A DNA stretch of 64,000 nucleotides, from positions 1-64,000 of IMG/VR virus record IMGVR_UViG_3300031463_000004, one strand, 5' to 3'. The position numbers were made by a program, and so were the translations under genes. This DNA is from a virus. The notes under the pieces were generated by a model, which was not told where the DNA came from, made no database searches, and saw only the letters and a program-made list of their open reading frames with translations. Each line of letters opens with the position of its first letter. Positions within the stretch are counted from its first letter, which is position 1. Of this stretch, positions 1 to 64,000 are shown one piece after another.

Positions 1-1313
1 AGGGGACTTGGATATTCAGGAACATTGTGGATGGCACTCTTAGGTGGCCAGAAGATGCGGATAAGGTGGTTGAGCTTATTCGGGACTTCTACAAGGTCAG
101 GAAGTCTGGAAACTTCAGAGCAGAACGTGATCTACTGAAGTACAAACGGTTCCCAGAACTGTGGGAAGTCGTAAATAACTACTTTGGGAAAGACAATGGA
201 CCAGAACCTAGTATGGATTTACCTGGAGTGGAATACCTAGGAGCATACAAGAATCTGAAATTGTACGAAATCAATGATGCGAGATCAATGGCAGAGATAG
301 CCAAGAGGGGTTCTGGGTGGTGCGTTAAGGATTTGTCTTATGGGAAAGAGTACCTGGAAGATGGACCATTCTTGCTCGTGACTAAGAATGGAAAGAACTA
401 TGTTCTCATCCACGAGGGTTCAGGACAGGCCAAGGACGTTTCTGATGACACAATCACTAACGAGATTGCTGGGGAGATCTTTCCACTCGTGAAATCCCAC
501 TTGAGGAACTACCGTGATGAGATAGCAATATTCCTGAACTATTACCCAGAGGAAGACCAGATAGATATAGTCGCTGAACACCCGCGCGCGTTGAAGTACA
601 TCTCCAAGCCATCCGAGAAGGTGATACGTGCGGCTCTAGAATCAGACCCATACGCCATCCGATACGTAGATAATCCATCTGAGGAACTTCAGCTGTGGAT
701 TGTGAAGCGTGCACCAGAAGCGATAGGCTCAATCAGGAACCCTACATCAAGAGTACAGCTGATTGCCGTAGAAGCAGATGGGGGTCTACTCGTGGCCATA
801 ACACATCCGACAGAAGAGGTACAGTTAGCCGCTGTGAAGGATGACCCATATGCGATCCGCTATGTCGAGAATCCACCAACTCAATTGCAATTGATAGCTG
901 TACGTGGGAATCCATATTCCATCACTGGGATCAAAAACCCGTCCGAGGAAGCGCAATTGGAGGCTGTTAAAGCGGATCCAAGTCTGATCCGAGATATAAA
1001 TAATCCCACAGAGAAAGTACAGTTGGAGGCTGTTAAAGCAGACCCACGTCTAATTCTGAATATACAGAATCCAACAGAGAAAGTACAGTTGGAGGCTGTG
1101 AGACTGGACAAGGACGTTATTAGGTATATCAGAAATCCAACGGATAGGGTCCTGGAGAAAGTCGGCATTACTGGTACAGTACGTAACTCCACGATTGAAA
1201 GAACCACTACTTATGTTACAAGAAAAAGCATGAGCAAGTGGCTCCATGGTAGTCACACAAATGGCTTGGTGGCACCCAGGAGGTTTCTAGACACACATAA
1301 ACGCCCTAATTAG
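1..1313 (+). CDS. 22-residue-repeat protein, copy 1 (5' end outside the window)
   Basis: This is the first of three tandem paralogues. The frame is open to the left edge, and alignment with copies 2 and 3 shows the true start lies before base 1; the in-frame GTG at 27 is internal. Seen in order: the end of a helical N-terminal region, a middle domain with a conserved SGWCVK motif and a GKNYVLIHEGSGQAKD segment, about ten 22-residue repeats of the form NPTEKVQLEAVKxDPxxIRYI, and a C-terminal WLHGSHTNG tail. The repeats resemble DUF4116- or HEAT-like helical repeats, which suggests a curved binding scaffold (inference). The WCV middle domain is loosely like one seen in PcfJ-type phage proteins, from memory only. 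Molecular function is unknown. The TAG stop lies inside a perfect hairpin shared with copy 2. Confidence 0.85.
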   Translation, partial: GTWIFRNIVDGTLRWPEDADKVVELIRDFYKVRKSGNFRAERDLLKYKRFPELWEVVNNYFGKDNGPEPSMDLPGVEYLGAYKNLKLYEINDARSMAEIAKRGSGWCVKDLSYGKEYLEDGPFLLVTKNGKNYVLIHEGSGQAKDVSDDTITNEIAGEIFPLVKSHLRNYRDEIAIFLNYYPEEDQIDIVAEHPRALKYISKPSEKVIRAALESDPYAIRYVDNPSEELQLWIVKRAPEAIGSIRNPTSRVQLIAVEADGGLLVAITHPTEEVQLAAVKDDPYAIRYVENPPTQLQLIAVRGNPYSITGIKNPSEEAQLEAVKADPSLIRDINNPTEKVQLEAVKADPRLILNIQNPTEKVQLEAVRLDKDVIRYIRNPTDRVLEKVGITGTVRNSTIERTTTYVTRKSMSKWLHGSHTNGLVAPRRFLDTHKRPN

Positions 1314-1330
1314 ACACGATTGTGTCTAAT
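1309..1330 (+). promoter_or_regulatory. Hairpin between copies 1 and 2, containing the stop codon
   Basis: Two perfect 9-bp arms, ATTAGACAC and GTGTCTAAT, flank the loop GATT. The TAG stop of copy 1 is part of the left arm, and the AGGAG ribosome site of copy 2 follows a few bases later. There is no T-run, so a classic intrinsic terminator is unlikely. The same structure recurs after copy 2, so it is a duplicated, conserved element. Confidence 0.7.
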
Positions 1331-1346
1331 AACACAGGAGACTGAA

Positions 1347-3602
1347 ATGCGGCAGTATCAGCACAATTTATATCGTTGGTTGCATGGACTGGATAGGTTC
1401 CATTTCATAGCTGATATTCAAAAGAACTGGGTCGGAAAATACCGGTATTTTCTAGAATCCAAAAAGGGTGTACCCGAGAAGGAGTCGAAACAGATTGCAG
1501 AGAAGTTTGTCTCTGACTTCATTGACTTTCTACACAATAACGGTCTGAAAGAGTCCCCAGAGGGGACTTGGATATTCAGGAACATTGTGGATGGCACTCT
1601 TAGGTGGCCAGAAGATGCGGATAAGGTGGTTGAGCTTATTCGGGACTTCTACAAGGTCAGGAAGTCTGGAAACTTCAGAGCAGAACGGGACTTGCTAAAA
1701 TATAAACGGTTCCCAGAACTATGGGAAGTTGTAAATGACTACTTTGGACGAGATATTGGACCAGAACCTAGTATGGATTTACCTGGAGTGGAATACCTAG
1801 GAGCATACAAGAATCTGAAATGGTACGAAATCAATGATGCGAGATCAATGGCAGAGATAGCCAAGAGGGGTTCTGGATGGTGCGTAAAGAATGTCTCTTA
1901 TGGGAAAGATTACCTAAAACAGGGACCATTCTTGTTGGTGACGAAGAATGGAAAGAATTATGTGCTCATCCATGAAGGTTCAGGACAAGCAAAGGACGCA
2001 TCCGATGACACAATCACTTATGAAATTGCAAAGGAAATATTCCCACTTGTGGAATCACACATTTACGGAATACTCACTGGAGAACTGGGGGTATTCTTGA
2101 ACTTCTATCCTGAGGAATACCAAATAGATAAAGTATCCAAATACCCGGATGCGATAAAATACATAATTAATCCATCCGAGTCTGTACAGATAGCTGCGGT
2201 ATCTTCTGACGCAGATGCAATCAGATACATCTATTCACCATCTTATGACGTACAGATTCTGGCCGTGAAGAAAAATCCGTACACCATTGCGTATGCCCCG
2301 GACATACCTGAAGAGATGCAACTAGAAGCTGTACGGAAGGATGGTAAACTTATTAGAGACATAGATCACCCGTCTGATAGCGTGATACGTGAGGCACTGA
2401 AATCGGACCCATACGCCATCAACTACATAGACAATCCATCTGAGGAATTCCAGATGTTGGCTGTGAGAGAGGACCCAAAGTCAATACGATTCATTAAGAA
2501 TCCTACGGAAAGAGTACAGATGGTTGCGGTAGAAGAGAAGGGGGATGTAATTGAGTGGATAAAAGATCCGACAGAGAGAGTAAAGTTAGCAGCTGTAAAG
2601 AATAATCCATATGCAATTCGTTACATCGAAACCCCTTCCATCGAAGTCCAATTGACAGCAGTACGGAAGAGTCCTGGCTCCATCTCACAGATCAAGAACG
2701 CAGCAGAGGAAGTGCAGATAGAGGCCGTTAGGAAGAAAGGCACTATCATTGAATATATCGTTGATCCGTCAGAGACGGTGAAGATGGAAGCCGTTACGAA
2801 CGACCCGAACGCAATATCGCTCATCAAAAACCCATCTGTGGAATTAGTATACGCAGCAGTCAGAGCCAATGGTAACTCAATACAACACATCAATAACCCA
2901 CCAGAAGAGTTACAATTAGAAGCCGTGCGGAATACACCGATGAGTATACAGTATATTGACCATCCGTCAGAAAGAGTCCAACTTGAGGCTGTGAGGTTGA
3001 ACCCAGCAGCGTACCTCTGGATAGACAAACCGACAAAACGTGTCACAGAGGAATATTTGAAACACCCAGTATCAGAAGGGTCCATATCCACAATTCTGGC
3101 GCTAGACCCAAAGATAATAAGTAGGGTGCCTAACCCTTCTGAAAAACTACAGAAACAGGTCATAGCGCTAAGTCCCTATTACATATTTTACATAAACAAT
3201 CCGACTGAATCGGTTCAGGTAGAAGCTGTACGAAAGAATCCAAGAGTTATCGACTTTATAGAGGATCCAGTTGAATCTGCACAGTTGGAGGTCGTTAGAA
3301 CAGACCCAACACGGATCCGGTATATAAAGCAGCCAACAGAGAGAGTGCAATTGGAAGCTGTGAGACGGGATAGGCGTTCCATTCAATTCATTCACAATCC
3401 GACGGATAGAGTTCTAGAGGAAGCAAAAAGGGAAGATACGGATGATGGATCAGATGATATTGACCGAGTACACAGCTCCAAGACGGCACGAGCTAATCCA
3501 CATACTATGAGACAAAATCTGGTCTGGTGGCTTTATGGTAATCACACAAACGGACAGACACTATCCAGGAGGTTTCTGGATACCAATAGACGATATAATT
3601 AG
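1347..3602 (+). CDS. 22-residue-repeat protein, copy 2 (longest)
   Basis: The ATG at 1347 is chosen because AGGAG lies at 1336-1340 and the N-terminus then matches copy 3; a TTG at 1320 lies inside the hairpin and is unlikely. Order of parts: an N-terminal WLHGLDRFHF motif, a helical region ending in WEVVNDYFG, the SGWCVK / GKNYVLIHEGSGQAKD middle domain, about twenty 22-residue repeats (one, at about 3030-3120, expanded and degenerate), and a C-terminal WLYGNHTNG motif. The short W-L-x-G motif appears at both ends of the protein. Repeat number differs strongly between the three copies, while a stretch of the N-terminal coding sequence is identical in all. Function is unknown; a repeat-scaffold recognition protein is an inference. 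Confidence 0.88.
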   Translation: MRQYQHNLYRWLHGLDRFHFIADIQKNWVGKYRYFLESKKGVPEKESKQIAEKFVSDFIDFLHNNGLKESPEGTWIFRNIVDGTLRWPEDADKVVELIRDFYKVRKSGNFRAERDLLKYKRFPELWEVVNDYFGRDIGPEPSMDLPGVEYLGAYKNLKWYEINDARSMAEIAKRGSGWCVKNVSYGKDYLKQGPFLLVTKNGKNYVLIHEGSGQAKDASDDTITYEIAKEIFPLVESHIYGILTGELGVFLNFYPEEYQIDKVSKYPDAIKYIINPSESVQIAAVSSDADAIRYIYSPSYDVQILAVKKNPYTIAYAPDIPEEMQLEAVRKDGKLIRDIDHPSDSVIREALKSDPYAINYIDNPSEEFQMLAVREDPKSIRFIKNPTERVQMVAVEEKGDVIEWIKDPTERVKLAAVKNNPYAIRYIETPSIEVQLTAVRKSPGSISQIKNAAEEVQIEAVRKKGTIIEYIVDPSETVKMEAVTNDPNAISLIKNPSVELVYAAVRANGNSIQHINNPPEELQLEAVRNTPMSIQYIDHPSERVQLEAVRLNPAAYLWIDKPTKRVTEEYLKHPVSEGSISTILALDPKIISRVPNPSEKLQKQVIALSPYYIFYINNPTESVQVEAVRKNPRVIDFIEDPVESAQLEVVRTDPTRIRYIKQPTERVQLEAVRRDRRSIQFIHNPTDRVLEEAKREDTDDGSDDIDRVHSSKTARANPHTMRQNLVWWLYGNHTNGQTLSRRFLDTNRRYN
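1494..1687 (+). repeat. Identical block shared by the paralogues (copy 2 instance)
   Basis: This 194-bp stretch is identical base for base to 3783-3976 in copy 3, and its last part is identical to 1-127 in copy 1. Copy 1 positions 1-169 match copy 3 positions 3850-4018 in the same way. Flanking coding sequence diverges clearly, including at silent sites, which points to gene conversion or very recent recombination. Confidence 0.85.
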
Positions 3603-3619
3603 ACACGATTGTGTCTGAT
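3598..3619 (+). promoter_or_regulatory. Hairpin between copies 2 and 3, containing the stop codon
   Basis: Same element as at 1309-1330: arms ATTAGACAC and GTGTCTGAT with loop GATT and one G-T pair. It again includes the TAG stop of the upstream copy and is followed by the purine-rich ribosome site of copy 3. Confidence 0.65.
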
Positions 3620-3635
3620 ACCATAGGGGGCTAGA

Positions 3636-5471
3636 ATGCACCGGCATCACCACAATATGCTCCACTGGTTATATGGTTTGGATGGGCTCCATTTTACAGC
3701 TGATATTCAGAGAGATTGGGTTGGCAAATATCGGCACTTCTTGGAAGCAGAAAAGGGCGTATCCAGAGAGAAGTCTGGTCCAATTGCAGAGAAGTTTGTC
3801 TCTGACTTCATTGACTTTCTACACAATAACGGTCTGAAAGAGTCCCCAGAGGGGACTTGGATATTCAGGAACATTGTGGATGGCACTCTTAGGTGGCCAG
3901 AAGATGCGGATAAGGTGGTTGAGCTTATTCGGGACTTCTACAAGGTCAGGAAGTCTGGAAACTTCAGAGCAGAACGTGATCTACTGAAGTACAAACGGTT
4001 CCCAGAACTGTGGGAAGTTGTGAACGACTACTTCGGACGAGATAATGGCCCAGAACCTGATATGAATCTACCTGGGGTAAACTATCTGGGAGCGTATAAG
4101 AATCTGAAATTGTACATGGTCAGAAATGCAGACTCCATGGCAAAGATAGCCAATAGGGGTTCTGGGTGGTGCGTAAAGAATGTGAGATACGGGATGATGT
4201 ACCTGAAAGATGGGCCTTTCCTACTCATAACCAAGAATGGAAAGAACTATGTTCTCATCCACGAGGGTTCAGGACAAGCAAAGGACGTTTCTGATGACAC
4301 AATAAATCACGAGATTGCTGGGGAGATCTTTCCACTCGTGAAGTCACATATTTCTGGTGAATTCAGCGAAAAAACAGGTGAACTGGCAGTATTCTTGAAC
4401 TTCTACCCGGAGGAATATCAGATAGATAAGGTATCCGAATACCCGGAGGCGATACAATACCTATCTAACCCATCAGATCCAGTACAAATGGCTGCTGTGT
4501 CTACTGAACCACATGTAATCCTATATATTCCCTCACCGTCTTATGACGTACAGATTCTTGCCGTGGAGAAGGATCCGAATACACTTGCGTATGGTTCGAA
4601 AATATTTGAAGAGATTCAAATAGAAGCTGTACGGAAGGATGGGTCACTCATCAATTACATATCTCATCCATCTGAGAAAGTGATACGGGAGGCGCTGAAA
4701 TCATACCCATACGCCATCAGATACATGCGCAACGCACCTGAGGAACTTCAGCTACTGGCAGTTGGACATAATCCAAAGTCAATACAATTCATTACGCATC
4801 CAACAGAGAGAGTACAGTTGGCTGCTGTGAGAGAGGACGGGGACGAGATCCAATTGATAGATAATCCGACAGAGAGGGTACAATTAGAAGCTGTAAAGAA
4901 TAACCCGTATGCAATTCGTTACATCAAGAATCCATCCCTGGAAGTGCAATTGGCCGCTGTACGGATAGCACCTTACTGCATTTGCCACATCAAGAATCCA
5001 ACAGAGAAAGTGCAGTTGGAGGCTGTAGGACGGGACAAATACGCTATTCGGTATATCAAAAACCCAGTAGAAGCGGCACAGTTGGATGCTGTTAGCACGG
5101 ACCCTGAGCTAATCCGGTACATAGAGAATCCAACAGAGAGAGTTCAGTTGGAAGCTGTGAGACGGGATAGGACCGTTATTCGATATATCAAGAACCCCTC
5201 TGAGACCGTTATTCGATATATCAAGAACCCCTCTGAGGCAGCACAGTTGGAGGATATGAGACGGGATAGGCATGCCATGCAATTCATTCACAATCCGACG
5301 AATAGAGTCCTAGAGGAATCCCTCGGTACTAACACAGCAATGGACTCTAATAAGATACAGTCAAACACATATGCTACGAGAAAAAGTATGATCAGATGGA
5401 TTTATGGTAATCACACAAATGGACGGGGAATACTCAGGGGATTCCCAGACATACGTGGACACCTTAATTAG
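3636..5471 (+). CDS. 22-residue-repeat protein, copy 3
   Basis: The ATG at 3636 follows a strong AGGGGG ribosome site. The architecture matches copy 2: N-terminal WLYGLDGLHF, helical region, SGWCVK / GKNYVLIHEGSGQAKD middle domain, about fourteen 22-residue repeats (NPTERVQLEAVRRD type), and C-terminal WIYGNHTNG. Half a repeat (eleven residues, TVIRYIKNPSE) is duplicated exactly at DNA level at 5171-5236, so the array is still changing by slippage or unequal recombination. The next gene is unrelated, so the paralogue array ends here; how far it extends to the left is not visible. Function is unknown. Confidence 0.87.
   Translation: MHRHHHNMLHWLYGLDGLHFTADIQRDWVGKYRHFLEAEKGVSREKSGPIAEKFVSDFIDFLHNNGLKESPEGTWIFRNIVDGTLRWPEDADKVVELIRDFYKVRKSGNFRAERDLLKYKRFPELWEVVNDYFGRDNGPEPDMNLPGVNYLGAYKNLKLYMVRNADSMAKIANRGSGWCVKNVRYGMMYLKDGPFLLITKNGKNYVLIHEGSGQAKDVSDDTINHEIAGEIFPLVKSHISGEFSEKTGELAVFLNFYPEEYQIDKVSEYPEAIQYLSNPSDPVQMAAVSTEPHVILYIPSPSYDVQILAVEKDPNTLAYGSKIFEEIQIEAVRKDGSLINYISHPSEKVIREALKSYPYAIRYMRNAPEELQLLAVGHNPKSIQFITHPTERVQLAAVREDGDEIQLIDNPTERVQLEAVKNNPYAIRYIKNPSLEVQLAAVRIAPYCICHIKNPTEKVQLEAVGRDKYAIRYIKNPVEAAQLDAVSTDPELIRYIENPTERVQLEAVRRDRTVIRYIKNPSETVIRYIKNPSEAAQLEDMRRDRHAMQFIHNPTNRVLEESLGTNTAMDSNKIQSNTYATRKSMIRWIYGNHTNGRGILRGFPDIRGHLN
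5171..5236 (+). repeat. Perfect 33-bp tandem duplication in copy 3
   Basis: Units 5171-5203 and 5204-5236 are identical. The unit is eleven codons, exactly half of the 22-residue protein repeat, so the frame is kept but the repeat phase is broken locally. Confidence 0.92.
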
Positions 5472-5561
5472 AGACTATGTACCTTACGTGATACACAACG
5501 CAACACACAATAACCAGCTAAGAGGTCCAACGATACCTGGATTGTACAGGTTGGAGACTGG

Positions 5562-5912
5562 TTGTGTTATATCGGTTTGATGGGTAGAGAGATACCTAAT
5601 CCTGATATGGAGGAAACGGTGGAAGAAAGCACCAACAATAATATGTTCGAGGTCGTGAAGGCTGTAATTAGAGGATCTAATGATGATGCCTGGAATACGC
5701 AAGCGGTCACAGAGAGGATGAAGAATAAGAGATTTGGGAGTTTTGAGGAAGCATTCCGATACGCGAAAAGAAGCCTTCCGGGAGAAAAAGGGACGATAAC
5801 TATCTGGTTTGAGTCTCAGACAATACACGGGTTCATCACTCAGGAGTTGGCGCAACTGCCTACGGACGCACCAAATACTGATTCAGAAGAGGGCAAGGAA
5901 TGTATGAAATGA
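5562..5912 (+). CDS. Small acidic protein of unknown function
   Basis: The start is uncertain. TTG at 5562 has GGAG at 5553-5556 at suitable spacing, while the in-frame ATG at 5580 has no clear ribosome site. The product is at most 116 residues with charged ends and a central segment (MFEVVKAVIRGSNDDAW to TITIWFES) that looks like a compact alpha/beta domain. No family is recognised. It sits between the repeat-protein array and the tRNA cluster on the same strand and may share their transcript. Confidence 0.6.
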   Translation: MCYIGLMGREIPNPDMEETVEESTNNNMFEVVKAVIRGSNDDAWNTQAVTERMKNKRFGSFEEAFRYAKRSLPGEKGTITIWFESQTIHGFITQELAQLPTDAPNTDSEEGKECMK

Positions 5913-5922
5913 GGTCGGTATG

Positions 5923-5998
5923 CCCTCGTAGCTCAGGTGGATAGAGCATCTGCCTTCTAAGCAGATGGCCGCAGGTTCGAGTCCTGCCGGGGGCACCA
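5923..5998 (+). tRNA. tRNA-Arg (anticodon TCT)
   Basis: A complete cloverleaf can be drawn: acceptor GCCCTCG paired with CGGGGGC (one G-T pair), anticodon loop CTTCTAA, T-loop GGTTCGAGTC, discriminator A and encoded CCA. It reads AGA codons. First of three tRNAs in tandem. Confidence 0.95.
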
Positions 5999-6001
5999 GA
6001 A

Positions 6002-6075
6002 GCACTCGTAGCTCAACGGTAGAGCGTCCGACTTATAATCGGATGATGGAGGTTCGACCCCTCCCGGGTGCACCA
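6002..6075 (+). tRNA. tRNA-Ile (anticodon TAT)
   Basis: Acceptor GCACTCG pairs with CGGGTGC. The anticodon stem TCCGA/TCGGA encloses the loop CTTATAA, giving anticodon TAT; the CCA is encoded. It would read AUA directly, unlike the usual bacterial CAT tRNA that needs lysidine modification. It lies three bases after the Arg tRNA. Confidence 0.92.
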
Positions 6076-6076
6076 T

Positions 6077-6163
6077 GCCGAAGTGGCGGAACTGGCAGAC
6101 GCAGCGGACTCAAAATCCGCCGTCCGAAAGGACTTGGGGGTTCGAGCCCCCCCTTCGGCACCA
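6077..6163 (+). tRNA. tRNA-Leu (anticodon CAA)
   Basis: Acceptor GCCGAAG pairs with CTTCGGC. Anticodon stem GCGGA/TCCGC encloses the loop CTCAAAA; a long variable arm typical of tRNA-Leu and an encoded CCA are present. It reads UUG codons. It starts one base after the Ile tRNA and ends just before the convergent gene at 6169. Confidence 0.94.
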
Positions 6164-6168
6164 TCTAA

Positions 6169-7443
6169 CTAATGCACATCGTGCACCAGAAATCGGAGAA
6201 TGCGAGAGGCTAGCTCTCGGTAATCAACCCGAGCGTCACCAGGCAAGTAGAAGACGTCCTTGACAAACTCAGCAAGGCGATGAGCAAGTTTAGGGATTGT
6301 CCGGGAGAAATCCCAGTCAGTTTCTTCAAGAGTGGCTGACACCATATCAGCCACCATATCGTACAGTTCCATGTCGGAAAGGATTGCATCGAGGACCAGT
6401 TTTGTTGCAGCACGAGTCCCCGGCAATTCCGGGTCCTGGAACCCCTGGCTATAGAGATACCCAGCCTTCCGTGTGGATGATTTCTTCTTAGTGTAGTGTT
6501 CCTTGATAATTGTGGACTTGGCGTATTCTGCCGGTCGTATCTCTACCTCGTAGGCTTGGCCATCCGGCGTCCTAACGAGAGCCACCCCGCCGTCTACACT
6601 CGACCTGAATGAAACTACCCTCCCCACAGAGGAAACCATATCCCTGAGAACCTGGAGAGGCGACGCTGGGCGATGTGCCTTGACTCGTACCATTTTATCC
6701 TCCTTAGTCCGAATGCCTCTGTATTGCCCTATAAACGCGGCAGACTCTACCTCCAACATTGTCTGTTCCGCAATCATCTTATCCCCGTACAAGAGTATCC
6801 CCCAGGTGTCTCCAGTCACTGGGTCTACATCAACTGACACAACTGACACTATATGTGGGTCGCCTGAATACCCTATCTTTCCAGATACCACCCTAAGACT
6901 CTTGTAGTCTCCTAAATAGACTCTAATCTTTCTCAATATTGAGTCTAAGGCATCCCGGTATTCTCTCTCCAGTTCTCGTGACTCTGGGTTCTCCCGAAAT
7001 TTATACTCAGCCCTAAGAAGCCGCAAAGCCCCTTCATACACATCGTGGAGTTCCGTATCACTGAGACCATCGTATTCTATGTAATCAGATACCCAGTTAT
7101 CTACAATGGCGCGTTCATCACCAAGAATTGTACCTGGGAACCCTGCATGTTCTAGTGGCGAAACGAAATCATCTTCATCCAGTACCACGGAATCTGTTGC
7201 GTATGTGTTGAGTTCCCCAATGACAAGCATGGGGGAGCCGCCGTGTGCATCGGTTGCCTGCAACGCAGCGTGATAAGCAACTGAAATGTTGGATGTAATG
7301 TAGACACCTGAGTAGGGTCGAAGTGACGGGTATATAGCGTAGTCTGGATGCCAGGTCCAGATAGAGTTTTCTAGGACGTGTACGAGCCCCCTGGAACGAA
7401 TGCGTGGCCAGAACTTGGTAGTTGTCCCATGATACCAGCGCAC
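6169..7443 (-). CDS. Putative ADP-ribosyltransferase-fold protein
   Basis: The GTG at 7443 is preferred: GGAGG at 7449-7453 sits five bases upstream of it but would lie inside the coding sequence if the longer GTG at 7455 were used. The N-terminus reads WYHGTTTKF, then IRSRGL, then YSGVYITSNISVAYHAAL and a VVLDEDD segment. This order (HGT near the start, I-x-x-x-GL, a Y-x-T strand followed by A-x-x-A, then an acidic strand) is typical of H-Y type ADP-ribosyltransferase-like folds (PARP/Tpt1-like), which many phages carry. The remaining 300 residues are unrecognised; the C-terminal part is mostly helical. The target could be a host protein, RNA or NAD, but that is inference. It is convergent with the tRNA cluster and divergent from the deaminase-like gene. 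Confidence 0.6.
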   Translation of the reverse strand: MRWYHGTTTKFWPRIRSRGLVHVLENSIWTWHPDYAIYPSLRPYSGVYITSNISVAYHAALQATDAHGGSPMLVIGELNTYATDSVVLDEDDFVSPLEHAGFPGTILGDERAIVDNWVSDYIEYDGLSDTELHDVYEGALRLLRAEYKFRENPESRELEREYRDALDSILRKIRVYLGDYKSLRVVSGKIGYSGDPHIVSVVSVDVDPVTGDTWGILLYGDKMIAEQTMLEVESAAFIGQYRGIRTKEDKMVRVKAHRPASPLQVLRDMVSSVGRVVSFRSSVDGGVALVRTPDGQAYEVEIRPAEYAKSTIIKEHYTKKKSSTRKAGYLYSQGFQDPELPGTRAATKLVLDAILSDMELYDMVADMVSATLEETDWDFSRTIPKLAHRLAEFVKDVFYLPGDARVDYRELASRILRFLVHDVH

Positions 7444-7540
7444 ACGAACCTCCACACATCCAAAATACTACACGATGGGAGTAGCAAATAGGAAAGTAAC
7501 GTACTTTGCCATTGTGTTAGTTGTGCCTGGAGGTGATGAA
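7444..7540. promoter_or_regulatory. Divergent intergenic region
   Basis: About 97 bp separate the start codons of the ART-like gene (minus) and the deaminase-like gene (plus), so promoters for both should lie here. No -35/-10 pair stands out well enough to call. GGAGGT at 7529-7534 is an almost perfect Shine-Dalgarno sequence and fixes the plus-strand start at 7541. Confidence 0.45.
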
Positions 7541-7942
7541 GTGGATAGACTAGAGATACCGTCCCGAATACTCCCGATGTGGCGAAGAAATGCCAGGACG
7601 AGCAGGCAATATCTTGGGGTGAAGCAGAAACACATTGTCGTCGCCACTCTCAGGATAGGGAAAAGTCTGTTCACCAGAGTGAACAGTGCGAAGAAAACGT
7701 GCCCAGTACAGAAAGAATACAGTAATGGAGAGAAGAGTCACCTACACGCAGAGATCCGTGTACTCTCCAGATTCGTTGGAGAGGATTTGAGAGGGCCGAT
7801 GTTGGTGACACGCTGGTCCAGGGAAAAGTCGGGATTCACAATGGCAAAACCGTGTAAGTACTGCACAAAATTCATCCGAGAGAACTTCCCCCACCTAGAG
7901 GTAATCTATACCGATAGGTACGGTAATCTGGTATGGCTCTAA
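7541..7942 (+). CDS. Cytidine/deoxycytidylate deaminase-fold protein
   Basis: About 133 residues from the GTG at 7541, chosen for the strong GGAGGTGAT ribosome site just before it and because the product then starts with the first helix of the fold; an in-frame ATG at 7475 has no ribosome site. Seen: helix, HIVVATLR strand, TRVNSAKKT strand, HLHAEIRVLSRF with the zinc-binding His and catalytic Glu, and KPCKYCTKFI with the two zinc Cys. This is the complete H-A-E ... P-C-x-x-C signature of the zinc-dependent deaminase superfamily. The substrate (free nucleotide, nucleic acid or other) cannot be read from the sequence. It is the only plus-strand gene between the tRNAs and the right edge of the window. 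Confidence 0.78.
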   Translation: MDRLEIPSRILPMWRRNARTSRQYLGVKQKHIVVATLRIGKSLFTRVNSAKKTCPVQKEYSNGEKSHLHAEIRVLSRFVGEDLRGPMLVTRWSREKSGFTMAKPCKYCTKFIRENFPHLEVIYTDRYGNLVWL

Positions 7943-8121
7943 GGCTTCAGTCCCTGGTCGTCCCTGATAGTTTCTTCCTTGGATTGGAGAGGGGTCATGC
8001 GGAGGATACGTCGGAGCTTGGCGATCTCCTCTGTGCTTTTCTGTATTTCCCTTGCCGCAGATTCCAGTCTTTCTACCAGGATTTCATGCTCTGGGACGGC
8101 AACGGTTTGAGACCCTGACAT
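7939..8121 (-). CDS. Small coiled-coil protein
   Basis: Sixty residues from ATG 8121 with AGGAG seven bases upstream. The middle (EILVERLESAAREIQKSTEEIAKL) is a clear amphipathic heptad helix. The last codon overlaps the convergent deaminase gene by four bases. The ribosome site overlaps the stop of the upstream gene (8131), so the two are probably translated together. Function is unknown. Confidence 0.65.
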   Translation of the reverse strand: MSGSQTVAVPEHEILVERLESAAREIQKSTEEIAKLRRILRMTPLQSKEETIRDDQGLKP

Positions 8122-8130
8122 TGCACACTC

Positions 8131-8739
8131 CTACATCCTCTTTCCAACAGCACTCAGTGCAATATTTACAAACTCTTCTTTTAGTAGAGTTGGCCAACTG
8201 TAGATAGTCCCGTCTATTCTACTCTTATAGTAGATACATACCCGAGCTTTTCTCCCCCAGAGTACCTCGGATCTGATATACCCATACCGGAATACGTCGT
8301 ACCAAACTGTAGGTTCGAACATTACTATAGGGTAATCGTCTGGGAGATTCTTTACGTTGATGACATCAGAGTAGGACAAACCACGTATGACAGATGATAT
8401 GGAGTTACGTACTTCATCCCATATCCTATCTATCAATTCCAGGTCCACTCGAACCCTGATTTCAGGATAATCCGGGTGATACTCCGGGATAGTTGGAGAG
8501 TCGAAGCCATTCGGATATACTCTGATTCCGTGTGGGGTGAGGACACACCGATGTGGGTCCACTCCCGGACCAAAGTGCTTCTCCGGACTCCAATTCGGTG
8601 GCAATCTATAGAATTTGTTTGTTCTTTGTCTTGACGTTAAGAAGTGGAGAGATGCAGTACCGAGAATAGCGAGGAAAAGTGCAGAGAGCAAAGATACAAC
8701 CATAAAATTGATGGTGTTATCGTACACGACTTGGCTCAC
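8131..8739 (-). CDS. Single-pass membrane protein of unknown function
   Basis: About 202 residues from GTG 8739, with only a weak ribosome site (CGGAA). Residues about 12-32 form a hydrophobic segment (MVVSLLSALFLAILGTASL), so the protein is likely membrane-anchored with the larger C-terminal part on one side. The rest, with PPNWSPEKHFGPG and a long alpha/beta region, is not recognised. The start lies 23 bases inside the end of the upstream gene, which suggests translational coupling. Confidence 0.65.
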   Translation of the reverse strand: MSQVVYDNTINFMVVSLLSALFLAILGTASLHFLTSRQRTNKFYRLPPNWSPEKHFGPGVDPHRCVLTPHGIRVYPNGFDSPTIPEYHPDYPEIRVRVDLELIDRIWDEVRNSISSVIRGLSYSDVINVKNLPDDYPIVMFEPTVWYDVFRYGYIRSEVLWGRKARVCIYYKSRIDGTIYSWPTLLKEEFVNIALSAVGKRM

Positions 8740-10168
8740 GATTTCCGCGTATCCACTGTCGCTCAGTGTGAGTGGAAGCTTTCCTACTTGCCGTATTTAT
8801 TCTCTCCAGCACAGGACCCCATACCTTCTTCTTCTCATCAGGCACACCTTTGTCCTCATACCGTTCCAGGATTCTCCTCTTCAATAGTCCCGAATAGTAC
8901 TTGTCGGGCCCAATCTCACGTTCTTCTTTTCCAATCCCTCTTGGGGTTGTTGCCCGCACTCCAGTCCAAAGAATCTCTTGCGCTTCGGTTGGATGGAGAA
9001 GGCCTTCTGAGATCTTCTGAACTATCTCGCTGTTCTCCAAGATGTCTTTCCCAGTCACATCAACAGGATTCGTATTCAGATACCTTGCAAACTTTCTTAC
9101 GACGTATTCGAGAACTGTGTATTGTGCGGCACTCAGTGTCTCTATTCTTCTCCCATTGAACACAAGCGGACTGAGCAACCGTGCCAGCCATGTGTCTATT
9201 ACAACTGCATTCGGGTCGCCCAGAAGAGCTCGCGCAAAGTTCTTCGTCTTTGGCCCATTAAGCGCACCAAGGCCATCTCTAAATATCCTCTTAACTGCTG
9301 TTTCAACGGATGGGAGCCTATCCACGTATTCATCCCCAAGAAGATAGGACTCATAGGCTCTAATGAACTTATCAATATTCTCTGACATAGAGACCCTTGG
9401 GCTTGTTGCTGCAAGAAGTGCAACAACAATTTCCCTCTCCTTGTCGTCTGGGAAATACTGTCTTAGCTTTTCTGCAGTTCTACGGTACCATCCGTATCCT
9501 GGTGTACCCCTGGAAAAGACATCGAGTATTGTATCAAACAAGTCTCGAACAGACCCATTATTTATCATCCTAGTGAATTTTCTCAACTTCTTGTCCCGGA
9601 GTAATTGATGTATAGATGTGTAGACCTGCCTGAGAATGGTATCCACTGAACCTTCAAATTCTGGAGCTATATCCCGGATGATGTCTAACGCTTTATCACG
9701 GACGCTGTCCCGCCATTCCTGGAACCCATTGAACTCACGTGTAGACTGAATATAGTCATCAAGTAATTCAGCCTTCAGCGTACCAATCAGATCTACTGGG
9801 TATTGTCTTGCCCGCAGTAGAATGGAACGTCTAGTAGGGGCCTCGCCGACGAACCTCCGCTTTCCCTCATTCGGTCTTGTGTGGGAGTCTCGGCAAAAGC
9901 CCCTATTCTGGGTCCGTGAACGGATGTAATCTTCCGTCACGGAGATAATGTCGTCGTAATCGTAAATGCTAATAGGACCATTATGGTCAAGAAGGGATGC
10001 CGCAAGGACGTGGAGAGCGACATCACCTGTACTCCCCTCCACTCTCGATAACGTCTCCCTGGCGTACTCCAGCACTCTAATGAGCGCCGGTGCGTCTATT
10101 GTACATGCAATAGATGCTACCGCCCTGTGGCGGCTATCCGAACTCTTGCGCTGAAGTTTAATGGCCAT
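8717..10168 (-). CDS. HhH / DNA-glycosylase-like phage protein
   Basis: The ATG at 10168 (MAIKLQRK) is used because GGAGG lies six bases upstream; the ORF itself is open to 10231. The product is about 483 residues. The central region holds GTPGYGWYRRTAEKL, LLAATSPRVSMSENI, and GPKTKNFARALLGD followed by VVIDTWLARLL. This layout (Y-R helix, AATSP, G-x-K-x-x-F-A-x-x-L-G-D, then V-I-D-T-W) is the hallmark of a phage family with a helix-hairpin-helix glycosylase-like fold, which I recall as DUF7178. Related proteins are linked to modified-base metabolism in some phages, but no catalytic role can be claimed here. The N-terminal 200 residues are unassigned. Confidence 0.6.
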   Translation of the reverse strand: MAIKLQRKSSDSRHRAVASIACTIDAPALIRVLEYARETLSRVEGSTGDVALHVLAASLLDHNGPISIYDYDDIISVTEDYIRSRTQNRGFCRDSHTRPNEGKRRFVGEAPTRRSILLRARQYPVDLIGTLKAELLDDYIQSTREFNGFQEWRDSVRDKALDIIRDIAPEFEGSVDTILRQVYTSIHQLLRDKKLRKFTRMINNGSVRDLFDTILDVFSRGTPGYGWYRRTAEKLRQYFPDDKEREIVVALLAATSPRVSMSENIDKFIRAYESYLLGDEYVDRLPSVETAVKRIFRDGLGALNGPKTKNFARALLGDPNAVVIDTWLARLLSPLVFNGRRIETLSAAQYTVLEYVVRKFARYLNTNPVDVTGKDILENSEIVQKISEGLLHPTEAQEILWTGVRATTPRGIGKEEREIGPDKYYSGLLKRRILERYEDKGVPDEKKKVWGPVLERINTASRKASTHTERQWIRGNREPSRVR

Positions 10169-10293
10169 TGAATGCCTCCAACAGAGAATGAGTTTACCTA
10201 TACCAGGATGCGAAGAGTAAAGAAATACCAACGAGAAATCCGTATCTCATAATGACCCTTGGATCTTATTGTGTGGTACAGGAGAAAGAATCA

Positions 10294-10317
10294 GGAGAAC
10301 CGCTATCAAGGTTCTCC
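10294..10317. terminator. Inverted repeat, terminator-like
   Basis: Perfect 8-bp arms GGAGAACC (10294-10301) and GGTTCTCC (10310-10317) with an 8-base loop. There is no clear T-run, so this could also be a protein-binding or recombination site. Confidence 0.4.
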
Positions 10318-10411
10318 ATATTACTAGCAGGGATTGATATGTGGAACAGCGCTCACTATATTATGCGCAAGGATTGATATCGCGGACGTCTCCAGACGGT
10401 ACGTATTGCGT

Positions 10412-10435
10412 ATCCTTTTGGGCGCCCAAAAGGAT
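10412..10435. repeat. Perfect 24-bp palindrome
   Basis: The left half ATCCTTTTGGGC is followed immediately by its exact reverse complement. A gap-free palindrome of this length is unusual. It could be an operator, a resolution site or a fold-back hairpin. Confidence 0.8.
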
Positions 10436-10685
10436 CGAGTGGGAGACCCGTCACTCCATCTGCTCCCAGTTAAAATTGGCCCTTTTATGGAGGTTTCAGG
10501 AATATATGGACTGGAATAATAGCCTCTAGGACCGGCTTGAGGATAACCTCCTGCTTCTGCAGCTCCCTGCCACGTTGGTTCTTTCCTCCCAGGTCATGCC
10601 CATCTCCTTGAACACCATGCGAAACACTCCTTTGTGTCCAAAGAAAGTGAGGGCAGTTCACAACCCCGTATCCCGTTACAAACGA

Positions 10686-10747
10686 GCTCATATAAGCGCT
10701 TGTATGATATGAGCGCGCATGTATTTTATGCGCAGCGCACATAAAAT
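10686..10747. repeat. Nested palindrome cluster downstream of the methyltransferase
   Basis: GCTCATAT (10686-10693) pairs with ATATGAGC (10707-10714) around the palindrome AAGCGCTT. GCGCAT (10715-10720) pairs with ATGCGC (10728-10733). ATTTTATG (10723-10730) pairs with CATAAAAT (10740-10747), with an inner TGCGC/GCGCA stem. On the minus strand this begins 18 bases after the methyltransferase stop, so it may end the operon's transcript. Confidence 0.6.
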
Positions 10748-10764
10748 GCGCCTTTCCCTAATTT

Positions 10765-12297
10765 TTACACGCCCATTAATGTTGCTTGTTTCGGCTCTGC
10801 ATACTTTGCCAGACCTTCTGCACGTACAAGATGATCAGGCAATGAAAGCCGTTCCAATGCCCGAGGTTCAACCTTTATCGCTCCGCTGCCGTAGGACTTG
10901 CCAACCTTCCGCAAGTTGGCAATGGTTTCAGGGTGTGAGAGCACTTTCCAAAGGTGCTCAATGAAATCTGCATTCGCAAACTTTGGATAAACGCATAGGA
11001 GGCATGTAAGAGGCACCACGCCTGCATAATTTCTAATGAAGCGTAAGTTTCTTCGCCCAAGGTACGCAAACATAATCGGGGGAATCTTTCGAGTCTCCAT
11101 TCGATACCACGGTTTGCGTTTCTGAATGAGCGATTTCTTGTCAATGCCTCGGTTCTCTCCTTCTATCAAATACGCCTGAACCGTAGGTGGGAGGTCATCG
11201 AAAGACAATCCGTTTACGCATAGTAGGCGAGTCGGTCTGGAAGAAGCTTCGAGCCGTTCGATATCTTCATTCGTGAATTGTTCTCCCTGAATATCTCGCG
11301 TTCGGCCCACTGCCTTGACGAGAAATGAATCTGGTATGCCCAATTCCTTTGCCCGTCTTAACGTCATGAAGAAAAACTCATTATCTCCGGTCACGATGCC
11401 GCGCATGACCGATGCAAAGTCGCCAAGGGTGTAGCGGTCTGGTCTGGCTTGCGAAGGCGGACGAGAGAGTCCAGTCGCTAGGGCTTCTTCGACAGTCCTA
11501 CGGTGGACTTCTATCGTCTCATATTTTGACTGCCTAATGCCTGAAAGCAGAGACACCAGTTCTTCTGAGTTCTCCCGCAAACACTTCACCCAATAGAAGT
11601 CCTTCTCTGGGTATTCGTTCCTGATGCAGAGTACCAATACGTTGGTGTCTATACCAGGAAAGGGCGTTGCATCGGGGCAGAATGTAATTACGACATCTAT
11701 CCGGTACTGGGAGGCAATCCACTGCCACAGTTTCTGCGCAAAGACGCCCTCACAGATATCGGAAGACACAATATAACAGAGTCGTCCTCCTGGTGACAGT
11801 GTTTGGAGCGCACGGATGAGGAAATAGACATGCAGCCCTGCGCGTCCATCGATATTTTTCCCGGTAGCCTTTCGAGCAAAGTCGCGCAGGGATGCCTTCT
11901 GCGACGTTGAAAGACGGTGATGTCGGATGTATGGGGGATTCGCAACGATTGCCGGGAACTTCTCGGATGGAGGGTCAAGAACGAAGTCCCGTATCTCCAC
12001 ATTGTGCAGGTCGGAGTCGGTCAGACCTGATTGGTGAGCTTGCGCAAAGATGGTCGGATCAATATCACGCCCGAAAAGGGTCAAATCAAACTCATGCAAT
12101 TTGGAATAGCGTTTTGCGGCGCGAAAAAACACGCCTTCACCCAGGGCAGGGTCGAGCATTTTTTTCGGGTGTTCACGTAAAGCATAGGCGACCATGAACT
12201 CCGCCACCCAGTCTGGTGTCCAGAACTGCCCTTTATTTCGGAGCGTTTCTCGCTCGCAACCTGACGCCGATAGCGCTTGATATCGTGCTCGCTTCAT
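10765..12297 (-). CDS. N6-adenine DNA methyltransferase (Eco57I/TaqI-like)
   Basis: 510 residues. Motif X is KGQFWTP (about residue 22), the SAM-binding motif I is LDPALGEGVF (about 48), and the catalytic motif IV is NPPY (120-123). A gamma-like arrangement follows, with SPGGRLCYIVSSD and FPGIDTNVLVL. The second half (LGDFASVMRGIVTGDNEFFF onward) looks like a TaqI/Eco57I-type target-recognition domain, so the enzyme probably methylates adenine in a specific site. No nuclease motif is seen in it. The ATG overlaps the stop of the 56-residue ORF (ATGA), so it is the last cistron of the operon. Base composition is GC-richer than neighbouring phage genes. Without a partner nuclease it may be the self-marking arm of a defence or anti-restriction system (inference). 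Confidence 0.85.
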   Translation of the reverse strand: MKRARYQALSASGCERETLRNKGQFWTPDWVAEFMVAYALREHPKKMLDPALGEGVFFRAAKRYSKLHEFDLTLFGRDIDPTIFAQAHQSGLTDSDLHNVEIRDFVLDPPSEKFPAIVANPPYIRHHRLSTSQKASLRDFARKATGKNIDGRAGLHVYFLIRALQTLSPGGRLCYIVSSDICEGVFAQKLWQWIASQYRIDVVITFCPDATPFPGIDTNVLVLCIRNEYPEKDFYWVKCLRENSEELVSLLSGIRQSKYETIEVHRRTVEEALATGLSRPPSQARPDRYTLGDFASVMRGIVTGDNEFFFMTLRRAKELGIPDSFLVKAVGRTRDIQGEQFTNEDIERLEASSRPTRLLCVNGLSFDDLPPTVQAYLIEGENRGIDKKSLIQKRKPWYRMETRKIPPIMFAYLGRRNLRFIRNYAGVVPLTCLLCVYPKFANADFIEHLWKVLSHPETIANLRKVGKSYGSGAIKVEPRALERLSLPDHLVRAEGLAKYAEPKQATLMGV

Positions 12298-12464
12298 AGG
12301 GCCTGCTTGATAGAATCCAGAATGGTCAAAACCTGCTCCGCCAAAGGCATCGAAGCGGCGTCAGTGGAAACGCCGGTTTGCTGCCCCAGCAGAATTTCCA
12401 TGTAGTCGTATCCCATACTTCGTTCTGGAAAGACGAACAGATCCGCGGCGAGTGCGTCACTCAT
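12294..12464 (-). CDS. 56-residue ORF between ATPase 2 and the methyltransferase
   Basis: Starts at ATG 12464 inside the last codons of ATPase 2 (ATGAGTGA overlap) and ends with a TGA that overlaps the ATG of the methyltransferase. The peptide begins MSDALAADLFVFPERSMGYD and ends in an amphipathic helix (LAEQVLTILDSIKQAL). Overlap on both sides strongly supports real, coupled translation. No family is recognised. It could be an adaptor, inhibitor or antitoxin-like subunit; that is a guess from context. Confidence 0.7.
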   Translation of the reverse strand: MSDALAADLFVFPERSMGYDYMEILLGQQTGVSTDAASMPLAEQVLTILDSIKQAL

Positions 12465-13692
12465 CGAGCATCCCTCTCAGCAGCAGGCTCTCGAAGAGGC
12501 TGTCCTCCGTTGCGGTCGTGAGTGCAGCAGCAATCTCGTGATCCTTGAACAGATGGCCTGTGATGGGGAAGGGCTCAACGACTGTCGCCTGCCCGTCGCG
12601 CCGCACGTTGAACAGTCCGACGCCGTCTGGCCGCGAGCACGCACCTTTCAGCACGGCATCGCAGAACAGGGGCGAGTGCGTGGTGACGATGACCTGGCGC
12701 CCTTGCTCCAAAGCCAGGGAGAGCAGGAGTTGCGCGATTAACTCGATCCGGCGGGGATGGATACCGTTCTCTGGTTCTTCGAATGCGAGCAATGATCCGC
12801 CCCACGGGTTCACTACGATTGCACACAATGCCAAGACGCGCAGCGTCCCATCCGACACGATACGAGATGAGTATTCAACGCCAGACTGCCGGACGAGAAT
12901 GTCGAGCGTGCCACGCCGCTCGTCAAGGTCCACGGTGAGATCTTCGACGCTGGGCACGAGCGACTGGAGCGTCCGCACAATCGCCTGGAAATGTTTCGGG
13001 TACTCGGCACGAAGCCGATATAGGAACGGCGCGATATCACCTCCACGCACACCGATGTCATCCACGCCAGATGGCGGTCTCGCCTCACGCATGGTGATGT
13101 GTGGGTCGAGGTAATAGGTATGCCACCCCGACAACTCCAGCCGTGTATATTCAATAGACCGGTACATAGGCATTCCAAGCCGTTGGTCTGATAGGATCGC
13201 ATGGTTCTGCCGGAGAGGTTCATTCCGAGGCTTTCCTGCCTCTCTCTTCCGCCGAACTCGCAGGTTACCCTCGACTTGTTCGATAGCGGCAAGACCATTC
13301 GGGTTTCCATCTCGTCCTAAGTCGGTAAGGTATTCATCAGCCACGGAGAGCACACCGGAGGCCGGGGCGATCTCAACGGCGATACGATAGCGATAGGCAT
13401 CTTTCTTCTGCGTGAGGTCTGCTTCTAGGGAGAACTTCGCGGCCGACGACGAGAGCAACTCACCCTGCCCGGAGGATGGAAAGGAGAACGCCTCGACAGG
13501 GTAACCCCGGATTGGCTCACGGAGGGCGTCCCTAAGCGTGCGCTGGGTGCCGATGCGGGAGAGTGCCTGTATCGCATCGAGAAGGTTGCTCTTTCCGGCA
13601 GCGTTTGGACCGAAGAGCACCGCCATTCTCGGAAACTTCACCTCCACATCCTTCAAGGACTTGAAGCCGCATACTGTGAGACTCTTGAGCAT
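12457..13692 (-). CDS. ABC/OLD-like AAA ATPase (ATPase 2 of the operon)
   Basis: 411 residues from ATG 13692, with TAGGAG just upstream. An AAA_21-type ATPase: Walker A GPNAAGKSN (about 28-36), an ABC-like signature region VSDGTLRVLAL, Walker B LLAFEEPENGIHP (about 300-312) and the switch motif VIVTTHSP (about 330). No TOPRIM, HNH or other nuclease domain follows. Such RecF/SMC-like ATPases are frequent in phage-defence modules, where they sense DNA and drive an effector. It is paralogous in layout to ATPase 1 immediately upstream. Its end overlaps the 56-residue ORF. Confidence 0.85.
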   Translation of the reverse strand: MLKSLTVCGFKSLKDVEVKFPRMAVLFGPNAAGKSNLLDAIQALSRIGTQRTLRDALREPIRGYPVEAFSFPSSGQGELLSSSAAKFSLEADLTQKKDAYRYRIAVEIAPASGVLSVADEYLTDLGRDGNPNGLAAIEQVEGNLRVRRKREAGKPRNEPLRQNHAILSDQRLGMPMYRSIEYTRLELSGWHTYYLDPHITMREARPPSGVDDIGVRGGDIAPFLYRLRAEYPKHFQAIVRTLQSLVPSVEDLTVDLDERRGTLDILVRQSGVEYSSRIVSDGTLRVLALCAIVVNPWGGSLLAFEEPENGIHPRRIELIAQLLLSLALEQGRQVIVTTHSPLFCDAVLKGACSRPDGVGLFNVRRDGQATVVEPFPITGHLFKDHEIAAALTTATEDSLFESLLLRGMLDE

Positions 13693-13759
13693 GACCGTCT
13701 CCTACCTTGGCACCGCCAGGAGCATCGGATCGAGAAGTCGCTTCTCCTCGCTGTCCTTG

Positions 13760-14899
13760 TCAATCGTCTCCGACCAGAGCGAGTTGCGAGACTTGTTCAG
13801 GTTTAGTTTTCTGGAACACTGATTCTACCATCGAGAGTCCACTATCGAGTAGGCGGCGAGTATCCTGGTAGGAGGACGCCAGTTTCGCATCGGTACCCGC
13901 AACTCCTGGAACAAGCAGCAGAACTTCGTCGAGCCCTATACCCTCGTCCAGGAGCAGACTGGGAGAATGCGTGCTGAGGAAGATCTGGCGACCAGTTCGG
14001 CGTTGCAAGCGCTCCAGCATTTGTGGCAGAACGCACACGACCTCGGGGTGCAGGGAGAGCTCAGGCTCTTCTAGCAAGAGAAGTCCCTCCCCTTCTATGA
14101 CGGCCCAGAGAAGCCCAATCAGCCGTAGCGTACCATCGGAGAACTGCTCCTCAGTTTGCCGTGCGTCTTGCTGGCACCAGTGCTTGTACTTACCCCACAA
14201 GTGCGGGGTTCCACATACATCACGACATAGCCCGATTTCTTGCATCTGGGGCACGGCGACCTGGAGAGCCACTTGGATACGCCTCAATCTCGCCTTGAGC
14301 GTTTTCTCAGGGGTCTTGGCGATCTGCTCTAGAAAGTCACCACCAAACGGGTCATTGGCCCGACCGACTGAGCGAGCGGGATCCCGCACGAGCTGGGGCA
14401 CAATGTGCAGATATCGGGTTGAGGCAAAGAAGGTTACGATGTCGCGGAAGTCGCGATTGACATTTACCTGTTCGAGAAACGTTTGTGTCAAGCGGGCAGG
14501 ATCAGCATTGTCATGCTCATCAGGCCGGCAGAAAAGCACCTCGCCCTGCCGCAAGACACGCTCTTTCTTCAGCAGCGGACGGCACTGCGGGTCCTGATTA
14601 AATGCCACCTCATAGACCCATATCCTTCCATCGTTCGCTTCCTGAAGTTCGACAAGAAGCTCGATGTCTGGATGACGTCTAGCGGAGAGACAGCGAATGG
14701 CACGCACGCCGCCGCGACGAGTCACAGCCTCTTGGAAACCGCCTCCAGAAGAGGAGAGATCGCGCAAGAAACGAAACGCATCCAAGAAGTTCGACTTTCC
14801 CGAGGCGTTCGGCCCAACGATGAACATTCGGTCTGGAATCTCGACCTCCACGTTCTGAAAATTTTTCCAGTTTCTGAGTACGAGTTTACGAAATCTCAT
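13760..14899 (-). CDS. ABC/OLD-like AAA ATPase (ATPase 1 of the operon), possible C-terminal frameshift
   Basis: 379 residues as read. Walker A GPNASGKSN (29-37), signature-like FSDGTLRLIGLL, Walker B LLLLEEPELSLHP (about 273-285) and IFLSTHSP (about 303). ATG 14899 follows a GGAG and is directly preceded by the TGA of a 31-residue ORF. Near the end, after FQK, reading past the AAAA run at 13807-13810 by one base gives a longer, highly charged tail (LNLNKSRNSLWSETIDKD ... LLAVPR) that stops at 13702, right at the ribosome site of ATPase 2. The annotated end at 13760 may therefore reflect an indel, a programmed shift, or a real shorter protein. Residues needed for ATP binding are intact either way. 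Confidence 0.8.
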   Translation of the reverse strand: MRFRKLVLRNWKNFQNVEVEIPDRMFIVGPNASGKSNFLDAFRFLRDLSSSGGGFQEAVTRRGGVRAIRCLSARRHPDIELLVELQEANDGRIWVYEVAFNQDPQCRPLLKKERVLRQGEVLFCRPDEHDNADPARLTQTFLEQVNVNRDFRDIVTFFASTRYLHIVPQLVRDPARSVGRANDPFGGDFLEQIAKTPEKTLKARLRRIQVALQVAVPQMQEIGLCRDVCGTPHLWGKYKHWCQQDARQTEEQFSDGTLRLIGLLWAVIEGEGLLLLEEPELSLHPEVVCVLPQMLERLQRRTGRQIFLSTHSPSLLLDEGIGLDEVLLLVPGVAGTDAKLASSYQDTRRLLDSGLSMVESVFQKTKPEQVSQLALVGDD

Positions 14900-14995
14900 T
14901 CAGAATCTCCATACAGCAGCGGTTCCTCCAGAACCTGAATCGGCTGCGCCCGAACATCCACCAGTAGAGCACTCGTACTCCATGACCACCCGCAT
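14900..14995 (-). CDS. 31-residue Cys/Gly/Ser-rich ORF heading the operon
   Basis: ATG 14995 with a purine-rich site (AGGAGACTGAGG) upstream. The peptide starts MRVVMEYECSTGGCSG and continues Gly/Ser/Ala-rich. The TGA directly abuts the ATG of ATPase 1 (TGAATG), an arrangement that favours coupled translation. Coding is not proven; it may be a leader peptide controlling the operon or a small component. There is no recognisable family. Confidence 0.4.
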   Translation of the reverse strand: MRVVMEYECSTGGCSGAADSGSGGTAAVWRF

Positions 14996-15040
14996 TGACG
15001 TGGCCTCAGTCTCCTGATTGGGCTTAGGCTGCTGGACCTC

Positions 15041-15055
15041 GGGCGTTTCTCGCCC
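15041..15055. promoter_or_regulatory. Small stem-loop upstream of the GC-rich operon
   Basis: GGGCG (15041-15045) and CGCCC (15051-15055) enclose a 5-base loop. It lies between the stop of the zinc-ribbon gene and the 31-residue ORF, on the minus-strand path of transcription. There is no T-run. The right boundary of the GC-richer segment is about here. Confidence 0.35.
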
Positions 15056-15065
15056 TAGATGGATA

Positions 15066-15302
15066 CTACTTGGAGCTAAGACACTTACGATGATAACTGT
15101 TAGCGATGAGGGGCCCAGCGTCTACACCACGTCCGCATATTCTACATCTTCCTGGCATAGCATGAGACACGCTGGAACTACCACACATTGAACAGTATCC
15201 GTGAATATCTAGCCACACGAACTGCCTACAGTCTTCGCACCAATACTGCACTCTAGTATTGAGCTTGGGTGGGATATAGGTGGAAGAATCCGGTCTTTGC
15301 AT
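15066..15302 (-). CDS. Small double zinc-binding protein
   Basis: Started at ATG 15302, which has GGAGG five bases upstream; the ORF is open to GTG 15314. About 78 residues with the pairs C-E-D-C and C-S-M-C (a zinc ribbon), then C-R-I-C with H-R-K-C (a second zinc site). Probably a DNA-, RNA- or protein-binding zinc module. It is the first phage-like gene on the right side of the GC-rich operon. Confidence 0.7.
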   Translation of the reverse strand: MQRPDSSTYIPPKLNTRVQYWCEDCRQFVWLDIHGYCSMCGSSSVSHAMPGRCRICGRGVDAGPLIANSYHRKCLSSK

Positions 15303-15333
15303 ACCAGCCTCCACCTATGACTAACACACCACG

Positions 15334-15693
15334 CTACTCGCCCCTTATCCAGGCCACGAGTCCAATACTCCCCTTCTTATTCTTGAAGAAGTGGACTTGT
15401 CGCAGCCTCTCTTTTGCCGCCTTCAGGCTGTCGTAAGTTCCCAGATTTCTCCCCTCTTCCGAATACACCCGCCACTTATTTTTCCCTGGGAGTTTCCGAA
15501 TATATGAACTGAATCTCCTGGATGCCCGGATTCCCTTCTCGTAGTATCCAGAACTCGGAGTATTCTGCTGAGCTGACCCCGAATCGTGTTGATACATTCT
15601 CGGGGAACCAGACTGAGCTGGAGCTCCGCGCTCCGTAATCCAAGAGTCCTCCTCAGGTACCTCAAACCACCGCCTTCGTCTCAACCGTCCCAT
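15334..15693 (-). CDS. Small basic protein with a WRVYSEEGRNLG domain
   Basis: ATG 15693 follows GGAGG by seven bases and overlaps the upstream stop by one base (TGATG). The N-terminal half is basic and low in structure. The C-terminal half (KWRVYSEEGRNLGTYDSL then AAKERLRQVHFFKNKKG) resembles a short domain I have seen in many large phages, often as an add-on, with no known role. 119 residues. Confidence 0.65.
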   Translation of the reverse strand: MGRLRRRRWFEVPEEDSWITERGAPAQSGSPRMYQHDSGSAQQNTPSSGYYEKGIRASRRFSSYIRKLPGKNKWRVYSEEGRNLGTYDSLKAAKERLRQVHFFKNKKGSIGLVAWIRGE

Positions 15694-16181
15694 CACACGA
15701 CCTCCAGAGGCATCACATCGAAACCAAATAGCGCCATAGACGCAGCCGATTTCTCACTCCATGGCATATCTTCCCTAGTCACAGCCCCATCGTGGAATAC
15801 ATATTTCACACAATCGTACACCCAGGAATCTTCATCCGTGTATGCGATGAGGGCGTATACAGGGATCCCAATAGTGCTAGAGTGCACTAGATTGAGAGAT
15901 TGTATATGTAAATAACCGTCATGCCCACGTTCTACGGTGGCCCTAGAGACAAGTAATCTATCAACAGAATAGTTATGGATTGGGGCATCTCCAGGGATTA
16001 CACCCGATATATATTCTGGGTACACTGGATCGTCAACAAATTCTCCGTTACGGAAATAGATGTAGACCCCAGGGACTAGCATCTCTGGAGTGTCATTCAG
16101 GCACACCCGAATAAATTCCCCAATGGTGCAGAGGAGCTTCTCATGATGCTGTGGGTCCCTAAGGTTCGTCGTAGACCGCAT
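15693..16181 (-). CDS. Hypothetical protein
   Basis: ATG 16181 (MRSTTNLRDPQ) is the likeliest start, with GAGG upstream inside the end of the preceding gene; the ORF is open to 16196. About 162 residues with a regular alternation of hydrophobic strands (VPGVYIYFRNGEF, IGIPVYALIAYTD) that suggests a compact beta-rich fold. No family is recognised. It overlaps its neighbours at both ends, as usual in this cluster. Confidence 0.65.
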   Translation of the reverse strand: MRSTTNLRDPQHHEKLLCTIGEFIRVCLNDTPEMLVPGVYIYFRNGEFVDDPVYPEYISGVIPGDAPIHNYSVDRLLVSRATVERGHDGYLHIQSLNLVHSSTIGIPVYALIAYTDEDSWVYDCVKYVFHDGAVTREDMPWSEKSAASMALFGFDVMPLEVV

Positions 16182-16506
16182 CAGATACAGCCTCAACCAG
16201 ATTCACAAGGTCTTTGCGGCGTACCAGATCCTTCCGTAGGAGAAGTCTTACCGTACTCGGGCTAACCTGTTCTACTACACAATCAACACTTACGTTGATC
16301 TCTGCAAGTCTCTCTGGATTAATATGCGCGTGTCTGAACTCCCGAAGTACGACGTATCTGCGCGGGTCAAAAACAATGCTGGAGACACGGATTCTACGTT
16401 TCCGGTTTCGTAATACCGATACACTACGTTTAGGTCTAGAACGCTCTACTCTATGCTTGTCTCTTTCTTTTTCTATCTGCTTCTTCTTCACATATAGAGA
16501 CCGCAC
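16159..16506 (-). CDS. Small, strongly basic protein
   Basis: GTG 16506 is chosen because GAGGAG lies just upstream, overlapping the stop of the SWIM-type gene; the longer ORF would overlap that gene by 67 bases. About 115 residues with a very Arg/Lys-rich first half (KKKQIEKERDKHRVERSRPK) and a helical second half. Nucleic-acid binding is plausible. No family is recognised. Confidence 0.6.
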   Translation of the reverse strand: MRSLYVKKKQIEKERDKHRVERSRPKRSVSVLRNRKRRIRVSSIVFDPRRYVVLREFRHAHINPERLAEINVSVDCVVEQVSPSTVRLLLRKDLVRRKDLVNLVEAVSDAVYDEP

Positions 16507-16508
16507 GC

Positions 16509-16910
16509 CTATATCTCCTCGACTTCTTCTTCCATTCCAGGCACTTCTAGAACCAAATCGCGGTAATCTTTCCACACTTTGTACAAATGCTTACACAAGT
16601 AACAACTTCTTCCAGGGTTCCTTACTACCGGAGGAGCCCCATTCGAATGTAACACGACACTGGCCCCACGAGAGGCCATCGCAACCTCAAGATTGTACAT
16701 AAAGTAAGGGCAACTACAGTTACATATCACATTCCTACCGTCTTTCTTCAAGCCCACCCACACGAGATAGTTGTCCTCTCCGGACGCAACAAAAACATGC
16801 ACCGGACCTACCTTGGAGACGTCTGTCATACCTTCGTAGGTCACACTCACAGATGCCGCCCTGGCACGGATAGGAGATGGGGTAGCCCTAGCCAGCTCAT
16901 CGAACGTCAT
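16509..16910 (-). CDS. SWIM-type zinc-finger protein
   Basis: 133 residues. Two beta strands (VHVFVASGEDNYLVWVGL) are followed by VICNCSCPYF and later CYLCKHLYKVW. This C-x-C ... C-x-H spacing is the SWIM zinc-finger pattern, with extra Cys that may bind a second metal. SWIM domains bind DNA or protein; small phage versions are common and uncharacterised. Confidence 0.65.
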   Translation of the reverse strand: MTFDELARATPSPIRARAASVSVTYEGMTDVSKVGPVHVFVASGEDNYLVWVGLKKDGRNVICNCSCPYFMYNLEVAMASRGASVVLHSNGAPPVVRNPGRSCYLCKHLYKVWKDYRDLVLEVPGMEEEVEEI

Positions 16911-16938
16911 CCGGATGAGCCCTCCTCAGATGTTCATT

Positions 16939-17397
16939 CTACTTTTGTTTCTTATTCGGGAGTAAAACCCTCCCGGCTAGAAGTTCGGATATAGCCCAGA
17001 GAATGAGGTCGTTTCTGCTAATGTGTAGGTCAACAGCTTTCTTTTTCAATTCTTCATGCATTTTCGTGGGGACTCGGACTTCCACAGGGACAAAAATTCT
17101 AGCCGCAGACTCTGCTGAAAATGCAGCTTCTGTCGCGGCAGTTAGAAGAGCCCGCGCGGTCTTTTGAACATCCTGAACCTGGAAGCCAGAGAGGAAACTG
17201 GTCAAATAGTCCAGTACGACAGAATCCGGTCTCCCTTTCGTAAGCATCTTCTCGCATACGTGAATCAGGCGGTGACATCTGGTACAGATTCTGCGTATAT
17301 TCTGTGCGTGGTCTTGCCCCCCCTTCGACCTTTTGGTTAAATGGTGTACATCAGAAGTGTTCTCGTCAACCAGTTCCCCACAGAAGTAGCACTTCAA
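16939..17397 (-). CDS. HNH domain fused to a ribbon-helix-helix-like domain
   Basis: 152 residues. The N-terminus has CYFC, then DVHHLTKRSKGGQD, NIRRICTRCHRLIH: the zinc pairs, catalytic His pair and final CH of an HNH nuclease. The C-terminus (VEVRVPTKMHEELKKKA, ISRNDLILWAISELL) has the strand-helix-helix pattern of MetJ/Arc-type DNA-binding proteins. The combination could be a site-targeted nuclease, for example a homing-type nuclease or packaging-associated HNH. The start overlaps the stop of the upstream gene by four bases. Confidence 0.7.
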   Translation of the reverse strand: MKCYFCGELVDENTSDVHHLTKRSKGGQDHAQNIRRICTRCHRLIHVCEKMLTKGRPDSVVLDYLTSFLSGFQVQDVQKTARALLTAATEAAFSAESAARIFVPVEVRVPTKMHEELKKKAVDLHISRNDLILWAISELLAGRVLLPNKKQK

Positions 17398-18308
17398 TTT
17401 TTCAGCCCCTTCGTAAAGCCACTGATGTCTTTCAAAAATGTCTTGAACTTAACCTTCCACGACGACTGAACACCGATAGCGAACTCTCGGAGGTAGGACC
17501 GTAATTTATCGTGACGGTCCCCTGGTACAATAGACGATAGTTGATTCTGAACCTGCACGATCTTCGGGAGGAGATCCTCATAGAGGTCTCGGAGTAACGA
17601 TTCCAGCTCGATGACTACATAGGAAGTGAACCCATCCTCATACGTCAGTACTTTCGACATTTCTGTAGCCTGTTGCCTGGCTCGATCCAATAGACGCAGA
17701 GTACGCTGTTCTTCTTCTATGATACCTGATGGGATTACCAGATTCGGGAGTTTCGGAGGTGACCCGCTATAGTTCGTGTCCCCGGCTTCCTGATGCTCCC
17801 GTACATCTTCCAGATACTGTGCATACTGTAACCGATATCTGGCCATCTCGTTGCGGAAACGTTCGTGGAAAACAGCTTCATGTCCGTACAAGTCTTCCAG
17901 TCTGGCCAGTTTCTCCTGTGCGATACCGAGCAGATGATTGAACACACCAGACATATTCTTGTATAGCTCACACCTGGACTGGAGAGACTCCTGTACGAGA
18001 GACATCCGAACAATTTGTGGGTCTGCTGAGTAACGGCCACTCGGAGTGAGCTTACAGTGGTCCCTGAAATGTGTCTTCAGGGTATCCTTACTCGGAGGGG
18101 TGGAATCCTGGTCTACAACACCTTCTGTGCGCCATTCTTCCCAATGGCTCGAAACGTCTCCGTGTACCTCATCAATCGTATATCCCAGTACGATTCTGAG
18201 ATGCTCGATATACTCCCGAACCTCGCTCTTATAGTTGCAGATGAGACATGAACTGGATGAGACAGAGGTACTGAGAGTGGTCTTTACCTTGATGACTCTG
18301 CTGGCCAT
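17394..18308 (-). CDS. HTH-type protein with N-terminal Cys pair; possible small-terminase-like
   Basis: ATG 18308 (MASRVIKVK) has AGGTGA directly upstream. About 304 residues. SCLICNYKSEVREYIEHL, then DTLKTHFRDHC, is the zinc-pair plus helix plus T-L-x-x-H-F-x-x-H arrangement seen in phage small-terminase-like and other HTH proteins. The rest is long helices (RLEDLYGHEAVFHERFRNEM and more). The position next to an HNH gene would fit a packaging role, but no large terminase is visible, so the function is left open. Confidence 0.5.
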   Translation of the reverse strand: MASRVIKVKTTLSTSVSSSSCLICNYKSEVREYIEHLRIVLGYTIDEVHGDVSSHWEEWRTEGVVDQDSTPPSKDTLKTHFRDHCKLTPSGRYSADPQIVRMSLVQESLQSRCELYKNMSGVFNHLLGIAQEKLARLEDLYGHEAVFHERFRNEMARYRLQYAQYLEDVREHQEAGDTNYSGSPPKLPNLVIPSGIIEEEQRTLRLLDRARQQATEMSKVLTYEDGFTSYVVIELESLLRDLYEDLLPKIVQVQNQLSSIVPGDRHDKLRSYLREFAIGVQSSWKVKFKTFLKDISGFTKGLKN

Positions 18309-18340
18309 ATTCACCTACTTACACACAAAAAGACACGTAC

Positions 18341-18730
18341 TCATACACCCTGTGGGGGTTTCTGACTCAGGGCAGATAAGAACTTGTATACAAGAGTACC
18401 CCTGTCCCCACGGCTCTGTAGTGCCCGAACTGCCGCCAGAATTGTGGACCTTGTCACTGGTGGATCCATCATTCCAGAGGTATCGCTTGGGAGAAAGGAC
18501 AGAGCCATCCTTCGAGAGATCCTGTTCTCAATACTGGAATCTCTCTCTAATAGGTAATCCATGGCTTTTACCATGGCAGACCTAGACATAAGTTTGTCGG
18601 ATTCCGAGCGTGGAACGACTTTAGCACGTGCGTCCACAACCGGTACAGGTTTCTTCAGAGTCACTTTTGCTTTGTGTCGGCCAGCAAATCTGCTGTGGAC
18701 ACGTGCGTACAGAGTATCCGCATCGAACAT
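18341..18730 (-). CDS. Hypothetical protein
   Basis: 129 residues from ATG 18730 with a G-rich ribosome site (GGGGGTGTAA). A basic, proline-containing N-terminus (AKVTLKKPVPVVDARAKVV) leads to a helical C-terminus (TRSTILAAVRALQSRGDRG). No family is recognised. Confidence 0.6.
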   Translation of the reverse strand: MFDADTLYARVHSRFAGRHKAKVTLKKPVPVVDARAKVVPRSESDKLMSRSAMVKAMDYLLERDSSIENRISRRMALSFLPSDTSGMMDPPVTRSTILAAVRALQSRGDRGTLVYKFLSALSQKPPQGV

Positions 18731-18750
18731 TTACACCCCCAAAGACGCTA

Positions 18751-18793
18751 CCCTGAGAACATGGACCCAGAATATGTGTCTGGGGTCTCAGGG
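18751..18793. terminator. Imperfect stem-loop after the gene ending at 18788
   Basis: CCCTGAG (18751-18757) pairs with CTCAGGG (18787-18793), with an inner GACCC/GGGTC match. The TGA of the upstream gene is in the right arm. There is no T-run, so a terminator role is uncertain. Confidence 0.35.
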
Positions 18794-19342
18794 AAGAAGA
18801 GCGCCGAAAGTCTTAGCCAATTCCTTTCCGTACTCCGCACCATACGCCTGAATATAGTACTGCTCAGCATAATCCATGAGAGAAGTTTTCTCTGGGTTCC
18901 TGGCAGCAAGGCGTACAGAGATCTTGGTTGTAGGTTTAATGTCCTGGACAACGTTGGCGGAGAATACGAATCTCTTCGCATTCCCATCCTCACCCTGGAA
19001 CTCAACGATGACGCCTCCGTCCTTGGACATACCGATCCTTTTTCCGGTTCCATACCCGGGGACATTGACGGCACCACGCTCCGCGGCTATAACTTTCTTC
19101 TCGATCTTCGCAGATCTGAGTTCCGGCTCGTAGCCGAGGTCATCCCTACGGACCAGCGTGAATGTACCATCTCCAGATGGTTCCACAGCCCACACCTCCG
19201 TCGCCCCACCATCGGCAGCACGGAGAGCGAGCCCGCAACCACAGAGGAGATATCCAGCAGCCGTAATGTCTTGCACGGACCCGAAGACTTCCGTCTTAGC
19301 CTGTTTCACCCGCATCGCAACTCGTTCAATCACATCCGACAT
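18788..19342 (-). CDS. Hypothetical protein
   Basis: ATG 19342 (MSDVIERV) is chosen for the AAAGGAG site upstream; the ORF extends to 19387. 184 residues: a short helix, then a beta-rich body (TEVWAVEPSGDGTFTLVRRD, GKRIGMSKDGGVIVEFQGED) resembling a small barrel, ending in a helix (MDYAEQYYIQAYGAEYGKE). Function is unknown. Confidence 0.62.
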   Translation of the reverse strand: MSDVIERVAMRVKQAKTEVFGSVQDITAAGYLLCGCGLALRAADGGATEVWAVEPSGDGTFTLVRRDDLGYEPELRSAKIEKKVIAAERGAVNVPGYGTGKRIGMSKDGGVIVEFQGEDGNAKRFVFSANVVQDIKPTTKISVRLAARNPEKTSLMDYAEQYYIQAYGAEYGKELAKTFGALLP

Positions 19343-19604
19343 GTTGGTCTCCTTTCCTATAGGCAGAACCCGATATCCGCCAAGCACATTCTACCATACG
19401 TAAACTTTCCGCCACAAAAGCATTATACTCACGTGCACTCACCGACGCTTTTTTAGTCTTCTTCTTTGTAACATACTCTTCCGCCTTCCTTACAAGGGCT
19501 TGGAGCGCAGTACTAAAAACATATAGCTCCGGATCGAACTCCACGACTGCAAGAACCCGGGAATTCTCAAGCGCCTTTCTGAGTAAGCCGAGTATCTTTT
19601 CCAC
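19326..19604 (-). CDS. Small helical protein
   Basis: 92 residues from GTG 19604, with GGAG upstream overlapping the stop of the HTH gene. Helical and basic in the middle (RKAEEYVTKKKTKKASVS). The 3' end overlaps the next gene's start by 17 bases. No family is recognised. Confidence 0.6.
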   Translation of the reverse strand: MEKILGLLRKALENSRVLAVVEFDPELYVFSTALQALVRKAEEYVTKKKTKKASVSAREYNAFVAESLRMVECAWRISGSAYRKGDQHVGCD

Positions 19605-19606
19605 GC

Positions 19607-19897
19607 CTACTCCGGGATAAGAATGGCCACGGTGCTTGTGAGGTAGTCTCGTACCCCAGCCTGTTTTCTAACACTAAGAACCTTCTTCTTTTCCTTAATC
19701 TCCAGTACTGACTGTTGCGGCGTCATCTTGAGATACCTACGGACCCAAGTGTACATGGTCACCTTTGAGACGCCAAGAACTGCACTTCTCTCATTCCACG
19801 TATTGTAGGCAGAAATAACATCCCGAAGGACGGCATCAATACTCTTGCCGTACCCCTTTTCCACCCTAGAAACCTCGTATGACCGATTAGCTGACAC
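19607..19897 (-). CDS. Small helix-turn-helix protein
   Basis: GTG 19897 (MSANRSYEV) is used because GGAGG lies five bases upstream; the ORF is open to 19939. 96 residues. SIDAVLRDVISAYNTWNERS, then AVLGVSKVTMYTWVRRYLK, is a typical HTH with the recognition helix at VSKVTMYTW. Likely a DNA-binding regulator or recombination accessory. Confidence 0.62.
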   Translation of the reverse strand: MSANRSYEVSRVEKGYGKSIDAVLRDVISAYNTWNERSAVLGVSKVTMYTWVRRYLKMTPQQSVLEIKEKKKVLSVRKQAGVRDYLTSTVAILIPE

Positions 19898-19960
19898 TCG
19901 TACCTCCAGGATGACAAATATGAGGCCGATAGAATACAAATAGTAAAGTGCAATAACCGA

Positions 19961-20788
19961 TTAAATCTTTATCCTCTCTTTCAGCCCACGCAGTTCCGAC
20001 TCAAACCCTAGAGATGAATTCCATAATGCCCTGGGTCCCACACATTGGACACAGTATGACTCCAAATACCTGACGTAGTCTTCCGTATCTGAACCAGGGA
20101 TCTTAATGTAATCCTCAATTCTGACGCTGTCTGAAGTAGAACCGTAAGGGAGAATATGGTACTTCAGGAACCCTCTAGTATATGACACAATCGGCACGTT
20201 CGGATCGGAGTGCCCAAGCGGGCCTACTACAATCTCTGGGGGCAATACAGAGACAGATTCTTCTATGTTTAGACCAAGAGGGAGCCCTACGAATGTAACG
20301 CGGTCGTCAAGGATTTGACTCAGACTCCTCAAAGAGGATACCCAGACAAGAGACCCGTACTCAACAAGGACCCCTGATTCTGTCCGTACAAACCTGTTCA
20401 AGAGAGATAAGCCTTCAATCTTAGACACACATCCTCGCGACTTCAATATACTCGCTTCACCAACCCAGGAGAGTTTGAGATCAACAAATCCATCATCAAT
20501 ACACCGTAACAAAGAATAGAAGAACCAGACGTCTCCACCGAGTCTTTCGCGGAACATTCTGGAGTATTGTGTGTATCTCAGACGGTGTAATTGATCAACT
20601 CCACGTAATCCATACCTACACAGAATATGCGGAATATCTATGTCCTCAATATAGATATATCTGACGTCTGGGTCCCCAGTATACACGAGGAACGTAGTGA
20701 GCCCGAGTTCCCTCAGAAAGTCCTGTACTGTTGCAGAAAATGGGGTATCCCCAACTATGCAAACATCACAAAGAATATTACTGGCCAT
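19961..20788 (-). CDS. Hypothetical protein, Rossmann-like N-terminus
   Basis: 275 residues. The start (LCDVCIVGDTPFSATVQDFL then LTTFLVYTGD) looks like the first beta-alpha-beta unit of a nucleotide-binding fold, but the classical G-x-G-x-x-G is not kept. No catalytic motif was identified. The ATG lies inside the end of the upstream gene, which suggests coupled translation. Confidence 0.55.
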   Translation of the reverse strand: MASNILCDVCIVGDTPFSATVQDFLRELGLTTFLVYTGDPDVRYIYIEDIDIPHILCRYGLRGVDQLHRLRYTQYSRMFRERLGGDVWFFYSLLRCIDDGFVDLKLSWVGEASILKSRGCVSKIEGLSLLNRFVRTESGVLVEYGSLVWVSSLRSLSQILDDRVTFVGLPLGLNIEESVSVLPPEIVVGPLGHSDPNVPIVSYTRGFLKYHILPYGSTSDSVRIEDYIKIPGSDTEDYVRYLESYCVQCVGPRALWNSSLGFESELRGLKERIKI

Positions 20789-21059
20789 CTTGAGGACCGA
20801 TAAAGTTTACCCAGCCCTTCCCGACAAGCCAACGTGCCATATCCAGGAGATTGGCCTCAGCACAGTCCATTGGTGTACATACATCCAGGGAACACCCGAA
20901 TGCAGACCCATCAGGTCCAGGGGACAAGAAGTTTGGGCATTCCGTTGGGCATTGCACACTCGCTACCTCATAGACGTATTCCTTCAGATCCTTTTCGAGG
21001 CGCGAAACCAGATCTTCTTTGCTACATGGAAGAACCTGAGCCCGTCTAACGATCCTCAC
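20778..21059 (-). CDS. Small Cys-rich protein
   Basis: 93 residues from GTG 21059 with AGGAGGG upstream. Six Cys, five of them within about 30 residues (QCPTECPNF, GCSLDVCTPMDC), suggest a metal site or disulfides. N-terminal helix (KEDLVSRLEKDLKEYVYEV). It lies directly downstream of recA on the same strand. No family is recognised. Confidence 0.6.
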   Translation of the reverse strand: MRIVRRAQVLPCSKEDLVSRLEKDLKEYVYEVASVQCPTECPNFLSPGPDGSAFGCSLDVCTPMDCAEANLLDMARWLVGKGWVNFIGPQDGQ

Positions 21060-21080
21060 AACTTCCCTCCTGGAAATACA

Positions 21081-22127
21081 CTATTGCAGCCTATCCACAA
21101 CTGCCTTCCGCATCCTCTCAAATAGCTCCTTGTCCCTAAGCAGTACCTCACGGACGGTTTCACGGCCCTGACCTAGCCGTGTCCCATCTGTTAGAGAATA
21201 CCACGTACCAGATTTCTCAACTATCTTGAATTTCTCTGCGTAATCGAGTACCTCACCATGTACCGAGATACCAATGCCGTAGAGTATGTCGAATTCAGAC
21301 TGCTTGAATGGAGGAGCCACTTTGTTCTTGACCACCTTCACTCGGACTCTGTTCCCAACAACTGCCCCATCTTTTGCCTGGATAGACCCAATCTTACGTA
21401 TATCCAGACGCAGAGAAGCGTAGAACTTTAGCGCTCTACCTCCAGTTGTCGTCTCTGGGTTCCCATACATGGGACTCTGGGATATCTTGTCCCTGAGCTG
21501 ATTGATGAAGAGTACAACAGTACTTGTCTTACTCACCACACCAGCGAGTTTCCGCAACGCCTGGGACATCAGACGGGCCTGCAACCCCATATGGGAGTCT
21601 CCCATCTCCCCGTCAATTTCCGCCTTTGGTACCAGTGCAGCCACAGAATCAACAACAATCACATCCACAGCCCCTGACCTAACCAGTGTTTCTGTGATCT
21701 CAAGAGCTTGTTCCCCTGTATCTGGCTGACTAACAAGCAGAGATTCCGTATCAACCCCTATCCTAGCAGCATAATCTGTGTCCAGAGCATGTTCTGCATC
21801 AATGAATGCGCAGACACCACCGAGCTTATTCGCTTCAGAAATGCAGTGCAGTGCAAGCGATGTCTTTCCAGCAGACTCCGGCCCGAATATCTCAATAATC
21901 CTACCTCTTGGGTATCCACCAACCCCAATAGCCCAATCTAACCCAATACTACCGCTTGGGATGACCTCCAGTTTAATCTTTTGGCCTGTATCCCCCAACC
22001 TTGTAATCGCACCTTTCCCAAACTGCCCTTCAATCCTCGAAATCACATCTGAAATTGCTTTCTCACGAGGGTCCTCTGTTCTGTCTGACCCTTTTTGACG
22101 TGTTCCGGTTATAGATACTTTAGACAT
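21081..22127 (-). CDS. recA: RecA recombinase
   Basis: 348 residues from ATG 22127 ([11 protein letters not shown]), which has GGAGAAGG upstream; the longer frame to 22226 overlaps the SbcDC gene and is not needed. Full bacterial-type RecA: Walker A GPESAGKT (about 82-89), DAEHALD, Walker [13 protein letters not shown], the L2 region [15 protein letters not shown] and [16 protein letters not shown]. It forms ATP-dependent strand-exchange filaments on single-stranded DNA. It is closer in sequence to cellular RecA than to T4 UvsX. Its neighbours are the end-processing SbcDC fusion and other recombination proteins. Confidence 0.95.
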
Positions 22128-25100
22128 TTTTCCTTCTCCTAGTGCGAATGGACTCACTCGTCTCTGTGACACCAGATTTTCCAGCTGCCGAAACAGGAGT
22201 AACAACAGTTCTATTACCCCCCACACTCACACAAATCAAACGTTCCTGAAACAGTGATTGGATCTGATGGTCGTGAGAGATGACGTAGATGTGTGGGATA
22301 TCTCTACCGAGAGATAGGAGGAGTCTACTCACACAGATAGTTCCAGATCGGTCCAAACCGTCGAATATCTCGTCAACGAACAGAACATTACACTGTACCC
22401 CACAGACATCAGAGTACAATTTCCGATATGCAAGAAGGATGGCCAGGTCCATCCGCTTTTCTTGCCCTTTTGAGACGCGGTGGATACCATCGACTATTCC
22501 GGTATCAAACACAACATTGAATGCGAGTTTCTCTTTATACCCACCAGATTTGTCTGGTTCGGCAAGGACTGATTGAATAGTGTATTTCCCATCAGATAGC
22601 GCTGAACAGTATTCATATAAATACCTATTCAGGACATCCTGAACGTGTGCGTAAACATGTAGCCTAACGCCTTTCCCACTCTTGTACCCGAGAGCAGATA
22701 ATAGGTTCTCTATGCCAGCAATTCGTGTCTTCAGTATTTCGACGTGTCGCTCTTGGGAGGTCCTATTAGTCCGTATCCCGTCCAGGTCGAGCTCCGCCTC
22801 TCGTATCTTCTCTGGATAGTTATTTTCCTGGACCACAGGTTCGTCTGGACGAGAGGATTTCGCTTGGTCGTAGATTCTCTGGAGACGCAAGACTTTATCC
22901 GACAATGTAACCACCTCGCGTTCCAGTCGTTCTAGCTCATTCAGCTTATCCTCGTGTTTTCTCAATATGTCCTTAAGCCTTGTGATGGTCTCAACTGCAG
23001 AAGGGATCTCCGAATCTACGCCGTCCATGTCTTCCTTGGCGGCATCTCGTGCAGACGTGTATTCCAAAAGTTTCTTGTTTATGTGATTTTCCGGGATGCG
23101 TTGCTCGCACTCCGGGCATTCTGCATCAGGAGACCGTGATACCCATTTTCCTACCATAGTAGCTAATCTGTTGTATTCTACCCGCTTTTCTGCGCGTACT
23201 TCTTTCAATTCGTATAGAACTCTCTCCCACTCTTCAATGGCTTTCTTGGCGGTGTCGTACTCATCTTTCTCTGCCTCTATTTCTGACCTACACCGATCCC
23301 TCTCCTCCTCCGCAGTCCGAACCCTGGCCTGTTCAGATTGTATCTCGGACAACAGACTCGCTTGTCTCTCCTCGTATTTTGCAAGTTCTGACTCGTAGAT
23401 GGATTTGGCGGTTTCAATCTTACGTTGAAAGTCAACATAGTCCTTCTTGTACTGTTCCACCTTGGCCTGGATGTCAGTCTCCCTGTAAGTAAGGATGCTA
23501 AGCATAGATTCGACTGCGGTCAGCTTCTTAGCTTCTTCTGATAGAACTGAGACGCAGAAATCCTGCCACTGCTTCAGACGAGACATCCCAAGGATTTCAT
23601 CTAAGATACTCCGCTGTTCAGCTTCTTCGAGCTCCAAATAATATCGGAGCTTCCTCCCCTGCTGCCCAAGCAAAACAAGGTGCTGCCACAGATTCTTTGG
23701 GACACGTAAGATTGTGTCCTGCAAATAGGATTCTACGTCCACTGGAGATTGTACGGCACCATCTACCCATACTGTCAGTTTGTGTGGTCTACAGCGTTCA
23801 ATTTGGACGCGCTGCCCGCGTACAGACAGATCCAATCTCACGCGGCAGCTCTTAGCCCCATCACGGATAACGTCATCTGCGAGAACTCTTTTACTCCCAC
23901 CTATGATCTCCCCGGTAAGAGCCCAGTAGATGGCCCTCAATATCCACGATTTCCCGGCTCCATTGGATCTCTCCACACCAGAATCAATCTCCTCAACAGA
24001 GAATTGGTCCTTCTCCGAGTCCACGACGACGCCCTGAATCAGGGTAAGAGGGGAGGCCTCAAGGTCAATGTAGGTGGAAACATGTGGACCAAAGTTCTCC
24101 ATCGAAAGACTGTGGAACTCCAGAGATCCACTCGATACAGAGACGTCAGGGGAATCCGCAACGGCCTGGTCTAACACGCGGAGAGATTCTTCCAGGACCT
24201 CTTTTTTCTCTGTATATTTTCTGAGATACTCCCGTAGGACCGAGACAAGGGAGAAAGACCCAAAGTCTCCATCCAGACTTATTGTGTCAGACTTCTTCTG
24301 TACTGGTTTAACCACCAGACAACTAAAACCACCACCATACGCTCTTCTGGTGAACTCTTCACGAACCCTATCTGGCAACTCGAATGTAGACTTCACCCTT
24401 ACAAAGTTTCCGTCAATTACAGAATCTATGGCTTCTAGTTCGTCTTCCCTTTGTATCACAAAATCATAATATTTAGGAACCCCTGGGACGTCTATCCTCT
24501 CTATTGTGTATTTACCAGAGTTGCTGATATCCAAAATCAATGGCCCTTTGTCTTCCCACGATTCGCCAAAGGACGTGGGAAACATAGCGCCAATAACATA
24601 ACTATTCTCATCCAACTTCTGGTGTTTGTGGTGATGCCCGAACAGCCGAAGATCCATTACTGGAAAATCGGATAGTGGGATCCCCTCAAGCATCTCATAA
24701 TCTTCTGGGCCAACCTTGGCACCCAGTATCGGAGAGTGCGCCACAAGTACGTTCATATACCCGTCGTGTGGTTTCACATGAGATGGAGAGTACCCATACG
24801 GGAGGAAATGGAGGTTGACCCCGGGCACAATACAATTCCCCGGCCTTGAATAGACCCGAATCTTCTCTGAGTCGAATGGTTCAAGCACGCTTCTGCTAGC
24901 GTCCTTTACGGGCTGATCATGATTTCCAGACACAATATAGACTGGAGCATGAAAAGATGCAAGATGGCCGAATACCGTCAAATAGGTCAAGCTGTGGACC
25001 GTAGTCCTATCGTGGAACATATCCCCACCGAATATGACGGCGTCTACTCTTCTTGAGAGTTTTTTCATATTCTCAAGAAGGTTCTCGATCACGGTGAGTA

Positions 25101-25146
25101 CGGAAGGACGTGCATGCAAATCAGAACCTACAAGGAATCTAGGCAT
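22120..25146 (-). CDS. SbcD-SbcC (Mre11-Rad50) fusion: nuclease plus zinc-hook ATPase in one chain
   Basis: A single open frame of 1008 residues. Residues 1-330: SbcD/Mre11 phosphoesterase with GSDLHA (about 7), GGDMFHDR (about 40), SGNHDQ (about 74) and GHHHKH (about 164), the metal-binding set. From about 350: an SbcC/Rad50 ATPase with Walker A SNGAGKSW (about 395), long coiled coils, the zinc hook CPEC (about 676), signature [10 protein letters not shown] (about 892), Walker [13 protein letters not shown] (about 925) and [10 protein letters not shown]. In T4 (gp47 and gp46) and most bacteria these are two proteins. It probably processes DNA ends for recombination-dependent replication. ATG 25146 follows a GGGGGC site. 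It overlaps recA by eight bases. Confidence 0.93.
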
Positions 25147-25164
25147 CTGTGAGCCCCCGTACGA

Positions 25165-26106
25165 TCACATGTACTGAGAGAAGTGACTCCTGAAGAAACT
25201 CAAACCAATCGGACGTAACACACTCGTCAACGCTTCGGGATTTCTAGACCCATCAAGGAGCTGATACCCTACTTTTCGCAATCTGATGAGATCCATATTT
25301 CTGGCCAAGATTTCCGGGTGTTCTCTGGCCCTGAGTAGCCGGCTCCCAACACGTTTGATGGCCCCAATGCTGTCCACAGATGCCGAGAGAAATTCCTGGG
25401 CATCTCGGTATCTGGAAACCACCTGGAATGCAGACGTCTTGCCTATCCCATCAAGTCCAGGTATTCTATCCGACGGGTCCCCACACAATGCCTTATAGAA
25501 CACTATCCTGTCACAAGGGTACCCGAGGATATCTGACGCTTCATCTGAATTTTTAACGGCAAGTCTCCTTTGAGGTGAGTACAGAATAAACTGGAACTCA
25601 CTAAACATCTGCAACAAATCAGAGTCATCACTCACAACTACACAAGTCCATCCAGGCATTCTCGAAACGTCTGACACAATTGAGTAGATTATGTCATCAC
25701 CTTCTGATGGCCCTGGGTATCCGACCGCCGTTGCGATAGGAGTAGCCATCACAGCCCTTTCCAATATTCTGCACTCTTCCGAAACGGCTTGCCTATCAAT
25801 ATGCGTTTCTTCGTCTTGCTGAGGTATCTTATAGTCTGGGTACAGAGCCACCCTATCTGGGTTCCTTCCCGTATCCCAGCACATAATATACTGGTTCTCC
25901 AGAGGAGCCATGAATCTGAATAACCCAAGAAGGAATCTAAGCGTGCCGTACACACCTGGAGTTTGGACTCCAGATTGAGAGAACCCAATGTGGTTACGAA
26001 AAACAATGTTGTTCCCATCCAATAGAATAATCGCTGGGGACCCAGACACAGAATTGGAGATACTGGACCCATGGATTGAGTCATTGCCCATATTGAGTAG
26101 ACTCAT
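25165..26106 (-). CDS. 5'-3' exonuclease / flap endonuclease (PolA N-terminal type)
   Basis: 313 residues. N-terminal ILLDGNNIVFRNHIGF, the conserved acidic cluster SEGDDIIYSIV, VVSDDSDLLQMF and the helix-three-turn-helix GDPSDRIPGLDGIGKTSA are those of FEN/PolA exonucleases such as T4 RNase H and T7 gp6. It would remove RNA primers and flaps. The DNA polymerase in this window has no such domain, so this separate gene supplies it. The start overlaps the upstream stop (ATGA). Confidence 0.9.
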   Translation of the reverse strand: MSLLNMGNDSIHGSSISNSVSGSPAIILLDGNNIVFRNHIGFSQSGVQTPGVYGTLRFLLGLFRFMAPLENQYIMCWDTGRNPDRVALYPDYKIPQQDEETHIDRQAVSEECRILERAVMATPIATAVGYPGPSEGDDIIYSIVSDVSRMPGWTCVVVSDDSDLLQMFSEFQFILYSPQRRLAVKNSDEASDILGYPCDRIVFYKALCGDPSDRIPGLDGIGKTSAFQVVSRYRDAQEFLSASVDSIGAIKRVGSRLLRAREHPEILARNMDLIRLRKVGYQLLDGSRNPEALTSVLRPIGLSFFRSHFSQYM

Positions 26107-26810
26107 CCGACAACCCCATATCCGTAGCGTATCCGAATCTCACAAGTCCTGTTCCTCAGCTCTGGAGGGGTTAGAACCGTTACGACGGACGACAGCCCAG
26201 AAGAATCCTGCTCTTGCTTAGCCATGTGTACACATACTGTCGAGCTCTGGGTTGCATAATTGTGTGCCAGGGCACCAACCATTCCGGATTCGGTATCTCT
26301 CACTTGGTTAACAAGTAGAATTGTCGTGTCGTAACGGATATGGGGTCTGATCTTCGCCAAGAACTCCTTTACGGGTTTCCATGTGACTCCCCGCACGGAA
26401 TGAGACAGCGAAGTCAAGTCATCCACCACAAGTATAGAGTCTCTCGCTGAATCCAAGAGTTCCAGGACTGGAGATGACGCTTCTAGCAGACTGAGGGTGA
26501 GGATAACTGCATTCTTGCCATGGACCCTGTCGGAGAAGCCTGGGAGAGGATGCTCACCGGCGATTGTGAGTATTATCCCAAGATCTCCACCATTTTCGAG
26601 GTGGGAGATAACAGACGAGGCACACAGTGAGGATTTCCCTGCGCCGGCGTCTCCCTGAATGTAGGAAACCTCGTGCCTGGGCCAGCCACCTCCAAGAATC
26701 TCGTCCAGGTCCACACACCCAGTACTAACAGGAAGTTTCCTATCCTGAAAATGTGACAGGCTCCCGCCACTGCACTGAAGCGGGAGCCAGTCTATCTTCA
26801 CACTCTTCAC
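26103..26810 (-). CDS. RecA/RadA/KaiC-fold ATPase (second RecA-family protein)
   Basis: 235 residues from GTG 26810 with GGAGTGA upstream. Walker A GDAGAGKSS (about 53-61), TGCVDLDEILGGGWP before it (RadA/KaiC-like), Walker B SILVVDDLTSL and TILLVNQVRD. It lacks RecA's C-terminal domain and zinc finger. Likely roles are recombinase paralogue or mediator, similar to RadB, or DNA-repair ATPase. A 9-bp hairpin lies in the first codons. Confidence 0.78.
   Translation of the reverse strand: MKSVKIDWLPLQCSGGSLSHFQDRKLPVSTGCVDLDEILGGGWPRHEVSYIQGDAGAGKSSLCASSVISHLENGGDLGIILTIAGEHPLPGFSDRVHGKNAVILTLSLLEASSPVLELLDSARDSILVVDDLTSLSHSVRGVTWKPVKEFLAKIRPHIRYDTTILLVNQVRDTESGMVGALAHNYATQSSTVCVHMAKQEQDSSGLSSVVTVLTPPELRNRTCEIRIRYGYGVVG
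26759..26788 (-). promoter_or_regulatory. Hairpin in the first codons of the RecA-fold ATPase gene
   Basis: Perfect 9-bp GC-rich arms GGCTCCCGC (26759-26767) and GCGGGAGCC (26780-26788) with a 12-base loop, covering about codons 8-17. A stable hairpin so near the start can slow initiation or protect the mRNA. Confidence 0.5.
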
Positions 26811-26814
26811 TCAG

Positions 26815-27087
26815 TCACTCCACATCTCTCATATTCCGTAGAATATATGTGTTCTCTTCCAGCTGCTGCTCAATGGCCGCAGATAAAAGCGAATCGGCTT
26901 CTGCATACAGCTGTTCGTGACTGAGCCTACCAGGCGAGGCTTCAGTGACAGTCACTGATACAAGGCCTCCCACACTGCCGTTCCACGATTCCCCGTACTT
27001 TGACGTCCCTTTGTGCTGTTTTATCTCTTTTGAGATCGTGATAGACGTGAGAATATCCTGGTTCGGGTTTTCATTGAACTTACTCAT
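26815..27087 (-). CDS. Small hypothetical protein
   Basis: 90 residues from ATG 27087 with GAGGAGAGA upstream. N-terminal charged stretch, then ESWNGSVGGLVSVTVTEASP (strands), and a helix (LYAEADSLLSAAIEQQLEEN). Ends four bases before the ATPase gene. It lies between the SSB and the RecA-fold ATPase, so a recombination-accessory role is likely, but nothing specific is seen. Confidence 0.6.
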   Translation of the reverse strand: MSKFNENPNQDILTSITISKEIKQHKGTSKYGESWNGSVGGLVSVTVTEASPGRLSHEQLYAEADSLLSAAIEQQLEENTYILRNMRDVE

Positions 27088-27100
27088 GACTCTCTCCTCG

Positions 27101-28183
27101 CTACTTCGACCGCGCTAGCCTTCTGCGATTTGCTTCCGCAAGCAGCTCGGCGGCAGTCTTTGGTTTCGAGGACGCCGCAGGCACCTGTTCTGTGGTGGCT
27201 TGTTGAACTGCACTCTGCTGAATTGGAGGCTTTTCGGCTACCTCAGCCTTGGGTGACGGTTCTGCGGACCTCTGACTCGGACTGGAATCGCACTCCTGGA
27301 AGTACGAGCAGTCCAAGCAAGGAGATCCATCCGAATTGTCCTTCAAACCTTTGTTATAGCACCTAGGTATTGCGTCTTTTGTGTCCATTTGCTGCGCCGA
27401 AGCCAATGTGGACACAGAGGGGCTAGGAGAAGTGGCTACCTTCTGGGATTCGGAGGATTGTTTAGTATTCGAGCCGGGAAGAAAGTCCGTGACATCCAGA
27501 CCTTTGAGGTAGTAGGCTAGCTCAGTTTTGGACGTGAGCTTCTCCCAGATGTCAACCACATCCGGGGGACGAAGTACACTCAGAACGTCAACTTTTCGCA
27601 GTTTGGAGAGATCCACCGGAATGGGCGTGTCTTCCCTTTCCGGGGTAACCGAATCCAAGTCAAAGATCTCACGACCACGATACTTCGTTGCTCTTGCTGC
27701 AACACGGATACGGAAATTGTGGGCAGTAGGATCACCCCATTCCCTGTAATTCAGGTACGGGATGAAGCGACTAAACATGTCTTCCCTGAGTCTGAGAATA
27801 GTAGGGCCTACCCACGAATCCGTAGATGGACTGTGGATGAGAGCCAACATGGCATACTTCGTCTTCCCAGTATTCATGTCGGCGAGGAGCCTGGAACCCT
27901 CCGGGTCTAGAGTCTCCGACCTACCGAGGGATTCCTGAATCGCGCAGAGGAGACAGAAATCCTCTCCGATGGTCCTCGCACACGTGCAGACTCCCAGGTC
28001 CCTACCAGGGTAGTTGTGCTCCGCATAGGACTGCCACAGCACGTCCTGGCTCCCAGGAATTTCGAGCAAACGAATCGTATACGTGCCTTCTTTGAACTTG
28101 AAAAAGACCCCAACGCTGCGCTCCTCGTCTAACTGAGACGCACGCCTGAGAATTCTATCCAGCGTTGACCTGTCCAACGGCAT
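27101..28183 (-). CDS. gp32-like single-stranded DNA-binding protein
   Basis: 360 residues from ATG 28183 with a strong GGAGGTGA site. An N-terminal helix is followed by an OB-like core (VGVFFKFKEGTYTIRLLEIPG) with CTCARTIGEDFCLLC (Cys near 66, 68, 77, 80), the zinc-bearing insertion of T4 gp32-like SSBs. A second Cys group, CYNKGLK ... PCLDCSYFQEC (about 277-303), may form another metal site. A proline/serine/alanine-rich tail ends in a basic helix (LLAEANRRRLARSK), unlike the acidic tail of many SSBs. It coats single-stranded DNA during replication and strand exchange. Confidence 0.72.
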   Translation of the reverse strand: MPLDRSTLDRILRRASQLDEERSVGVFFKFKEGTYTIRLLEIPGSQDVLWQSYAEHNYPGRDLGVCTCARTIGEDFCLLCAIQESLGRSETLDPEGSRLLADMNTGKTKYAMLALIHSPSTDSWVGPTILRLREDMFSRFIPYLNYREWGDPTAHNFRIRVAARATKYRGREIFDLDSVTPEREDTPIPVDLSKLRKVDVLSVLRPPDVVDIWEKLTSKTELAYYLKGLDVTDFLPGSNTKQSSESQKVATSPSPSVSTLASAQQMDTKDAIPRCYNKGLKDNSDGSPCLDCSYFQECDSSPSQRSAEPSPKAEVAEKPPIQQSAVQQATTEQVPAASSKPKTAAELLAEANRRRLARSK

Positions 28184-28201
28184 ATTTCACCTCCAAACGT
28201 G

Positions 28202-28780
28202 TCAGGACTTTGGATGTACCCTCGCAATCACACGCGTCTTACGTTCCTTCGGCTCACTCTGGAGTTCCGACGGCGGAACTGGCGTCTCAATCACCACAGG
28301 AGACGGACCACCAAATTCCCCAGCAGCTCTCATATTTGCGGAGAGAGTCTGTAGGACTCCTTGGAGCAATGCGTACCCCTCCTGGACGGTCTTCGCGTAA
28401 CTGAGTTGTAGAGAGGCCTCCTCAAGTAGGTCACAGCTACTCATGTAGTCTGGGTGAGTCTTGACCTTCTCAGCGAGGGCGTTCTCTGTCCGCTTCCCGT
28501 CCTTAGATTCGTCCCAGTTCTCTCTGATTTGTGTTGATAGTACCATGTATATTTTGTCTCGTTGTGTCTTCAGATACTGTACATTCGCAGTAAGAGTATC
28601 TGCCACTGCGGCCCACTTTGCCCATTTTGAAACCACAGAATACAAGCTCTCACTGACACGTGTCGGGGAGACCTGGAATTCCTTGTCCAGGTCTACCAGT
28701 ACCTCCTCCGTGGTTCCATCGGCCTTTGGGTAACTGAGACTAATCTGAGTCGGGTTTTCAGATAACTTTATACTGACCAT
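28202..28780 (-). CDS. Helical protein, possible recombination mediator
   Basis: 192 residues from ATG 28780 with AAAGGAG upstream. An N-terminal strand pair (ISLSYPKADGTTEEVLVDL) is followed by long helices (SKWAKWAAVADTLTANVQYL, KRTENALAEKVKTHPDYM, LQLSYAKTVQEGYALLQGVL) and a basic proline-rich tail. The K-x-T-E-x-x-x-x-x-x-V-x-x-x-P-x-Y region recurs in small phage proteins next to gp32-type SSBs and may correspond to UvsY-like mediators. This is a position-based inference. Confidence 0.55.
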   Translation of the reverse strand: MVSIKLSENPTQISLSYPKADGTTEEVLVDLDKEFQVSPTRVSESLYSVVSKWAKWAAVADTLTANVQYLKTQRDKIYMVLSTQIRENWDESKDGKRTENALAEKVKTHPDYMSSCDLLEEASLQLSYAKTVQEGYALLQGVLQTLSANMRAAGEFGGPSPVVIETPVPPSELQSEPKERKTRVIARVHPKS

Positions 28781-28844
28781 TGTGTCTCCTTTCTCCGAAC
28801 ATCTCCATTCCTTCTAACACACCGGAAGGATCGGACTCTCGTGA

Positions 28845-31511
28845 TTATTCTGTAACGCCATTGATATACTTATCTAAAGCTTCGGTAATGTCTGCCCCTT
28901 CTAATTTGCACATGGCCCAGTTCTCCCCGATGGACACATCAGCCACAAGTGGTACATCCTGTAACCATGGGTAGTCCGAACGGTCTTCCATGAATATTTT
29001 GACCGCAGCGGCGACGTCATACAGCTCCTCCAATGGGCAATCGAGAAGTATGGCGTCATGGATTATGTTCCAAACCACACTCTTCAGACCAGACAAACGT
29101 AGCCAATTCAATACTTTGTGCAAAGCAAAGAGCGTAATATCACTAGCAGGACTCTGTATTGTAAAGTTTACGGCCTGTCTCTCTGCTTCCGATACAACAC
29201 TAGGATCCGGAGAAGCAATCTCTGGAAGATGCCTTGTCCTACCGAATACCGAACGAACGTACTTCTTACGCCGAACGTATTTCTTCACCGATTCAATATA
29301 GGCAGATACCCCACTAAACTTTCTCAGGTACTGCTGAATATATTCCGCGGCTACCTCTCTGCTCACCCCAAGCTGTACAGAGAGACCAACATCTTGGATG
29401 CCGTACACGATTCCAAAGTTTACTCGTTTTGCATGGTCTCTCTGTGCTTTCGTGACACCGATCCGTATGATCACGTTTTTCTCGGGGTCATATTTATACT
29501 TTTCACGCACACTCTTTGGGACCGTATTTGGGGCCTCTAATAACGCCCGCCCTAACTCCTCTACGGTCGATGCACCTGCAGAATGGAGAACCATTTTTGG
29601 TTCAGATACTGGTTCATCAAACTCCGGTACATCGAAGATCTGAGACGCCGTTAGTCTGTGAATATCCCGCCCAGACTCACAACAATATGCGTTCCTCAGC
29701 AATTTATCCCCTGAGAGCTGAGCAAGAATACGCAACTCCATCTGTGATTCGTCAGCTTCAACGAGACACCCATGTGGAGCAAACCTACTAATGAAAAGAG
29801 TTCTCAACTCACTTTTCTTTGGAAAATTCTGAAGAGCTGGGTCGGAAGACGAGAGCCGACCAGTGACAGTCGTGAAGAGCCTGAACCCAGGGTGTAGAAA
29901 ACCATTTGTGTCTGTATAGCTGACAATTTCTTTGAGGTATGTATCGCGTTCCTTAAGGATTCCTCTTAGCTCCAATACCAAACCCGCCAGCTCATTCTTA
30001 CTGGATAAGCCAGAGAGGACCAATTTTGATGTAGACGGCTTCCCAGTCTTTTTGGATATCTTATCCGTCTTCTCACCCATGATGTCATACAGTAAGTATG
30101 ACAATTGTGTACTGGATGCTGGGTTAAATCTTCCAATCTTACTTTGGTGCTCACTGAAATACTGTTCCTCAAACTTTTTCACACAATCGAGACTACGAAT
30201 CTTTTCCTCCACTTCATGTACTTCCGTATCCATCTGCGCTTTCACACGTGATAGCCCACTCGTGTCTATTTTTACCCCAGAAAGCGTCAACTCCAAGAGA
30301 GGGAGACTGGACTTTAGGAGGATATCGTTATATACCCTCCCAGCCGTCTTATTCTGTCTAAACTCTTCTAGGAATGAATCTCTGAGGAGCAGGGATACCA
30401 CACTATCCAGTGCACAATACCAAGACAGCGTATCCCATTTCACGCGAGCGTAACTGATTACGCCGCCAGATTTGGCGTCTTTCAAACCTTGGGCCATCTC
30501 CTTGTCATACCCAGCCATACCAACCCGAGCAGCAAGGATATCTAGCCCATGAGTCCCAACCCTCTCATCGAGAGCATAATGCATCAGAAGAGTGTCATAT
30601 TTGGCATTCTTGACCTTGATTCCATAGAGAACCATTGGGTAGAGGGAATCCACTCCGAATGTATTGTGTCCGCCCTTCGGAACGTCAGATTCGAGAAGTT
30701 CCCGGAACAGCGGAATGACTTCTGATTCCCATTGCTTCACTCCACTCCACACTTCTCCATCTCCGGGCATACCGTACGATATTGGAAATACATAAGCGGA
30801 ATCTCTTTCATACGCCAAAGAACAACACAATATCCTGTTGTGTGTCCACGGATAGACCCCTGAGGTCTCCAGATCGAACTGGAAAGGAATGTTGTCCTTG
30901 GTCACCCTGCGAACGAGATCCCGTACATCCTCGATGTTCCGTAATTTATGTACAACTACAGATTCGGGGCTCTTGAGAGTACCTGCCAAGATATCCAACC
31001 CCGTGGAGATGTCCATTGCGAAATCTGAGGCGAGGGATGGATTGCGGAGAATCGCAGACGGATGGTATGTGACTAGGACTGTTCTGTCCACATCCCCTAT
31101 ACATACCTTCCGGGGCGATCCACGGAGCGACCGTAGAGTCCCGCTGACCCCAAGCAACGCTTTAGCGGCCTCTGACCCAAGAGCCACAATGAGCCGAGGA
31201 TTCGTCTCTATGATCTCCTGGTATAGGTAAGGCTTACACGCCACCAGCTGTTCTGGCGTCGGTCCCACATTATTCGGAGTATGGCACCTCACACAATTCG
31301 TGTAACGAACACGCCCTTGGTCTATCCCTGCCTCACTAACCATGGCGCGAAGGAGTTTTCCGGACCTTCCAACAAAAGGCTTACCAGCAATATCTTCCTC
31401 ATTTCCAGGATCTCTCCCAACGAAGAGAATATCTGGATTGCCACTGCCATCACCCCAAATCCTGACTGTACGCGCAGTCTTGCACAAATTGCACCTGTCA
31501 CACACACCCAT
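28845..31511 (-). CDS. Family-4-like uracil-DNA glycosylase fused to DNA polymerase I (exo + pol)
   Basis: 888 residues. Residues 1-190 form a UDG of the iron-sulfur family: CDRCNLC, GRDPGNEED, GKPFVGRSGKLLRAM, CVRC ... AC (15 residues apart, as in the 4Fe-4S site) and the HPSAILRNP motif. Residues about 210-400 hold a 3'-5' exonuclease (FQFDLETS). Residues about 500-888 are an A-family polymerase with motif A DESQMELRIL (about 585), motif B RDHAKRVNFGIVYG (about 690) and motif C IHDAILLD (about 817), where the usual HDE reads HDA. No 5'-3' exonuclease domain is present; the FEN gene at 25165 supplies it. ATG 31511 follows GGGGGTAGCTAA, and a strong hairpin lies upstream. This is the replicative polymerase of the phage. 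Confidence 0.93.
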   Translation of the reverse strand: MGVCDRCNLCKTARTVRIWGDGSGNPDILFVGRDPGNEEDIAGKPFVGRSGKLLRAMVSEAGIDQGRVRYTNCVRCHTPNNVGPTPEQLVACKPYLYQEIIETNPRLIVALGSEAAKALLGVSGTLRSLRGSPRKVCIGDVDRTVLVTYHPSAILRNPSLASDFAMDISTGLDILAGTLKSPESVVVHKLRNIEDVRDLVRRVTKDNIPFQFDLETSGVYPWTHNRILCCSLAYERDSAYVFPISYGMPGDGEVWSGVKQWESEVIPLFRELLESDVPKGGHNTFGVDSLYPMVLYGIKVKNAKYDTLLMHYALDERVGTHGLDILAARVGMAGYDKEMAQGLKDAKSGGVISYARVKWDTLSWYCALDSVVSLLLRDSFLEEFRQNKTAGRVYNDILLKSSLPLLELTLSGVKIDTSGLSRVKAQMDTEVHEVEEKIRSLDCVKKFEEQYFSEHQSKIGRFNPASSTQLSYLLYDIMGEKTDKISKKTGKPSTSKLVLSGLSSKNELAGLVLELRGILKERDTYLKEIVSYTDTNGFLHPGFRLFTTVTGRLSSSDPALQNFPKKSELRTLFISRFAPHGCLVEADESQMELRILAQLSGDKLLRNAYCCESGRDIHRLTASQIFDVPEFDEPVSEPKMVLHSAGASTVEELGRALLEAPNTVPKSVREKYKYDPEKNVIIRIGVTKAQRDHAKRVNFGIVYGIQDVGLSVQLGVSREVAAEYIQQYLRKFSGVSAYIESVKKYVRRKKYVRSVFGRTRHLPEIASPDPSVVSEAERQAVNFTIQSPASDITLFALHKVLNWLRLSGLKSVVWNIIHDAILLDCPLEELYDVAAAVKIFMEDRSDYPWLQDVPLVADVSIGENWAMCKLEGADITEALDKYINGVTE

Positions 31512-31532
31512 TTAGCTACCCCCTGAATGGGT

Positions 31533-31588
31533 GGGGGCAGTACCGCGAGCTGGGGTGGGGGGGAATGGCGACTCGCGGTACTGCCCCC
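31533..31588 (-). promoter_or_regulatory. 17-bp perfect hairpin with G-rich loop upstream of the polymerase gene
   Basis: The arm GGGGGCAGTACCGCGAG (31533-31549) is matched perfectly by 31572-31588 around a 22-base loop with runs of 4 and 7 G on the plus strand. On the transcript the right arm ends in CCCCC, which can alternatively pair with the GGGGG of the polymerase ribosome site 10 or so bases on. There is no U-tract. Possible roles are translational switch, RNA-processing site, protein operator or origin-like structure. Confidence 0.75.
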
Positions 31589-31632
31589 GGTGGACGGAGG
31601 GTCAGTCCGTTACCTGATTATAACACATCCGA

Positions 31633-33246
31633 TCAGTACCCAATCTTCCTCCCACTAACTTTGTGTGCCGCGTACGTAATGAGAAGCCTCTTGGCACGCA
31701 TTTTCCACACATTCGGAGGAATGGGATTTCCTGTTTTAGAAACCTCATTCAAGCAATCCAGGAGGGTTGCATCTCCAGTCAATCCACGTCTTTTCGCTTC
31801 CGATTCTGGCAATTTGGTCTCTGCAAGCAACTTGCGGATACCAGCAGAGTCCAATTTGCTGAGTCGGTGCAGTATCTTACCGACCTGCTCTTCCTCCTCA
31901 GGACTGTACTCCGTTGGCTTTCGCCCGACATACCGTTTCCCGAGCTTTCGGCCCGGAGAAACGACCAAGTCCCCATTGGGGTTGAGGTTGAGAAGTACAC
32001 TTCTGTTCTGGCCAAACAGGCCGACAATCTTATCAAGAGCATCCTGGAGCTGGACCCTCAATTTGGTCCGAAGGATACTCACATCCTTGAAACTTCCCTT
32101 CTTTACACTGGGGATGCCAGCCTCCTCGCTGAGTTCCAGCCGATCCATCTTAGGGGGCCGTGATTTCTCATTCTGGACCTTTCTTTGATGAACTCCAGCC
32201 ACCAGATGATCTTTCTCCGTTTTTTCGGCCAGTTCCTGGACCTTTGTTTTGGGTCTTCTACTCCTCTTGACTGGAGGAGCCGACGGTGCGGGAGGATTTT
32301 CGGATTTTTCTTCTGGCTCCGTTTGATCCTGCTCTTCTTCCACTGGCGCTACTTCCTGTTCTGCGAGCCCTTTCTGTATGGGTTCGGCGGCCCCGGCATC
32401 TGGCTCCAGAAACCCATGCTCTACAAGCCAGCGTTCGGTAACTTCGCTCACATCCGTGAGCTGGATGTCCTCTCCAGACGCCTCGTCAATTAGCTGCTGG
32501 AGCATCTTCTCCAGTTGGAGATCCATCATGAATGTACTCCCAGTAAGCTCCCCATTGTAGCCCAAATCTCTGGCTACCTGCTGCAGGTCAGCTTTCGTGA
32601 ACTCTGACATCGTTTTTCCCTCCGCGGCCAGTCCGGCCAGATATACGAACTCATCCAGGTCAAGACCATCTCCAGCTAGAACAGAAATAACACACTTACG
32701 TAGCGTCGAATCCTGTAGAATAGCAGTCCTGATATCTGGGCATTGTGTGGAGAGCACCCGCAGGAACTCGTTCGCCTTATCCTGGTCATCTATCCTGGCC
32801 AAGATCCTATGTACATAGATGGCGAAGAACTTCCCGACATCATCAAGCATCTCCGGAGAGATGTGAACGATTTTCTCTTGTTTCTTCTGATTTTCGGAGT
32901 CCTGACACTCATGAGGACTCCAATACTTGTGTCTTCTGAAGAAATTGTTGAGATGGTTACGATAGAGGACCGTGAGGAACTTTTCAAACTCCACCCAAGG
33001 CATAGTGGAGTACCTAGGCTTTTCAAGCGCCTCTAGTGCCCTAACTAGAAGATCCTGTTCCAGGTCCTCCTTGATTTCTGCATACATCGGGAACTTCCTG
33101 ATCACGGATGCAACGACAAGGCTGGCCCTTCGCCGAAGGTAGTTGACGAGGATGGCCTGATTCTCCGCCACATCCCGCACCTTCAGCGAACTGATGGGTC
33201 CATTGTATCCGACTTCTACCGCTGTTAGACTGACCCTCTGTAGCAT
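31633..33246 (-). CDS. Sigma-factor-region-2-like protein
   Basis: ATG 33246 (MLQRVSLTAVE) is used: GGAGG lies six bases upstream; the ORF is open to 33276. 537 residues. Residues about 40-130 (VIRKFPMYAEIKEDLEQDLL, VEFEKFLTVLYRNHLNNFFR, RRHKYW) have the helical pattern of sigma-70 region 2, the part that binds core polymerase and the -10 element. No clear region 4 is seen. The middle is an acidic/proline linker (about 285-350), and the C-terminal third is a basic helical domain. It may redirect transcription or serve in replication; the polymerase gene is directly downstream. The fold assignment is by eye. Confidence 0.5.
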   Translation of the reverse strand: MLQRVSLTAVEVGYNGPISSLKVRDVAENQAILVNYLRRRASLVVASVIRKFPMYAEIKEDLEQDLLVRALEALEKPRYSTMPWVEFEKFLTVLYRNHLNNFFRRHKYWSPHECQDSENQKKQEKIVHISPEMLDDVGKFFAIYVHRILARIDDQDKANEFLRVLSTQCPDIRTAILQDSTLRKCVISVLAGDGLDLDEFVYLAGLAAEGKTMSEFTKADLQQVARDLGYNGELTGSTFMMDLQLEKMLQQLIDEASGEDIQLTDVSEVTERWLVEHGFLEPDAGAAEPIQKGLAEQEVAPVEEEQDQTEPEEKSENPPAPSAPPVKRSRRPKTKVQELAEKTEKDHLVAGVHQRKVQNEKSRPPKMDRLELSEEAGIPSVKKGSFKDVSILRTKLRVQLQDALDKIVGLFGQNRSVLLNLNPNGDLVVSPGRKLGKRYVGRKPTEYSPEEEEQVGKILHRLSKLDSAGIRKLLAETKLPESEAKRRGLTGDATLLDCLNEVSKTGNPIPPNVWKMRAKRLLITYAAHKVSGRKIGY

Positions 33247-33325
33247 TTGACCCTCCGTTTCTATACCCAGGCTCACTCCACGAGCCGGGATCTAACGATA
33301 TGTATAAGGCTTTGGAACACAGAAG

Positions 33326-34207
33326 TCAAGTACTCCACCCTATATCCCCCAGAAACCGTTCGATATAGCCACGGATAGCGGACCCGTAAGAGCCAGGGTC
33401 ATCTTCAAGCCCCTGGACAGACACGACATCTTTTCCTGCCCTACGCAGTCTGGATTCAAGTTCATCAGCCCCCTTCCGTCCCGCCGCGTCAGGATCCAAA
33501 CACAGCACAAACCTACGGAACCTCCGGATTAGGAAAGAAAATAACACATCTGATACACTAGTACCATGGAGAGCAATGGCAGGTGGACTCCCACATGCCA
33601 TGGCATCAAAGGGACCTTCGACGAGAACAACAAGAGAAGTGCCGGAGTTGATGCAGGCATCCAGCCCGATCCTTGCGATGGCTTCCTCCGGGTATCTGGA
33701 CCTGTCCGGCATCAGAACCTTTGGCGCTCCCCGTCGCCCAAGGAAATCCCTAGCAATGAAGCTGTACACAACTCCACAGTATGTGACCGGGAATAGGATA
33801 CGCCCGGCGTAGACACCTTTAGCACAGAAGTGTAAATCAAAACTTCTGGCATCGTCAGCGGTGAATCCCCTCTGTTTGAGATATTCAAGGGCTTCAGCTT
33901 GTAACGCGAATTCAGACGCGTCCTCTATGCCTTCAGATACCAAAGGAATTGCCTCTGGGGGGAGACCTAAATCATGCCTCTTCTGACGTATCTGTTGGTT
34001 CGTATCCCGTATCGGCAACGAGAATATATCTACATCCCCACGCTCACGAAGTGTGAGGTGGCAACGATGGCAGAACCCAGCACCGGAAGACGTGGAGATA
34101 TATAACTTTTCTCGTCCGCATTGCGGGCAGACGAAAAGGAGTTCTCTCCCTCCAGATACCACCCGAAATCTCCCGTACTTCTGGGCAAGTGCTGTGAAAT
34201 TGACCAT
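33326..34207 (-). CDS. DnaG-type DNA primase
   Basis: 293 residues. Zinc ribbon CPQC (27-30) and CHRC (46-49), an RNA-polymerase-like catalytic stretch (YAGRILFPVTYCGVVYSFIARD, LGRRGAPKVL), and a TOPRIM domain with LVEGPFDAM and FVLCLDPDAAGRKG. It is shorter than cellular DnaG and lacks a separate helicase-binding C-domain. It makes RNA primers on the lagging strand with the DnaB-type helicase encoded just upstream; the two genes share one base. Confidence 0.9.
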   Translation of the reverse strand: MVNFTALAQKYGRFRVVSGGRELLFVCPQCGREKLYISTSSGAGFCHRCHLTLRERGDVDIFSLPIRDTNQQIRQKRHDLGLPPEAIPLVSEGIEDASEFALQAEALEYLKQRGFTADDARSFDLHFCAKGVYAGRILFPVTYCGVVYSFIARDFLGRRGAPKVLMPDRSRYPEEAIARIGLDACINSGTSLVVLVEGPFDAMACGSPPAIALHGTSVSDVLFSFLIRRFRRFVLCLDPDAAGRKGADELESRLRRAGKDVVSVQGLEDDPGSYGSAIRGYIERFLGDIGWST

Positions 34208-35505
34208 CAGTACTCTACCAGGTTCTGCGTTTCTGGGTCTATCCTAAGTGTGATCTGCTTTCCAGCAACCCCATCCCGGTTCTTAGCCAGATAACAACGG
34301 GTAATCGTTGGGTCGTCCTCATCAATCGTGAGCGTAAGGATGATATCGCTGATGGCCGCCTTAGAGATACTTGCATCAATGTACTTCAGCGTAATCAGGG
34401 TTCTATCCATCCCCTCCCTATTGGTTTGGCTCGCCGTGCATACAGGGACTTCGCATTCTCTGGACCATGCAATAAGACTCTTGTATATCTGTTCAATGTC
34501 TAGATAGTTTCTTTCGGACTTATGTACCGGAGCCAGCTTGTCTGCATAGTCTACTAGAATCAAGCCCGGCTTCCTATGTGTTTTCAGGTATTCTGCATAA
34601 AATGCCTTTAAGTCATCAACTGTTGCAACACCAGGACTAAACTGGGCAAAGTAAACTGTACTGTCTACGGACCCCCTCAATTCTTCGAGTCTCTGCTTGA
34701 GTTCGTCAACATGTTCCGTAACATAGTTTTTCCCCATCTGGAGAACTCTCATAGCGAGACGCATACACAGTTTCCACGACGCCATCTCTACGCTGAGAAA
34801 CAGTGCGTCTTGGTGTTGTTGTGTTGCAGCGTGTGCTAGGCTCAGAAGAAATCTAGTCTTACCTCCACTTGTAGGAGCCACAACAACACACAACTCACCT
34901 GGCCCGAGTCCATCAATGTAGGCATCAAGTGTGGGGAACATGGTCCGTATCGCAGATTCCCTACGCTCCAGTATTTTATCACACCAAGAATTATCCAAGA
35001 AACTCATAATTTCTGTGTTGGACGAATCCGATACACCTACGGCCTCAGACACAAGTTCAGCGAATCTGCTGAGTTCACCAGCCTTGACAAGAGCATCTTT
35101 TTGTCGGAGTGCCAATTCCAGACGTTGTGCCCGAACAAATGTTACTGCACGTTGCCTGTAATATACCAGATCGGTCTCTGGGAGGACAGGAACATTCTGG
35201 AGTGTCTCAAGAGCCATGGAAAGGATCTCAGTAGGATACTCCATGGAATCGTCTTCTGGCCTAAACGTGTCAACCAGCAGAGACTGGAGGGTATCAACAG
35301 TCGGAGACGCTCCATACTGTCGGATGTAAGTAAGTATTGTCTCCACAATCTTTTCCACGATTGGATCTGGGAAGTAGTTCGGTCTGACAATACCAGCATT
35401 GAAACCTTGGTCCTGTAAGAGAAGACCAAGTACAATCAGCTGGTCTTGGGATTCTGGTGCTGTAATATCGTGAATGACAAGACCATGTGTATCATTCGTC
35501 GGCAT
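34207..35505 (-). CDS. Replicative DNA helicase, DnaB type
   Basis: ATG 35505 is preferred over GTG 35511; it overlaps the loader gene by 14 bases. About 432 residues. An N-terminal helical domain (SQDQLIVLGLLLQDQG ... PTVDTLQSLLV) is followed by a RecA-fold motor with Walker A APTSGGKTRFL (about 209), ALFLSVEM, Walker B GLILVDYADKLAP and PVCTASQTNREG. This is the hexameric replicative helicase. Order on the transcript is loader, helicase, primase. Confidence 0.92.
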   Translation of the reverse strand: MPTNDTHGLVIHDITAPESQDQLIVLGLLLQDQGFNAGIVRPNYFPDPIVEKIVETILTYIRQYGASPTVDTLQSLLVDTFRPEDDSMEYPTEILSMALETLQNVPVLPETDLVYYRQRAVTFVRAQRLELALRQKDALVKAGELSRFAELVSEAVGVSDSSNTEIMSFLDNSWCDKILERRESAIRTMFPTLDAYIDGLGPGELCVVVAPTSGGKTRFLLSLAHAATQQHQDALFLSVEMASWKLCMRLAMRVLQMGKNYVTEHVDELKQRLEELRGSVDSTVYFAQFSPGVATVDDLKAFYAEYLKTHRKPGLILVDYADKLAPVHKSERNYLDIEQIYKSLIAWSRECEVPVCTASQTNREGMDRTLITLKYIDASISKAAISDIILTLTIDEDDPTITRCYLAKNRDGVAGKQITLRIDPETQNLVEY

Positions 35506-36229
35506 CCCCACACCCCACGAACTTGACCTTCCGCATGTCCTCTCCGACTAGATATAGCCAAGTAGCACTGGCAAGTCTGCTCTCAATCCTTCCACCTAAG
35601 ATAGACCCTAGAGTCTCTTTTGTATGATTCGTAGTGATGAGAATGTTCTCATGATAGTTCAGGAGTTGGCGGAAATAATCCCGGAATGTGTCGCTTGTTC
35701 TCTCAGAGCCGAGGTCATCGAACACAACTGGGACATTTCTATCTGGACCAATATCCAACCCATCAAACTCTGATGCATCCACGAAAACAGGATTGACCCC
35801 AACATAAGGCTTCATGAGACCGCGTGTATCCTCTCCCTTACTGTGCATAACAGCCAATTCGTGGAATCCTGTTGCAGATACAATGATACACTTTCTGAGG
35901 CTGCGTCGGATGCGGTACCAAACCGATAGTGCAAGCCTACTTTTTCCACGACCTGGTAACGCAGATAAGATTATAATCCCACACGGGGATTCCGCCCAGG
36001 ACATGATTGTAACAATGGCTTCTTCGTTACCTGGCAGGATTCTGTACGTATCGAAAAGATAGGGTCTATCTCCCCGTACCCCAAATTGAGTCGCCCATAC
36101 CCATGCCTCCGTCACAAGTGGGCACACTTTTTTGATATCTGTGCCAACTAGAGTGTGGTACTCGCCATCACAGATGAGGCTCTTTGGGGACCCCTTAGGA
36201 AGATACGGACAATCCATACACAACTCCAA
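35492..36229 (-). CDS. Helicase loader, DnaC/IstB-like AAA+ ATPase
   Basis: 245 residues. An N-terminal Cys group (CMDC, SLIC) is followed by the AAA+ core: Walker A ALPGRGKSRLAL (about 90-101), Walker B PVVFDDLGSERTSD, sensor 1 NILITTNH and the arginine-containing box GGRIESRLA. Typical size and motifs for loaders that deliver DnaB-type helicase to the origin. It is next to the helicase and just downstream of the putative initiator. Confidence 0.87.
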   Translation of the reverse strand: MELCMDCPYLPKGSPKSLICDGEYHTLVGTDIKKVCPLVTEAWVWATQFGVRGDRPYLFDTYRILPGNEEAIVTIMSWAESPCGIIILSALPGRGKSRLALSVWYRIRRSLRKCIIVSATGFHELAVMHSKGEDTRGLMKPYVGVNPVFVDASEFDGLDIGPDRNVPVVFDDLGSERTSDTFRDYFRQLLNYHENILITTNHTKETLGSILGGRIESRLASATWLYLVGEDMRKVKFVGCGDADE

Positions 36230-36264
36230 TGTACTGACTCTAAGCCCATCAGAATATTACTTGG

Positions 36265-37950
36265 TCAATCTTCAGGGAACTTCAGTCCAGGGTACTTTGC
36301 CTTAGCAAGAGCTTTTAGTCTCTCATACTCTCCTGGTGGGAGTTGCTTACCTATAACATGAGTCTGTTCAACCATGGGGATCGCAAACGTACTATTCTTT
36401 GGACCTGGTGTCAGAAGACGTCGTTTATGCGCCTCCATGGCACTTTTGATTTTCGCATAATTGTCACAGAAGAACTGGGCAGACACAACTTTGTGTGCCC
36501 AGAAGTCGTCACATGGGTACCAGTCCAACACTGAGAGTACTGTATCCAATGTGTCACCATAAGATTTTCGGGACTCCAAGAGCTCGTCGATTAGGAAAGT
36601 CCAATCACGTTGATGTTTTTCACATTCTGTTGCTAATTCTGGGAGTATTGAGGTGATGCGCTCAACAAGGCGCTTTGTTACGGAGATAGCGTCTTCTGTT
36701 GGAGGTACTTGTCTGCGCAACAATGTTGGCACCATATCCAGGAACGCCTCCCATGGATGATACCTACGAATTAGTTTAAATTCGTCCATGGACAGGTAAT
36801 CCATGAACATATCTCGTAACACGTCACCGGGTATCCCTCTCTGGATGAGAGATTTAACAGAACCAGCAATACGTCCCCTACGTTGGGGGAATGATGAGAA
36901 TGCCCCCCATCTTTCCGTATGGGCTGTAATGATTGCATCTACTACGGATTTGATAGGACCACTGGAGCGATTCTTCTTGTACCCAGGTGGAGGTGGGAAA
37001 TACGCGGGGGCTTTTGTTCTTTTCTTTCCCTCGCCAGTTGTTTTGGTCTCGCCGATTTGGTTCTGGATTGTGTCTGGGATGCGCACGCTTTTGCGTGCGC
37101 CGGCATGAGACTCGCTGTAGCGAGTCTCTATGACTCCGTTAGTGTGATCGAATACACTCTGTTTCTCTGTATCAGTATAACTACCAGTATGACTTAGATC
37201 TCCAGATCTAGATATATTATTATTTATACTATTATCGCGCACGCGCGCGCACGCGCGCGAGAGAGACACACCTAACACACTGGAAACAAACGACTTTTTC
37301 AACGTTACGCAAACTCTCTTCTCAGATTCCACACAACTACTTTCTGCCGCTTCCACAGCACTCATCTTGTTGTGTTGTTTATGTCCATGTTCTGTTGCAA
37401 TCTGTTCTCTAACTCCAGTATTTGATGGGCTCCTATCCTGTGTTCTGGCTTCTCCTACAATGCAGTCCTGAGTATCTGGCGTCTCAGAACAACTGTTACA
37501 AATGACAGGAACAGCATTGTTTTTCATGGCACCACACCTCTTTTCTCGAACCGTGTTGCTTTGTTCCATATGGCTGTTCTTCATGCAGTACATATACCGT
37601 TTTGCTGTTTCTGCATTGTATTCGTTAGTAGTTGGACGAACGTGTGCGGACCCGTGTCTTCTCTTCCTGTTACCATTCTGTGTGCTGTACGACACGGTTA
37701 TCCAACCACCTGAGAAATCACACGTTAGTCCATCTATGCCATTTAAACCACGTAGGAGGCCAATAGCGAGGTTTTCTTTCACGGCAAGTATATCGGCCCA
37801 ACCCCTGACTGTTCTCGATACGTAGGCCACTTCACCGTGGCCACGCGGGCGGTATTTTTGGATGGCCTCCTCCAATAGGTGGGCGGCACCATAACCTTCC
37901 GCTCCCCATCTGTTTAGTGCGACTGTCTTCGCTGTACTCAGTGTCGGCAT
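36265..37950 (-). CDS. Putative replication initiator with low-complexity middle
   Basis: 561 residues. The N-terminal 100 residues look like a winged-helix/HTH DNA-binding region (TAKTVALNRWGAEGYGAAHL, VKENLAIGLLRGLNGIDGL). The middle (about 110-320) is poorly structured and Asn/Ser/Lys rich. The C-terminal part is helical (GPIKSVVDAIITAHTERWGA, FKLIRRYHPWEAFLDMV), as in lambda O/DnaD-like proteins that contact the loader and helicase. The gene order initiator, loader, helicase, primase supports the call. The coding sequence for the middle holds hairpins and an AT-rich tract that look like an origin. Confidence 0.6.
   Translation of the reverse strand: MPTLSTAKTVALNRWGAEGYGAAHLLEEAIQKYRPRGHGEVAYVSRTVRGWADILAVKENLAIGLLRGLNGIDGLTCDFSGGWITVSYSTQNGNRKRRHGSAHVRPTTNEYNAETAKRYMYCMKNSHMEQSNTVREKRCGAMKNNAVPVICNSCSETPDTQDCIVGEARTQDRSPSNTGVREQIATEHGHKQHNKMSAVEAAESSCVESEKRVCVTLKKSFVSSVLGVSLSRACARVRDNSINNNISRSGDLSHTGSYTDTEKQSVFDHTNGVIETRYSESHAGARKSVRIPDTIQNQIGETKTTGEGKKRTKAPAYFPPPPGYKKNRSSGPIKSVVDAIITAHTERWGAFSSFPQRRGRIAGSVKSLIQRGIPGDVLRDMFMDYLSMDEFKLIRRYHPWEAFLDMVPTLLRRQVPPTEDAISVTKRLVERITSILPELATECEKHQRDWTFLIDELLESRKSYGDTLDTVLSVLDWYPCDDFWAHKVVSAQFFCDNYAKIKSAMEAHKRRLLTPGPKNSTFAIPMVEQTHVIGKQLPPGEYERLKALAKAKYPGLKFPED
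37081..37260. other. Candidate replication origin inside the initiator gene
   Basis: Seen in 180 bp: a perfect hairpin GCGCACGC-TTTT-GCGTGCGC (37081-37100); a perfect 10-bp hairpin GAGACTCGCT/AGCGAGTCTC with a 2-base gap (37107-37128); TAGATCT-CC-AGATCTA (37195-37210); a 27-base almost pure A/T tract (37209-37235); and 24 bases of strictly alternating pyrimidine-purine, mostly CG (37236-37259), a Z-DNA-prone sequence. An unwinding element next to inverted repeats inside an initiator gene is the lambda-O arrangement. The encoded protein segment is low-complexity, so the DNA itself is probably constrained. Confidence 0.55.
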
Positions 37951-37958
37951 TCAGTACC

Positions 37959-39464
37959 TCACAATTCGCCAGAATCAATCCACGTCAGGTTGTATCCTTC
38001 CGATTCATACACCGAGATACGTTCTAGGGTGTGACTGGACATGTAGAGGTCTTGGGCATCAAAGAAATCGAAGACGTCAACGTGCCCTTTACCATCTGTG
38101 TTCCTCATCCCCCGCCCTAATCTCTGAATCGTTCCGCTATGGTCACGTCCACCACCTGCGAGTATAAGGGTTCTTACGGACGGCAAGTCAACTCCTTTTT
38201 CGAGAATACGTGTGGCAATGAGAACATTTGTGTCCCCACGTCTGAACTTTTCCAGTTCAGATTTTCTGGTTTCAGACATAACGTCTCCATGTAAATACAC
38301 AACTGTTTTGTTCTCTCGAACTCTGGCGCGAATGAGTGTTTCTAATATCTTTCCATGATTGGATTTCGATTGGACGAGAATGAGTACTTTGTCTCTGGAC
38401 TCTGCAATCTTTGTTATTGCAGTATTTCTTCTCATGTTTTCGTGGATATTTCTTTTTACAGAATCAGAATACTTACACACGATGGAGTTTGAATTGGGAG
38501 GTGGAGTCCACCCATCGTATACAACAATGTGTATCCTCGGCTCGGCAAGAATGCCCTTGTTTACGAGTTCAATTGCAGGGATGTCTACAATGACTTCCCC
38601 GCATATTTCTATCAATTTCAGTGTATTTGTGTCTCCTCTGTGGTACGGAGTCGCACTGAGACCGTACCGGTAGTGAGCTTTCCTAAATGCTTGGATGACT
38701 CCGTAGAAACCATCGGATGTAGCCAAATGACACTCATCCGCAAACACAACGGACACTTGAGAAAGCCACTCCGATATGGGGGAATTTCGGAGTGACCATA
38801 TCTTGGTAAGGACCTGCCCTTTTGTGTCCCCCTTTTCACTTCGCTTTTCTTCTAGGGACTGTACGGTCGCAACACAGATGCGGCCAGAACCCACATCTGT
38901 AGCCCCACCACCAAAACACCACACATCCTCGTCGAGCAATCTGGACAGTTCTTCTCTGGCCTGGTAGAGCAAATCCAGGGAATCTACCAGAAAAACGGCC
39001 CTGTGTTCTTTGAGTACCTGGAGGATGATAGCGGCAACGGTAGTTTTCCCACCGCCTGTTGGCACCCGGATTGTCCCTCTGTGCTTCTGCAGCGCCGTCT
39101 TTGCGGCTTCCCACTGGAATGCGTAGGGTCCAGTTTCGCTTATATCTCTACCAGACAATCCTGGTGGGTGTCTGGGCACAGGGTCAAATTGTGGAACCCC
39201 AGAAATCGTTACTTGGTACCCTAAGAGACCACATTCCGATACAACTCTATCCAACAGACCAGTCGGGAATACACCGTTTGTGTGTACCGGACGCCTGTAG
39301 CCATCCCACTCCCCAGAAATATATGCGCGAGAAAACTCCGCACCATCAACACGTGTACATATTGTGTTCCGCAGATGCGTGATGAGGTGTATTTGACCCC
39401 CGTCCTGTGCCCGAAGACAGGACGTTGATGCCCCGTACCTTATCTCGACACGGCGACAACCCAC
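37959..39464 (-). CDS. SF2 DNA/RNA helicase, UvsW-like
   Basis: 501 residues from GTG 39464 with GGGGAG five bases upstream. Motif Q-like PYAFQWEAAKTALQKH, Walker A RVPTGGGKTTVAA (about 135), DECH box VFADECHLA (about 243), motif III YGLSATPYHRG, motif V LIATRILEKGVDLPS and motif VI QRLGRGMRN. This is a DExH helicase of the T4 UvsW / type III restriction helicase group. In T4 such an enzyme removes R-loops and restarts stalled forks. Last gene of the replication block before the tail genes. Confidence 0.88.
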   Translation of the reverse strand: MGCRRVEIRYGASTSCLRAQDGGQIHLITHLRNTICTRVDGAEFSRAYISGEWDGYRRPVHTNGVFPTGLLDRVVSECGLLGYQVTISGVPQFDPVPRHPPGLSGRDISETGPYAFQWEAAKTALQKHRGTIRVPTGGGKTTVAAIILQVLKEHRAVFLVDSLDLLYQAREELSRLLDEDVWCFGGGATDVGSGRICVATVQSLEEKRSEKGDTKGQVLTKIWSLRNSPISEWLSQVSVVFADECHLATSDGFYGVIQAFRKAHYRYGLSATPYHRGDTNTLKLIEICGEVIVDIPAIELVNKGILAEPRIHIVVYDGWTPPPNSNSIVCKYSDSVKRNIHENMRRNTAITKIAESRDKVLILVQSKSNHGKILETLIRARVRENKTVVYLHGDVMSETRKSELEKFRRGDTNVLIATRILEKGVDLPSVRTLILAGGGRDHSGTIQRLGRGMRNTDGKGHVDVFDFFDAQDLYMSSHTLERISVYESEGYNLTWIDSGEL

Positions 39465-39501
39465 GACAACTCCCCTGTGCTATAACACAGTGCTCGTGGT
39501 T

Positions 39502-42500
39502 CTAGGTCTGAGGTTGTGTAACAGTCACGTCAAATGGAATAGTTTTGGGCTGGCTTGGTTGTGCAAACACACCAACAAACCAGTTTCTGACTGGACCTGT
39601 CCCTGGAGCTATTGTTGCTGGGTGGAACTGAATCCGTTTCACGCCACCTCCAGCACTATCATCTTTCAAATCGTAATCATCTGGGGTATCAGGTAAGCTG
39701 TCTCGTCTCAAATAGATATATAGTGGGTCCCCGTTTACAGGTGTTACCTTAACGGTGACGAGATTGTTGCCACGGCTCTTGAACCAGAAATAGAACCATG
39801 TCCCAGCAGGAGACGCATTCATTGCGAGGTACCGTGGGAGAGTTGTGTTTTTCTTTATGTAAACAAACGGTATCGGTTCTGATGTGAAATCCTGACCCAC
39901 CAGATTCGCCCCAGATACTGTTGGTGTCAGATACGGCGGAGACAACATCTGCCACTCAGATACCTGACTACTCGGGTCGTATTCTGGGTCGAGTACATAG
40001 TACCCGTCAGGAACGTTCGGTATTGTATAATTCCCGTTGGTATCGGTTGTACCTACCGCAATTGGGGTGTCAGACCCATTGAACCTGTCGTACAATTCCA
40101 CGTTTATACCGGATACACCAATAGGGTATGTAGGTCTCCCGGAGTAGTAGAAGATTATGTAAGCGGAATCAATCTGTGCGGTTACTGGAGTCCCTATCCC
40201 ATCGACTCTAGAAGCAATAACTCCTATGCCATATTCCTTGGTACGAATGTCATCTGATGTCAAGGACCCTAGCCCAATCAGATCCGTTGGGCCTCCATAG
40301 GTGACCCATTCCCAACCGGAAGCACTCCAAGTATGACCAGGGTATTGAACTGGGTCATGTATAACCCCATTTTTGATGTGTCTCAAATTGGTTGTTACAC
40401 CACCTGGAACATCCGCAAGTACTCTCAGGTGCAGTTCTACACCAGTGATTTGGGTGCCTGGAGGTATGTCCGTTCCTACAGGCCACTTTAGTGCCAACAG
40501 ATTAGACTTAGGAGCCGGACCTGTTAGAGTCACGCTGGCTCCAAGACCGTCAGTCACTGCGACGTTATACCGGTATGACCATGGGACATATCCATAGCTA
40601 CTATTATTGTTATAGATAGTGAATTTATCAATACCATTGAATGTGATCGTTCCGGAAATTGTGTGGGATTGAGGTGGTTGGGTTGTCATATACTTGGTGT
40701 CGGTCTTTGTCACAACAGCGCCAACGGAATCGTGCGCAGTCATCGTAACGGTAAATGTCCCAGACGTAGTGTATGTATGTGTGATCTGATACCCAGTTAC
40801 TGTAGGAGATGTGTCTCCAAAGTCCCATGTGAATGTGTATGGAGGTGTACCACCAGACCCAGAAGCAGAGAATGTGACATCCACTGGTACAGTAGAACTG
40901 CTATGAATGTCTTCTGTGAACCATGCCTGTAATGGTGCTGTACCTCCGATATACTTTGTATCGGTCTTTGTGATTGATCCTCCAGCCGCATCCGTTGCTG
41001 TCATAGTAACCGTGAAAGCCCCACTTGCAGTATATGTATGAGAGGTTATAGACCCAGTTTGTGTCGGTGTAGTGTCCCCAAAATCCCACATGAAGTTGTA
41101 TGGGGGAGTGCCTCCCTCTGCGTATCCTGAGACCGTCACGGTCACTGGGTATGTTGGGCTACTGTGGATGTCTTCATAGAACCATGCTGTCATCGTACCA
41201 CTTGACCCAACTGTAAATGTCCACGTCGCTGGTGTGGATTCCTGTCCAGCATTATCCTTTGCTTTGACGTAGAACGTATATGTTCCGTACGGGAGGTTTG
41301 TGTACGTCTTCTGAGTGTCGTGGTTCCACGGGCCATAGTTCGACTCAGTTGGAAATAGATAGTAGGCATACAGAATATCTGCGTCTGGTGTTCTATCGTC
41401 GTGTCCGACCCATTTCAGGGTGGCGTCTCCTGTAGACCCCGGTGGTTGGCCACTTGCGGTCACTGTGATCACTGTCGGGGCAGAGAATACAATGGTGTTT
41501 GCAGTATCCGTAACCTTCAACCTGCAATTGTATGTCCCAGGAGTTGTGTACACATGGGACGTATTTTGATTTGGGGAGTCTGGTGTTCCGTCCCCAAATG
41601 ACCAGAGATAGGAATATGGTGGGGTCCCTCCACTCACATAGCCGGACGCTCCTACGGTGAGAGGAGCTGGTCCCGTTGTTGGTAGAACAGAAGTATTCAC
41701 GAGAAGACCGCCGCCACCACCAGACGATGTGACTGTTATGTTCAAGGTATTGGATTGCACGGAGAGAGGAGGCGAACTAGAGTCCGATACAGATAGCCGT
41801 ACTTGAAACGTCCCGATTGCTGTGTATTGATGTACTGGGTTCTGGTCTGAACTGTGGTTTGTGTCTCCTAGATCCCAGTCGTACGTGTATGGTGGGTTCC
41901 CACCACTCACCGTGCTTGTGAAGTGAACAGTGAGTGGGGATGGACCAGTCGTAACGTCCGATTGAATCGTTGCGTAGAACTGACCAGCTTGAGATACCGT
42001 AATCTGATGGGTCTTTACACTGGTCATTGACGTATACACGTCTCGTACCTGAAGAGAGGCCGTGTATGTACCAGGAGATATATATACGTGCGAGCAGTTC
42101 GGTGACGTGTTCCCTTGCGACCCATCCCCGAATTGCCATAGGTATTCGTAATGCCCACTACCCGTAACGGATACTGTCTGAAAGTTTACGCCTAGTGGCG
42201 CAGGCCCAGTGTCAGGACTTACACTGATCTCAAAGTCGAGATTTCCCTGGTTTACAATTACAGTCGTGTATTCTGGGGTCGCTATGCTAACGTTGCCAAC
42301 AGAATCAATCGCGGCCTCTCTAATCTCATAAGTTCCAGGATTTGTGTATATGTGGTAGCCAGTGACAGTACCATCAGTCACATACGTTACACTTGTCCCA
42401 TCACCAAAATCTATGATTTCCGTGTAAGGTGGTGTCCCGAATGCACAATTTGTGCTGTAGGATACGGAGAGTGGAGCGTACCCCGTTAGTGGACTTCCGG

Positions 42501-43314
42501 CGAACAGTATGCTAAATGTTCCAGGATTTTGTTTCGTTACTGTTATTCTGATGCTCTGTTCCCCTGTCCGTCCTGTAGAGTCCGTGACAGTCATCTTTGC
42601 TGCGTATATTCCAATAGATGAATACGTATGTGTGGGTATCGGTGTCCCATTCACCGGAGCACTGCCATCCCCAGGGTCGAATGAATACGTATATGGCGGT
42701 GTCCCGGATTGAACTGTGGTTGTAAACGAAACATTTAGTGGGACTGCACCAGATACAACAGACGATGTGAATGTGAAATCAATAGCGTGGACGGTATACC
42801 ACACCGTCATAGTGACTTGATCAATGTAGGCTGTTGCATTGGGTGGTCTTGATGCATCAGCAGATATCTGGATGGCAACGCCTGACGAAGGAGATAATAG
42901 TTGGCTCGGAGTAAGTACCAACCCCCACAAATCTGTAGACCCACCATGACCTCGTATCTGGTTGGTCTCAGGCCAAAACCCTACGTCTGCTCTATTAGCA
43001 GAAGTTTTTATTTGGTTGTTTATAACCAAATATACAGAATTATCTCGGATCAGCCCACCCTGTGACTCTTTGCACAGTATGTCTATCTGTACTCCACTTA
43101 TCTCTGCGTTTGATGGTATCGGATCCCCAACAGGACCTAGGCACATCAGATAGTTAGATATTGGACTCGATTGTGGGTTGCTATTCACAAAACATGTGGC
43201 GTATTGTCCGTTTGCAGTTTTTGCATTGTCGGGGTTCGCCCACGGCTGATACCCAGATGTTGTGTTGTTGGTTATCGTGCTGAATGTATATGTTTTGTAC
43301 GACGTTACTGGCAT
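39502..43314 (-). CDS. Large PKD-repeat protein, likely tail fibre/adhesin
   Basis: 1270 residues. An N-terminal beta domain (about 1-190) is followed by seven PKD-like modules, each with a PPY-x-x-W-x-F-G-D-G core and an H-x-Y strand. Modules six and seven are near-duplicates (both start WF-x-E-D-I-H-S-S and end KTDTKY). A fibronectin-like module (GDATLKWVGHDD) lies between the fifth and sixth. After that come a jelly-roll-like domain, a carboxypeptidase-regulatory-like module (GTTDTNGNYTIPNVPDGYYV) and a C-terminal pre-peptidase-like beta domain. PKD and related Ig-like folds in phage tails often bind host carbohydrate or protein. No catalytic motif was found. Confidence 0.8.
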   Translation of the reverse strand: MPVTSYKTYTFSTITNNTTSGYQPWANPDNAKTANGQYATCFVNSNPQSSPISNYLMCLGPVGDPIPSNAEISGVQIDILCKESQGGLIRDNSVYLVINNQIKTSANRADVGFWPETNQIRGHGGSTDLWGLVLTPSQLLSPSSGVAIQISADASRPPNATAYIDQVTMTVWYTVHAIDFTFTSSVVSGAVPLNVSFTTTVQSGTPPYTYSFDPGDGSAPVNGTPIPTHTYSSIGIYAAKMTVTDSTGRTGEQSIRITVTKQNPGTFSILFAGSPLTGYAPLSVSYSTNCAFGTPPYTEIIDFGDGTSVTYVTDGTVTGYHIYTNPGTYEIREAAIDSVGNVSIATPEYTTVIVNQGNLDFEISVSPDTGPAPLGVNFQTVSVTGSGHYEYLWQFGDGSQGNTSPNCSHVYISPGTYTASLQVRDVYTSMTSVKTHQITVSQAGQFYATIQSDVTTGPSPLTVHFTSTVSGGNPPYTYDWDLGDTNHSSDQNPVHQYTAIGTFQVRLSVSDSSSPPLSVQSNTLNITVTSSGGGGGLLVNTSVLPTTGPAPLTVGASGYVSGGTPPYSYLWSFGDGTPDSPNQNTSHVYTTPGTYNCRLKVTDTANTIVFSAPTVITVTASGQPPGSTGDATLKWVGHDDRTPDADILYAYYLFPTESNYGPWNHDTQKTYTNLPYGTYTFYVKAKDNAGQESTPATWTFTVGSSGTMTAWFYEDIHSSPTYPVTVTVSGYAEGGTPPYNFMWDFGDTTPTQTGSITSHTYTASGAFTVTMTATDAAGGSITKTDTKYIGGTAPLQAWFTEDIHSSSTVPVDVTFSASGSGGTPPYTFTWDFGDTSPTVTGYQITHTYTTSGTFTVTMTAHDSVGAVVTKTDTKYMTTQPPQSHTISGTITFNGIDKFTIYNNNSSYGYVPWSYRYNVAVTDGLGASVTLTGPAPKSNLLALKWPVGTDIPPGTQITGVELHLRVLADVPGGVTTNLRHIKNGVIHDPVQYPGHTWSASGWEWVTYGGPTDLIGLGSLTSDDIRTKEYGIGVIASRVDGIGTPVTAQIDSAYIIFYYSGRPTYPIGVSGINVELYDRFNGSDTPIAVGTTDTNGNYTIPNVPDGYYVLDPEYDPSSQVSEWQMLSPPYLTPTVSGANLVGQDFTSEPIPFVYIKKNTTLPRYLAMNASPAGTWFYFWFKSRGNNLVTVKVTPVNGDPLYIYLRRDSLPDTPDDYDLKDDSAGGGVKRIQFHPATIAPGTGPVRNWFVGVFAQPSQPKTIPFDVTVTQPQT

Positions 43315-43330
43315 TTTGGCCTCACAAGAA

Positions 43331-45346
43331 TCATGGGGTTCCTGAACAATCTATTGCCTGTAGTGTCATCCCGATCTGAGTAGACCCTCTTGCTCCTATG
43401 GAGTCTTCCACAGAACATATGATTTGGAATGCCCCTCCCCCAGCGTATTGCGGTGGCTCAAAGAACACAGATATGCTTGTGTCTGTGACCTGTGACACTA
43501 CTGTCTTATTGACTGTATATCCAGTGTTTACAACCACTGTCACAGTGATAGTTAGTGGGGGTACCCCACCGTGTATAGTAACGTCACACGTGTACAGAGC
43601 GAGATGCTCAAGACAATCTCTATCGAAACTATCAATATTGACCAGCAAGGTACTCCCACCACCGCCGCCTCCTCCCCCACCTCCAGTTCCGCCTGGTCCT
43701 TCTGTGATTGTCACAGTTGGTGGTTCGTCGGACACAAGTTCTGGGTTTACACAGGTTCTTGGATCTGGCTGTGCTGGAAGTAGAACATCAGCAGGGATAT
43801 TGTATGCTGGAATATAGGGTAATGGTTCTCCACACCGATGTGAGAGAAACCATCTGATCTTGTCTCCAGGTAGCCCAAAGAATAGAACCCGATATGGGCC
43901 TACCCACGTACCCAGAAACCTGTCCTTTCCACCGTAGTCGCGGACTTCTAGCTCCATCAGTGTGTCGTAACTCACTCCACTGATGTAGAAGCGTATACCT
44001 CTTGCATCCGTTGCTGTGGGGAATCCGAAACTTACCGTCCTCGCATCTACCCATTTAAGTTTGTCTGTGTCATCTGTCCATGACTGTATTTTCTGGGATC
44101 TAGTGTCTGTCCCAGAGCTCTCATTCGGGAATTTCTCATCTGGAGGTTGTCCTGTTGAGAACGGGTTCTTAGCAAGTATGTGATTATTTCTACCTGATGT
44201 GTACGTTCCAGACTTTATTCTCAGATAGGTTCCGTTTACGTCTCCACCACTACTACCATCTGGGTCTGTGAGACCGAATCCAAGTTTGTCCGGGTACGCA
44301 GCACTCTTGAATCCACAGATTTCTGGATTACCAGACCCTAGGACGCGGAGAACCAGGCCACCGTCAGACCCGTCCTTTGTCAAATAGTTCAGCGTTGTGC
44401 CAGTTTTCCCTCTGGCTGCGACATTTAAAACGAATACTGTTGGGTCATCTTTAAGAGGGAATCCCCATATGTAAAGGTTTCTCTTGAGTGCCCCATCCAC
44501 AAACCACTGATCCGAGAAAATCGGAGCCATCTCCAGGAAGGGTAAGAGTGTATTGTGACGCCCTGAGATAACAAAAATAGGATTCTCTATCAGAGGTCCC
44601 TGAGCATTCTCGCTCAGATACTCTTTTTCTCTGTTGGCTATTGGATATTCCATCAATTGCTCGCGGCTATATGTCGGGCAATCAATGAACATCAGATTCT
44701 TTGTGGTTAGATTCTGCCCACATCCAATTTCTTGATTCAGTGTTGTAGAGGCTTGCGCCCCTACAGAGTCAGTCACAGTAAGCGTGACAACATAAGGCCC
44801 AAGACCCTGGTAAGTGTGAACTGGGTTGGCCTCGTCTGAAGTTTGACCGTCCCCGAAATCCCATAGATATGTATAGGGTGGTGTGCCTCCTGTGACTACC
44901 GATGTGAATGTCACTTCTATAGGAGGAACATTTCCCTCACACGACCATGTCGCAGAAGCATCAACAGCCAACCCCAGGCAAAGAATGGTCTGGGCAAATG
45001 CTGTATCTGTATCCGGATTCCAATTTACCGTGTAGTCTCCAATATTTACGTACCGTAGAAGGATAGTAGTGTACCCAGAATCGGTGCTACCGCCGGTTGT
45101 TTTTCCGGTTACAGTAACTGAGATGCTCCATTCGTCACTAGACGAATTCGGAAGAGAAGCACTCGTGTATGTGTGGTATACAGTTTGGCTTCCACCAGGA
45201 TGATATTCTGTTGGAGTCCCATCGTCAAAATATACAGTCGCACCAAGGTTTGTATATGTACCCCCAACGGAGATGCTGAGAGCAATCTGATAGGGTACGG
45301 AGGGTATCCACTCTGTATCTAGAGATAGACTAACTGGTATGGACAT
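43331..45346 (-). CDS. Tail/adhesin protein with PKD module and a domain shared with 49109-52888
   Basis: 671 residues, ATG with GGAGATATCT upstream. Two Ig/PKD-like domains come first (the second has PPYTYLWDFGDGQTSDEANP). Then a roughly 300-residue domain (MFIDCPTYSREQL to FLSHRCGEPLPYIP) whose core blocks (ISGF/ICGF, YPDK, KNP, V-x-F-G-F, Y-V/I-S-G, F-F-x-L, K-x-R-x-x-x-x-x-R-C) recur in the 1259-residue protein. After a run of ten consecutive Gly comes a final beta domain. Probably a virion surface or receptor-binding part. Confidence 0.75.
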   Translation of the reverse strand: MSIPVSLSLDTEWIPSVPYQIALSISVGGTYTNLGATVYFDDGTPTEYHPGGSQTVYHTYTSASLPNSSSDEWSISVTVTGKTTGGSTDSGYTTILLRYVNIGDYTVNWNPDTDTAFAQTILCLGLAVDASATWSCEGNVPPIEVTFTSVVTGGTPPYTYLWDFGDGQTSDEANPVHTYQGLGPYVVTLTVTDSVGAQASTTLNQEIGCGQNLTTKNLMFIDCPTYSREQLMEYPIANREKEYLSENAQGPLIENPIFVISGRHNTLLPFLEMAPIFSDQWFVDGALKRNLYIWGFPLKDDPTVFVLNVAARGKTGTTLNYLTKDGSDGGLVLRVLGSGNPEICGFKSAAYPDKLGFGLTDPDGSSGGDVNGTYLRIKSGTYTSGRNNHILAKNPFSTGQPPDEKFPNESSGTDTRSQKIQSWTDDTDKLKWVDARTVSFGFPTATDARGIRFYISGVSYDTLMELEVRDYGGKDRFLGTWVGPYRVLFFGLPGDKIRWFLSHRCGEPLPYIPAYNIPADVLLPAQPDPRTCVNPELVSDEPPTVTITEGPGGTGGGGGGGGGGSTLLVNIDSFDRDCLEHLALYTCDVTIHGGVPPLTITVTVVVNTGYTVNKTVVSQVTDTSISVFFEPPQYAGGGAFQIICSVEDSIGARGSTQIGMTLQAIDCSGTP

Positions 45347-45364
45347 AGATATCTCCAGTCTGTG

Positions 45365-46735
45365 TTACGTTATCACAAGGGGCACATTCGTAATTGTATC
45401 GAATTGTACTGAAATACCAGGAGGTGTACTGAACGTTATCCCTGGGTCTTCAAACGGATTACAATTCTCGGCAGATATCTCAAGATCATCATTGAGCTGA
45501 TAAAGGATTGCTCCTACATATTGTGATGGAGGAATCGTCGTTAGCTGTACTACACCGATTCCTTCGGTTCTGTACCGGCCAAAAATTCCGGCTACCTGTC
45601 CTTGGGGGTTTCCATAGGGGCTTAGCATGGATCGCTTCAATCTACGCACCTTGAGAACAGACCCGCTGCTCTTATCCAGTTTAATGATAGTAAGTTTGTC
45701 ATTATTATTCCCACTTATAGCTGAAACAAATATATCTCCATTACTGTTAGAACCGATACCAATCTCCGGATTAGCCACAATCGTGGAATTTGTACCATCA
45801 TAAAGACACTTATACCAAGCTAAAGTACCATCTGCATTCAGTTTCACTACGATAGGAAAGTATCCATAAGTATAACTGCTATATATAGAGATAAATACAA
45901 GTTCTGAATTAGCTGTAACGTGTGTCGCCGGGTCTCCGAAATAATTGTTACTCGGTGCGTTTAAGTTCTTCGGGTATATCCCATTCGTTCTGACGAGTGT
46001 GGCAGATTTTGTATCTATCCGTAGGAGTATTGGTCGACTAGAACCAAGTAGAACGTTCCTAATGTCACCAGTCCCAAATATTATTGGGGTACTCGAAATG
46101 TATTGAGTGCTTCCGGCATACGGAGCTGGTAAGCTGCTCAGCCCTTTCCAGATTCTGATCCAAGTATCTGGATTGGATGGGTCCATATGGAAAGCATTTG
46201 TTGTTTTGACGAAGCCGATTGCCGTCGAACCACCACTGGACCTAGAAGATAGTAGGTAGCATAGAAATCTGTGCCCGCTATCTAACGTACGATAAGACCC
46301 ATGCTCCCCGGAGGAACTAGTATCAGAGTGAGCTGTATATACTCTTTTCTGTGTAATGATGTTCAGTGTGGTTGGGCTCAGTTCTGCGAATACACACCCC
46401 GTCTGGTGATTACCGTCAACGAATCCTATGTGAGTCTCGACTCTTCCAGTGCTCTCATTGTAGAACAAATGAGTCCCTTGGGACAGGATGTATAACAAGG
46501 CAGCTTGATCACTGTTATCTGCTTCAACATACCGTGCCGCTTTTACCGTGGCTGTGGCCTTATCAATCAGTAAGAATAGTGGTCTCTCCCTAACGTTGCT
46601 CGCTGTTACCTGATAGTGGTTGCTGAGAGCGACTATCACATCTCCTGATGGTAGTTCTTCTGCACACATATGGTCATGATAATCGTCGAAATTCGGGCTA
46701 TCTGTTCGGTAAACTCTAACTGACCGAGTAATCAC
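45365..46735 (-). CDS. Beta-propeller-like tail protein
   Basis: 456 residues from GTG 46735 with GGAGG eight bases upstream. Repeated strand-rich blocks with alternating GDV/GDI turns (PSGDVIVALSNHYQ, NGDIFVSAISGNNNDKL, KLDKSSGSVLKVRRL, KLNADGTLAWYKC) fit a propeller of about seven blades. The C-terminus is a short beta tail. It lies between fibre-type proteins and may bind the host surface. No enzymatic motif is seen. Confidence 0.6.
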   Translation of the reverse strand: MITRSVRVYRTDSPNFDDYHDHMCAEELPSGDVIVALSNHYQVTASNVRERPLFLLIDKATATVKAARYVEADNSDQAALLYILSQGTHLFYNESTGRVETHIGFVDGNHQTGCVFAELSPTTLNIITQKRVYTAHSDTSSSGEHGSYRTLDSGHRFLCYLLSSRSSGGSTAIGFVKTTNAFHMDPSNPDTWIRIWKGLSSLPAPYAGSTQYISSTPIIFGTGDIRNVLLGSSRPILLRIDTKSATLVRTNGIYPKNLNAPSNNYFGDPATHVTANSELVFISIYSSYTYGYFPIVVKLNADGTLAWYKCLYDGTNSTIVANPEIGIGSNSNGDIFVSAISGNNNDKLTIIKLDKSSGSVLKVRRLKRSMLSPYGNPQGQVAGIFGRYRTEGIGVVQLTTIPPSQYVGAILYQLNDDLEISAENCNPFEDPGITFSTPPGISVQFDTITNVPLVIT

Positions 46736-46736
46736 G

Positions 46737-49097
46737 TTAAGAACCTCCAGGGTATGTTACATCAGGTGGTGTTACATCTAAGACTGAGCCAAATGCCTCG
46801 ATCACCCGTACCACAGGTACGAAATCCTTATCTCCATTCCTAATATAGGAGATAAGGTCCATCAAGTCTTGAGGGTATCCCTTATCGGACTTGGATAGTA
46901 CAATCACGCCGGGGGTAAGACCACCATATACGGAGTACATTGTGTCTGTCTCTGCAAGACCGAATACGCCACGGCATAGAACCTCGCCGCTCGTTCCTAC
47001 TGGGATGTCCCGTGGGTACACCACTCCAAGTACTTGAACCTGGTCCAGGTCATCTACGGGTAGAGCATCGTTCTGAGCGATAGCGTTATATGCCTTCCCA
47101 TCCGAGTGCTTGATATACACAATATCGCCACGGACTAAGGATTCTCCTGCCGTTACTGTCACTGTAATCGTTCCGCCAGTGTGGACTATACTCGTTTCTT
47201 GGTTTTCTGAACTCATATTCTGTGAAATGTTTGTCTGTCTGAGATCTTTGAATGTGTTCAATTTGTACGCCCCTGACGAATCAACAACGAATGAGAATAC
47301 AGGGAGTTCCCTTCCTATGTCTACTCCCTCAGAACTGGTAATGATACCGTAGTAACTGCTAGACGCGCCAGATACCTGGACTGACCGTACGAAACTGTAG
47401 AAATTCTTTGTCTCTGCGTAGAACCCTACCCAATCCCCGCCTCCGGTTCCAAGCCCTGGTCGCACTTCATGCCTGGAAGAGGAACTTACTTGAATTACTT
47501 CTGTTGCTAAAATACCACCATCCGTATACCCGGTGACAGCCAGGGTAGCCGAAGCCCCAGTAGAACTTGAATCGTTTGTTACCCAGATTTGGATATGTGC
47601 TGGAGTTGTCGGCTGTTTGGTAGGGTATATCTTACCAAGAGAGGCTAAGCCCGAGATGGTATTCACCGGGACAAGGATGTTTGGTTTCTGCCTCGTGTAC
47701 CCACTCCGGTCTAAATAGAATATCTTCTCCCCAGGGAAATGTGCCTGGAAATCGAGGGTAGCGATTGAGCATGGCAAAGTTTGGAATGCCCTTGTACCTA
47801 TAGCAACCATCTCTTTCTCTAGAGGCTGGTGTATCACTACACGGTTTGGTGTGGTTGTCTCATCCAAGTTCGGTTCGCAGTTATTAACCCAACCATATGT
47901 CACTGTGAATGTGATGTTCGCAGGGATACCACGTGCGTCTCCAACAGATAGATACCGTTTGTATGGAACAATTTTTGCAAATGTTGTGTAATTCTTTCCA
48001 TTCGACCCTATGATGGCCAATATCTTATAGGGGAAGTGCGTCAGACCACGGAAAGGGCCACCTGCGCTATCTGAGCCTCTCGTCAGAAAGAAACTATTCG
48101 GGAGACCTGTATAAGACCCGTCAACATCCGTCACCATCTTGACGTCGGTCTCTGTGTAAATATCCCCAAATCTCGTTTCTGAAGAAGACCAGGATGCCCC
48201 TACATTGTATGTTCTTCTTACAACGAATCTGGATGGGAATGATTCAAGTACCGCGTCCTTTACTTTCGTATCGGTTCTTAGTTGGACATCTATCAGACTA
48301 TGCTCGGGCCGTACTGTCTGATACGGCCATCCTAATGATGGGAGTGTGTGTAAATATGATCCCAGAACATAAATAGAGTCCTCTTTTAGACCTCCATTTA
48401 TAGGATATAGAAGACCGATAGGTACACACCGGTTCGACAGAATTGCATCTTTCAGAAAGCCTGGGATAGACGCATTGCTTCCTGTCTCTAAGAGCGTGGT
48501 GTGGTCTCTCATTGTGACCACAGCCACGGCTGCACCTTCAATGGCCTCCGACTGCACAATAGTCCCAGATACTGTGATAGTCGGTGATGCTGACTGTTCC
48601 TTGTACACAATCAAAACGACATTCGGTTCGGATAGAGACCCAAGTAGAAGAGAGTTCCCTAGTGTGTCCTTAAAAATTGGATAACCTGGGCTCGTAGCTG
48701 AAACAGGAACGACAAGGGGGAGTTCCCCAGAATCCTTCTTGACGACTACCCCGGACTCGTTCGGGAAATACGCACTGGTGGGCAGCTCCGTATCTGAATC
48801 CGGGACGGAATCCTGCAATACTCTTATTCTGAGATATTCTGTCTTCCTGTATGTAATTGCCCCGATTGTTTCATCCTTTATCGCTTTCGTGTAGGCAACT
48901 CCAGAAGTGAGAATGAATGTATTGCTATCATTGTAACGCAGGAGGAGATTCTGTCTCGCGTTCACAATTCCAGGAGATGTGATACCGGAATGAAGTTGTT
49001 GGAGTGAAGTTTCCCACGCCCGTTTCTCTGTGTAGAGAACATTCGGCGTGACTATCTGCCCGCCCTTTAGCCATCGCGTCCCGTGAAAGTCAGGCAT
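46737..49097 (-). CDS. Tail fibre / baseplate-associated protein, paralogue of 49109-52888
   Basis: 786 residues from ATG 49097. The N-terminus (MPDFHGTRWLKGGQIVTPN ... GIVNARQNLLL) aligns with that of the next upstream protein (RGTRWVDGMAVHGSDLS ... GIVDPENSLLI). Further blocks (HFPYKILAI/HFPKLIVSA, the DLR-x-T-x-I-x-Q-x-M segment, RGDIVYIK/QGQIVYIK) show full-length paralogy. Mostly beta structure. Likely a peripheral baseplate or fibre-base subunit. Confidence 0.68.
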   Translation of the reverse strand: MPDFHGTRWLKGGQIVTPNVLYTEKRAWETSLQQLHSGITSPGIVNARQNLLLRYNDSNTFILTSGVAYTKAIKDETIGAITYRKTEYLRIRVLQDSVPDSDTELPTSAYFPNESGVVVKKDSGELPLVVPVSATSPGYPIFKDTLGNSLLLGSLSEPNVVLIVYKEQSASPTITVSGTIVQSEAIEGAAVAVVTMRDHTTLLETGSNASIPGFLKDAILSNRCVPIGLLYPINGGLKEDSIYVLGSYLHTLPSLGWPYQTVRPEHSLIDVQLRTDTKVKDAVLESFPSRFVVRRTYNVGASWSSSETRFGDIYTETDVKMVTDVDGSYTGLPNSFFLTRGSDSAGGPFRGLTHFPYKILAIIGSNGKNYTTFAKIVPYKRYLSVGDARGIPANITFTVTYGWVNNCEPNLDETTTPNRVVIHQPLEKEMVAIGTRAFQTLPCSIATLDFQAHFPGEKIFYLDRSGYTRQKPNILVPVNTISGLASLGKIYPTKQPTTPAHIQIWVTNDSSSTGASATLAVTGYTDGGILATEVIQVSSSSRHEVRPGLGTGGGDWVGFYAETKNFYSFVRSVQVSGASSSYYGIITSSEGVDIGRELPVFSFVVDSSGAYKLNTFKDLRQTNISQNMSSENQETSIVHTGGTITVTVTAGESLVRGDIVYIKHSDGKAYNAIAQNDALPVDDLDQVQVLGVVYPRDIPVGTSGEVLCRGVFGLAETDTMYSVYGGLTPGVIVLSKSDKGYPQDLMDLISYIRNGDKDFVPVVRVIEAFGSVLDVTPPDVTYPGGS

Positions 49098-49108
49098 TGC
49101 TATCTCAC

Positions 49109-52100
49109 CTATTCATATTTCGTACAGATTCTGGGAAGCCGCTGTACTTCGAGTACCTTACACTCTCTAGGAGACGTGGCAGCAGGGGCCAAGCCCGGAT
49201 CGGAATCCCCGGCACTCGGGTTGTATATCCAGGGTTCCGAGCATCTTGGAGTGAGATAGAACCGTAGTTTGTCCCCCTCCACAGAGAAAAAGTTGACTCG
49301 ATTCCATCCTAGAGCGAAGAACTTTATCCTAGACGTAGGCGTTGTCCCGTCTGCATGAGCTCTCTTCCCAATAGATAGCTCCAGAATAGTATACCGATCA
49401 AATCCGCTAACGTAACAGCGGAAAGAGTCCCCAGCTGTGGATTCTCGAAAACCGAATTGTATTGTCTTTTCGTCAACGAATCTGAACATGTCATGCTCGT
49501 TTGTTCCGTAGTATTCCCACGCATCCGTATCGGTGATATAGACACCTGGGTCTGGGTCCCCACTCCCCCAAGACTCTTTCGGAGGTTCGTATTGTGAATA
49601 CGGGTTCTTACAGAGAGCTCCTGCGTCTAGGAGACTTGCTCCTGCTCCAGTCTTTAGACTCATCTTCGGGTCATCACCAATGAGTTGTCCTGTCTTATCC
49701 GGGTATCCATAGTTCCTGAACCCGGATATTTCGCCGTGACAGTCAGGGAGGACTCTGAGTATAAAAGAACCGTGATTGTTCACCCTGTCTAGATACCAGT
49801 TGTAGTCAGTTGTAGCTGTCTCGCGCCGTTTGATTGCCACGGAGATAACAGCGGAATCCGATGTGAACCCTTGTACCCAGACAAACATGCGGTTATAACC
49901 TGTTCCTTCTGGGCTATCGTCATCATGGAATATAGGAGCTGCTCCAGCAACTGGTACAATAAGTGGGCTCCTACACATTGTGATGAACTTAGGCAGCTCC
50001 ACAAGGCATCCTTCAGTTTGATTCGATTTGTACTGTCGGTAATAATCCTCAACATAAATTTCACTCGCGTATTTTTTCGAAAAGATGGGGCCGTCAAATA
50101 GAATCTTGCTTGATGTGATAGCGTACCCACAACGAACTGTCGGTTTGTACCGGAGGAGTTCTGGCGAAATGGACGTTTCTGCCGACTTGAATGTTTCAGA
50201 ATCAAAAGATAGAGCAGAATTTCCGTACCCAGCAGACGCACGTATCATTGTGCCTAACATATACGGAGTTGAGGACTGCAGCAGTACTTGAGACCCACCT
50301 TGTGCTGTTGCTGCAATAACCCCTCCGAACTTTGAGTTGATTTGTGTTGCGAGTTCGGTAGCCGTCACCCAATCTGTGTTGTACACGAACAACGTACCAG
50401 AAACAGAGAATGCATCCCCATCCGATGGTGTACCCGGGGAGCCCAATTCAGTTTGTCCCACATTCAAAACGGCATTCGATGCGTATACGAGTATCGCCAG
50501 TTTCTCCGTATTCGGGTCTCCAATCTGATATACCCGAATAGGAGTGGACTTCTTTGTACTCTTGATAGTTACAACCGACCCATCAGACGTAGCGGTTACG
50601 ACCCCGGCTATTTTCGAATCTGCTGTTCCATTGATTACAGTAGTGAGGTTCTGTGCAGTTATAGCCGGGTCAGCATCCCAAGTGAATACACTACCTATTG
50701 GTGCACTACCTGGCTGAACATTGGAATAGTAGTCATATCCATTTATGTTCAAATGTACATAGGCTTCTGGGCAATCCGACACAATCTGGACAGTTAGTGT
50801 CTCTGCCCCGGAACCGGAGTATTGGAAAGGGTATTGAGTGGAAAAGTTTCCAGGCTCGCTACTCGATAGATAGAGTACACCCGGCCTAAAATCCCAGTTG
50901 TTGTTGACGACGACTCCTCTGAGAGTCACCCACCCAGATTGCCCAGCCTGAATATCCGTATCCGCTATCCCAGCCACATTTGGCTTATAAGCATCATTCT
51001 CGGCTACGGCCCTGTAGAGATACCCTACTCCACTATCCTGTGGTGGGTCGTGCCCGGCCTCTCCAGGTTTGATATACACAATCTGTCCTTGCTTGATGTA
51101 TTCTCCGGCGGGGAGATAGGCTTTTACTGCACCGTCCAATATTGTGACTTGTTTGCATGATGACAGAAAAGACAGCATGCTCTGGTAGATATGCGTGTCC
51201 CTCAGATCCACAAATGTCCACTCCAGAGCATCTCCTGCGGCATCTATTGTTACCTTGCAGTTTGGTAAGTCGTGTAATAGGTCAATTCCCTCGTTGCTCA
51301 GGACGAACACTGTAGCATCTTTGTTGGACGCGGATAGGCTTAATTTATCCAGGTCGGTTATCTCAAGGCCTGTTACGGACCCGAATATACTTGTTGAGGA
51401 TTCGTAGTACCCAGTCCAGTCTTCTCCGTTGTTTCCTAGCCCAGGTTTTGTCTCTGTTACAGATGTTGCTTTTACAGTTATGTTTTCTGATATTGGAGCC
51501 CCGGATCCATCAGTACCATATACCGTGAATTGGAGTCCTTGTGTTCCCGGTTTTGTGCCTGTTACACAACATGTAATCCGAGTGGGTCTAGTTGGCTGAC
51601 TTGACGGCATCACCACATCGCCGTCACTGATGCGACGGATATCTCTAGCCTGGAACAGGATCCTCGGCTTTACATCCACCTCACCTAGCTTATTGATGAA
51701 GAATGTATATTCGGCTGGGTATTGTGCGTTCTCTGACGGAATCTTGGTATCCGCCGTAAGAACCGTAATAGGGTTCGATTCCACAAGGACCATCTCGTTC
51801 TCAAGAGGCTGAGCGACGGTCACGGAATCCGGGTTTGTACTCTTGTTCAGGTATGGTTCTGCTACATTGTAATACGCGTAAACAATTTCCAGGCTGCCAC
51901 CATCAGGTATTGGAGATGTCTCGTTTCCAACAGGGTCCAGTGCGATGTATTTCTTTCCTGCGACAATATCTGCGTTACCCAGCATATCCACGCCGTCAGA
52001 TCTTGTTGCACTCACAATGAGCTTCGGGAAGTGTGTTGTCTTCACAAAGAATGTTCCGGGTATCCCGGTATACTTCCCAGATAAGTCGTCCCTATAAACG

Positions 52101-52888
52101 TCTGCCGAGACAAATGTCTCACTATAGACGTCTCCGTAAGTATTCCCAACCGCCGATGATCTCCTTTCCACATAGGCATTCGGGTATGTATCCAGGAGTA
52201 GGTTGTAGTCTGTTATCTTCTTTCTTGCGTACTCGTCACGGCCTGAGAACACTGGCCTGTTATACGGATAGACAGACTGAGTCAAGTCGACGACTGCATC
52301 CGATACACTCACTGAGGATTTCGGTGTGACAACCCCAATGAGAACAGCCCTGTCTGAGTGTTTCCAGAAGAATTGTGGGACACTGGAAATAGTTGCTGTC
52401 GCCGGGGACACAAAAACCTTGAATGATTGTATGTATTCTGTGGCCTCAACCGTATCATCCGCAGTTACGGCTGGACGTGACGTCTCTGGCCAATAGATGA
52501 GCCAGATCAGATTCGGGCCTGTTGGGTCTCCGAGAAGTAACGAGTTTCCTGTATCTGGGTCAATAAAATGTGGATCCGATGCCAGATCAGGGTTCTCTGG
52601 AGTTTGGAGCCAGAATGAGAATCCAGTTGGTCCCCCCTGTGGGCTTATGATCTCAATTGGTTCCATGGACTTCGGGAAGCACTTACCGTCTGTGATATAG
52701 AGTTCCAGTGCGTCTGCGCCGTTCCTTGGGAGTATTAGGAGACTATTCTCAGGGTCTACGATCCCATAATCCGCTATATTACTGAATCTCTCGGTCAGAC
52801 TAGACTTCCAGGCGAGGGATTCCCTCGACAGGTCTGACCCGTGAACTGCCATTCCATCAACCCAGCGTGTACCTCTCAGCTCTGACAT
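49109..52888 (-). CDS. Large tail fibre / baseplate-associated protein
   Basis: ATG 52888 (MSELRGTRWV) is used because GGAG lies seven bases upstream; the ORF is open to 52900. 1259 residues. Residues 1-680 are paralogous to the 786-residue neighbour. Two repeats of a strand-helix module with a TAxxLxxxIN motif (near QNLTTVINGTADSKIAGV and TELATQINSKFGGVIAA) follow, as in phage tail proteins that trimerise. The last 300 residues are the domain shared with the 671-residue protein. The protein joins parts of two neighbours, which indicates domain shuffling within this cluster. Confidence 0.72.
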   Translation of the reverse strand: MSELRGTRWVDGMAVHGSDLSRESLAWKSSLTERFSNIADYGIVDPENSLLILPRNGADALELYITDGKCFPKSMEPIEIISPQGGPTGFSFWLQTPENPDLASDPHFIDPDTGNSLLLGDPTGPNLIWLIYWPETSRPAVTADDTVEATEYIQSFKVFVSPATATISSVPQFFWKHSDRAVLIGVVTPKSSVSVSDAVVDLTQSVYPYNRPVFSGRDEYARKKITDYNLLLDTYPNAYVERRSSAVGNTYGDVYSETFVSADVYRDDLSGKYTGIPGTFFVKTTHFPKLIVSATRSDGVDMLGNADIVAGKKYIALDPVGNETSPIPDGGSLEIVYAYYNVAEPYLNKSTNPDSVTVAQPLENEMVLVESNPITVLTADTKIPSENAQYPAEYTFFINKLGEVDVKPRILFQARDIRRISDGDVVMPSSQPTRPTRITCCVTGTKPGTQGLQFTVYGTDGSGAPISENITVKATSVTETKPGLGNNGEDWTGYYESSTSIFGSVTGLEITDLDKLSLSASNKDATVFVLSNEGIDLLHDLPNCKVTIDAAGDALEWTFVDLRDTHIYQSMLSFLSSCKQVTILDGAVKAYLPAGEYIKQGQIVYIKPGEAGHDPPQDSGVGYLYRAVAENDAYKPNVAGIADTDIQAGQSGWVTLRGVVVNNNWDFRPGVLYLSSSEPGNFSTQYPFQYSGSGAETLTVQIVSDCPEAYVHLNINGYDYYSNVQPGSAPIGSVFTWDADPAITAQNLTTVINGTADSKIAGVVTATSDGSVVTIKSTKKSTPIRVYQIGDPNTEKLAILVYASNAVLNVGQTELGSPGTPSDGDAFSVSGTLFVYNTDWVTATELATQINSKFGGVIAATAQGGSQVLLQSSTPYMLGTMIRASAGYGNSALSFDSETFKSAETSISPELLRYKPTVRCGYAITSSKILFDGPIFSKKYASEIYVEDYYRQYKSNQTEGCLVELPKFITMCRSPLIVPVAGAAPIFHDDDSPEGTGYNRMFVWVQGFTSDSAVISVAIKRRETATTDYNWYLDRVNNHGSFILRVLPDCHGEISGFRNYGYPDKTGQLIGDDPKMSLKTGAGASLLDAGALCKNPYSQYEPPKESWGSGDPDPGVYITDTDAWEYYGTNEHDMFRFVDEKTIQFGFRESTAGDSFRCYVSGFDRYTILELSIGKRAHADGTTPTSRIKFFALGWNRVNFFSVEGDKLRFYLTPRCSEPWIYNPSAGDSDPGLAPAATSPRECKVLEVQRLPRICTKYE

Positions 52889-52903
52889 TCCTGACTCCAA
52901 TCA

Positions 52904-55828
52904 TTAGCTACCAGACCCAGGATTCAACACATTCCTGAAGTGTCTGGTGTGGAAAGTATGTACTCCTATCCTGGAGAGAACATAATCTTCACGTCGTCTT
53001 GTTCCAGTGGCTACTATCTTTATCTTGGCATATCTGTACACTGTACCAGGGAAGAGTCCGAAAACGTCCAACGTCCCTGATACGGTACTTCTGAACCTGA
53101 CAATTCGTATGTTCTTCCTTACTGATTCTGGGATGGAGGAGATATCAACAGTAATCTTGGTCCAACTTGCACCTGGCTTTGCAAAAGCGAACTTATAACC
53201 AAGATCCGAAGCGGTTGTGTTCAATGGGACGATCGAGGACAAGTCAATGTAACACGTACCAGAGGTACCTGATCCCTTCGCGTAGAACGTGATGGAAGTA
53301 CCAGGGTTGAACGATCTCGGGAACCTCTTCTCCACTCCGATTGTTGTGGACGCGGAGCCCCCAGAGATGCGCATACACCCAACATTAAGCTCCCCTGCCG
53401 GTTGGTCATTCAGGTATGATATTGTGTACGTTCCAGAGGCCCCGTAACTCAGCCCCCAAGGAATGTATGTAGACGTTTTGGATGGGTCACACATCGGGTC
53501 TATGGATGCCGGGCGAAGTAAGTAGGGATATGGTGATTCAGTCCAGCTCGTCCATCCAGAATTCAGGCTGTCAGATTGACTGATGTATACCTTTCTCTCT
53601 GTAGGCCCAAACTGGCTGTCGAATAGATCTAGGTACACCCCAGCATTTATAGGGACTGGCAGACCAATACTAGCTGGATACATCATATCTAGTGGGGTGG
53701 AGAGTTCTAATGTGGGGGTAGCGATTGTATCTGGTATGTAGACGTACTCCCCCCTGTAATGTTTCTCCAATGTCCCCGGCTCAAACGTAACGATATCCCC
53801 AATGTATGGAACTGCTGTGACTTGTGTGATAGTGACAGTATCACGACCGCACGAAATTATGTCCCCTACACTGAAGACGCCAGATTCCACATACCAAGAC
53901 GTTGCTCCGCAATCCGAATCAACGAGTAGATGTGAGCATTTATCCCGTGCCCACACACCATCCACATTTTTCATCATTGTGGCTGTGTAGGATAGGTCAG
54001 TCGCAGACATTACTTGTAGGTCAGATGCGTAAAGGACAGAATACTGTGGTCGTTTTTCGATGTGTGCCACAGCGGGGTATTGCACAGACCTAGCCCTATC
54101 TGTTGCTTCTTGGGCCTCCATATCTGGGCGTCTCTTTGCTGTGATTGTGTATTCTGTACTTGACCCAGGCTGATTAGAGCCTATAACCACTACATCTGGA
54201 TCAATGAAAGTTGTGGAGATAGGCGTTCCAGAAACGGAGACAGATAGGATACTCTGGCACGGAACTGGAAGTCTGAAATACCACGCGCCGGCCACCTTGG
54301 TTATGTCTCCAGCAAGATCTTGTTCAGCCTCTGTCCCATGCATGACTATGCTATACGTGTACGAATCCAGCTCCCAGTACTCGTTGACACGTATATACGT
54401 CTCCTGTTGGCCGAATGGGAGGGAGTCATTATATAACGTCACAGTTCCATACGAACTCTGTACTTGGTCCGACTTATCCTGGGCCAAGAAGAGTGACCCA
54501 TAATCTGAGACTGCACCAGTTGCAACTGTAGTTACCGTAATTGTATCGCCTGGACTAACACTCCACATACGGGTTGGAAGTATTCGGATCGGGCACAGAT
54601 CAGGATACGGGCCAGACTTATACACACACTTCCTGGAGTACGTGTCAGGATTCTTGGAAGTCCCAATGATAAGAACCCTCCCATAATTACCTACATATGC
54701 TGCTGTCAGATTGTGAACCGGAGAAATTGTTCTATTCCAGGCTGATACGAAGTTTGCTACTGTTGTTGCGAGATTGGCTGTATATTGCCAGTACTGGCTC
54801 GTATTACTTGTAGAACTCGCTATAATCTCCGTATCATTCACTGTCTCCGTTGTCGGTGTTTCTGGCCACGCCAATGAATCCTGGACGTAATTGGCTACAA
54901 CAATAGAATCTCCGTCTGTGAATTGGGTCGAGAGAAGATCAATCTCAAATATTGGCGCGGCTCCAGGGTATGTCTCTCCGGTAGAGGTCACAGTGATGGT
55001 CTTACCAACTACTGATATACTCGCATTGGAAATGACATTCCTAAACGTATCAGATATGACGGTATAAGAAACTGGAGTATTTGCTGCCGCCCCGGATACT
55101 CCTATTGTCGCCGAAAGATTAATGGCCTCTCGGTAATCCGTCCCACCAAGATACCACCCATCTGGATTCTCTAGGAGAGGGAGAGACCCGAACCACGCCT
55201 TCAGATAGTCCAGAATGGCCTTTCTGGTTGTGTGATTCGCGTAGAGAGCTTGGAGAGCGCCACGGGTTATGGCTCTTGCTGACTCAATTGTCTCCCAGTC
55301 TACTTGTGGCGTTCGAGTCAGCGGCAGGTAGTCCCTAAGAATCTCTTGGAGTCGTACCTTATTCTGTGACAGCCATGGGTGTAGCAGAACATCTATCTCC
55401 CCGATGGAACTAAGAACGACGGCATAGAACCCCCACAATAAGATGGCCCAATTCGCAGTAAGAAAATCAAGTCTTACTGTTGCTACGATTTCGTGCAGGC
55501 TATTGTACCCAACTGCCGTGAGTTTTATCATACCAGGACTGCATCTAGGCAGGTAGAACTCATACGTTCCAGACACTGGGGTAACTGTTGCTATTCTGTT
55601 TGTCCTGTCTACTGGTGAACCATACCACTCTCCAAGGTACACATCAATCAAAGTGATATCTGTGGAGCAAGCACCGGTTATCTGAGTTGGTCTGGTTATT
55701 GGGGGGAATGTGTACTTATCTTTATAGTAGAAATTACCATCGTGGACGGCAGCAGTGAGTGTCCCCCACAATGGGAGTATGGGGACCCCAGATATGGATT
55801 TTGGTGGATACATCTCCAAATACGACAT
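52904..55828 (-). CDS. Large baseplate/tail protein of unknown fold
   Basis: 974 residues, ATG with TTGGAG seven bases upstream overlapping the stop of the baseplate J gene. The N-terminus (SYLEMYPPKSISGVPILPLWG) starts a carbohydrate-binding-like beta domain, then a helical region (WAILLWGFYAVVLSSIGEIDVLLHPW) and long beta domains. The C-terminal 150 residues (SITFYAKGSGTSGTCYIDLSS onward) are jelly-roll-like. Its place directly after baseplate J matches Mu gp48-like or T4 wedge-fibre connectors, but no motif proves it. Confidence 0.6.
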   Translation of the reverse strand: MSYLEMYPPKSISGVPILPLWGTLTAAVHDGNFYYKDKYTFPPITRPTQITGACSTDITLIDVYLGEWYGSPVDRTNRIATVTPVSGTYEFYLPRCSPGMIKLTAVGYNSLHEIVATVRLDFLTANWAILLWGFYAVVLSSIGEIDVLLHPWLSQNKVRLQEILRDYLPLTRTPQVDWETIESARAITRGALQALYANHTTRKAILDYLKAWFGSLPLLENPDGWYLGGTDYREAINLSATIGVSGAAANTPVSYTVISDTFRNVISNASISVVGKTITVTSTGETYPGAAPIFEIDLLSTQFTDGDSIVVANYVQDSLAWPETPTTETVNDTEIIASSTSNTSQYWQYTANLATTVANFVSAWNRTISPVHNLTAAYVGNYGRVLIIGTSKNPDTYSRKCVYKSGPYPDLCPIRILPTRMWSVSPGDTITVTTVATGAVSDYGSLFLAQDKSDQVQSSYGTVTLYNDSLPFGQQETYIRVNEYWELDSYTYSIVMHGTEAEQDLAGDITKVAGAWYFRLPVPCQSILSVSVSGTPISTTFIDPDVVVIGSNQPGSSTEYTITAKRRPDMEAQEATDRARSVQYPAVAHIEKRPQYSVLYASDLQVMSATDLSYTATMMKNVDGVWARDKCSHLLVDSDCGATSWYVESGVFSVGDIISCGRDTVTITQVTAVPYIGDIVTFEPGTLEKHYRGEYVYIPDTIATPTLELSTPLDMMYPASIGLPVPINAGVYLDLFDSQFGPTERKVYISQSDSLNSGWTSWTESPYPYLLRPASIDPMCDPSKTSTYIPWGLSYGASGTYTISYLNDQPAGELNVGCMRISGGSASTTIGVEKRFPRSFNPGTSITFYAKGSGTSGTCYIDLSSIVPLNTTASDLGYKFAFAKPGASWTKITVDISSIPESVRKNIRIVRFRSTVSGTLDVFGLFPGTVYRYAKIKIVATGTRRREDYVLSRIGVHTFHTRHFRNVLNPGSGS

Positions 55829-55831
55829 TCA

Positions 55832-57241
55832 CTAGCTCCAAACAATGGTGCTTGTATCAATGTATGTATATTCGTTCCGGCCCACAGATATGCTCTCTAC
55901 GACGTCTGGTGATGGGCCATCCGAGAATCTCGTGAAAACGAGTGTCGAAATCCCACTTACATTGTTGAGGAGGTCCAATCGGATATCCGATGGTGATAGG
56001 AGAGTCACACCATCTCCGAATTTGTACGTATTCAGAACAGTTGACAGTCTGGATGTTATATCCGTCCGTAATTGTTGGATTGAGTATCCAGTTAGGGCTG
56101 TAACTGAGATGGACACGTATACGTATTTTCTCTTCCCGGAGAATACTACAGTGTCCACTCCGGCGATTTTATTCTCGTCCTTCAGGAAATATTCCTGAAG
56201 TGCAGAGACACTACTGTCGTATGTGTATACCACGGTGAGTGGTGTGGCATTCGTAATGGTGGACCCAACTGGTATGGTCAGAATATCAGATGCGTATATG
56301 GACCCAGAGAGGTTGGAGGTATCCGCTGTGAGCGCATAGTCTGTACCACTTGTATAACGTGCTCCAGTACTCGTATTGTAGACCCCAACTAGGGCTACCA
56401 CTGGCTGCTTCAGGAAAACATGAGGAGCCCCAGTAGCCATATACGTGAACGAGTCTGATGCTTGTACTGGGATGCCCCCAGTCACATAGATATCTCTAGG
56501 GACTGCACTTGGAACGCGGAGTATCTCTGGATCAGACCCAGAGAATACCGCAACATCAACTATCTCGGGTCTCTCTTTCCGTACCTCTCTGGATGTTCCA
56601 GCTTCGCTAGACCTATCAGTCCCAGACAGTACTTCCACCAATACGGATGCGAACTCTGTATTCGTCTGTATATCCCTTCCTCCAGATATTGCGGATGCGT
56701 TGTATACACTATCAATCCCACTGATGTTGTTCCCAAGAGACTTTATCTTCCCTACTCCAACATTATATGAGGCCCCTGGTTTCGTCGCTATGACACTAGA
56801 TTCGATACTCCACCTGTTTCTTGATGGGTCGTAATACGATGGAGCAAGAGACTTGTACATTGTCACGGGGGACTCTGTCACATAGGCGAGTTGGGTATTC
56901 GGAACTCCAACGACAGTTCCAGCCGGGATTAAGATATCAGCGTTTGGTGGTGATGTCCTTTCGAACCGAACCACTCCACGAGCATAAGCCCCTAAACCTC
57001 TTTCTACACCGAATGTAGCCCCGAACTCATCCAGATCCGCTGGATCGAGCTCTGCCGCATTCCCCAATGACCTGAGCTTCGATGCGTATGCAATCAGTGA
57101 TTCCAGGAAGGCCAATTGGGTAGCCTGCGGAGTGACCGCCAAGTCCAGAATCGGGCCACTAGAGGCGTCAGCCACAGCATCAAGATTGGTGATGGCCTGG
57201 ACCATCTGCCGTGTGATTTCCTCTTCACTCCTACTTCTCAT
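55832..57241 (-). CDS. Baseplate J-like protein (Mu gp47 / T4 gp6 family)
   Basis: 469 residues. The N-terminal helix (EEITRQMVQAITNLDAVADA) is followed by LDLAVTPQATQLAFLESLIA, the DLDEFGATFGVERGLGAYARGV block and ADILIPAGTVVGVPN, which are diagnostic of baseplate J: an early helical part, then the R-x-x-G-x-x-A-x-G-x-V-x-F strand and a PAGT turn. The C-terminal half is repeating beta domains (VSISVTALTGYSIQQL). It forms the inner baseplate wedge of contractile tails and so identifies the phage as myovirus-type. Confidence 0.85.
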   Translation of the reverse strand: MRSRSEEEITRQMVQAITNLDAVADASSGPILDLAVTPQATQLAFLESLIAYASKLRSLGNAAELDPADLDEFGATFGVERGLGAYARGVVRFERTSPPNADILIPAGTVVGVPNTQLAYVTESPVTMYKSLAPSYYDPSRNRWSIESSVIATKPGASYNVGVGKIKSLGNNISGIDSVYNASAISGGRDIQTNTEFASVLVEVLSGTDRSSEAGTSREVRKERPEIVDVAVFSGSDPEILRVPSAVPRDIYVTGGIPVQASDSFTYMATGAPHVFLKQPVVALVGVYNTSTGARYTSGTDYALTADTSNLSGSIYASDILTIPVGSTITNATPLTVVYTYDSSVSALQEYFLKDENKIAGVDTVVFSGKRKYVYVSISVTALTGYSIQQLRTDITSRLSTVLNTYKFGDGVTLLSPSDIRLDLLNNVSGISTLVFTRFSDGPSPDVVESISVGRNEYTYIDTSTIVWS

Positions 57242-57248
57242 ATCAGCC

Positions 57249-57668
57249 TCACGCCTTCAACGTAACAGGACGTCGAAGAATACACAATTTCACAGGCTTA
57301 GGTCCTTTTCCATTCCGGATGGTCAAGACAAAAGCATAATCAGTCCTTGAAGAGCCCCTAACTCGCTCTGCCGACACTCCATATACCGCATACAGAGTTT
57401 CCTCCGGGCTCAGATAGGGCTGCTTGGCCTGGAGGGCCTGGTATTTCTCTAGAGCAGACACAACTCTGAACACAATCTCAGCGGGTATGGACTCACCAAT
57501 TTCACCAATCATATCCGAGAGTCCTGCACCATACCCGTTCTTCTTCCTCCCCACAAGAAGACATTCAATGATGTCCTGACGGAGCTTCTGTTCCCCAGTG
57601 ACCATAACAGGGGCACCCGATTCGTCGAAACTAATATCTCCTGCCGTCACTTTGAACGTCTTCACCAT
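57249..57668 (-). CDS. Baseplate wedge protein, gp25/W-like
   Basis: 139 residues. GGAGGAGT lies directly before ATG 57668; GTG 57665 has better spacing. Small alpha/beta protein: SGAPVMVTGEQKLRQDIIECLLVGRKKNGYG is the gp25-like core with the R-Q-x-I/L-x-x-x-L helix and the N-x-Y-G turn. It lies directly upstream of baseplate J, the usual partner in the inner wedge. Confidence 0.72.
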   Translation of the reverse strand: MVKTFKVTAGDISFDESGAPVMVTGEQKLRQDIIECLLVGRKKNGYGAGLSDMIGEIGESIPAEIVFRVVSALEKYQALQAKQPYLSPEETLYAVYGVSAERVRGSSRTDYAFVLTIRNGKGPKPVKLCILRRPVTLKA

Positions 57669-57719
57669 ACTCCTCCGCCATCAACAGTCTGCCTACACAT
57701 AGATCCCCGAAGTATAGTC

Positions 57720-59591
57720 TCAAGCATCTTTATCTATCTGGATATTCTGTGGTGAGGCTATTGTCTTCGAAGACTTGTCACACAATGTAGAAGTAGGTAC
57801 AACTCTGGAGATGTGGATGTGATTCTTGTGGTAGGCGTCTGTCCCATATGAAGGCCCCTTACATTCTCTGGACCCTAGACTGATGGCCGTACTTTGTAAC
57901 GTTTTCACCGGGTATGAGTCGCCCAGACTCGTGATAGATGTACCATTGATCGCAGCAATGTCCACGGCTCCACCCTTATAGTGCCAGCTCGTCCTAGCGT
58001 GGACACCTTCAGTGGTAGATGATATTGTCAGTGTTCTTATTGGAAGTACCTTCGAAACCTGCTGCACCAATAGCTCAAACCACTGCTTAAACTGAGGATG
58101 TACAGGATTATTGGCCCCTGGGTGGAACAACAAGTGTACAGTCGTCCCTGGGGCCACTTGGACATCCTCTAGATACTCCCAGCCACATGCAGATCGGTCT
58201 GTCACCCTTGATGCTGTTCTGCTGTCCGTGCTCGTATATGGGTGAACAGGGGACGCCCCAAACATAGTGAGACTGTTTACCCAGGTGTCTAATCTACCCT
58301 TTGTGTCTGTTGTGTCCATGTGCTCCGCTTCCAATTCTCTGAGCTCATATCGAATCGATTTGACCTTGTAATCCAATACGCGCCACGACTCGAACTGCCT
58401 TGCATGGTCCTTCTGCAGATCCTCCAGCAGCCTTGTCAATTCTGTTTCTTCGTCTTTGGTCTTTGGAACCTTTGACAAGATACTGCTCAACTGATTCAAC
58501 TCCTCGTCAATCTCACGGAATTCACGTTCATACTTCGCTAGTTGCAGATTCAGTACCCTCTTTCTCCAGAGGATACTTTCCTCTTTATCCTCATACAGGA
58601 TGGACTGTTTCGTTATCCCATCCTGGAGTACACCAAGATTCAGAGAACCCATTTCAGACAGTGTGGATTCCGCAGTCTTAGAGATCGGAGCAGTATCTGT
58701 ACCATTTCCAGTAGGAACAGATACTGGTGTCCCAGGAAGCTCCAACGGCCCACCCGGGTATTGTGTGTCTGTGATTCCAGTATAGTTCAGACTATTTAAC
58801 GCATCCAGTACATTCGTACCGGAAGCTACACTCCTCACTACCGAAGCTCCAGACGCGAGGACGAGGGCTCCATCCGTCCCAGCTGTGCTCGTTGGTATCA
58901 TTGAAGATACCTTTGAGGCGGCGGAGAACACATCTGCCGCACTCTTATTCTGTGCCACGAGTCCAAGGACATAATAGGTCTGTGTCAGGCTATTGGCCGT
59001 ATATACAGCCTGTTGGAATTGTGTGTACGCACTCGGTAACGGGATAACACCTGAGACCCCCGGTAAGGAGGATAGCTTTGGAAGCCCCAGGTTTTTTGCG
59101 ACCTCGGAGTTTATCCTAGAGAAGAGATAATTATCCACGATACCAAGGTCACTCAGAACCTGAGACACCCCGAGTGCCGAATAAATCTGCGAGAAAGATA
59201 ATGCTTCTTGAACTTGCTGAATTATAGAGTTCTGTATATTCTGTAGCGCCTCAACGTTCTTCGCGATGCAATCGAGCGCATCCGTTACTGTGGATAGTTT
59301 GTCGCTGACCTTCTCCACATCCACGAACCCATCCATCCCAGCATACCGCATGAGATTCGTGAGTGCAGTTAGTTTTGTCAGGTCCCCCAGATTCTTGATA
59401 TTGAGAAGGCTCTTTACAAGAGCCATATTTGCAGGGTTCGCCAGCCATAGCACCACTCTGAGTACTCTCAAACTCTTCCAGTCTTTCGCCTTTCCTATCT
59501 GGACCTGAGGTAGTTTTGATGTGACTTCCCGGATGTTCGGGAGTCCATCCAAGAGTCTCGGTACTATATCTGTTCCTGTCTTACATGCCAT
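57720..59591 (-). CDS. Tail-associated lysin / hub protein with D,D-peptidase-like C-terminus
   Basis: 623 residues. The N-terminal 300 residues are helical with low-complexity Ser/Thr, then a strong coiled coil (LNLQLAKYEREFREIDEEL ... QKDHARQFESWRVLDYKV). The C-terminal domain has SWHYKGGAVDIAAI and HKNHIHISR: the H-x(6)-D and H-x-H zinc ligands of peptidase M15 / VanY-like D,D-carboxypeptidases. It likely cuts the peptide cross-links of the host wall during DNA injection. Adjacent to the spike and hub genes. Confidence 0.72.
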   Translation of the reverse strand: MACKTGTDIVPRLLDGLPNIREVTSKLPQVQIGKAKDWKSLRVLRVVLWLANPANMALVKSLLNIKNLGDLTKLTALTNLMRYAGMDGFVDVEKVSDKLSTVTDALDCIAKNVEALQNIQNSIIQQVQEALSFSQIYSALGVSQVLSDLGIVDNYLFSRINSEVAKNLGLPKLSSLPGVSGVIPLPSAYTQFQQAVYTANSLTQTYYVLGLVAQNKSAADVFSAASKVSSMIPTSTAGTDGALVLASGASVVRSVASGTNVLDALNSLNYTGITDTQYPGGPLELPGTPVSVPTGNGTDTAPISKTAESTLSEMGSLNLGVLQDGITKQSILYEDKEESILWRKRVLNLQLAKYEREFREIDEELNQLSSILSKVPKTKDEETELTRLLEDLQKDHARQFESWRVLDYKVKSIRYELRELEAEHMDTTDTKGRLDTWVNSLTMFGASPVHPYTSTDSRTASRVTDRSACGWEYLEDVQVAPGTTVHLLFHPGANNPVHPQFKQWFELLVQQVSKVLPIRTLTISSTTEGVHARTSWHYKGGAVDIAAINGTSITSLGDSYPVKTLQSTAISLGSRECKGPSYGTDAYHKNHIHISRVVPTSTLCDKSSKTIASPQNIQIDKDA

Positions 59592-59592
59592 C

Positions 59593-60960
59593 TTACGTCG
59601 CCTTCGTTTTCGTCGTCAAAACACCTTCGGGTGCCGGGCCTGACACTGGGCCTGATACTCCGTCTCCTTCCTTTACTCCAGTATGGGTGTGGGACATGAA
59701 TACAGGAATGAAGGTTTCGAGGAGCAATCGTAGTGTGGCTGTGTCATCACCAAGACGTACATCGGGGGCAGAAACAATAGAAGTCCCGATGGATTCTAAT
59801 CTAGATGTCTTGTCCCCGGACACAACGCTTTCTAGGGCAGATGAAACCCGCACGTCTTTATCCGCCCCGATGGATATCGTTCGGGCGGATATATCCATTT
59901 CCTTCTCTGCGATGACATAGGCTTCTGAACCAGCTGTCAGAAAGACGCGCTTACCAGACCCAACTACAGTGTCTTCCTTTGCCTGTGTGGAGATGGACCC
60001 GGCAGAAGATACGGAGACATTCTGTGCACCTACAACAACATCCCCAGTCTCCAACATGATTTGGAGATTCCCTCCAAGTAACTTCATGAGTACCCCCACT
60101 GTAGCTGTTGGAGGAATCATGAGAACAAGATTTCCCTCATCGTCCATACGTGTGTCCACAAAGAATGAGTTCTGTTCATTGTGTACACGCATACGGAATC
60201 TTAGGTTTCCTGATGTATCTGGGTCTTGTTCTTCAGAACCGGAATCATCTACCACGTGTCCAGCTCGAACATCCATTAGTCTTGGACCGCTAGAGGGGAG
60301 ATCTTCAGATAGACTGGAAGCAGGGTCGCAGGCAACGCTCAGTTCAAAAGCCCGTAACTCCGTACCTCCCTTTGAGATAGGTTTACCGTCGGTCGTGCAT
60401 ACAACTTCTGACTTTCCGATCTTTCTTTTTACAGTTCCTAATTTCGCGTATGTGAGGTCAGAAGCCTGGGGGGATTCCAACGAGATATGCCCGGCTTCAG
60501 CATGCAATTCATGGCTGTCTCTATTGAGCTCAAGGAAGACTGTACCAGCGTGGGAAAGATATCTCCCCATGTTGGTTTCCCAGTGCCCAGCCCTGCCGAT
60601 TGACATTGTGTCGTTCTCTCCCCCAACGAGGGAACGATAGAGAGAGATACCTTCTTTGTAGTTCTGAATGTTCGGCTGCGACGCATTGTCATAGAAGGCT
60701 ATTATCTCGATTAGACCCTGTGGTCTGTAGGATACTAGTACAGGGGTACCTGGTGTTGGGATATGCCGAACCCAATTGGTTCCTTGGACCACTCCAGGAT
60801 TGAGTGTAGCCGTTCTGACACCTCCCAGGTCACTCAGCGTAATCTTGCATTGGTACGTATCCAGGTCTACGGATTCTACAACGCCTACTAGTAATCTGGT
60901 CCCGTACCCTACAGTACTCGAACCCAGTGTTGGCTGTTCTTGGAGATTATATTTCCTCAT
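59593..60960 (-). CDS. Baseplate spike protein (gpV/gp45/gp5 type)
   Basis: 455 residues, ATG with a purine-rich site upstream. An N-terminal OB fold (RLLVGVVESVDLDTYQCKI ... PTPGTPVLVSYRPQGLIEII) is followed by helical linker and beta-helical segments with repeated T-x-V-x-S/A patterns (GSISTQAKEDTVVGSGKRVF, DVRVSSALESVVSGDKTSRL). Near the end PVFMSHTHTG holds the H-x-H apex motif that binds an iron in Mu and P2 spikes. It pierces the outer envelope, so a Gram-negative-type host is possible but not proven. Confidence 0.85.
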   Translation of the reverse strand: MRKYNLQEQPTLGSSTVGYGTRLLVGVVESVDLDTYQCKITLSDLGGVRTATLNPGVVQGTNWVRHIPTPGTPVLVSYRPQGLIEIIAFYDNASQPNIQNYKEGISLYRSLVGGENDTMSIGRAGHWETNMGRYLSHAGTVFLELNRDSHELHAEAGHISLESPQASDLTYAKLGTVKRKIGKSEVVCTTDGKPISKGGTELRAFELSVACDPASSLSEDLPSSGPRLMDVRAGHVVDDSGSEEQDPDTSGNLRFRMRVHNEQNSFFVDTRMDDEGNLVLMIPPTATVGVLMKLLGGNLQIMLETGDVVVGAQNVSVSSAGSISTQAKEDTVVGSGKRVFLTAGSEAYVIAEKEMDISARTISIGADKDVRVSSALESVVSGDKTSRLESIGTSIVSAPDVRLGDDTATLRLLLETFIPVFMSHTHTGVKEGDGVSGPVSGPAPEGVLTTKTKAT

Positions 60961-60966
60961 TCTAGC

Positions 60967-63060
60967 CTACCTATACGGTGTAATCTTGATACCAGGACTC
61001 GGAGAGAAATCGTTCGCCGGTGGCGAAGGAGGCCCGGATTTGGACGGAGCCGGAGATGGTGAAGCTTGCTCAGGATGCCCGTCCGAAATATCCTGTTGAG
61101 ATGGTTCTGGGGTTGTCTCAGAGGTGTTATCGACTTCCTGAGATACCGCATCCAATTCATCCGACTCGGTCAATTTACCATACTGTAGTGGCTTCGTCGC
61201 CTCAGATGACCCTATGAGCCGGAACTTGAATCCACCATCCTTTGTTGCTGTTATCATTCTGATATAGTTTAGGTCTACTGACATCGTTGCTTCAGACATA
61301 TATCCGATGTTTGTCTCAACGGATACGATATTCCCTAAGAGTGCCTTATAAGTGACAATATAAGGTCTGTTTGGAAGTACGGCAGGGTCAAGAATTGCCA
61401 TGGACACAGATGCAGATCGGATATCTGATACAGCTCTTGCTGCCATCAGTTTCACGAAGTAAGTTAGGGCCTCCTCCGACCTGAGGAGAGGATTTGAGAC
61501 CTGGAGTACCCGGATACCGAAACGTGGTAGCATATTCGACAGAATTCCATGCGCCTTTCTTATGATCTGTTCTACCTCGGCTGACCCGGGCACTCTCACA
61601 TTGGTGAGACTACCATTCGCGACTATCCATGTGTATGCCAAGTCGTCAGATTCTGTTACGGTTACAGAGGTACCGCCAGCATCGTGGACTAGAGATGTTC
61701 TGCCGTAGTCTCCAAGGTCATACGGGGTCATATCGAAAAATGGGAACTCCGCTACAACATCTCCAGATGGGGTTTCCAGTACTTGGTAATATAGATAGTC
61801 AGCGACGTATTTCTTTATGATATCCAGTCTCGTCTCGAACTCAGATTGCCACGCCCCGACATCTGCAATGGATTTTTCAACGATTCTGTTGTAGTTTTCA
61901 ATGGCCTGGTCTGGGAGGAGTATATGTAAATGCCCCCTGTCTGGGGCGTAGTCACCAGAAAACCCGCCAACAGAAGAAGTAACTTCTCCTTCTGGACCGA
62001 ACCCTGATGACTCTCCTATCCTCACCACGTCCGCGTATGTTAGTTCTGGGTGTATTGCGTCTTGCCAGGCTTGCAATTTGTTCTTATCAAATATCTGGAT
62101 ACCACCATTCCCACTCCCGAGTGTAAACCTGCCAATACCGCGTACGGACGCGGCTCCACCAGTAATTGGAGATGGTCCGTACTTATTCAATTCCGGGCTG
62201 TTCCCTATAACTAAGATGCCGAGCAATTGTGGGAGTGAAAGGTCTGTGAACATGCTGGTCAGACCTTCTGTAAGGAGTATGTCCCCCATTGCGAATTCTG
62301 TATTGTCCAGTACGTCCTCATAGATGCTGATATTCGTAGTGACCCTTGCTAACCTTAAGAGTCTTGTCGCAGCCCCTTCACAATTCAGTGTGATTACAGA
62401 GATACCTGTTGATATGTCATCAGACAGAGATACCATGCGCACATACCCGGTGAAGGCCCTGTACCAAACAGGTTCGGCGCTCGTGTCAGTTATATTGTAC
62501 CGATACGGATGGCGATAGAATATGGTAATCGGGTCCCCAGCACTAAAGACTGGCATACCGAGTGCCAGATCGAATCTAGTGTCTTGCCAATCTGAAGAGT
62601 CAGGATTCTCTGGGAATATGTGGAACAATTCTGGTACCATAACAACTCTTGACTTCCCTATCGCAGAGTTCACAGCATCTTGGCAGATATCCCGCATGGT
62701 CTTCCCATTCGGGCTCTTTGCGACTTGTATTTTGAGCTTATTCTGTAGGATATCTCTTTTCAGGGCTTCTGAATACAATTGGGCATCTGGAGAATCTGGC
62801 TGTACAATACCCTTTAAATCACGTTTTTTGATTGTGAAAACATTGTTCACGTTCTTTATCACAATGGTACTTGAGTTCCCACCATTCTGTAATGGTGCCA
62901 ATCTGGTGCTGACATTGCTCACCCACTTCGTGATGTCCCGTCCGCACACGTAGACACGGACGTCGTTCTCCACGCAGAATACAGAATGCTGCGCACCAGA
63001 TACGTTTCCAGGCCCTGGTATGTACTCCTGATCCGTACTGAGATCCAGAAATCCTGGCAT
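60967..63060 (-). CDS. Baseplate hub protein (gp27/gp44-like)
   Basis: 697 residues, ATG with AAGGGTAG upstream. The N-terminus (VRVYVCGRDITKWVSNVST and NSSTIVIKNVNNVF) is the typical first beta domain of phage hub proteins (V-x-G-x-D-I-T-x-W-V-x-x-V-S). Later parts include a second tube-like beta domain (VVAEFPFFDMTPYDL, IMSEATMSVDLNYIRMI) and a Ser/Pro-rich acidic tail. It would sit between tail tube and spike. Confidence 0.7.
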   Translation of the reverse strand: MPGFLDLSTDQEYIPGPGNVSGAQHSVFCVENDVRVYVCGRDITKWVSNVSTRLAPLQNGGNSSTIVIKNVNNVFTIKKRDLKGIVQPDSPDAQLYSEALKRDILQNKLKIQVAKSPNGKTMRDICQDAVNSAIGKSRVVMVPELFHIFPENPDSSDWQDTRFDLALGMPVFSAGDPITIFYRHPYRYNITDTSAEPVWYRAFTGYVRMVSLSDDISTGISVITLNCEGAATRLLRLARVTTNISIYEDVLDNTEFAMGDILLTEGLTSMFTDLSLPQLLGILVIGNSPELNKYGPSPITGGAASVRGIGRFTLGSGNGGIQIFDKNKLQAWQDAIHPELTYADVVRIGESSGFGPEGEVTSSVGGFSGDYAPDRGHLHILLPDQAIENYNRIVEKSIADVGAWQSEFETRLDIIKKYVADYLYYQVLETPSGDVVAEFPFFDMTPYDLGDYGRTSLVHDAGGTSVTVTESDDLAYTWIVANGSLTNVRVPGSAEVEQIIRKAHGILSNMLPRFGIRVLQVSNPLLRSEEALTYFVKLMAARAVSDIRSASVSMAILDPAVLPNRPYIVTYKALLGNIVSVETNIGYMSEATMSVDLNYIRMITATKDGGFKFRLIGSSEATKPLQYGKLTESDELDAVSQEVDNTSETTPEPSQQDISDGHPEQASPSPAPSKSGPPSPPANDFSPSPGIKITPYR

Positions 63061-63070
63061 TGGTCTACCC

Positions 63071-63763
63071 TTATAGTACCGTGCCTACTTGAGTGGCTAA
63101 TTCACTCAATGCACTAAGAGGGGGTACCATCTTCAACACGACAACGTCTATTGTGTATTCCACATTGAATGGATTTCTTGCCTCCTCTGCAAGGGATAAT
63201 TGATTGAGGAATTTCACTTGCATCTTTACATCTGGGAACAGAATTGTGTGGTAGTCTAGAGTGACAATGTTGGGTTTGCCCGACGTCGTGAACGCTGGGG
63301 TTGCCGTCAGCTCACAGAATCTGTAGAAGACTTGCCGCTTCTGTACAGATGTTATGGATTGAAGTCTCACTGGGCCGGACGTCTTCTGCTTCTGCTCCGC
63401 GAAGAAAGATAGGGGATAGAGACCACCTGTCTGCATTGTGATACTCAGAGTCGGGAGGTCTAGCGAGGACCCATCAGGTGCTTGCCAGTCATAGATGACT
63501 GTCCCGCCAAATGCGTTCGTCCGTGACCTACGGAATGGGATATTCCAACGCACGGAAGCCGGGTTGATAATCTGAACAATCCGATCCTGCCCAGTTTCGT
63601 CCCACTCTGTGCAAGACCACACAAACGAGCTGGAAGACCCGGATTTAGCTCTATCCCCACCAGGGGAAACGGCGTGGTCAGCGGAGAAATCTACGGCTTG
63701 TGCGGCCTCAGAGTCTGAGAGGACCGTTATAGGAGAGTTTGGAGGAATTGGGTCTTCTGGCAT
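63071..63763 (-). CDS. Baseplate-associated tail protein
   Basis: 230 residues. Disordered N-terminus (VSPGGDRAKSGSSSS), then a beta-rich core (VIYDWQAPDGSSLDLPTLS, GGLYPLSFFAEQKQKTSG) and a long-strand C-terminus with NPFNVEYTIDVVVLKMVP. It resembles the small tail-tube/baseplate connectors placed next to hubs in other myoviruses. No diagnostic motif is visible. Confidence 0.6.
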   Translation of the reverse strand: MPEDPIPPNSPITVLSDSEAAQAVDFSADHAVSPGGDRAKSGSSSSFVWSCTEWDETGQDRIVQIINPASVRWNIPFRRSRTNAFGGTVIYDWQAPDGSSLDLPTLSITMQTGGLYPLSFFAEQKQKTSGPVRLQSITSVQKRQVFYRFCELTATPAFTTSGKPNIVTLDYHTILFPDVKMQVKFLNQLSLAEEARNPFNVEYTIDVVVLKMVPPLSALSELATQVGTVL

Positions 63764-63772
63764 TTCTCAGTC

Positions 63773-63991
63773 CTATTGTGTTACGAGGGAAGGAGATCCA
63801 GTTGGTGTTGGCGGAAATACGTTATTCGTACTCGCCGTCTGGTTTCCAACATCTGTTACATAGATAGTAATCTGTTTTCCAGTAACAGGGTCATATATCT
63901 TCGTGGCTACTTTACCCTTCGTGTCTTTACTACTCGTCTCTGAGAGTTTCTGCAGTATGTAGGACATCCTCTTCTCGTCGTTTCCTACCAT
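63773..63991 (-). CDS. Small hypothetical tail protein (5' end may extend beyond the window)
   Basis: 72 residues from ATG 63991. The ATG has GGAG only two bases away, which is too close, and the frame is open to the right edge, so the true start may lie outside. Contains KIYDPVTGKQITIYVTDVGN, a small beta hairpin, and a Pro/Thr-rich end. Function is unknown. Confidence 0.45.
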   Translation of the reverse strand: MVGNDEKRMSYILQKLSETSSKDTKGKVATKIYDPVTGKQITIYVTDVGNQTASTNNVFPPTPTGSPSLVTQ

Positions 63992-64000
63992 ATCTCCATA

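Follow-up and report, generated by a model that had tools for sequence, protein, structure and literature searches.

A tandem array of phage paralogues with shared head tracts and DUF4116 solenoids of different lengths: candidate partner-binding adaptors

The DUF4116 repeat family (PF13475) has been modelled as an alpha-solenoid in published work (PMC8078820), and a full-text literature search found it seldom mentioned and returned no known function for it. In Salicola phage SCTP-2, five clustered paralogues (gp45, gp46, gp48, gp37 and gp34; PHROG 17056 and 28193) encode a conserved head with a WC(T) motif followed by diverging C-terminal parts, gp45 carrying a DUF4116 array. Pseudomonas phage PA5oct encodes, in single copy and with no DUF4116 repeats detected, a protein in which a WC domain precedes a helical part (EST35_0205); its entry names it a virion protein on the basis of ESI-MS/MS, in an annotation that calls many proteins structural, an FtsH homologue included (PMC6892783). 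Head-packaged, injected proteins are a known phage strategy (PMC5512222), and the text of the same paper, which deals with polyvalent proteins, does not mention DUF4116. One repeat-profile scan of IMG/VR phage contigs gave 75 loci, among them a contig (3300028364_000026, referred to as L040) with five tandem DUF4116 genes that have nearly identical 54-aa heads and 7, 4, 10, 7 and 10 repeats. The proteins described here share with the DUF4116 family a match above the cut-off and a predicted alpha-solenoid; they differ in that their repeat arrays follow a WC head and form tandem paralogues that appear to have undergone conversion.

The window analyzed is a stretch of 64,000 nucleotides (1-64000) within a 78,514-bp virus record, and its base 1 is a contig end. 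Three tandem genes on the + strand (g1, g2 and g3), spanning 1-5471, are the sole members of their family in the record (Table 1). Each encodes a head of about 250 residues followed by repeats of 22 residues, and g1, whose reading frame is open from base 3 to a stop codon at 1311-1313, is cut by the contig end and therefore has an incomplete head. Most other long ORFs, replication and structural genes included, lie on the - strand. The explanation that in our view best accounts for the whole, and in which we place moderate confidence, is that these are converted tandem paralogues combining a WC head with a solenoid and acting as partner-binding adaptors, with delivery in the virion as a possibility.

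Table 1. Features of the array and of the record discussed in the text (positions are those of the window).
Feature	Position	Strand	Remarks
g1	1-1313	+	5'-truncated head, 9 DUF4116-type 22-aa repeats (543-1136), C-terminal tail
g2	1347-3602	+	complete, 751 aa; head and about 19-20 repeats (2106-3464)
g3	3636-5471	+	complete, 611 aa; head and 13 repeats (4404-5294)
g1 tract copy	1-169	+	identical to g3 for 169 bp (3850-4018) and to g2 for 127 bp (1-127 = 1561-1687)
g2 tract copy	1494-1687	+	194 bp exact against g3 3783-3976
g3 tract copy	3783-4018	+	3783-3976 identical to g2; 3850-4018 identical to g1
second g1/g2 tract	197-316 = 1757-1876	+	120 bp; 65 and 54 bp identical, one mismatch between them (262/1822)
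GSGWCV motif, WC subdomain	g1 309-326; g2 1869-1886; g3 4158-4175	+	from sequence and a colinear profile match
g3 tandem duplication	5171-5237	+	exact 33 bp, half a repeat (11 aa), recent; site of the 33-residue step
palindrome TTAGACACGATTGTGTCTAA	1310-1329	+	overlaps the g1 stop codon; 9-bp hairpin predicted
palindrome TTAGACACGATTGTGTCTAA, second copy	3599-3618	+	overlaps the g2 stop codon
small ORF	5562-5912		3' of g3, beside the + strand array
three tRNAs	5922-6163		follow the small ORF
RecA-like ORF	21081-22226		putative, as read from the sequence
SbcCD-like exonuclease ORF	22120-25146		putative, as read from the sequence

All three proteins exceed the Pfam gathering cut-off for DUF4116 (30.3, 85.6 and 59.4 bits versus 24.9), with E-values of 1.6e-24 for g2 and 2.5e-16 for g3, and the Pfam scans yielded nothing else above cut-off. 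A repeat model identified 9 repeats in g1, 20 in g2 (one of them degenerate and one a C-terminal cap) and 13 in g3, close to the 10, 20 and 14 given by an earlier note on this DNA, which had described repeat number as changing between the genes. The repeats keep the 22-residue phase throughout, with the exception of a 35-residue step in g2, where one repeat is degenerate and the phase breaks by 13 residues near 3096-3134, and of a 33-residue step in g3. Structure prediction of one array, a check proposed in that note, was performed with AlphaFold2 on g3 using the three sequences, and returned a regular alpha-solenoid with two helices per repeat and a pLDDT of about 90 or more over most repeats, consistent with the model published for this family. 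Searches of PDB folds gave weak importin/HEAT/ARM-like matches, none at E <= 0.001; weak matches of the repeats to FtsH, HEAT and other proteins were taken as compositional. Repeats 1-9 mostly find their best match in the correspondingly placed repeat of the other genes, three of them being missing from g1, and several C-terminal repeats find it within their own gene, which points to unit turnover taking place mostly in the C-terminal half.

The selective regime of the repeats was assessed on positional homologues, which gave a dS of 0.94, a dN of 0.28 and a dN/dS of about 0.30. The per-position analysis that the earlier note had called for gives pN below pS at each of the 22 repeat positions, and the repeats are under purifying selection. 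The most variable positions (12, 13, 15, 18 and 21) are of surface type, and the least variable are P1, E3, Q6, A9, V10, P14, I17, I20 and N22, a pattern that fits purifying selection on a solenoid whose core is conserved and whose surface is free. These values bear directly on the interpretation offered in that note, a recognition family engaged in an arms race, for example inhibitors with changing targets. Spelled out further, the solenoids would be inhibitors or decoys with a changing target and the heads would be homogenised to keep delivery intact. A conserved head joined to variable repeat numbers and variable surface positions is what this interpretation would lead one to expect, and phage proteins of the same architecture are fused to conflict-type domains, but neither the dN/dS nor any single repeat position shows the excess of amino acid change that it implies, and no PADLOC defence-system model matched the three proteins at E 0.01, so that neither an arms race nor inhibitors with changing targets is supported. 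The expectation of fast-changing arrays holds between the paralogues only: near-identical relative contigs from different samples carry the same arrays, with no 66-bp unit gained or lost and only gaps of 24 bp or smaller, and array change in the relatives is hence not rapid below 1% divergence. Moreover, the protein sequence of the homogenised helical subdomain is kept by purifying selection alone in the arrays of other phages, and head identity thus needs no arms race. At a dS near 1 the data could conceal positive selection in a distant past burst or a slow arms race; overall, we regard this interpretation as unlikely.

The evidence for conversion comes from the heads. As the earlier note had claimed, giving blocks of 170-194 bp, the paralogues share exact DNA near the N-terminus; the exact tracts measure 127 bp (g1/g2), 169 bp (g1/g3) and 194 bp (g2/g3), and the note's argument that identical silent sites imply recent conversion is upheld by a dS of 0 within the tracts versus 0.78-0.82 for the whole genes (dN 0.22-0.25); its phage context for the array is likewise supported. 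No other exact repeats of at least 60 bp were detected in the 78,514-bp record. The tract common to g2 and g3 corresponds to codons 50-114, inside the helical subdomain of the head. Within it, codons for the same amino acid are identical in 62/62 cases, versus 12/24 and 58/99 elsewhere in the head (70/123 together) and 121/187 in the repeats. When same-amino-acid codons were shuffled along the head in 20,000 trials, the observed run length was never reached for g2/g3 or g1/g3 (p = 5e-5, the floor of the test), and for g1/g2 the permutation gave p = 0.001. The limits of the tracts differ between pairs: g2 parts from the others at 1688, beyond which 20 codons contain seven silent changes, and g1 and g3 continue to be identical up to 169/4018, while the second g1/g2 tract is not common to g3. 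These dissimilar limits indicate separate exchange events rather than one constrained element. Silent-invariant tracts with pair-specific limits, in paralogues diverged elsewhere, make recent gene conversion between tandem head copies the simplest account of the sequences, and the RecA-like and SbcCD-like ORFs in the record count in its favor. Within one genome, unequal crossover followed by later divergence is indistinguishable from gene conversion. The array offers a clear example of tandem phage genes exchanging sequence by gene conversion.

Identity of this kind might also be manufactured by an assembler, if near-identical paralogue segments were merged into one consensus that was then reused three times. 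The first 127 bases of the contig are present three times in the record and the copies first split at base 128. The largest k of SPAdes-type assemblers is 127, and a de Bruijn assembler with k = 127 breaks at such repeats. The contig break at base 1 is therefore as expected if an assembler with that k stopped in the repeat, and further copies may lie to the left of base 1. That the contig starts inside a repeat, that the three-way identity up to the first branch measures exactly 127 bp, and that the tract length is about equal to or above that of a short read would all suit an assembly product. The break itself, however, could not arise unless the reads contained the 127-mer in several copies, which is evidence that the repeat is real and multi-copy; single-base differences between paralogues survive elsewhere, the 262/1822 mismatch being preserved amid 65 and 54 identical bases, which makes a wholesale consensus collapse unlikely; and the breakpoints vary between pairs. 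We therefore consider it improbable that the tracts were created by assembly. Since the break lies in a repeat, the true start of g1, the left-hand copies and the linkage of N-terminus to solenoid across the 194-bp tract are not secured. The array illustrates how such repeats break short-read assemblies, and copy numbers in families of this type are probably undercounted. Two remaining alternatives to gene conversion are very improbable: an overlapping DNA or RNA element kept for its own sake would explain silent sites invariant across up to 194 bp but should have limits shared by all pairs, and a young duplication with fast divergence of the remainder, which would fit the head-to-tail order and the 20-bp palindrome common to both spacers, is incompatible with a single duplication date given the dS inside and outside the tracts.

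In the AlphaFold2 model the head consists of a helical portion at residues 17-133 and an alpha/beta portion containing the Trp-Cys motif, at lower confidence than the repeats; folded alone it gives a poor model (pLDDT 52). Compared with a profile of 14 WC-head proteins, EST35_0205 of PA5oct included, the array heads were aligned by hhalign over 198 columns with a probability of 91% and an E-value of 9e-7, which holds for a single comparison, and hmmsearch with the same profile gave 15.1, 11.0 and 7.7 bits for the three heads. A helical subdomain precedes an alpha/beta subdomain, and the G-x-W-C, Y...GP and D-x-x-D elements are colinear with those of the profile, the resemblance being remote. 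Against the heads of SCTP-2 alone hhalign did not reach significance, and scanning the head by itself against PHROG and Pfam produced no match to the WC-head family. Foldseek aligned the g3 model with EST35_0205 of PA5oct across 457 columns (E 7e-6) in a search of viral models whose top matches were DUF4116 proteins of giant viruses and phages, most structural neighbors coming from giant viruses. Taken together, these comparisons suggest that the array head belongs, as a divergent and remote member, to an unnamed 'WC' domain family found ahead of DUF4116 solenoids in many phages. The array's proteins have the N-termini MRQYQHNLYRWLHG and MHRHHHNMLHWLYG; the SCTP-2 N-terminus MKVKHITQYLFES and the MKxxELLFEYD-type start of many WC heads are absent from them. 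A weak resemblance of the first 40 residues to a T5-type nicking endonuclease (tblastn E of 2 or more; PHROG E 0.09) was set aside.

The combination of a shared head and a variable solenoid recurs in other phages, as judged from the SCTP-2 and L040 genes. In SCTP-2 the heads are under purifying selection, their silent sites have mostly diverged and identical runs reach 68 bp at most. The L040 head is short, unrelated and devoid of the WC motif, and that array is much younger overall, its silent sites separating head from repeats less sharply. Among the 25 distinct DUF4116 proteins of the IMG/VR phage loci whose heads measure at least 120 aa, a WC-like motif occurs in at least 17, an approximate count because a loose expression was used for the motif. 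Several relatives carry additional domains: a WC and DUF4116 protein also contains an SLT transglycosylase domain that scores above cut-off (L048), a DUF4116 protein is fused to a weak ART-PolyVal match (L101), and a protein of 1564 aa combines a metallopeptidase-like HELVHHKQ motif with a WC region and DUF4116 repeats (L046). The multidomain makeup of L046 and L101 recalls polyvalent proteins (PMC5512222), from which the array proteins differ in having no recognised effector domain. They likewise show no short N-terminal targeting peptide of the MKxxxFxxE kind, which in T4-type internal head proteins directs the protein to the capsid and is cut by the prohead protease. Viral contigs yielded no close relative of the array, whether queried with the full protein, the head or WC-region profile, the repeat region or exact 40-mers, and neither did genome contigs with the head profile or plasmids with the head. 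A DNA-polymerase query likewise turned up no sister phages; these absences amount to weak evidence.

The reading of the array as converted paralogues acting as adaptors may be put as follows. Each gene encodes a two-part protein, in which a WC head made of a helical and a small alpha/beta subdomain with the Trp-Cys motif is joined to a DUF4116 alpha-solenoid of 22-aa two-helix repeats. Recent ectopic recombination among the copies, by gene conversion or an equivalent unequal exchange, has overwritten pieces of the head, the helical subdomain latest, and the solenoids diverge through ordinary substitution, largely under purifying selection, and through whole repeats being gained or lost. The head could then perform a common job, be it docking, packaging or catalysis, and each solenoid could bind a different or differently shaped protein partner, the array offering several adaptors on one base, with a division of labor among the paralogues. 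The annotated virion detection of EST35_0205 and the fusions in L048, L101 and L046 point towards proteins that meet host or virion, the frequent WC-like motifs in phage DUF4116 heads and the variable surface-type repeat positions count in favor of an adaptor or delivery role, and our best guess, by analogy, is that the solenoids are adaptors binding host or virion proteins. The array proteins may travel with the virion. Their genes lie on the + strand with the small ORF and the tRNAs and the structural genes lie on the - strand, which does not favor a virion protein; given this distance and the lack of a capsid-targeting start like MKxxELLFEYD, virion delivery is possible rather than established. 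A broader proposal, which we advance tentatively and consider rather doubtful, is that phages maintain tandem families whose common head stays interchangeable, in part through gene conversion, as the attached DUF4116 solenoids diversify into adaptors to several host proteins, that this theme evolved repeatedly (in this phage, SCTP-2 and the L040 phage), and that the WC head represents a delivery or docking domain not described before.

The head-plus-solenoid architecture is widespread in phages yet undescribed. New here are the link to the WC head, the virion-detected and transglycosylase-fused relatives, and the shared-head, variable-solenoid paralogues of other phages. If the layout is a general phage means of fielding several protein-binding adaptors, it would mark out a large group of unstudied proteins as candidates for host interaction, together with a head domain whose link to the virion can be tested. 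As to minor features of the locus, the 20-bp palindrome found at the ends of g1 and g2 is present neither after g3 nor elsewhere in the record, and a WLxG motif recurs only at the two ends of the three array proteins.

A 20-bp palindrome, from which a 9-bp hairpin is predicted, overlaps the stop codons of the first two of the three tandem DUF4116 paralogues (g1 and g2), and a search of the record found no copy of it 3' of the third (g3) or elsewhere. One possible role for the palindrome is in RNA processing or regulation, as a site that forms part of the duplication unit. The g1-g3 proteins also carry a short W-L/I-x-G motif at their N- and C-terminal ends, which was found nowhere else in the long frames of the record.

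Positions of the palindrome and of the terminal motif in the paralogue array
Feature	Coordinates	Remark
20-bp palindrome	1310-1329	overlaps g1 stop codon
20-bp palindrome	3599-3618	overlaps g2 stop codon
W-L/I-x-G motif, N-terminal	1347-1400, 3636-3690	
W-L/I-x-G motif, C-terminal	near 1209-1260, 3498-3545, 5367-5415	

Among other phage contigs, IMG/VR contig 3300028364_000026 (L040:4599-9330) encodes five DUF4116 paralogues in tandem, with almost identical 54-aa heads and repeat numbers of 7, 4, 10, 7 and 10. In contig L048 (4903-7350), a WC head and DUF4116 repeats are fused within one phage protein to an SLT lytic transglycosylase. The opposite end of the present record (L010:12402-14514; record 76402-78514, minus strand) enters a protein with NTTGxxNTAxGxxAL repeats, and the final bases of the contig at that end occur once in the record.

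Downstream of the array lies a 428-aa protein (6169-7455, minus strand) starting YHGTTTKFWPRIRSRGLV; it is reminiscent of ADP-ribosyltransferase-fold proteins, and family searches with it returned no match. It is followed by a 155-aa protein (7475-7942, plus strand) with weak, below-cut-off matches to cytidine/deoxycytidylate deaminases and APOBEC/AID-like proteins, and by a 504-aa protein (8717-10231, minus strand) containing a DUF7178 domain (E 2.7e-12). The stretch at 10765-14899 (minus strand), within which G+C reaches 57%, encodes a predicted DNA methyltransferase as well as a pair of AAA ATPases that match HEC-01/AriA-like candidate defence models, and is possibly a phage-borne defence island. 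At higher coordinates, also on the minus strand, are a DNA polymerase (28845-31511), the first portion of which reads as uracil-DNA glycosylase-like, and a 1270-aa protein (39502-43314) with repeated Ig/PKD-like domains and a Hoc-like head-decoration match.
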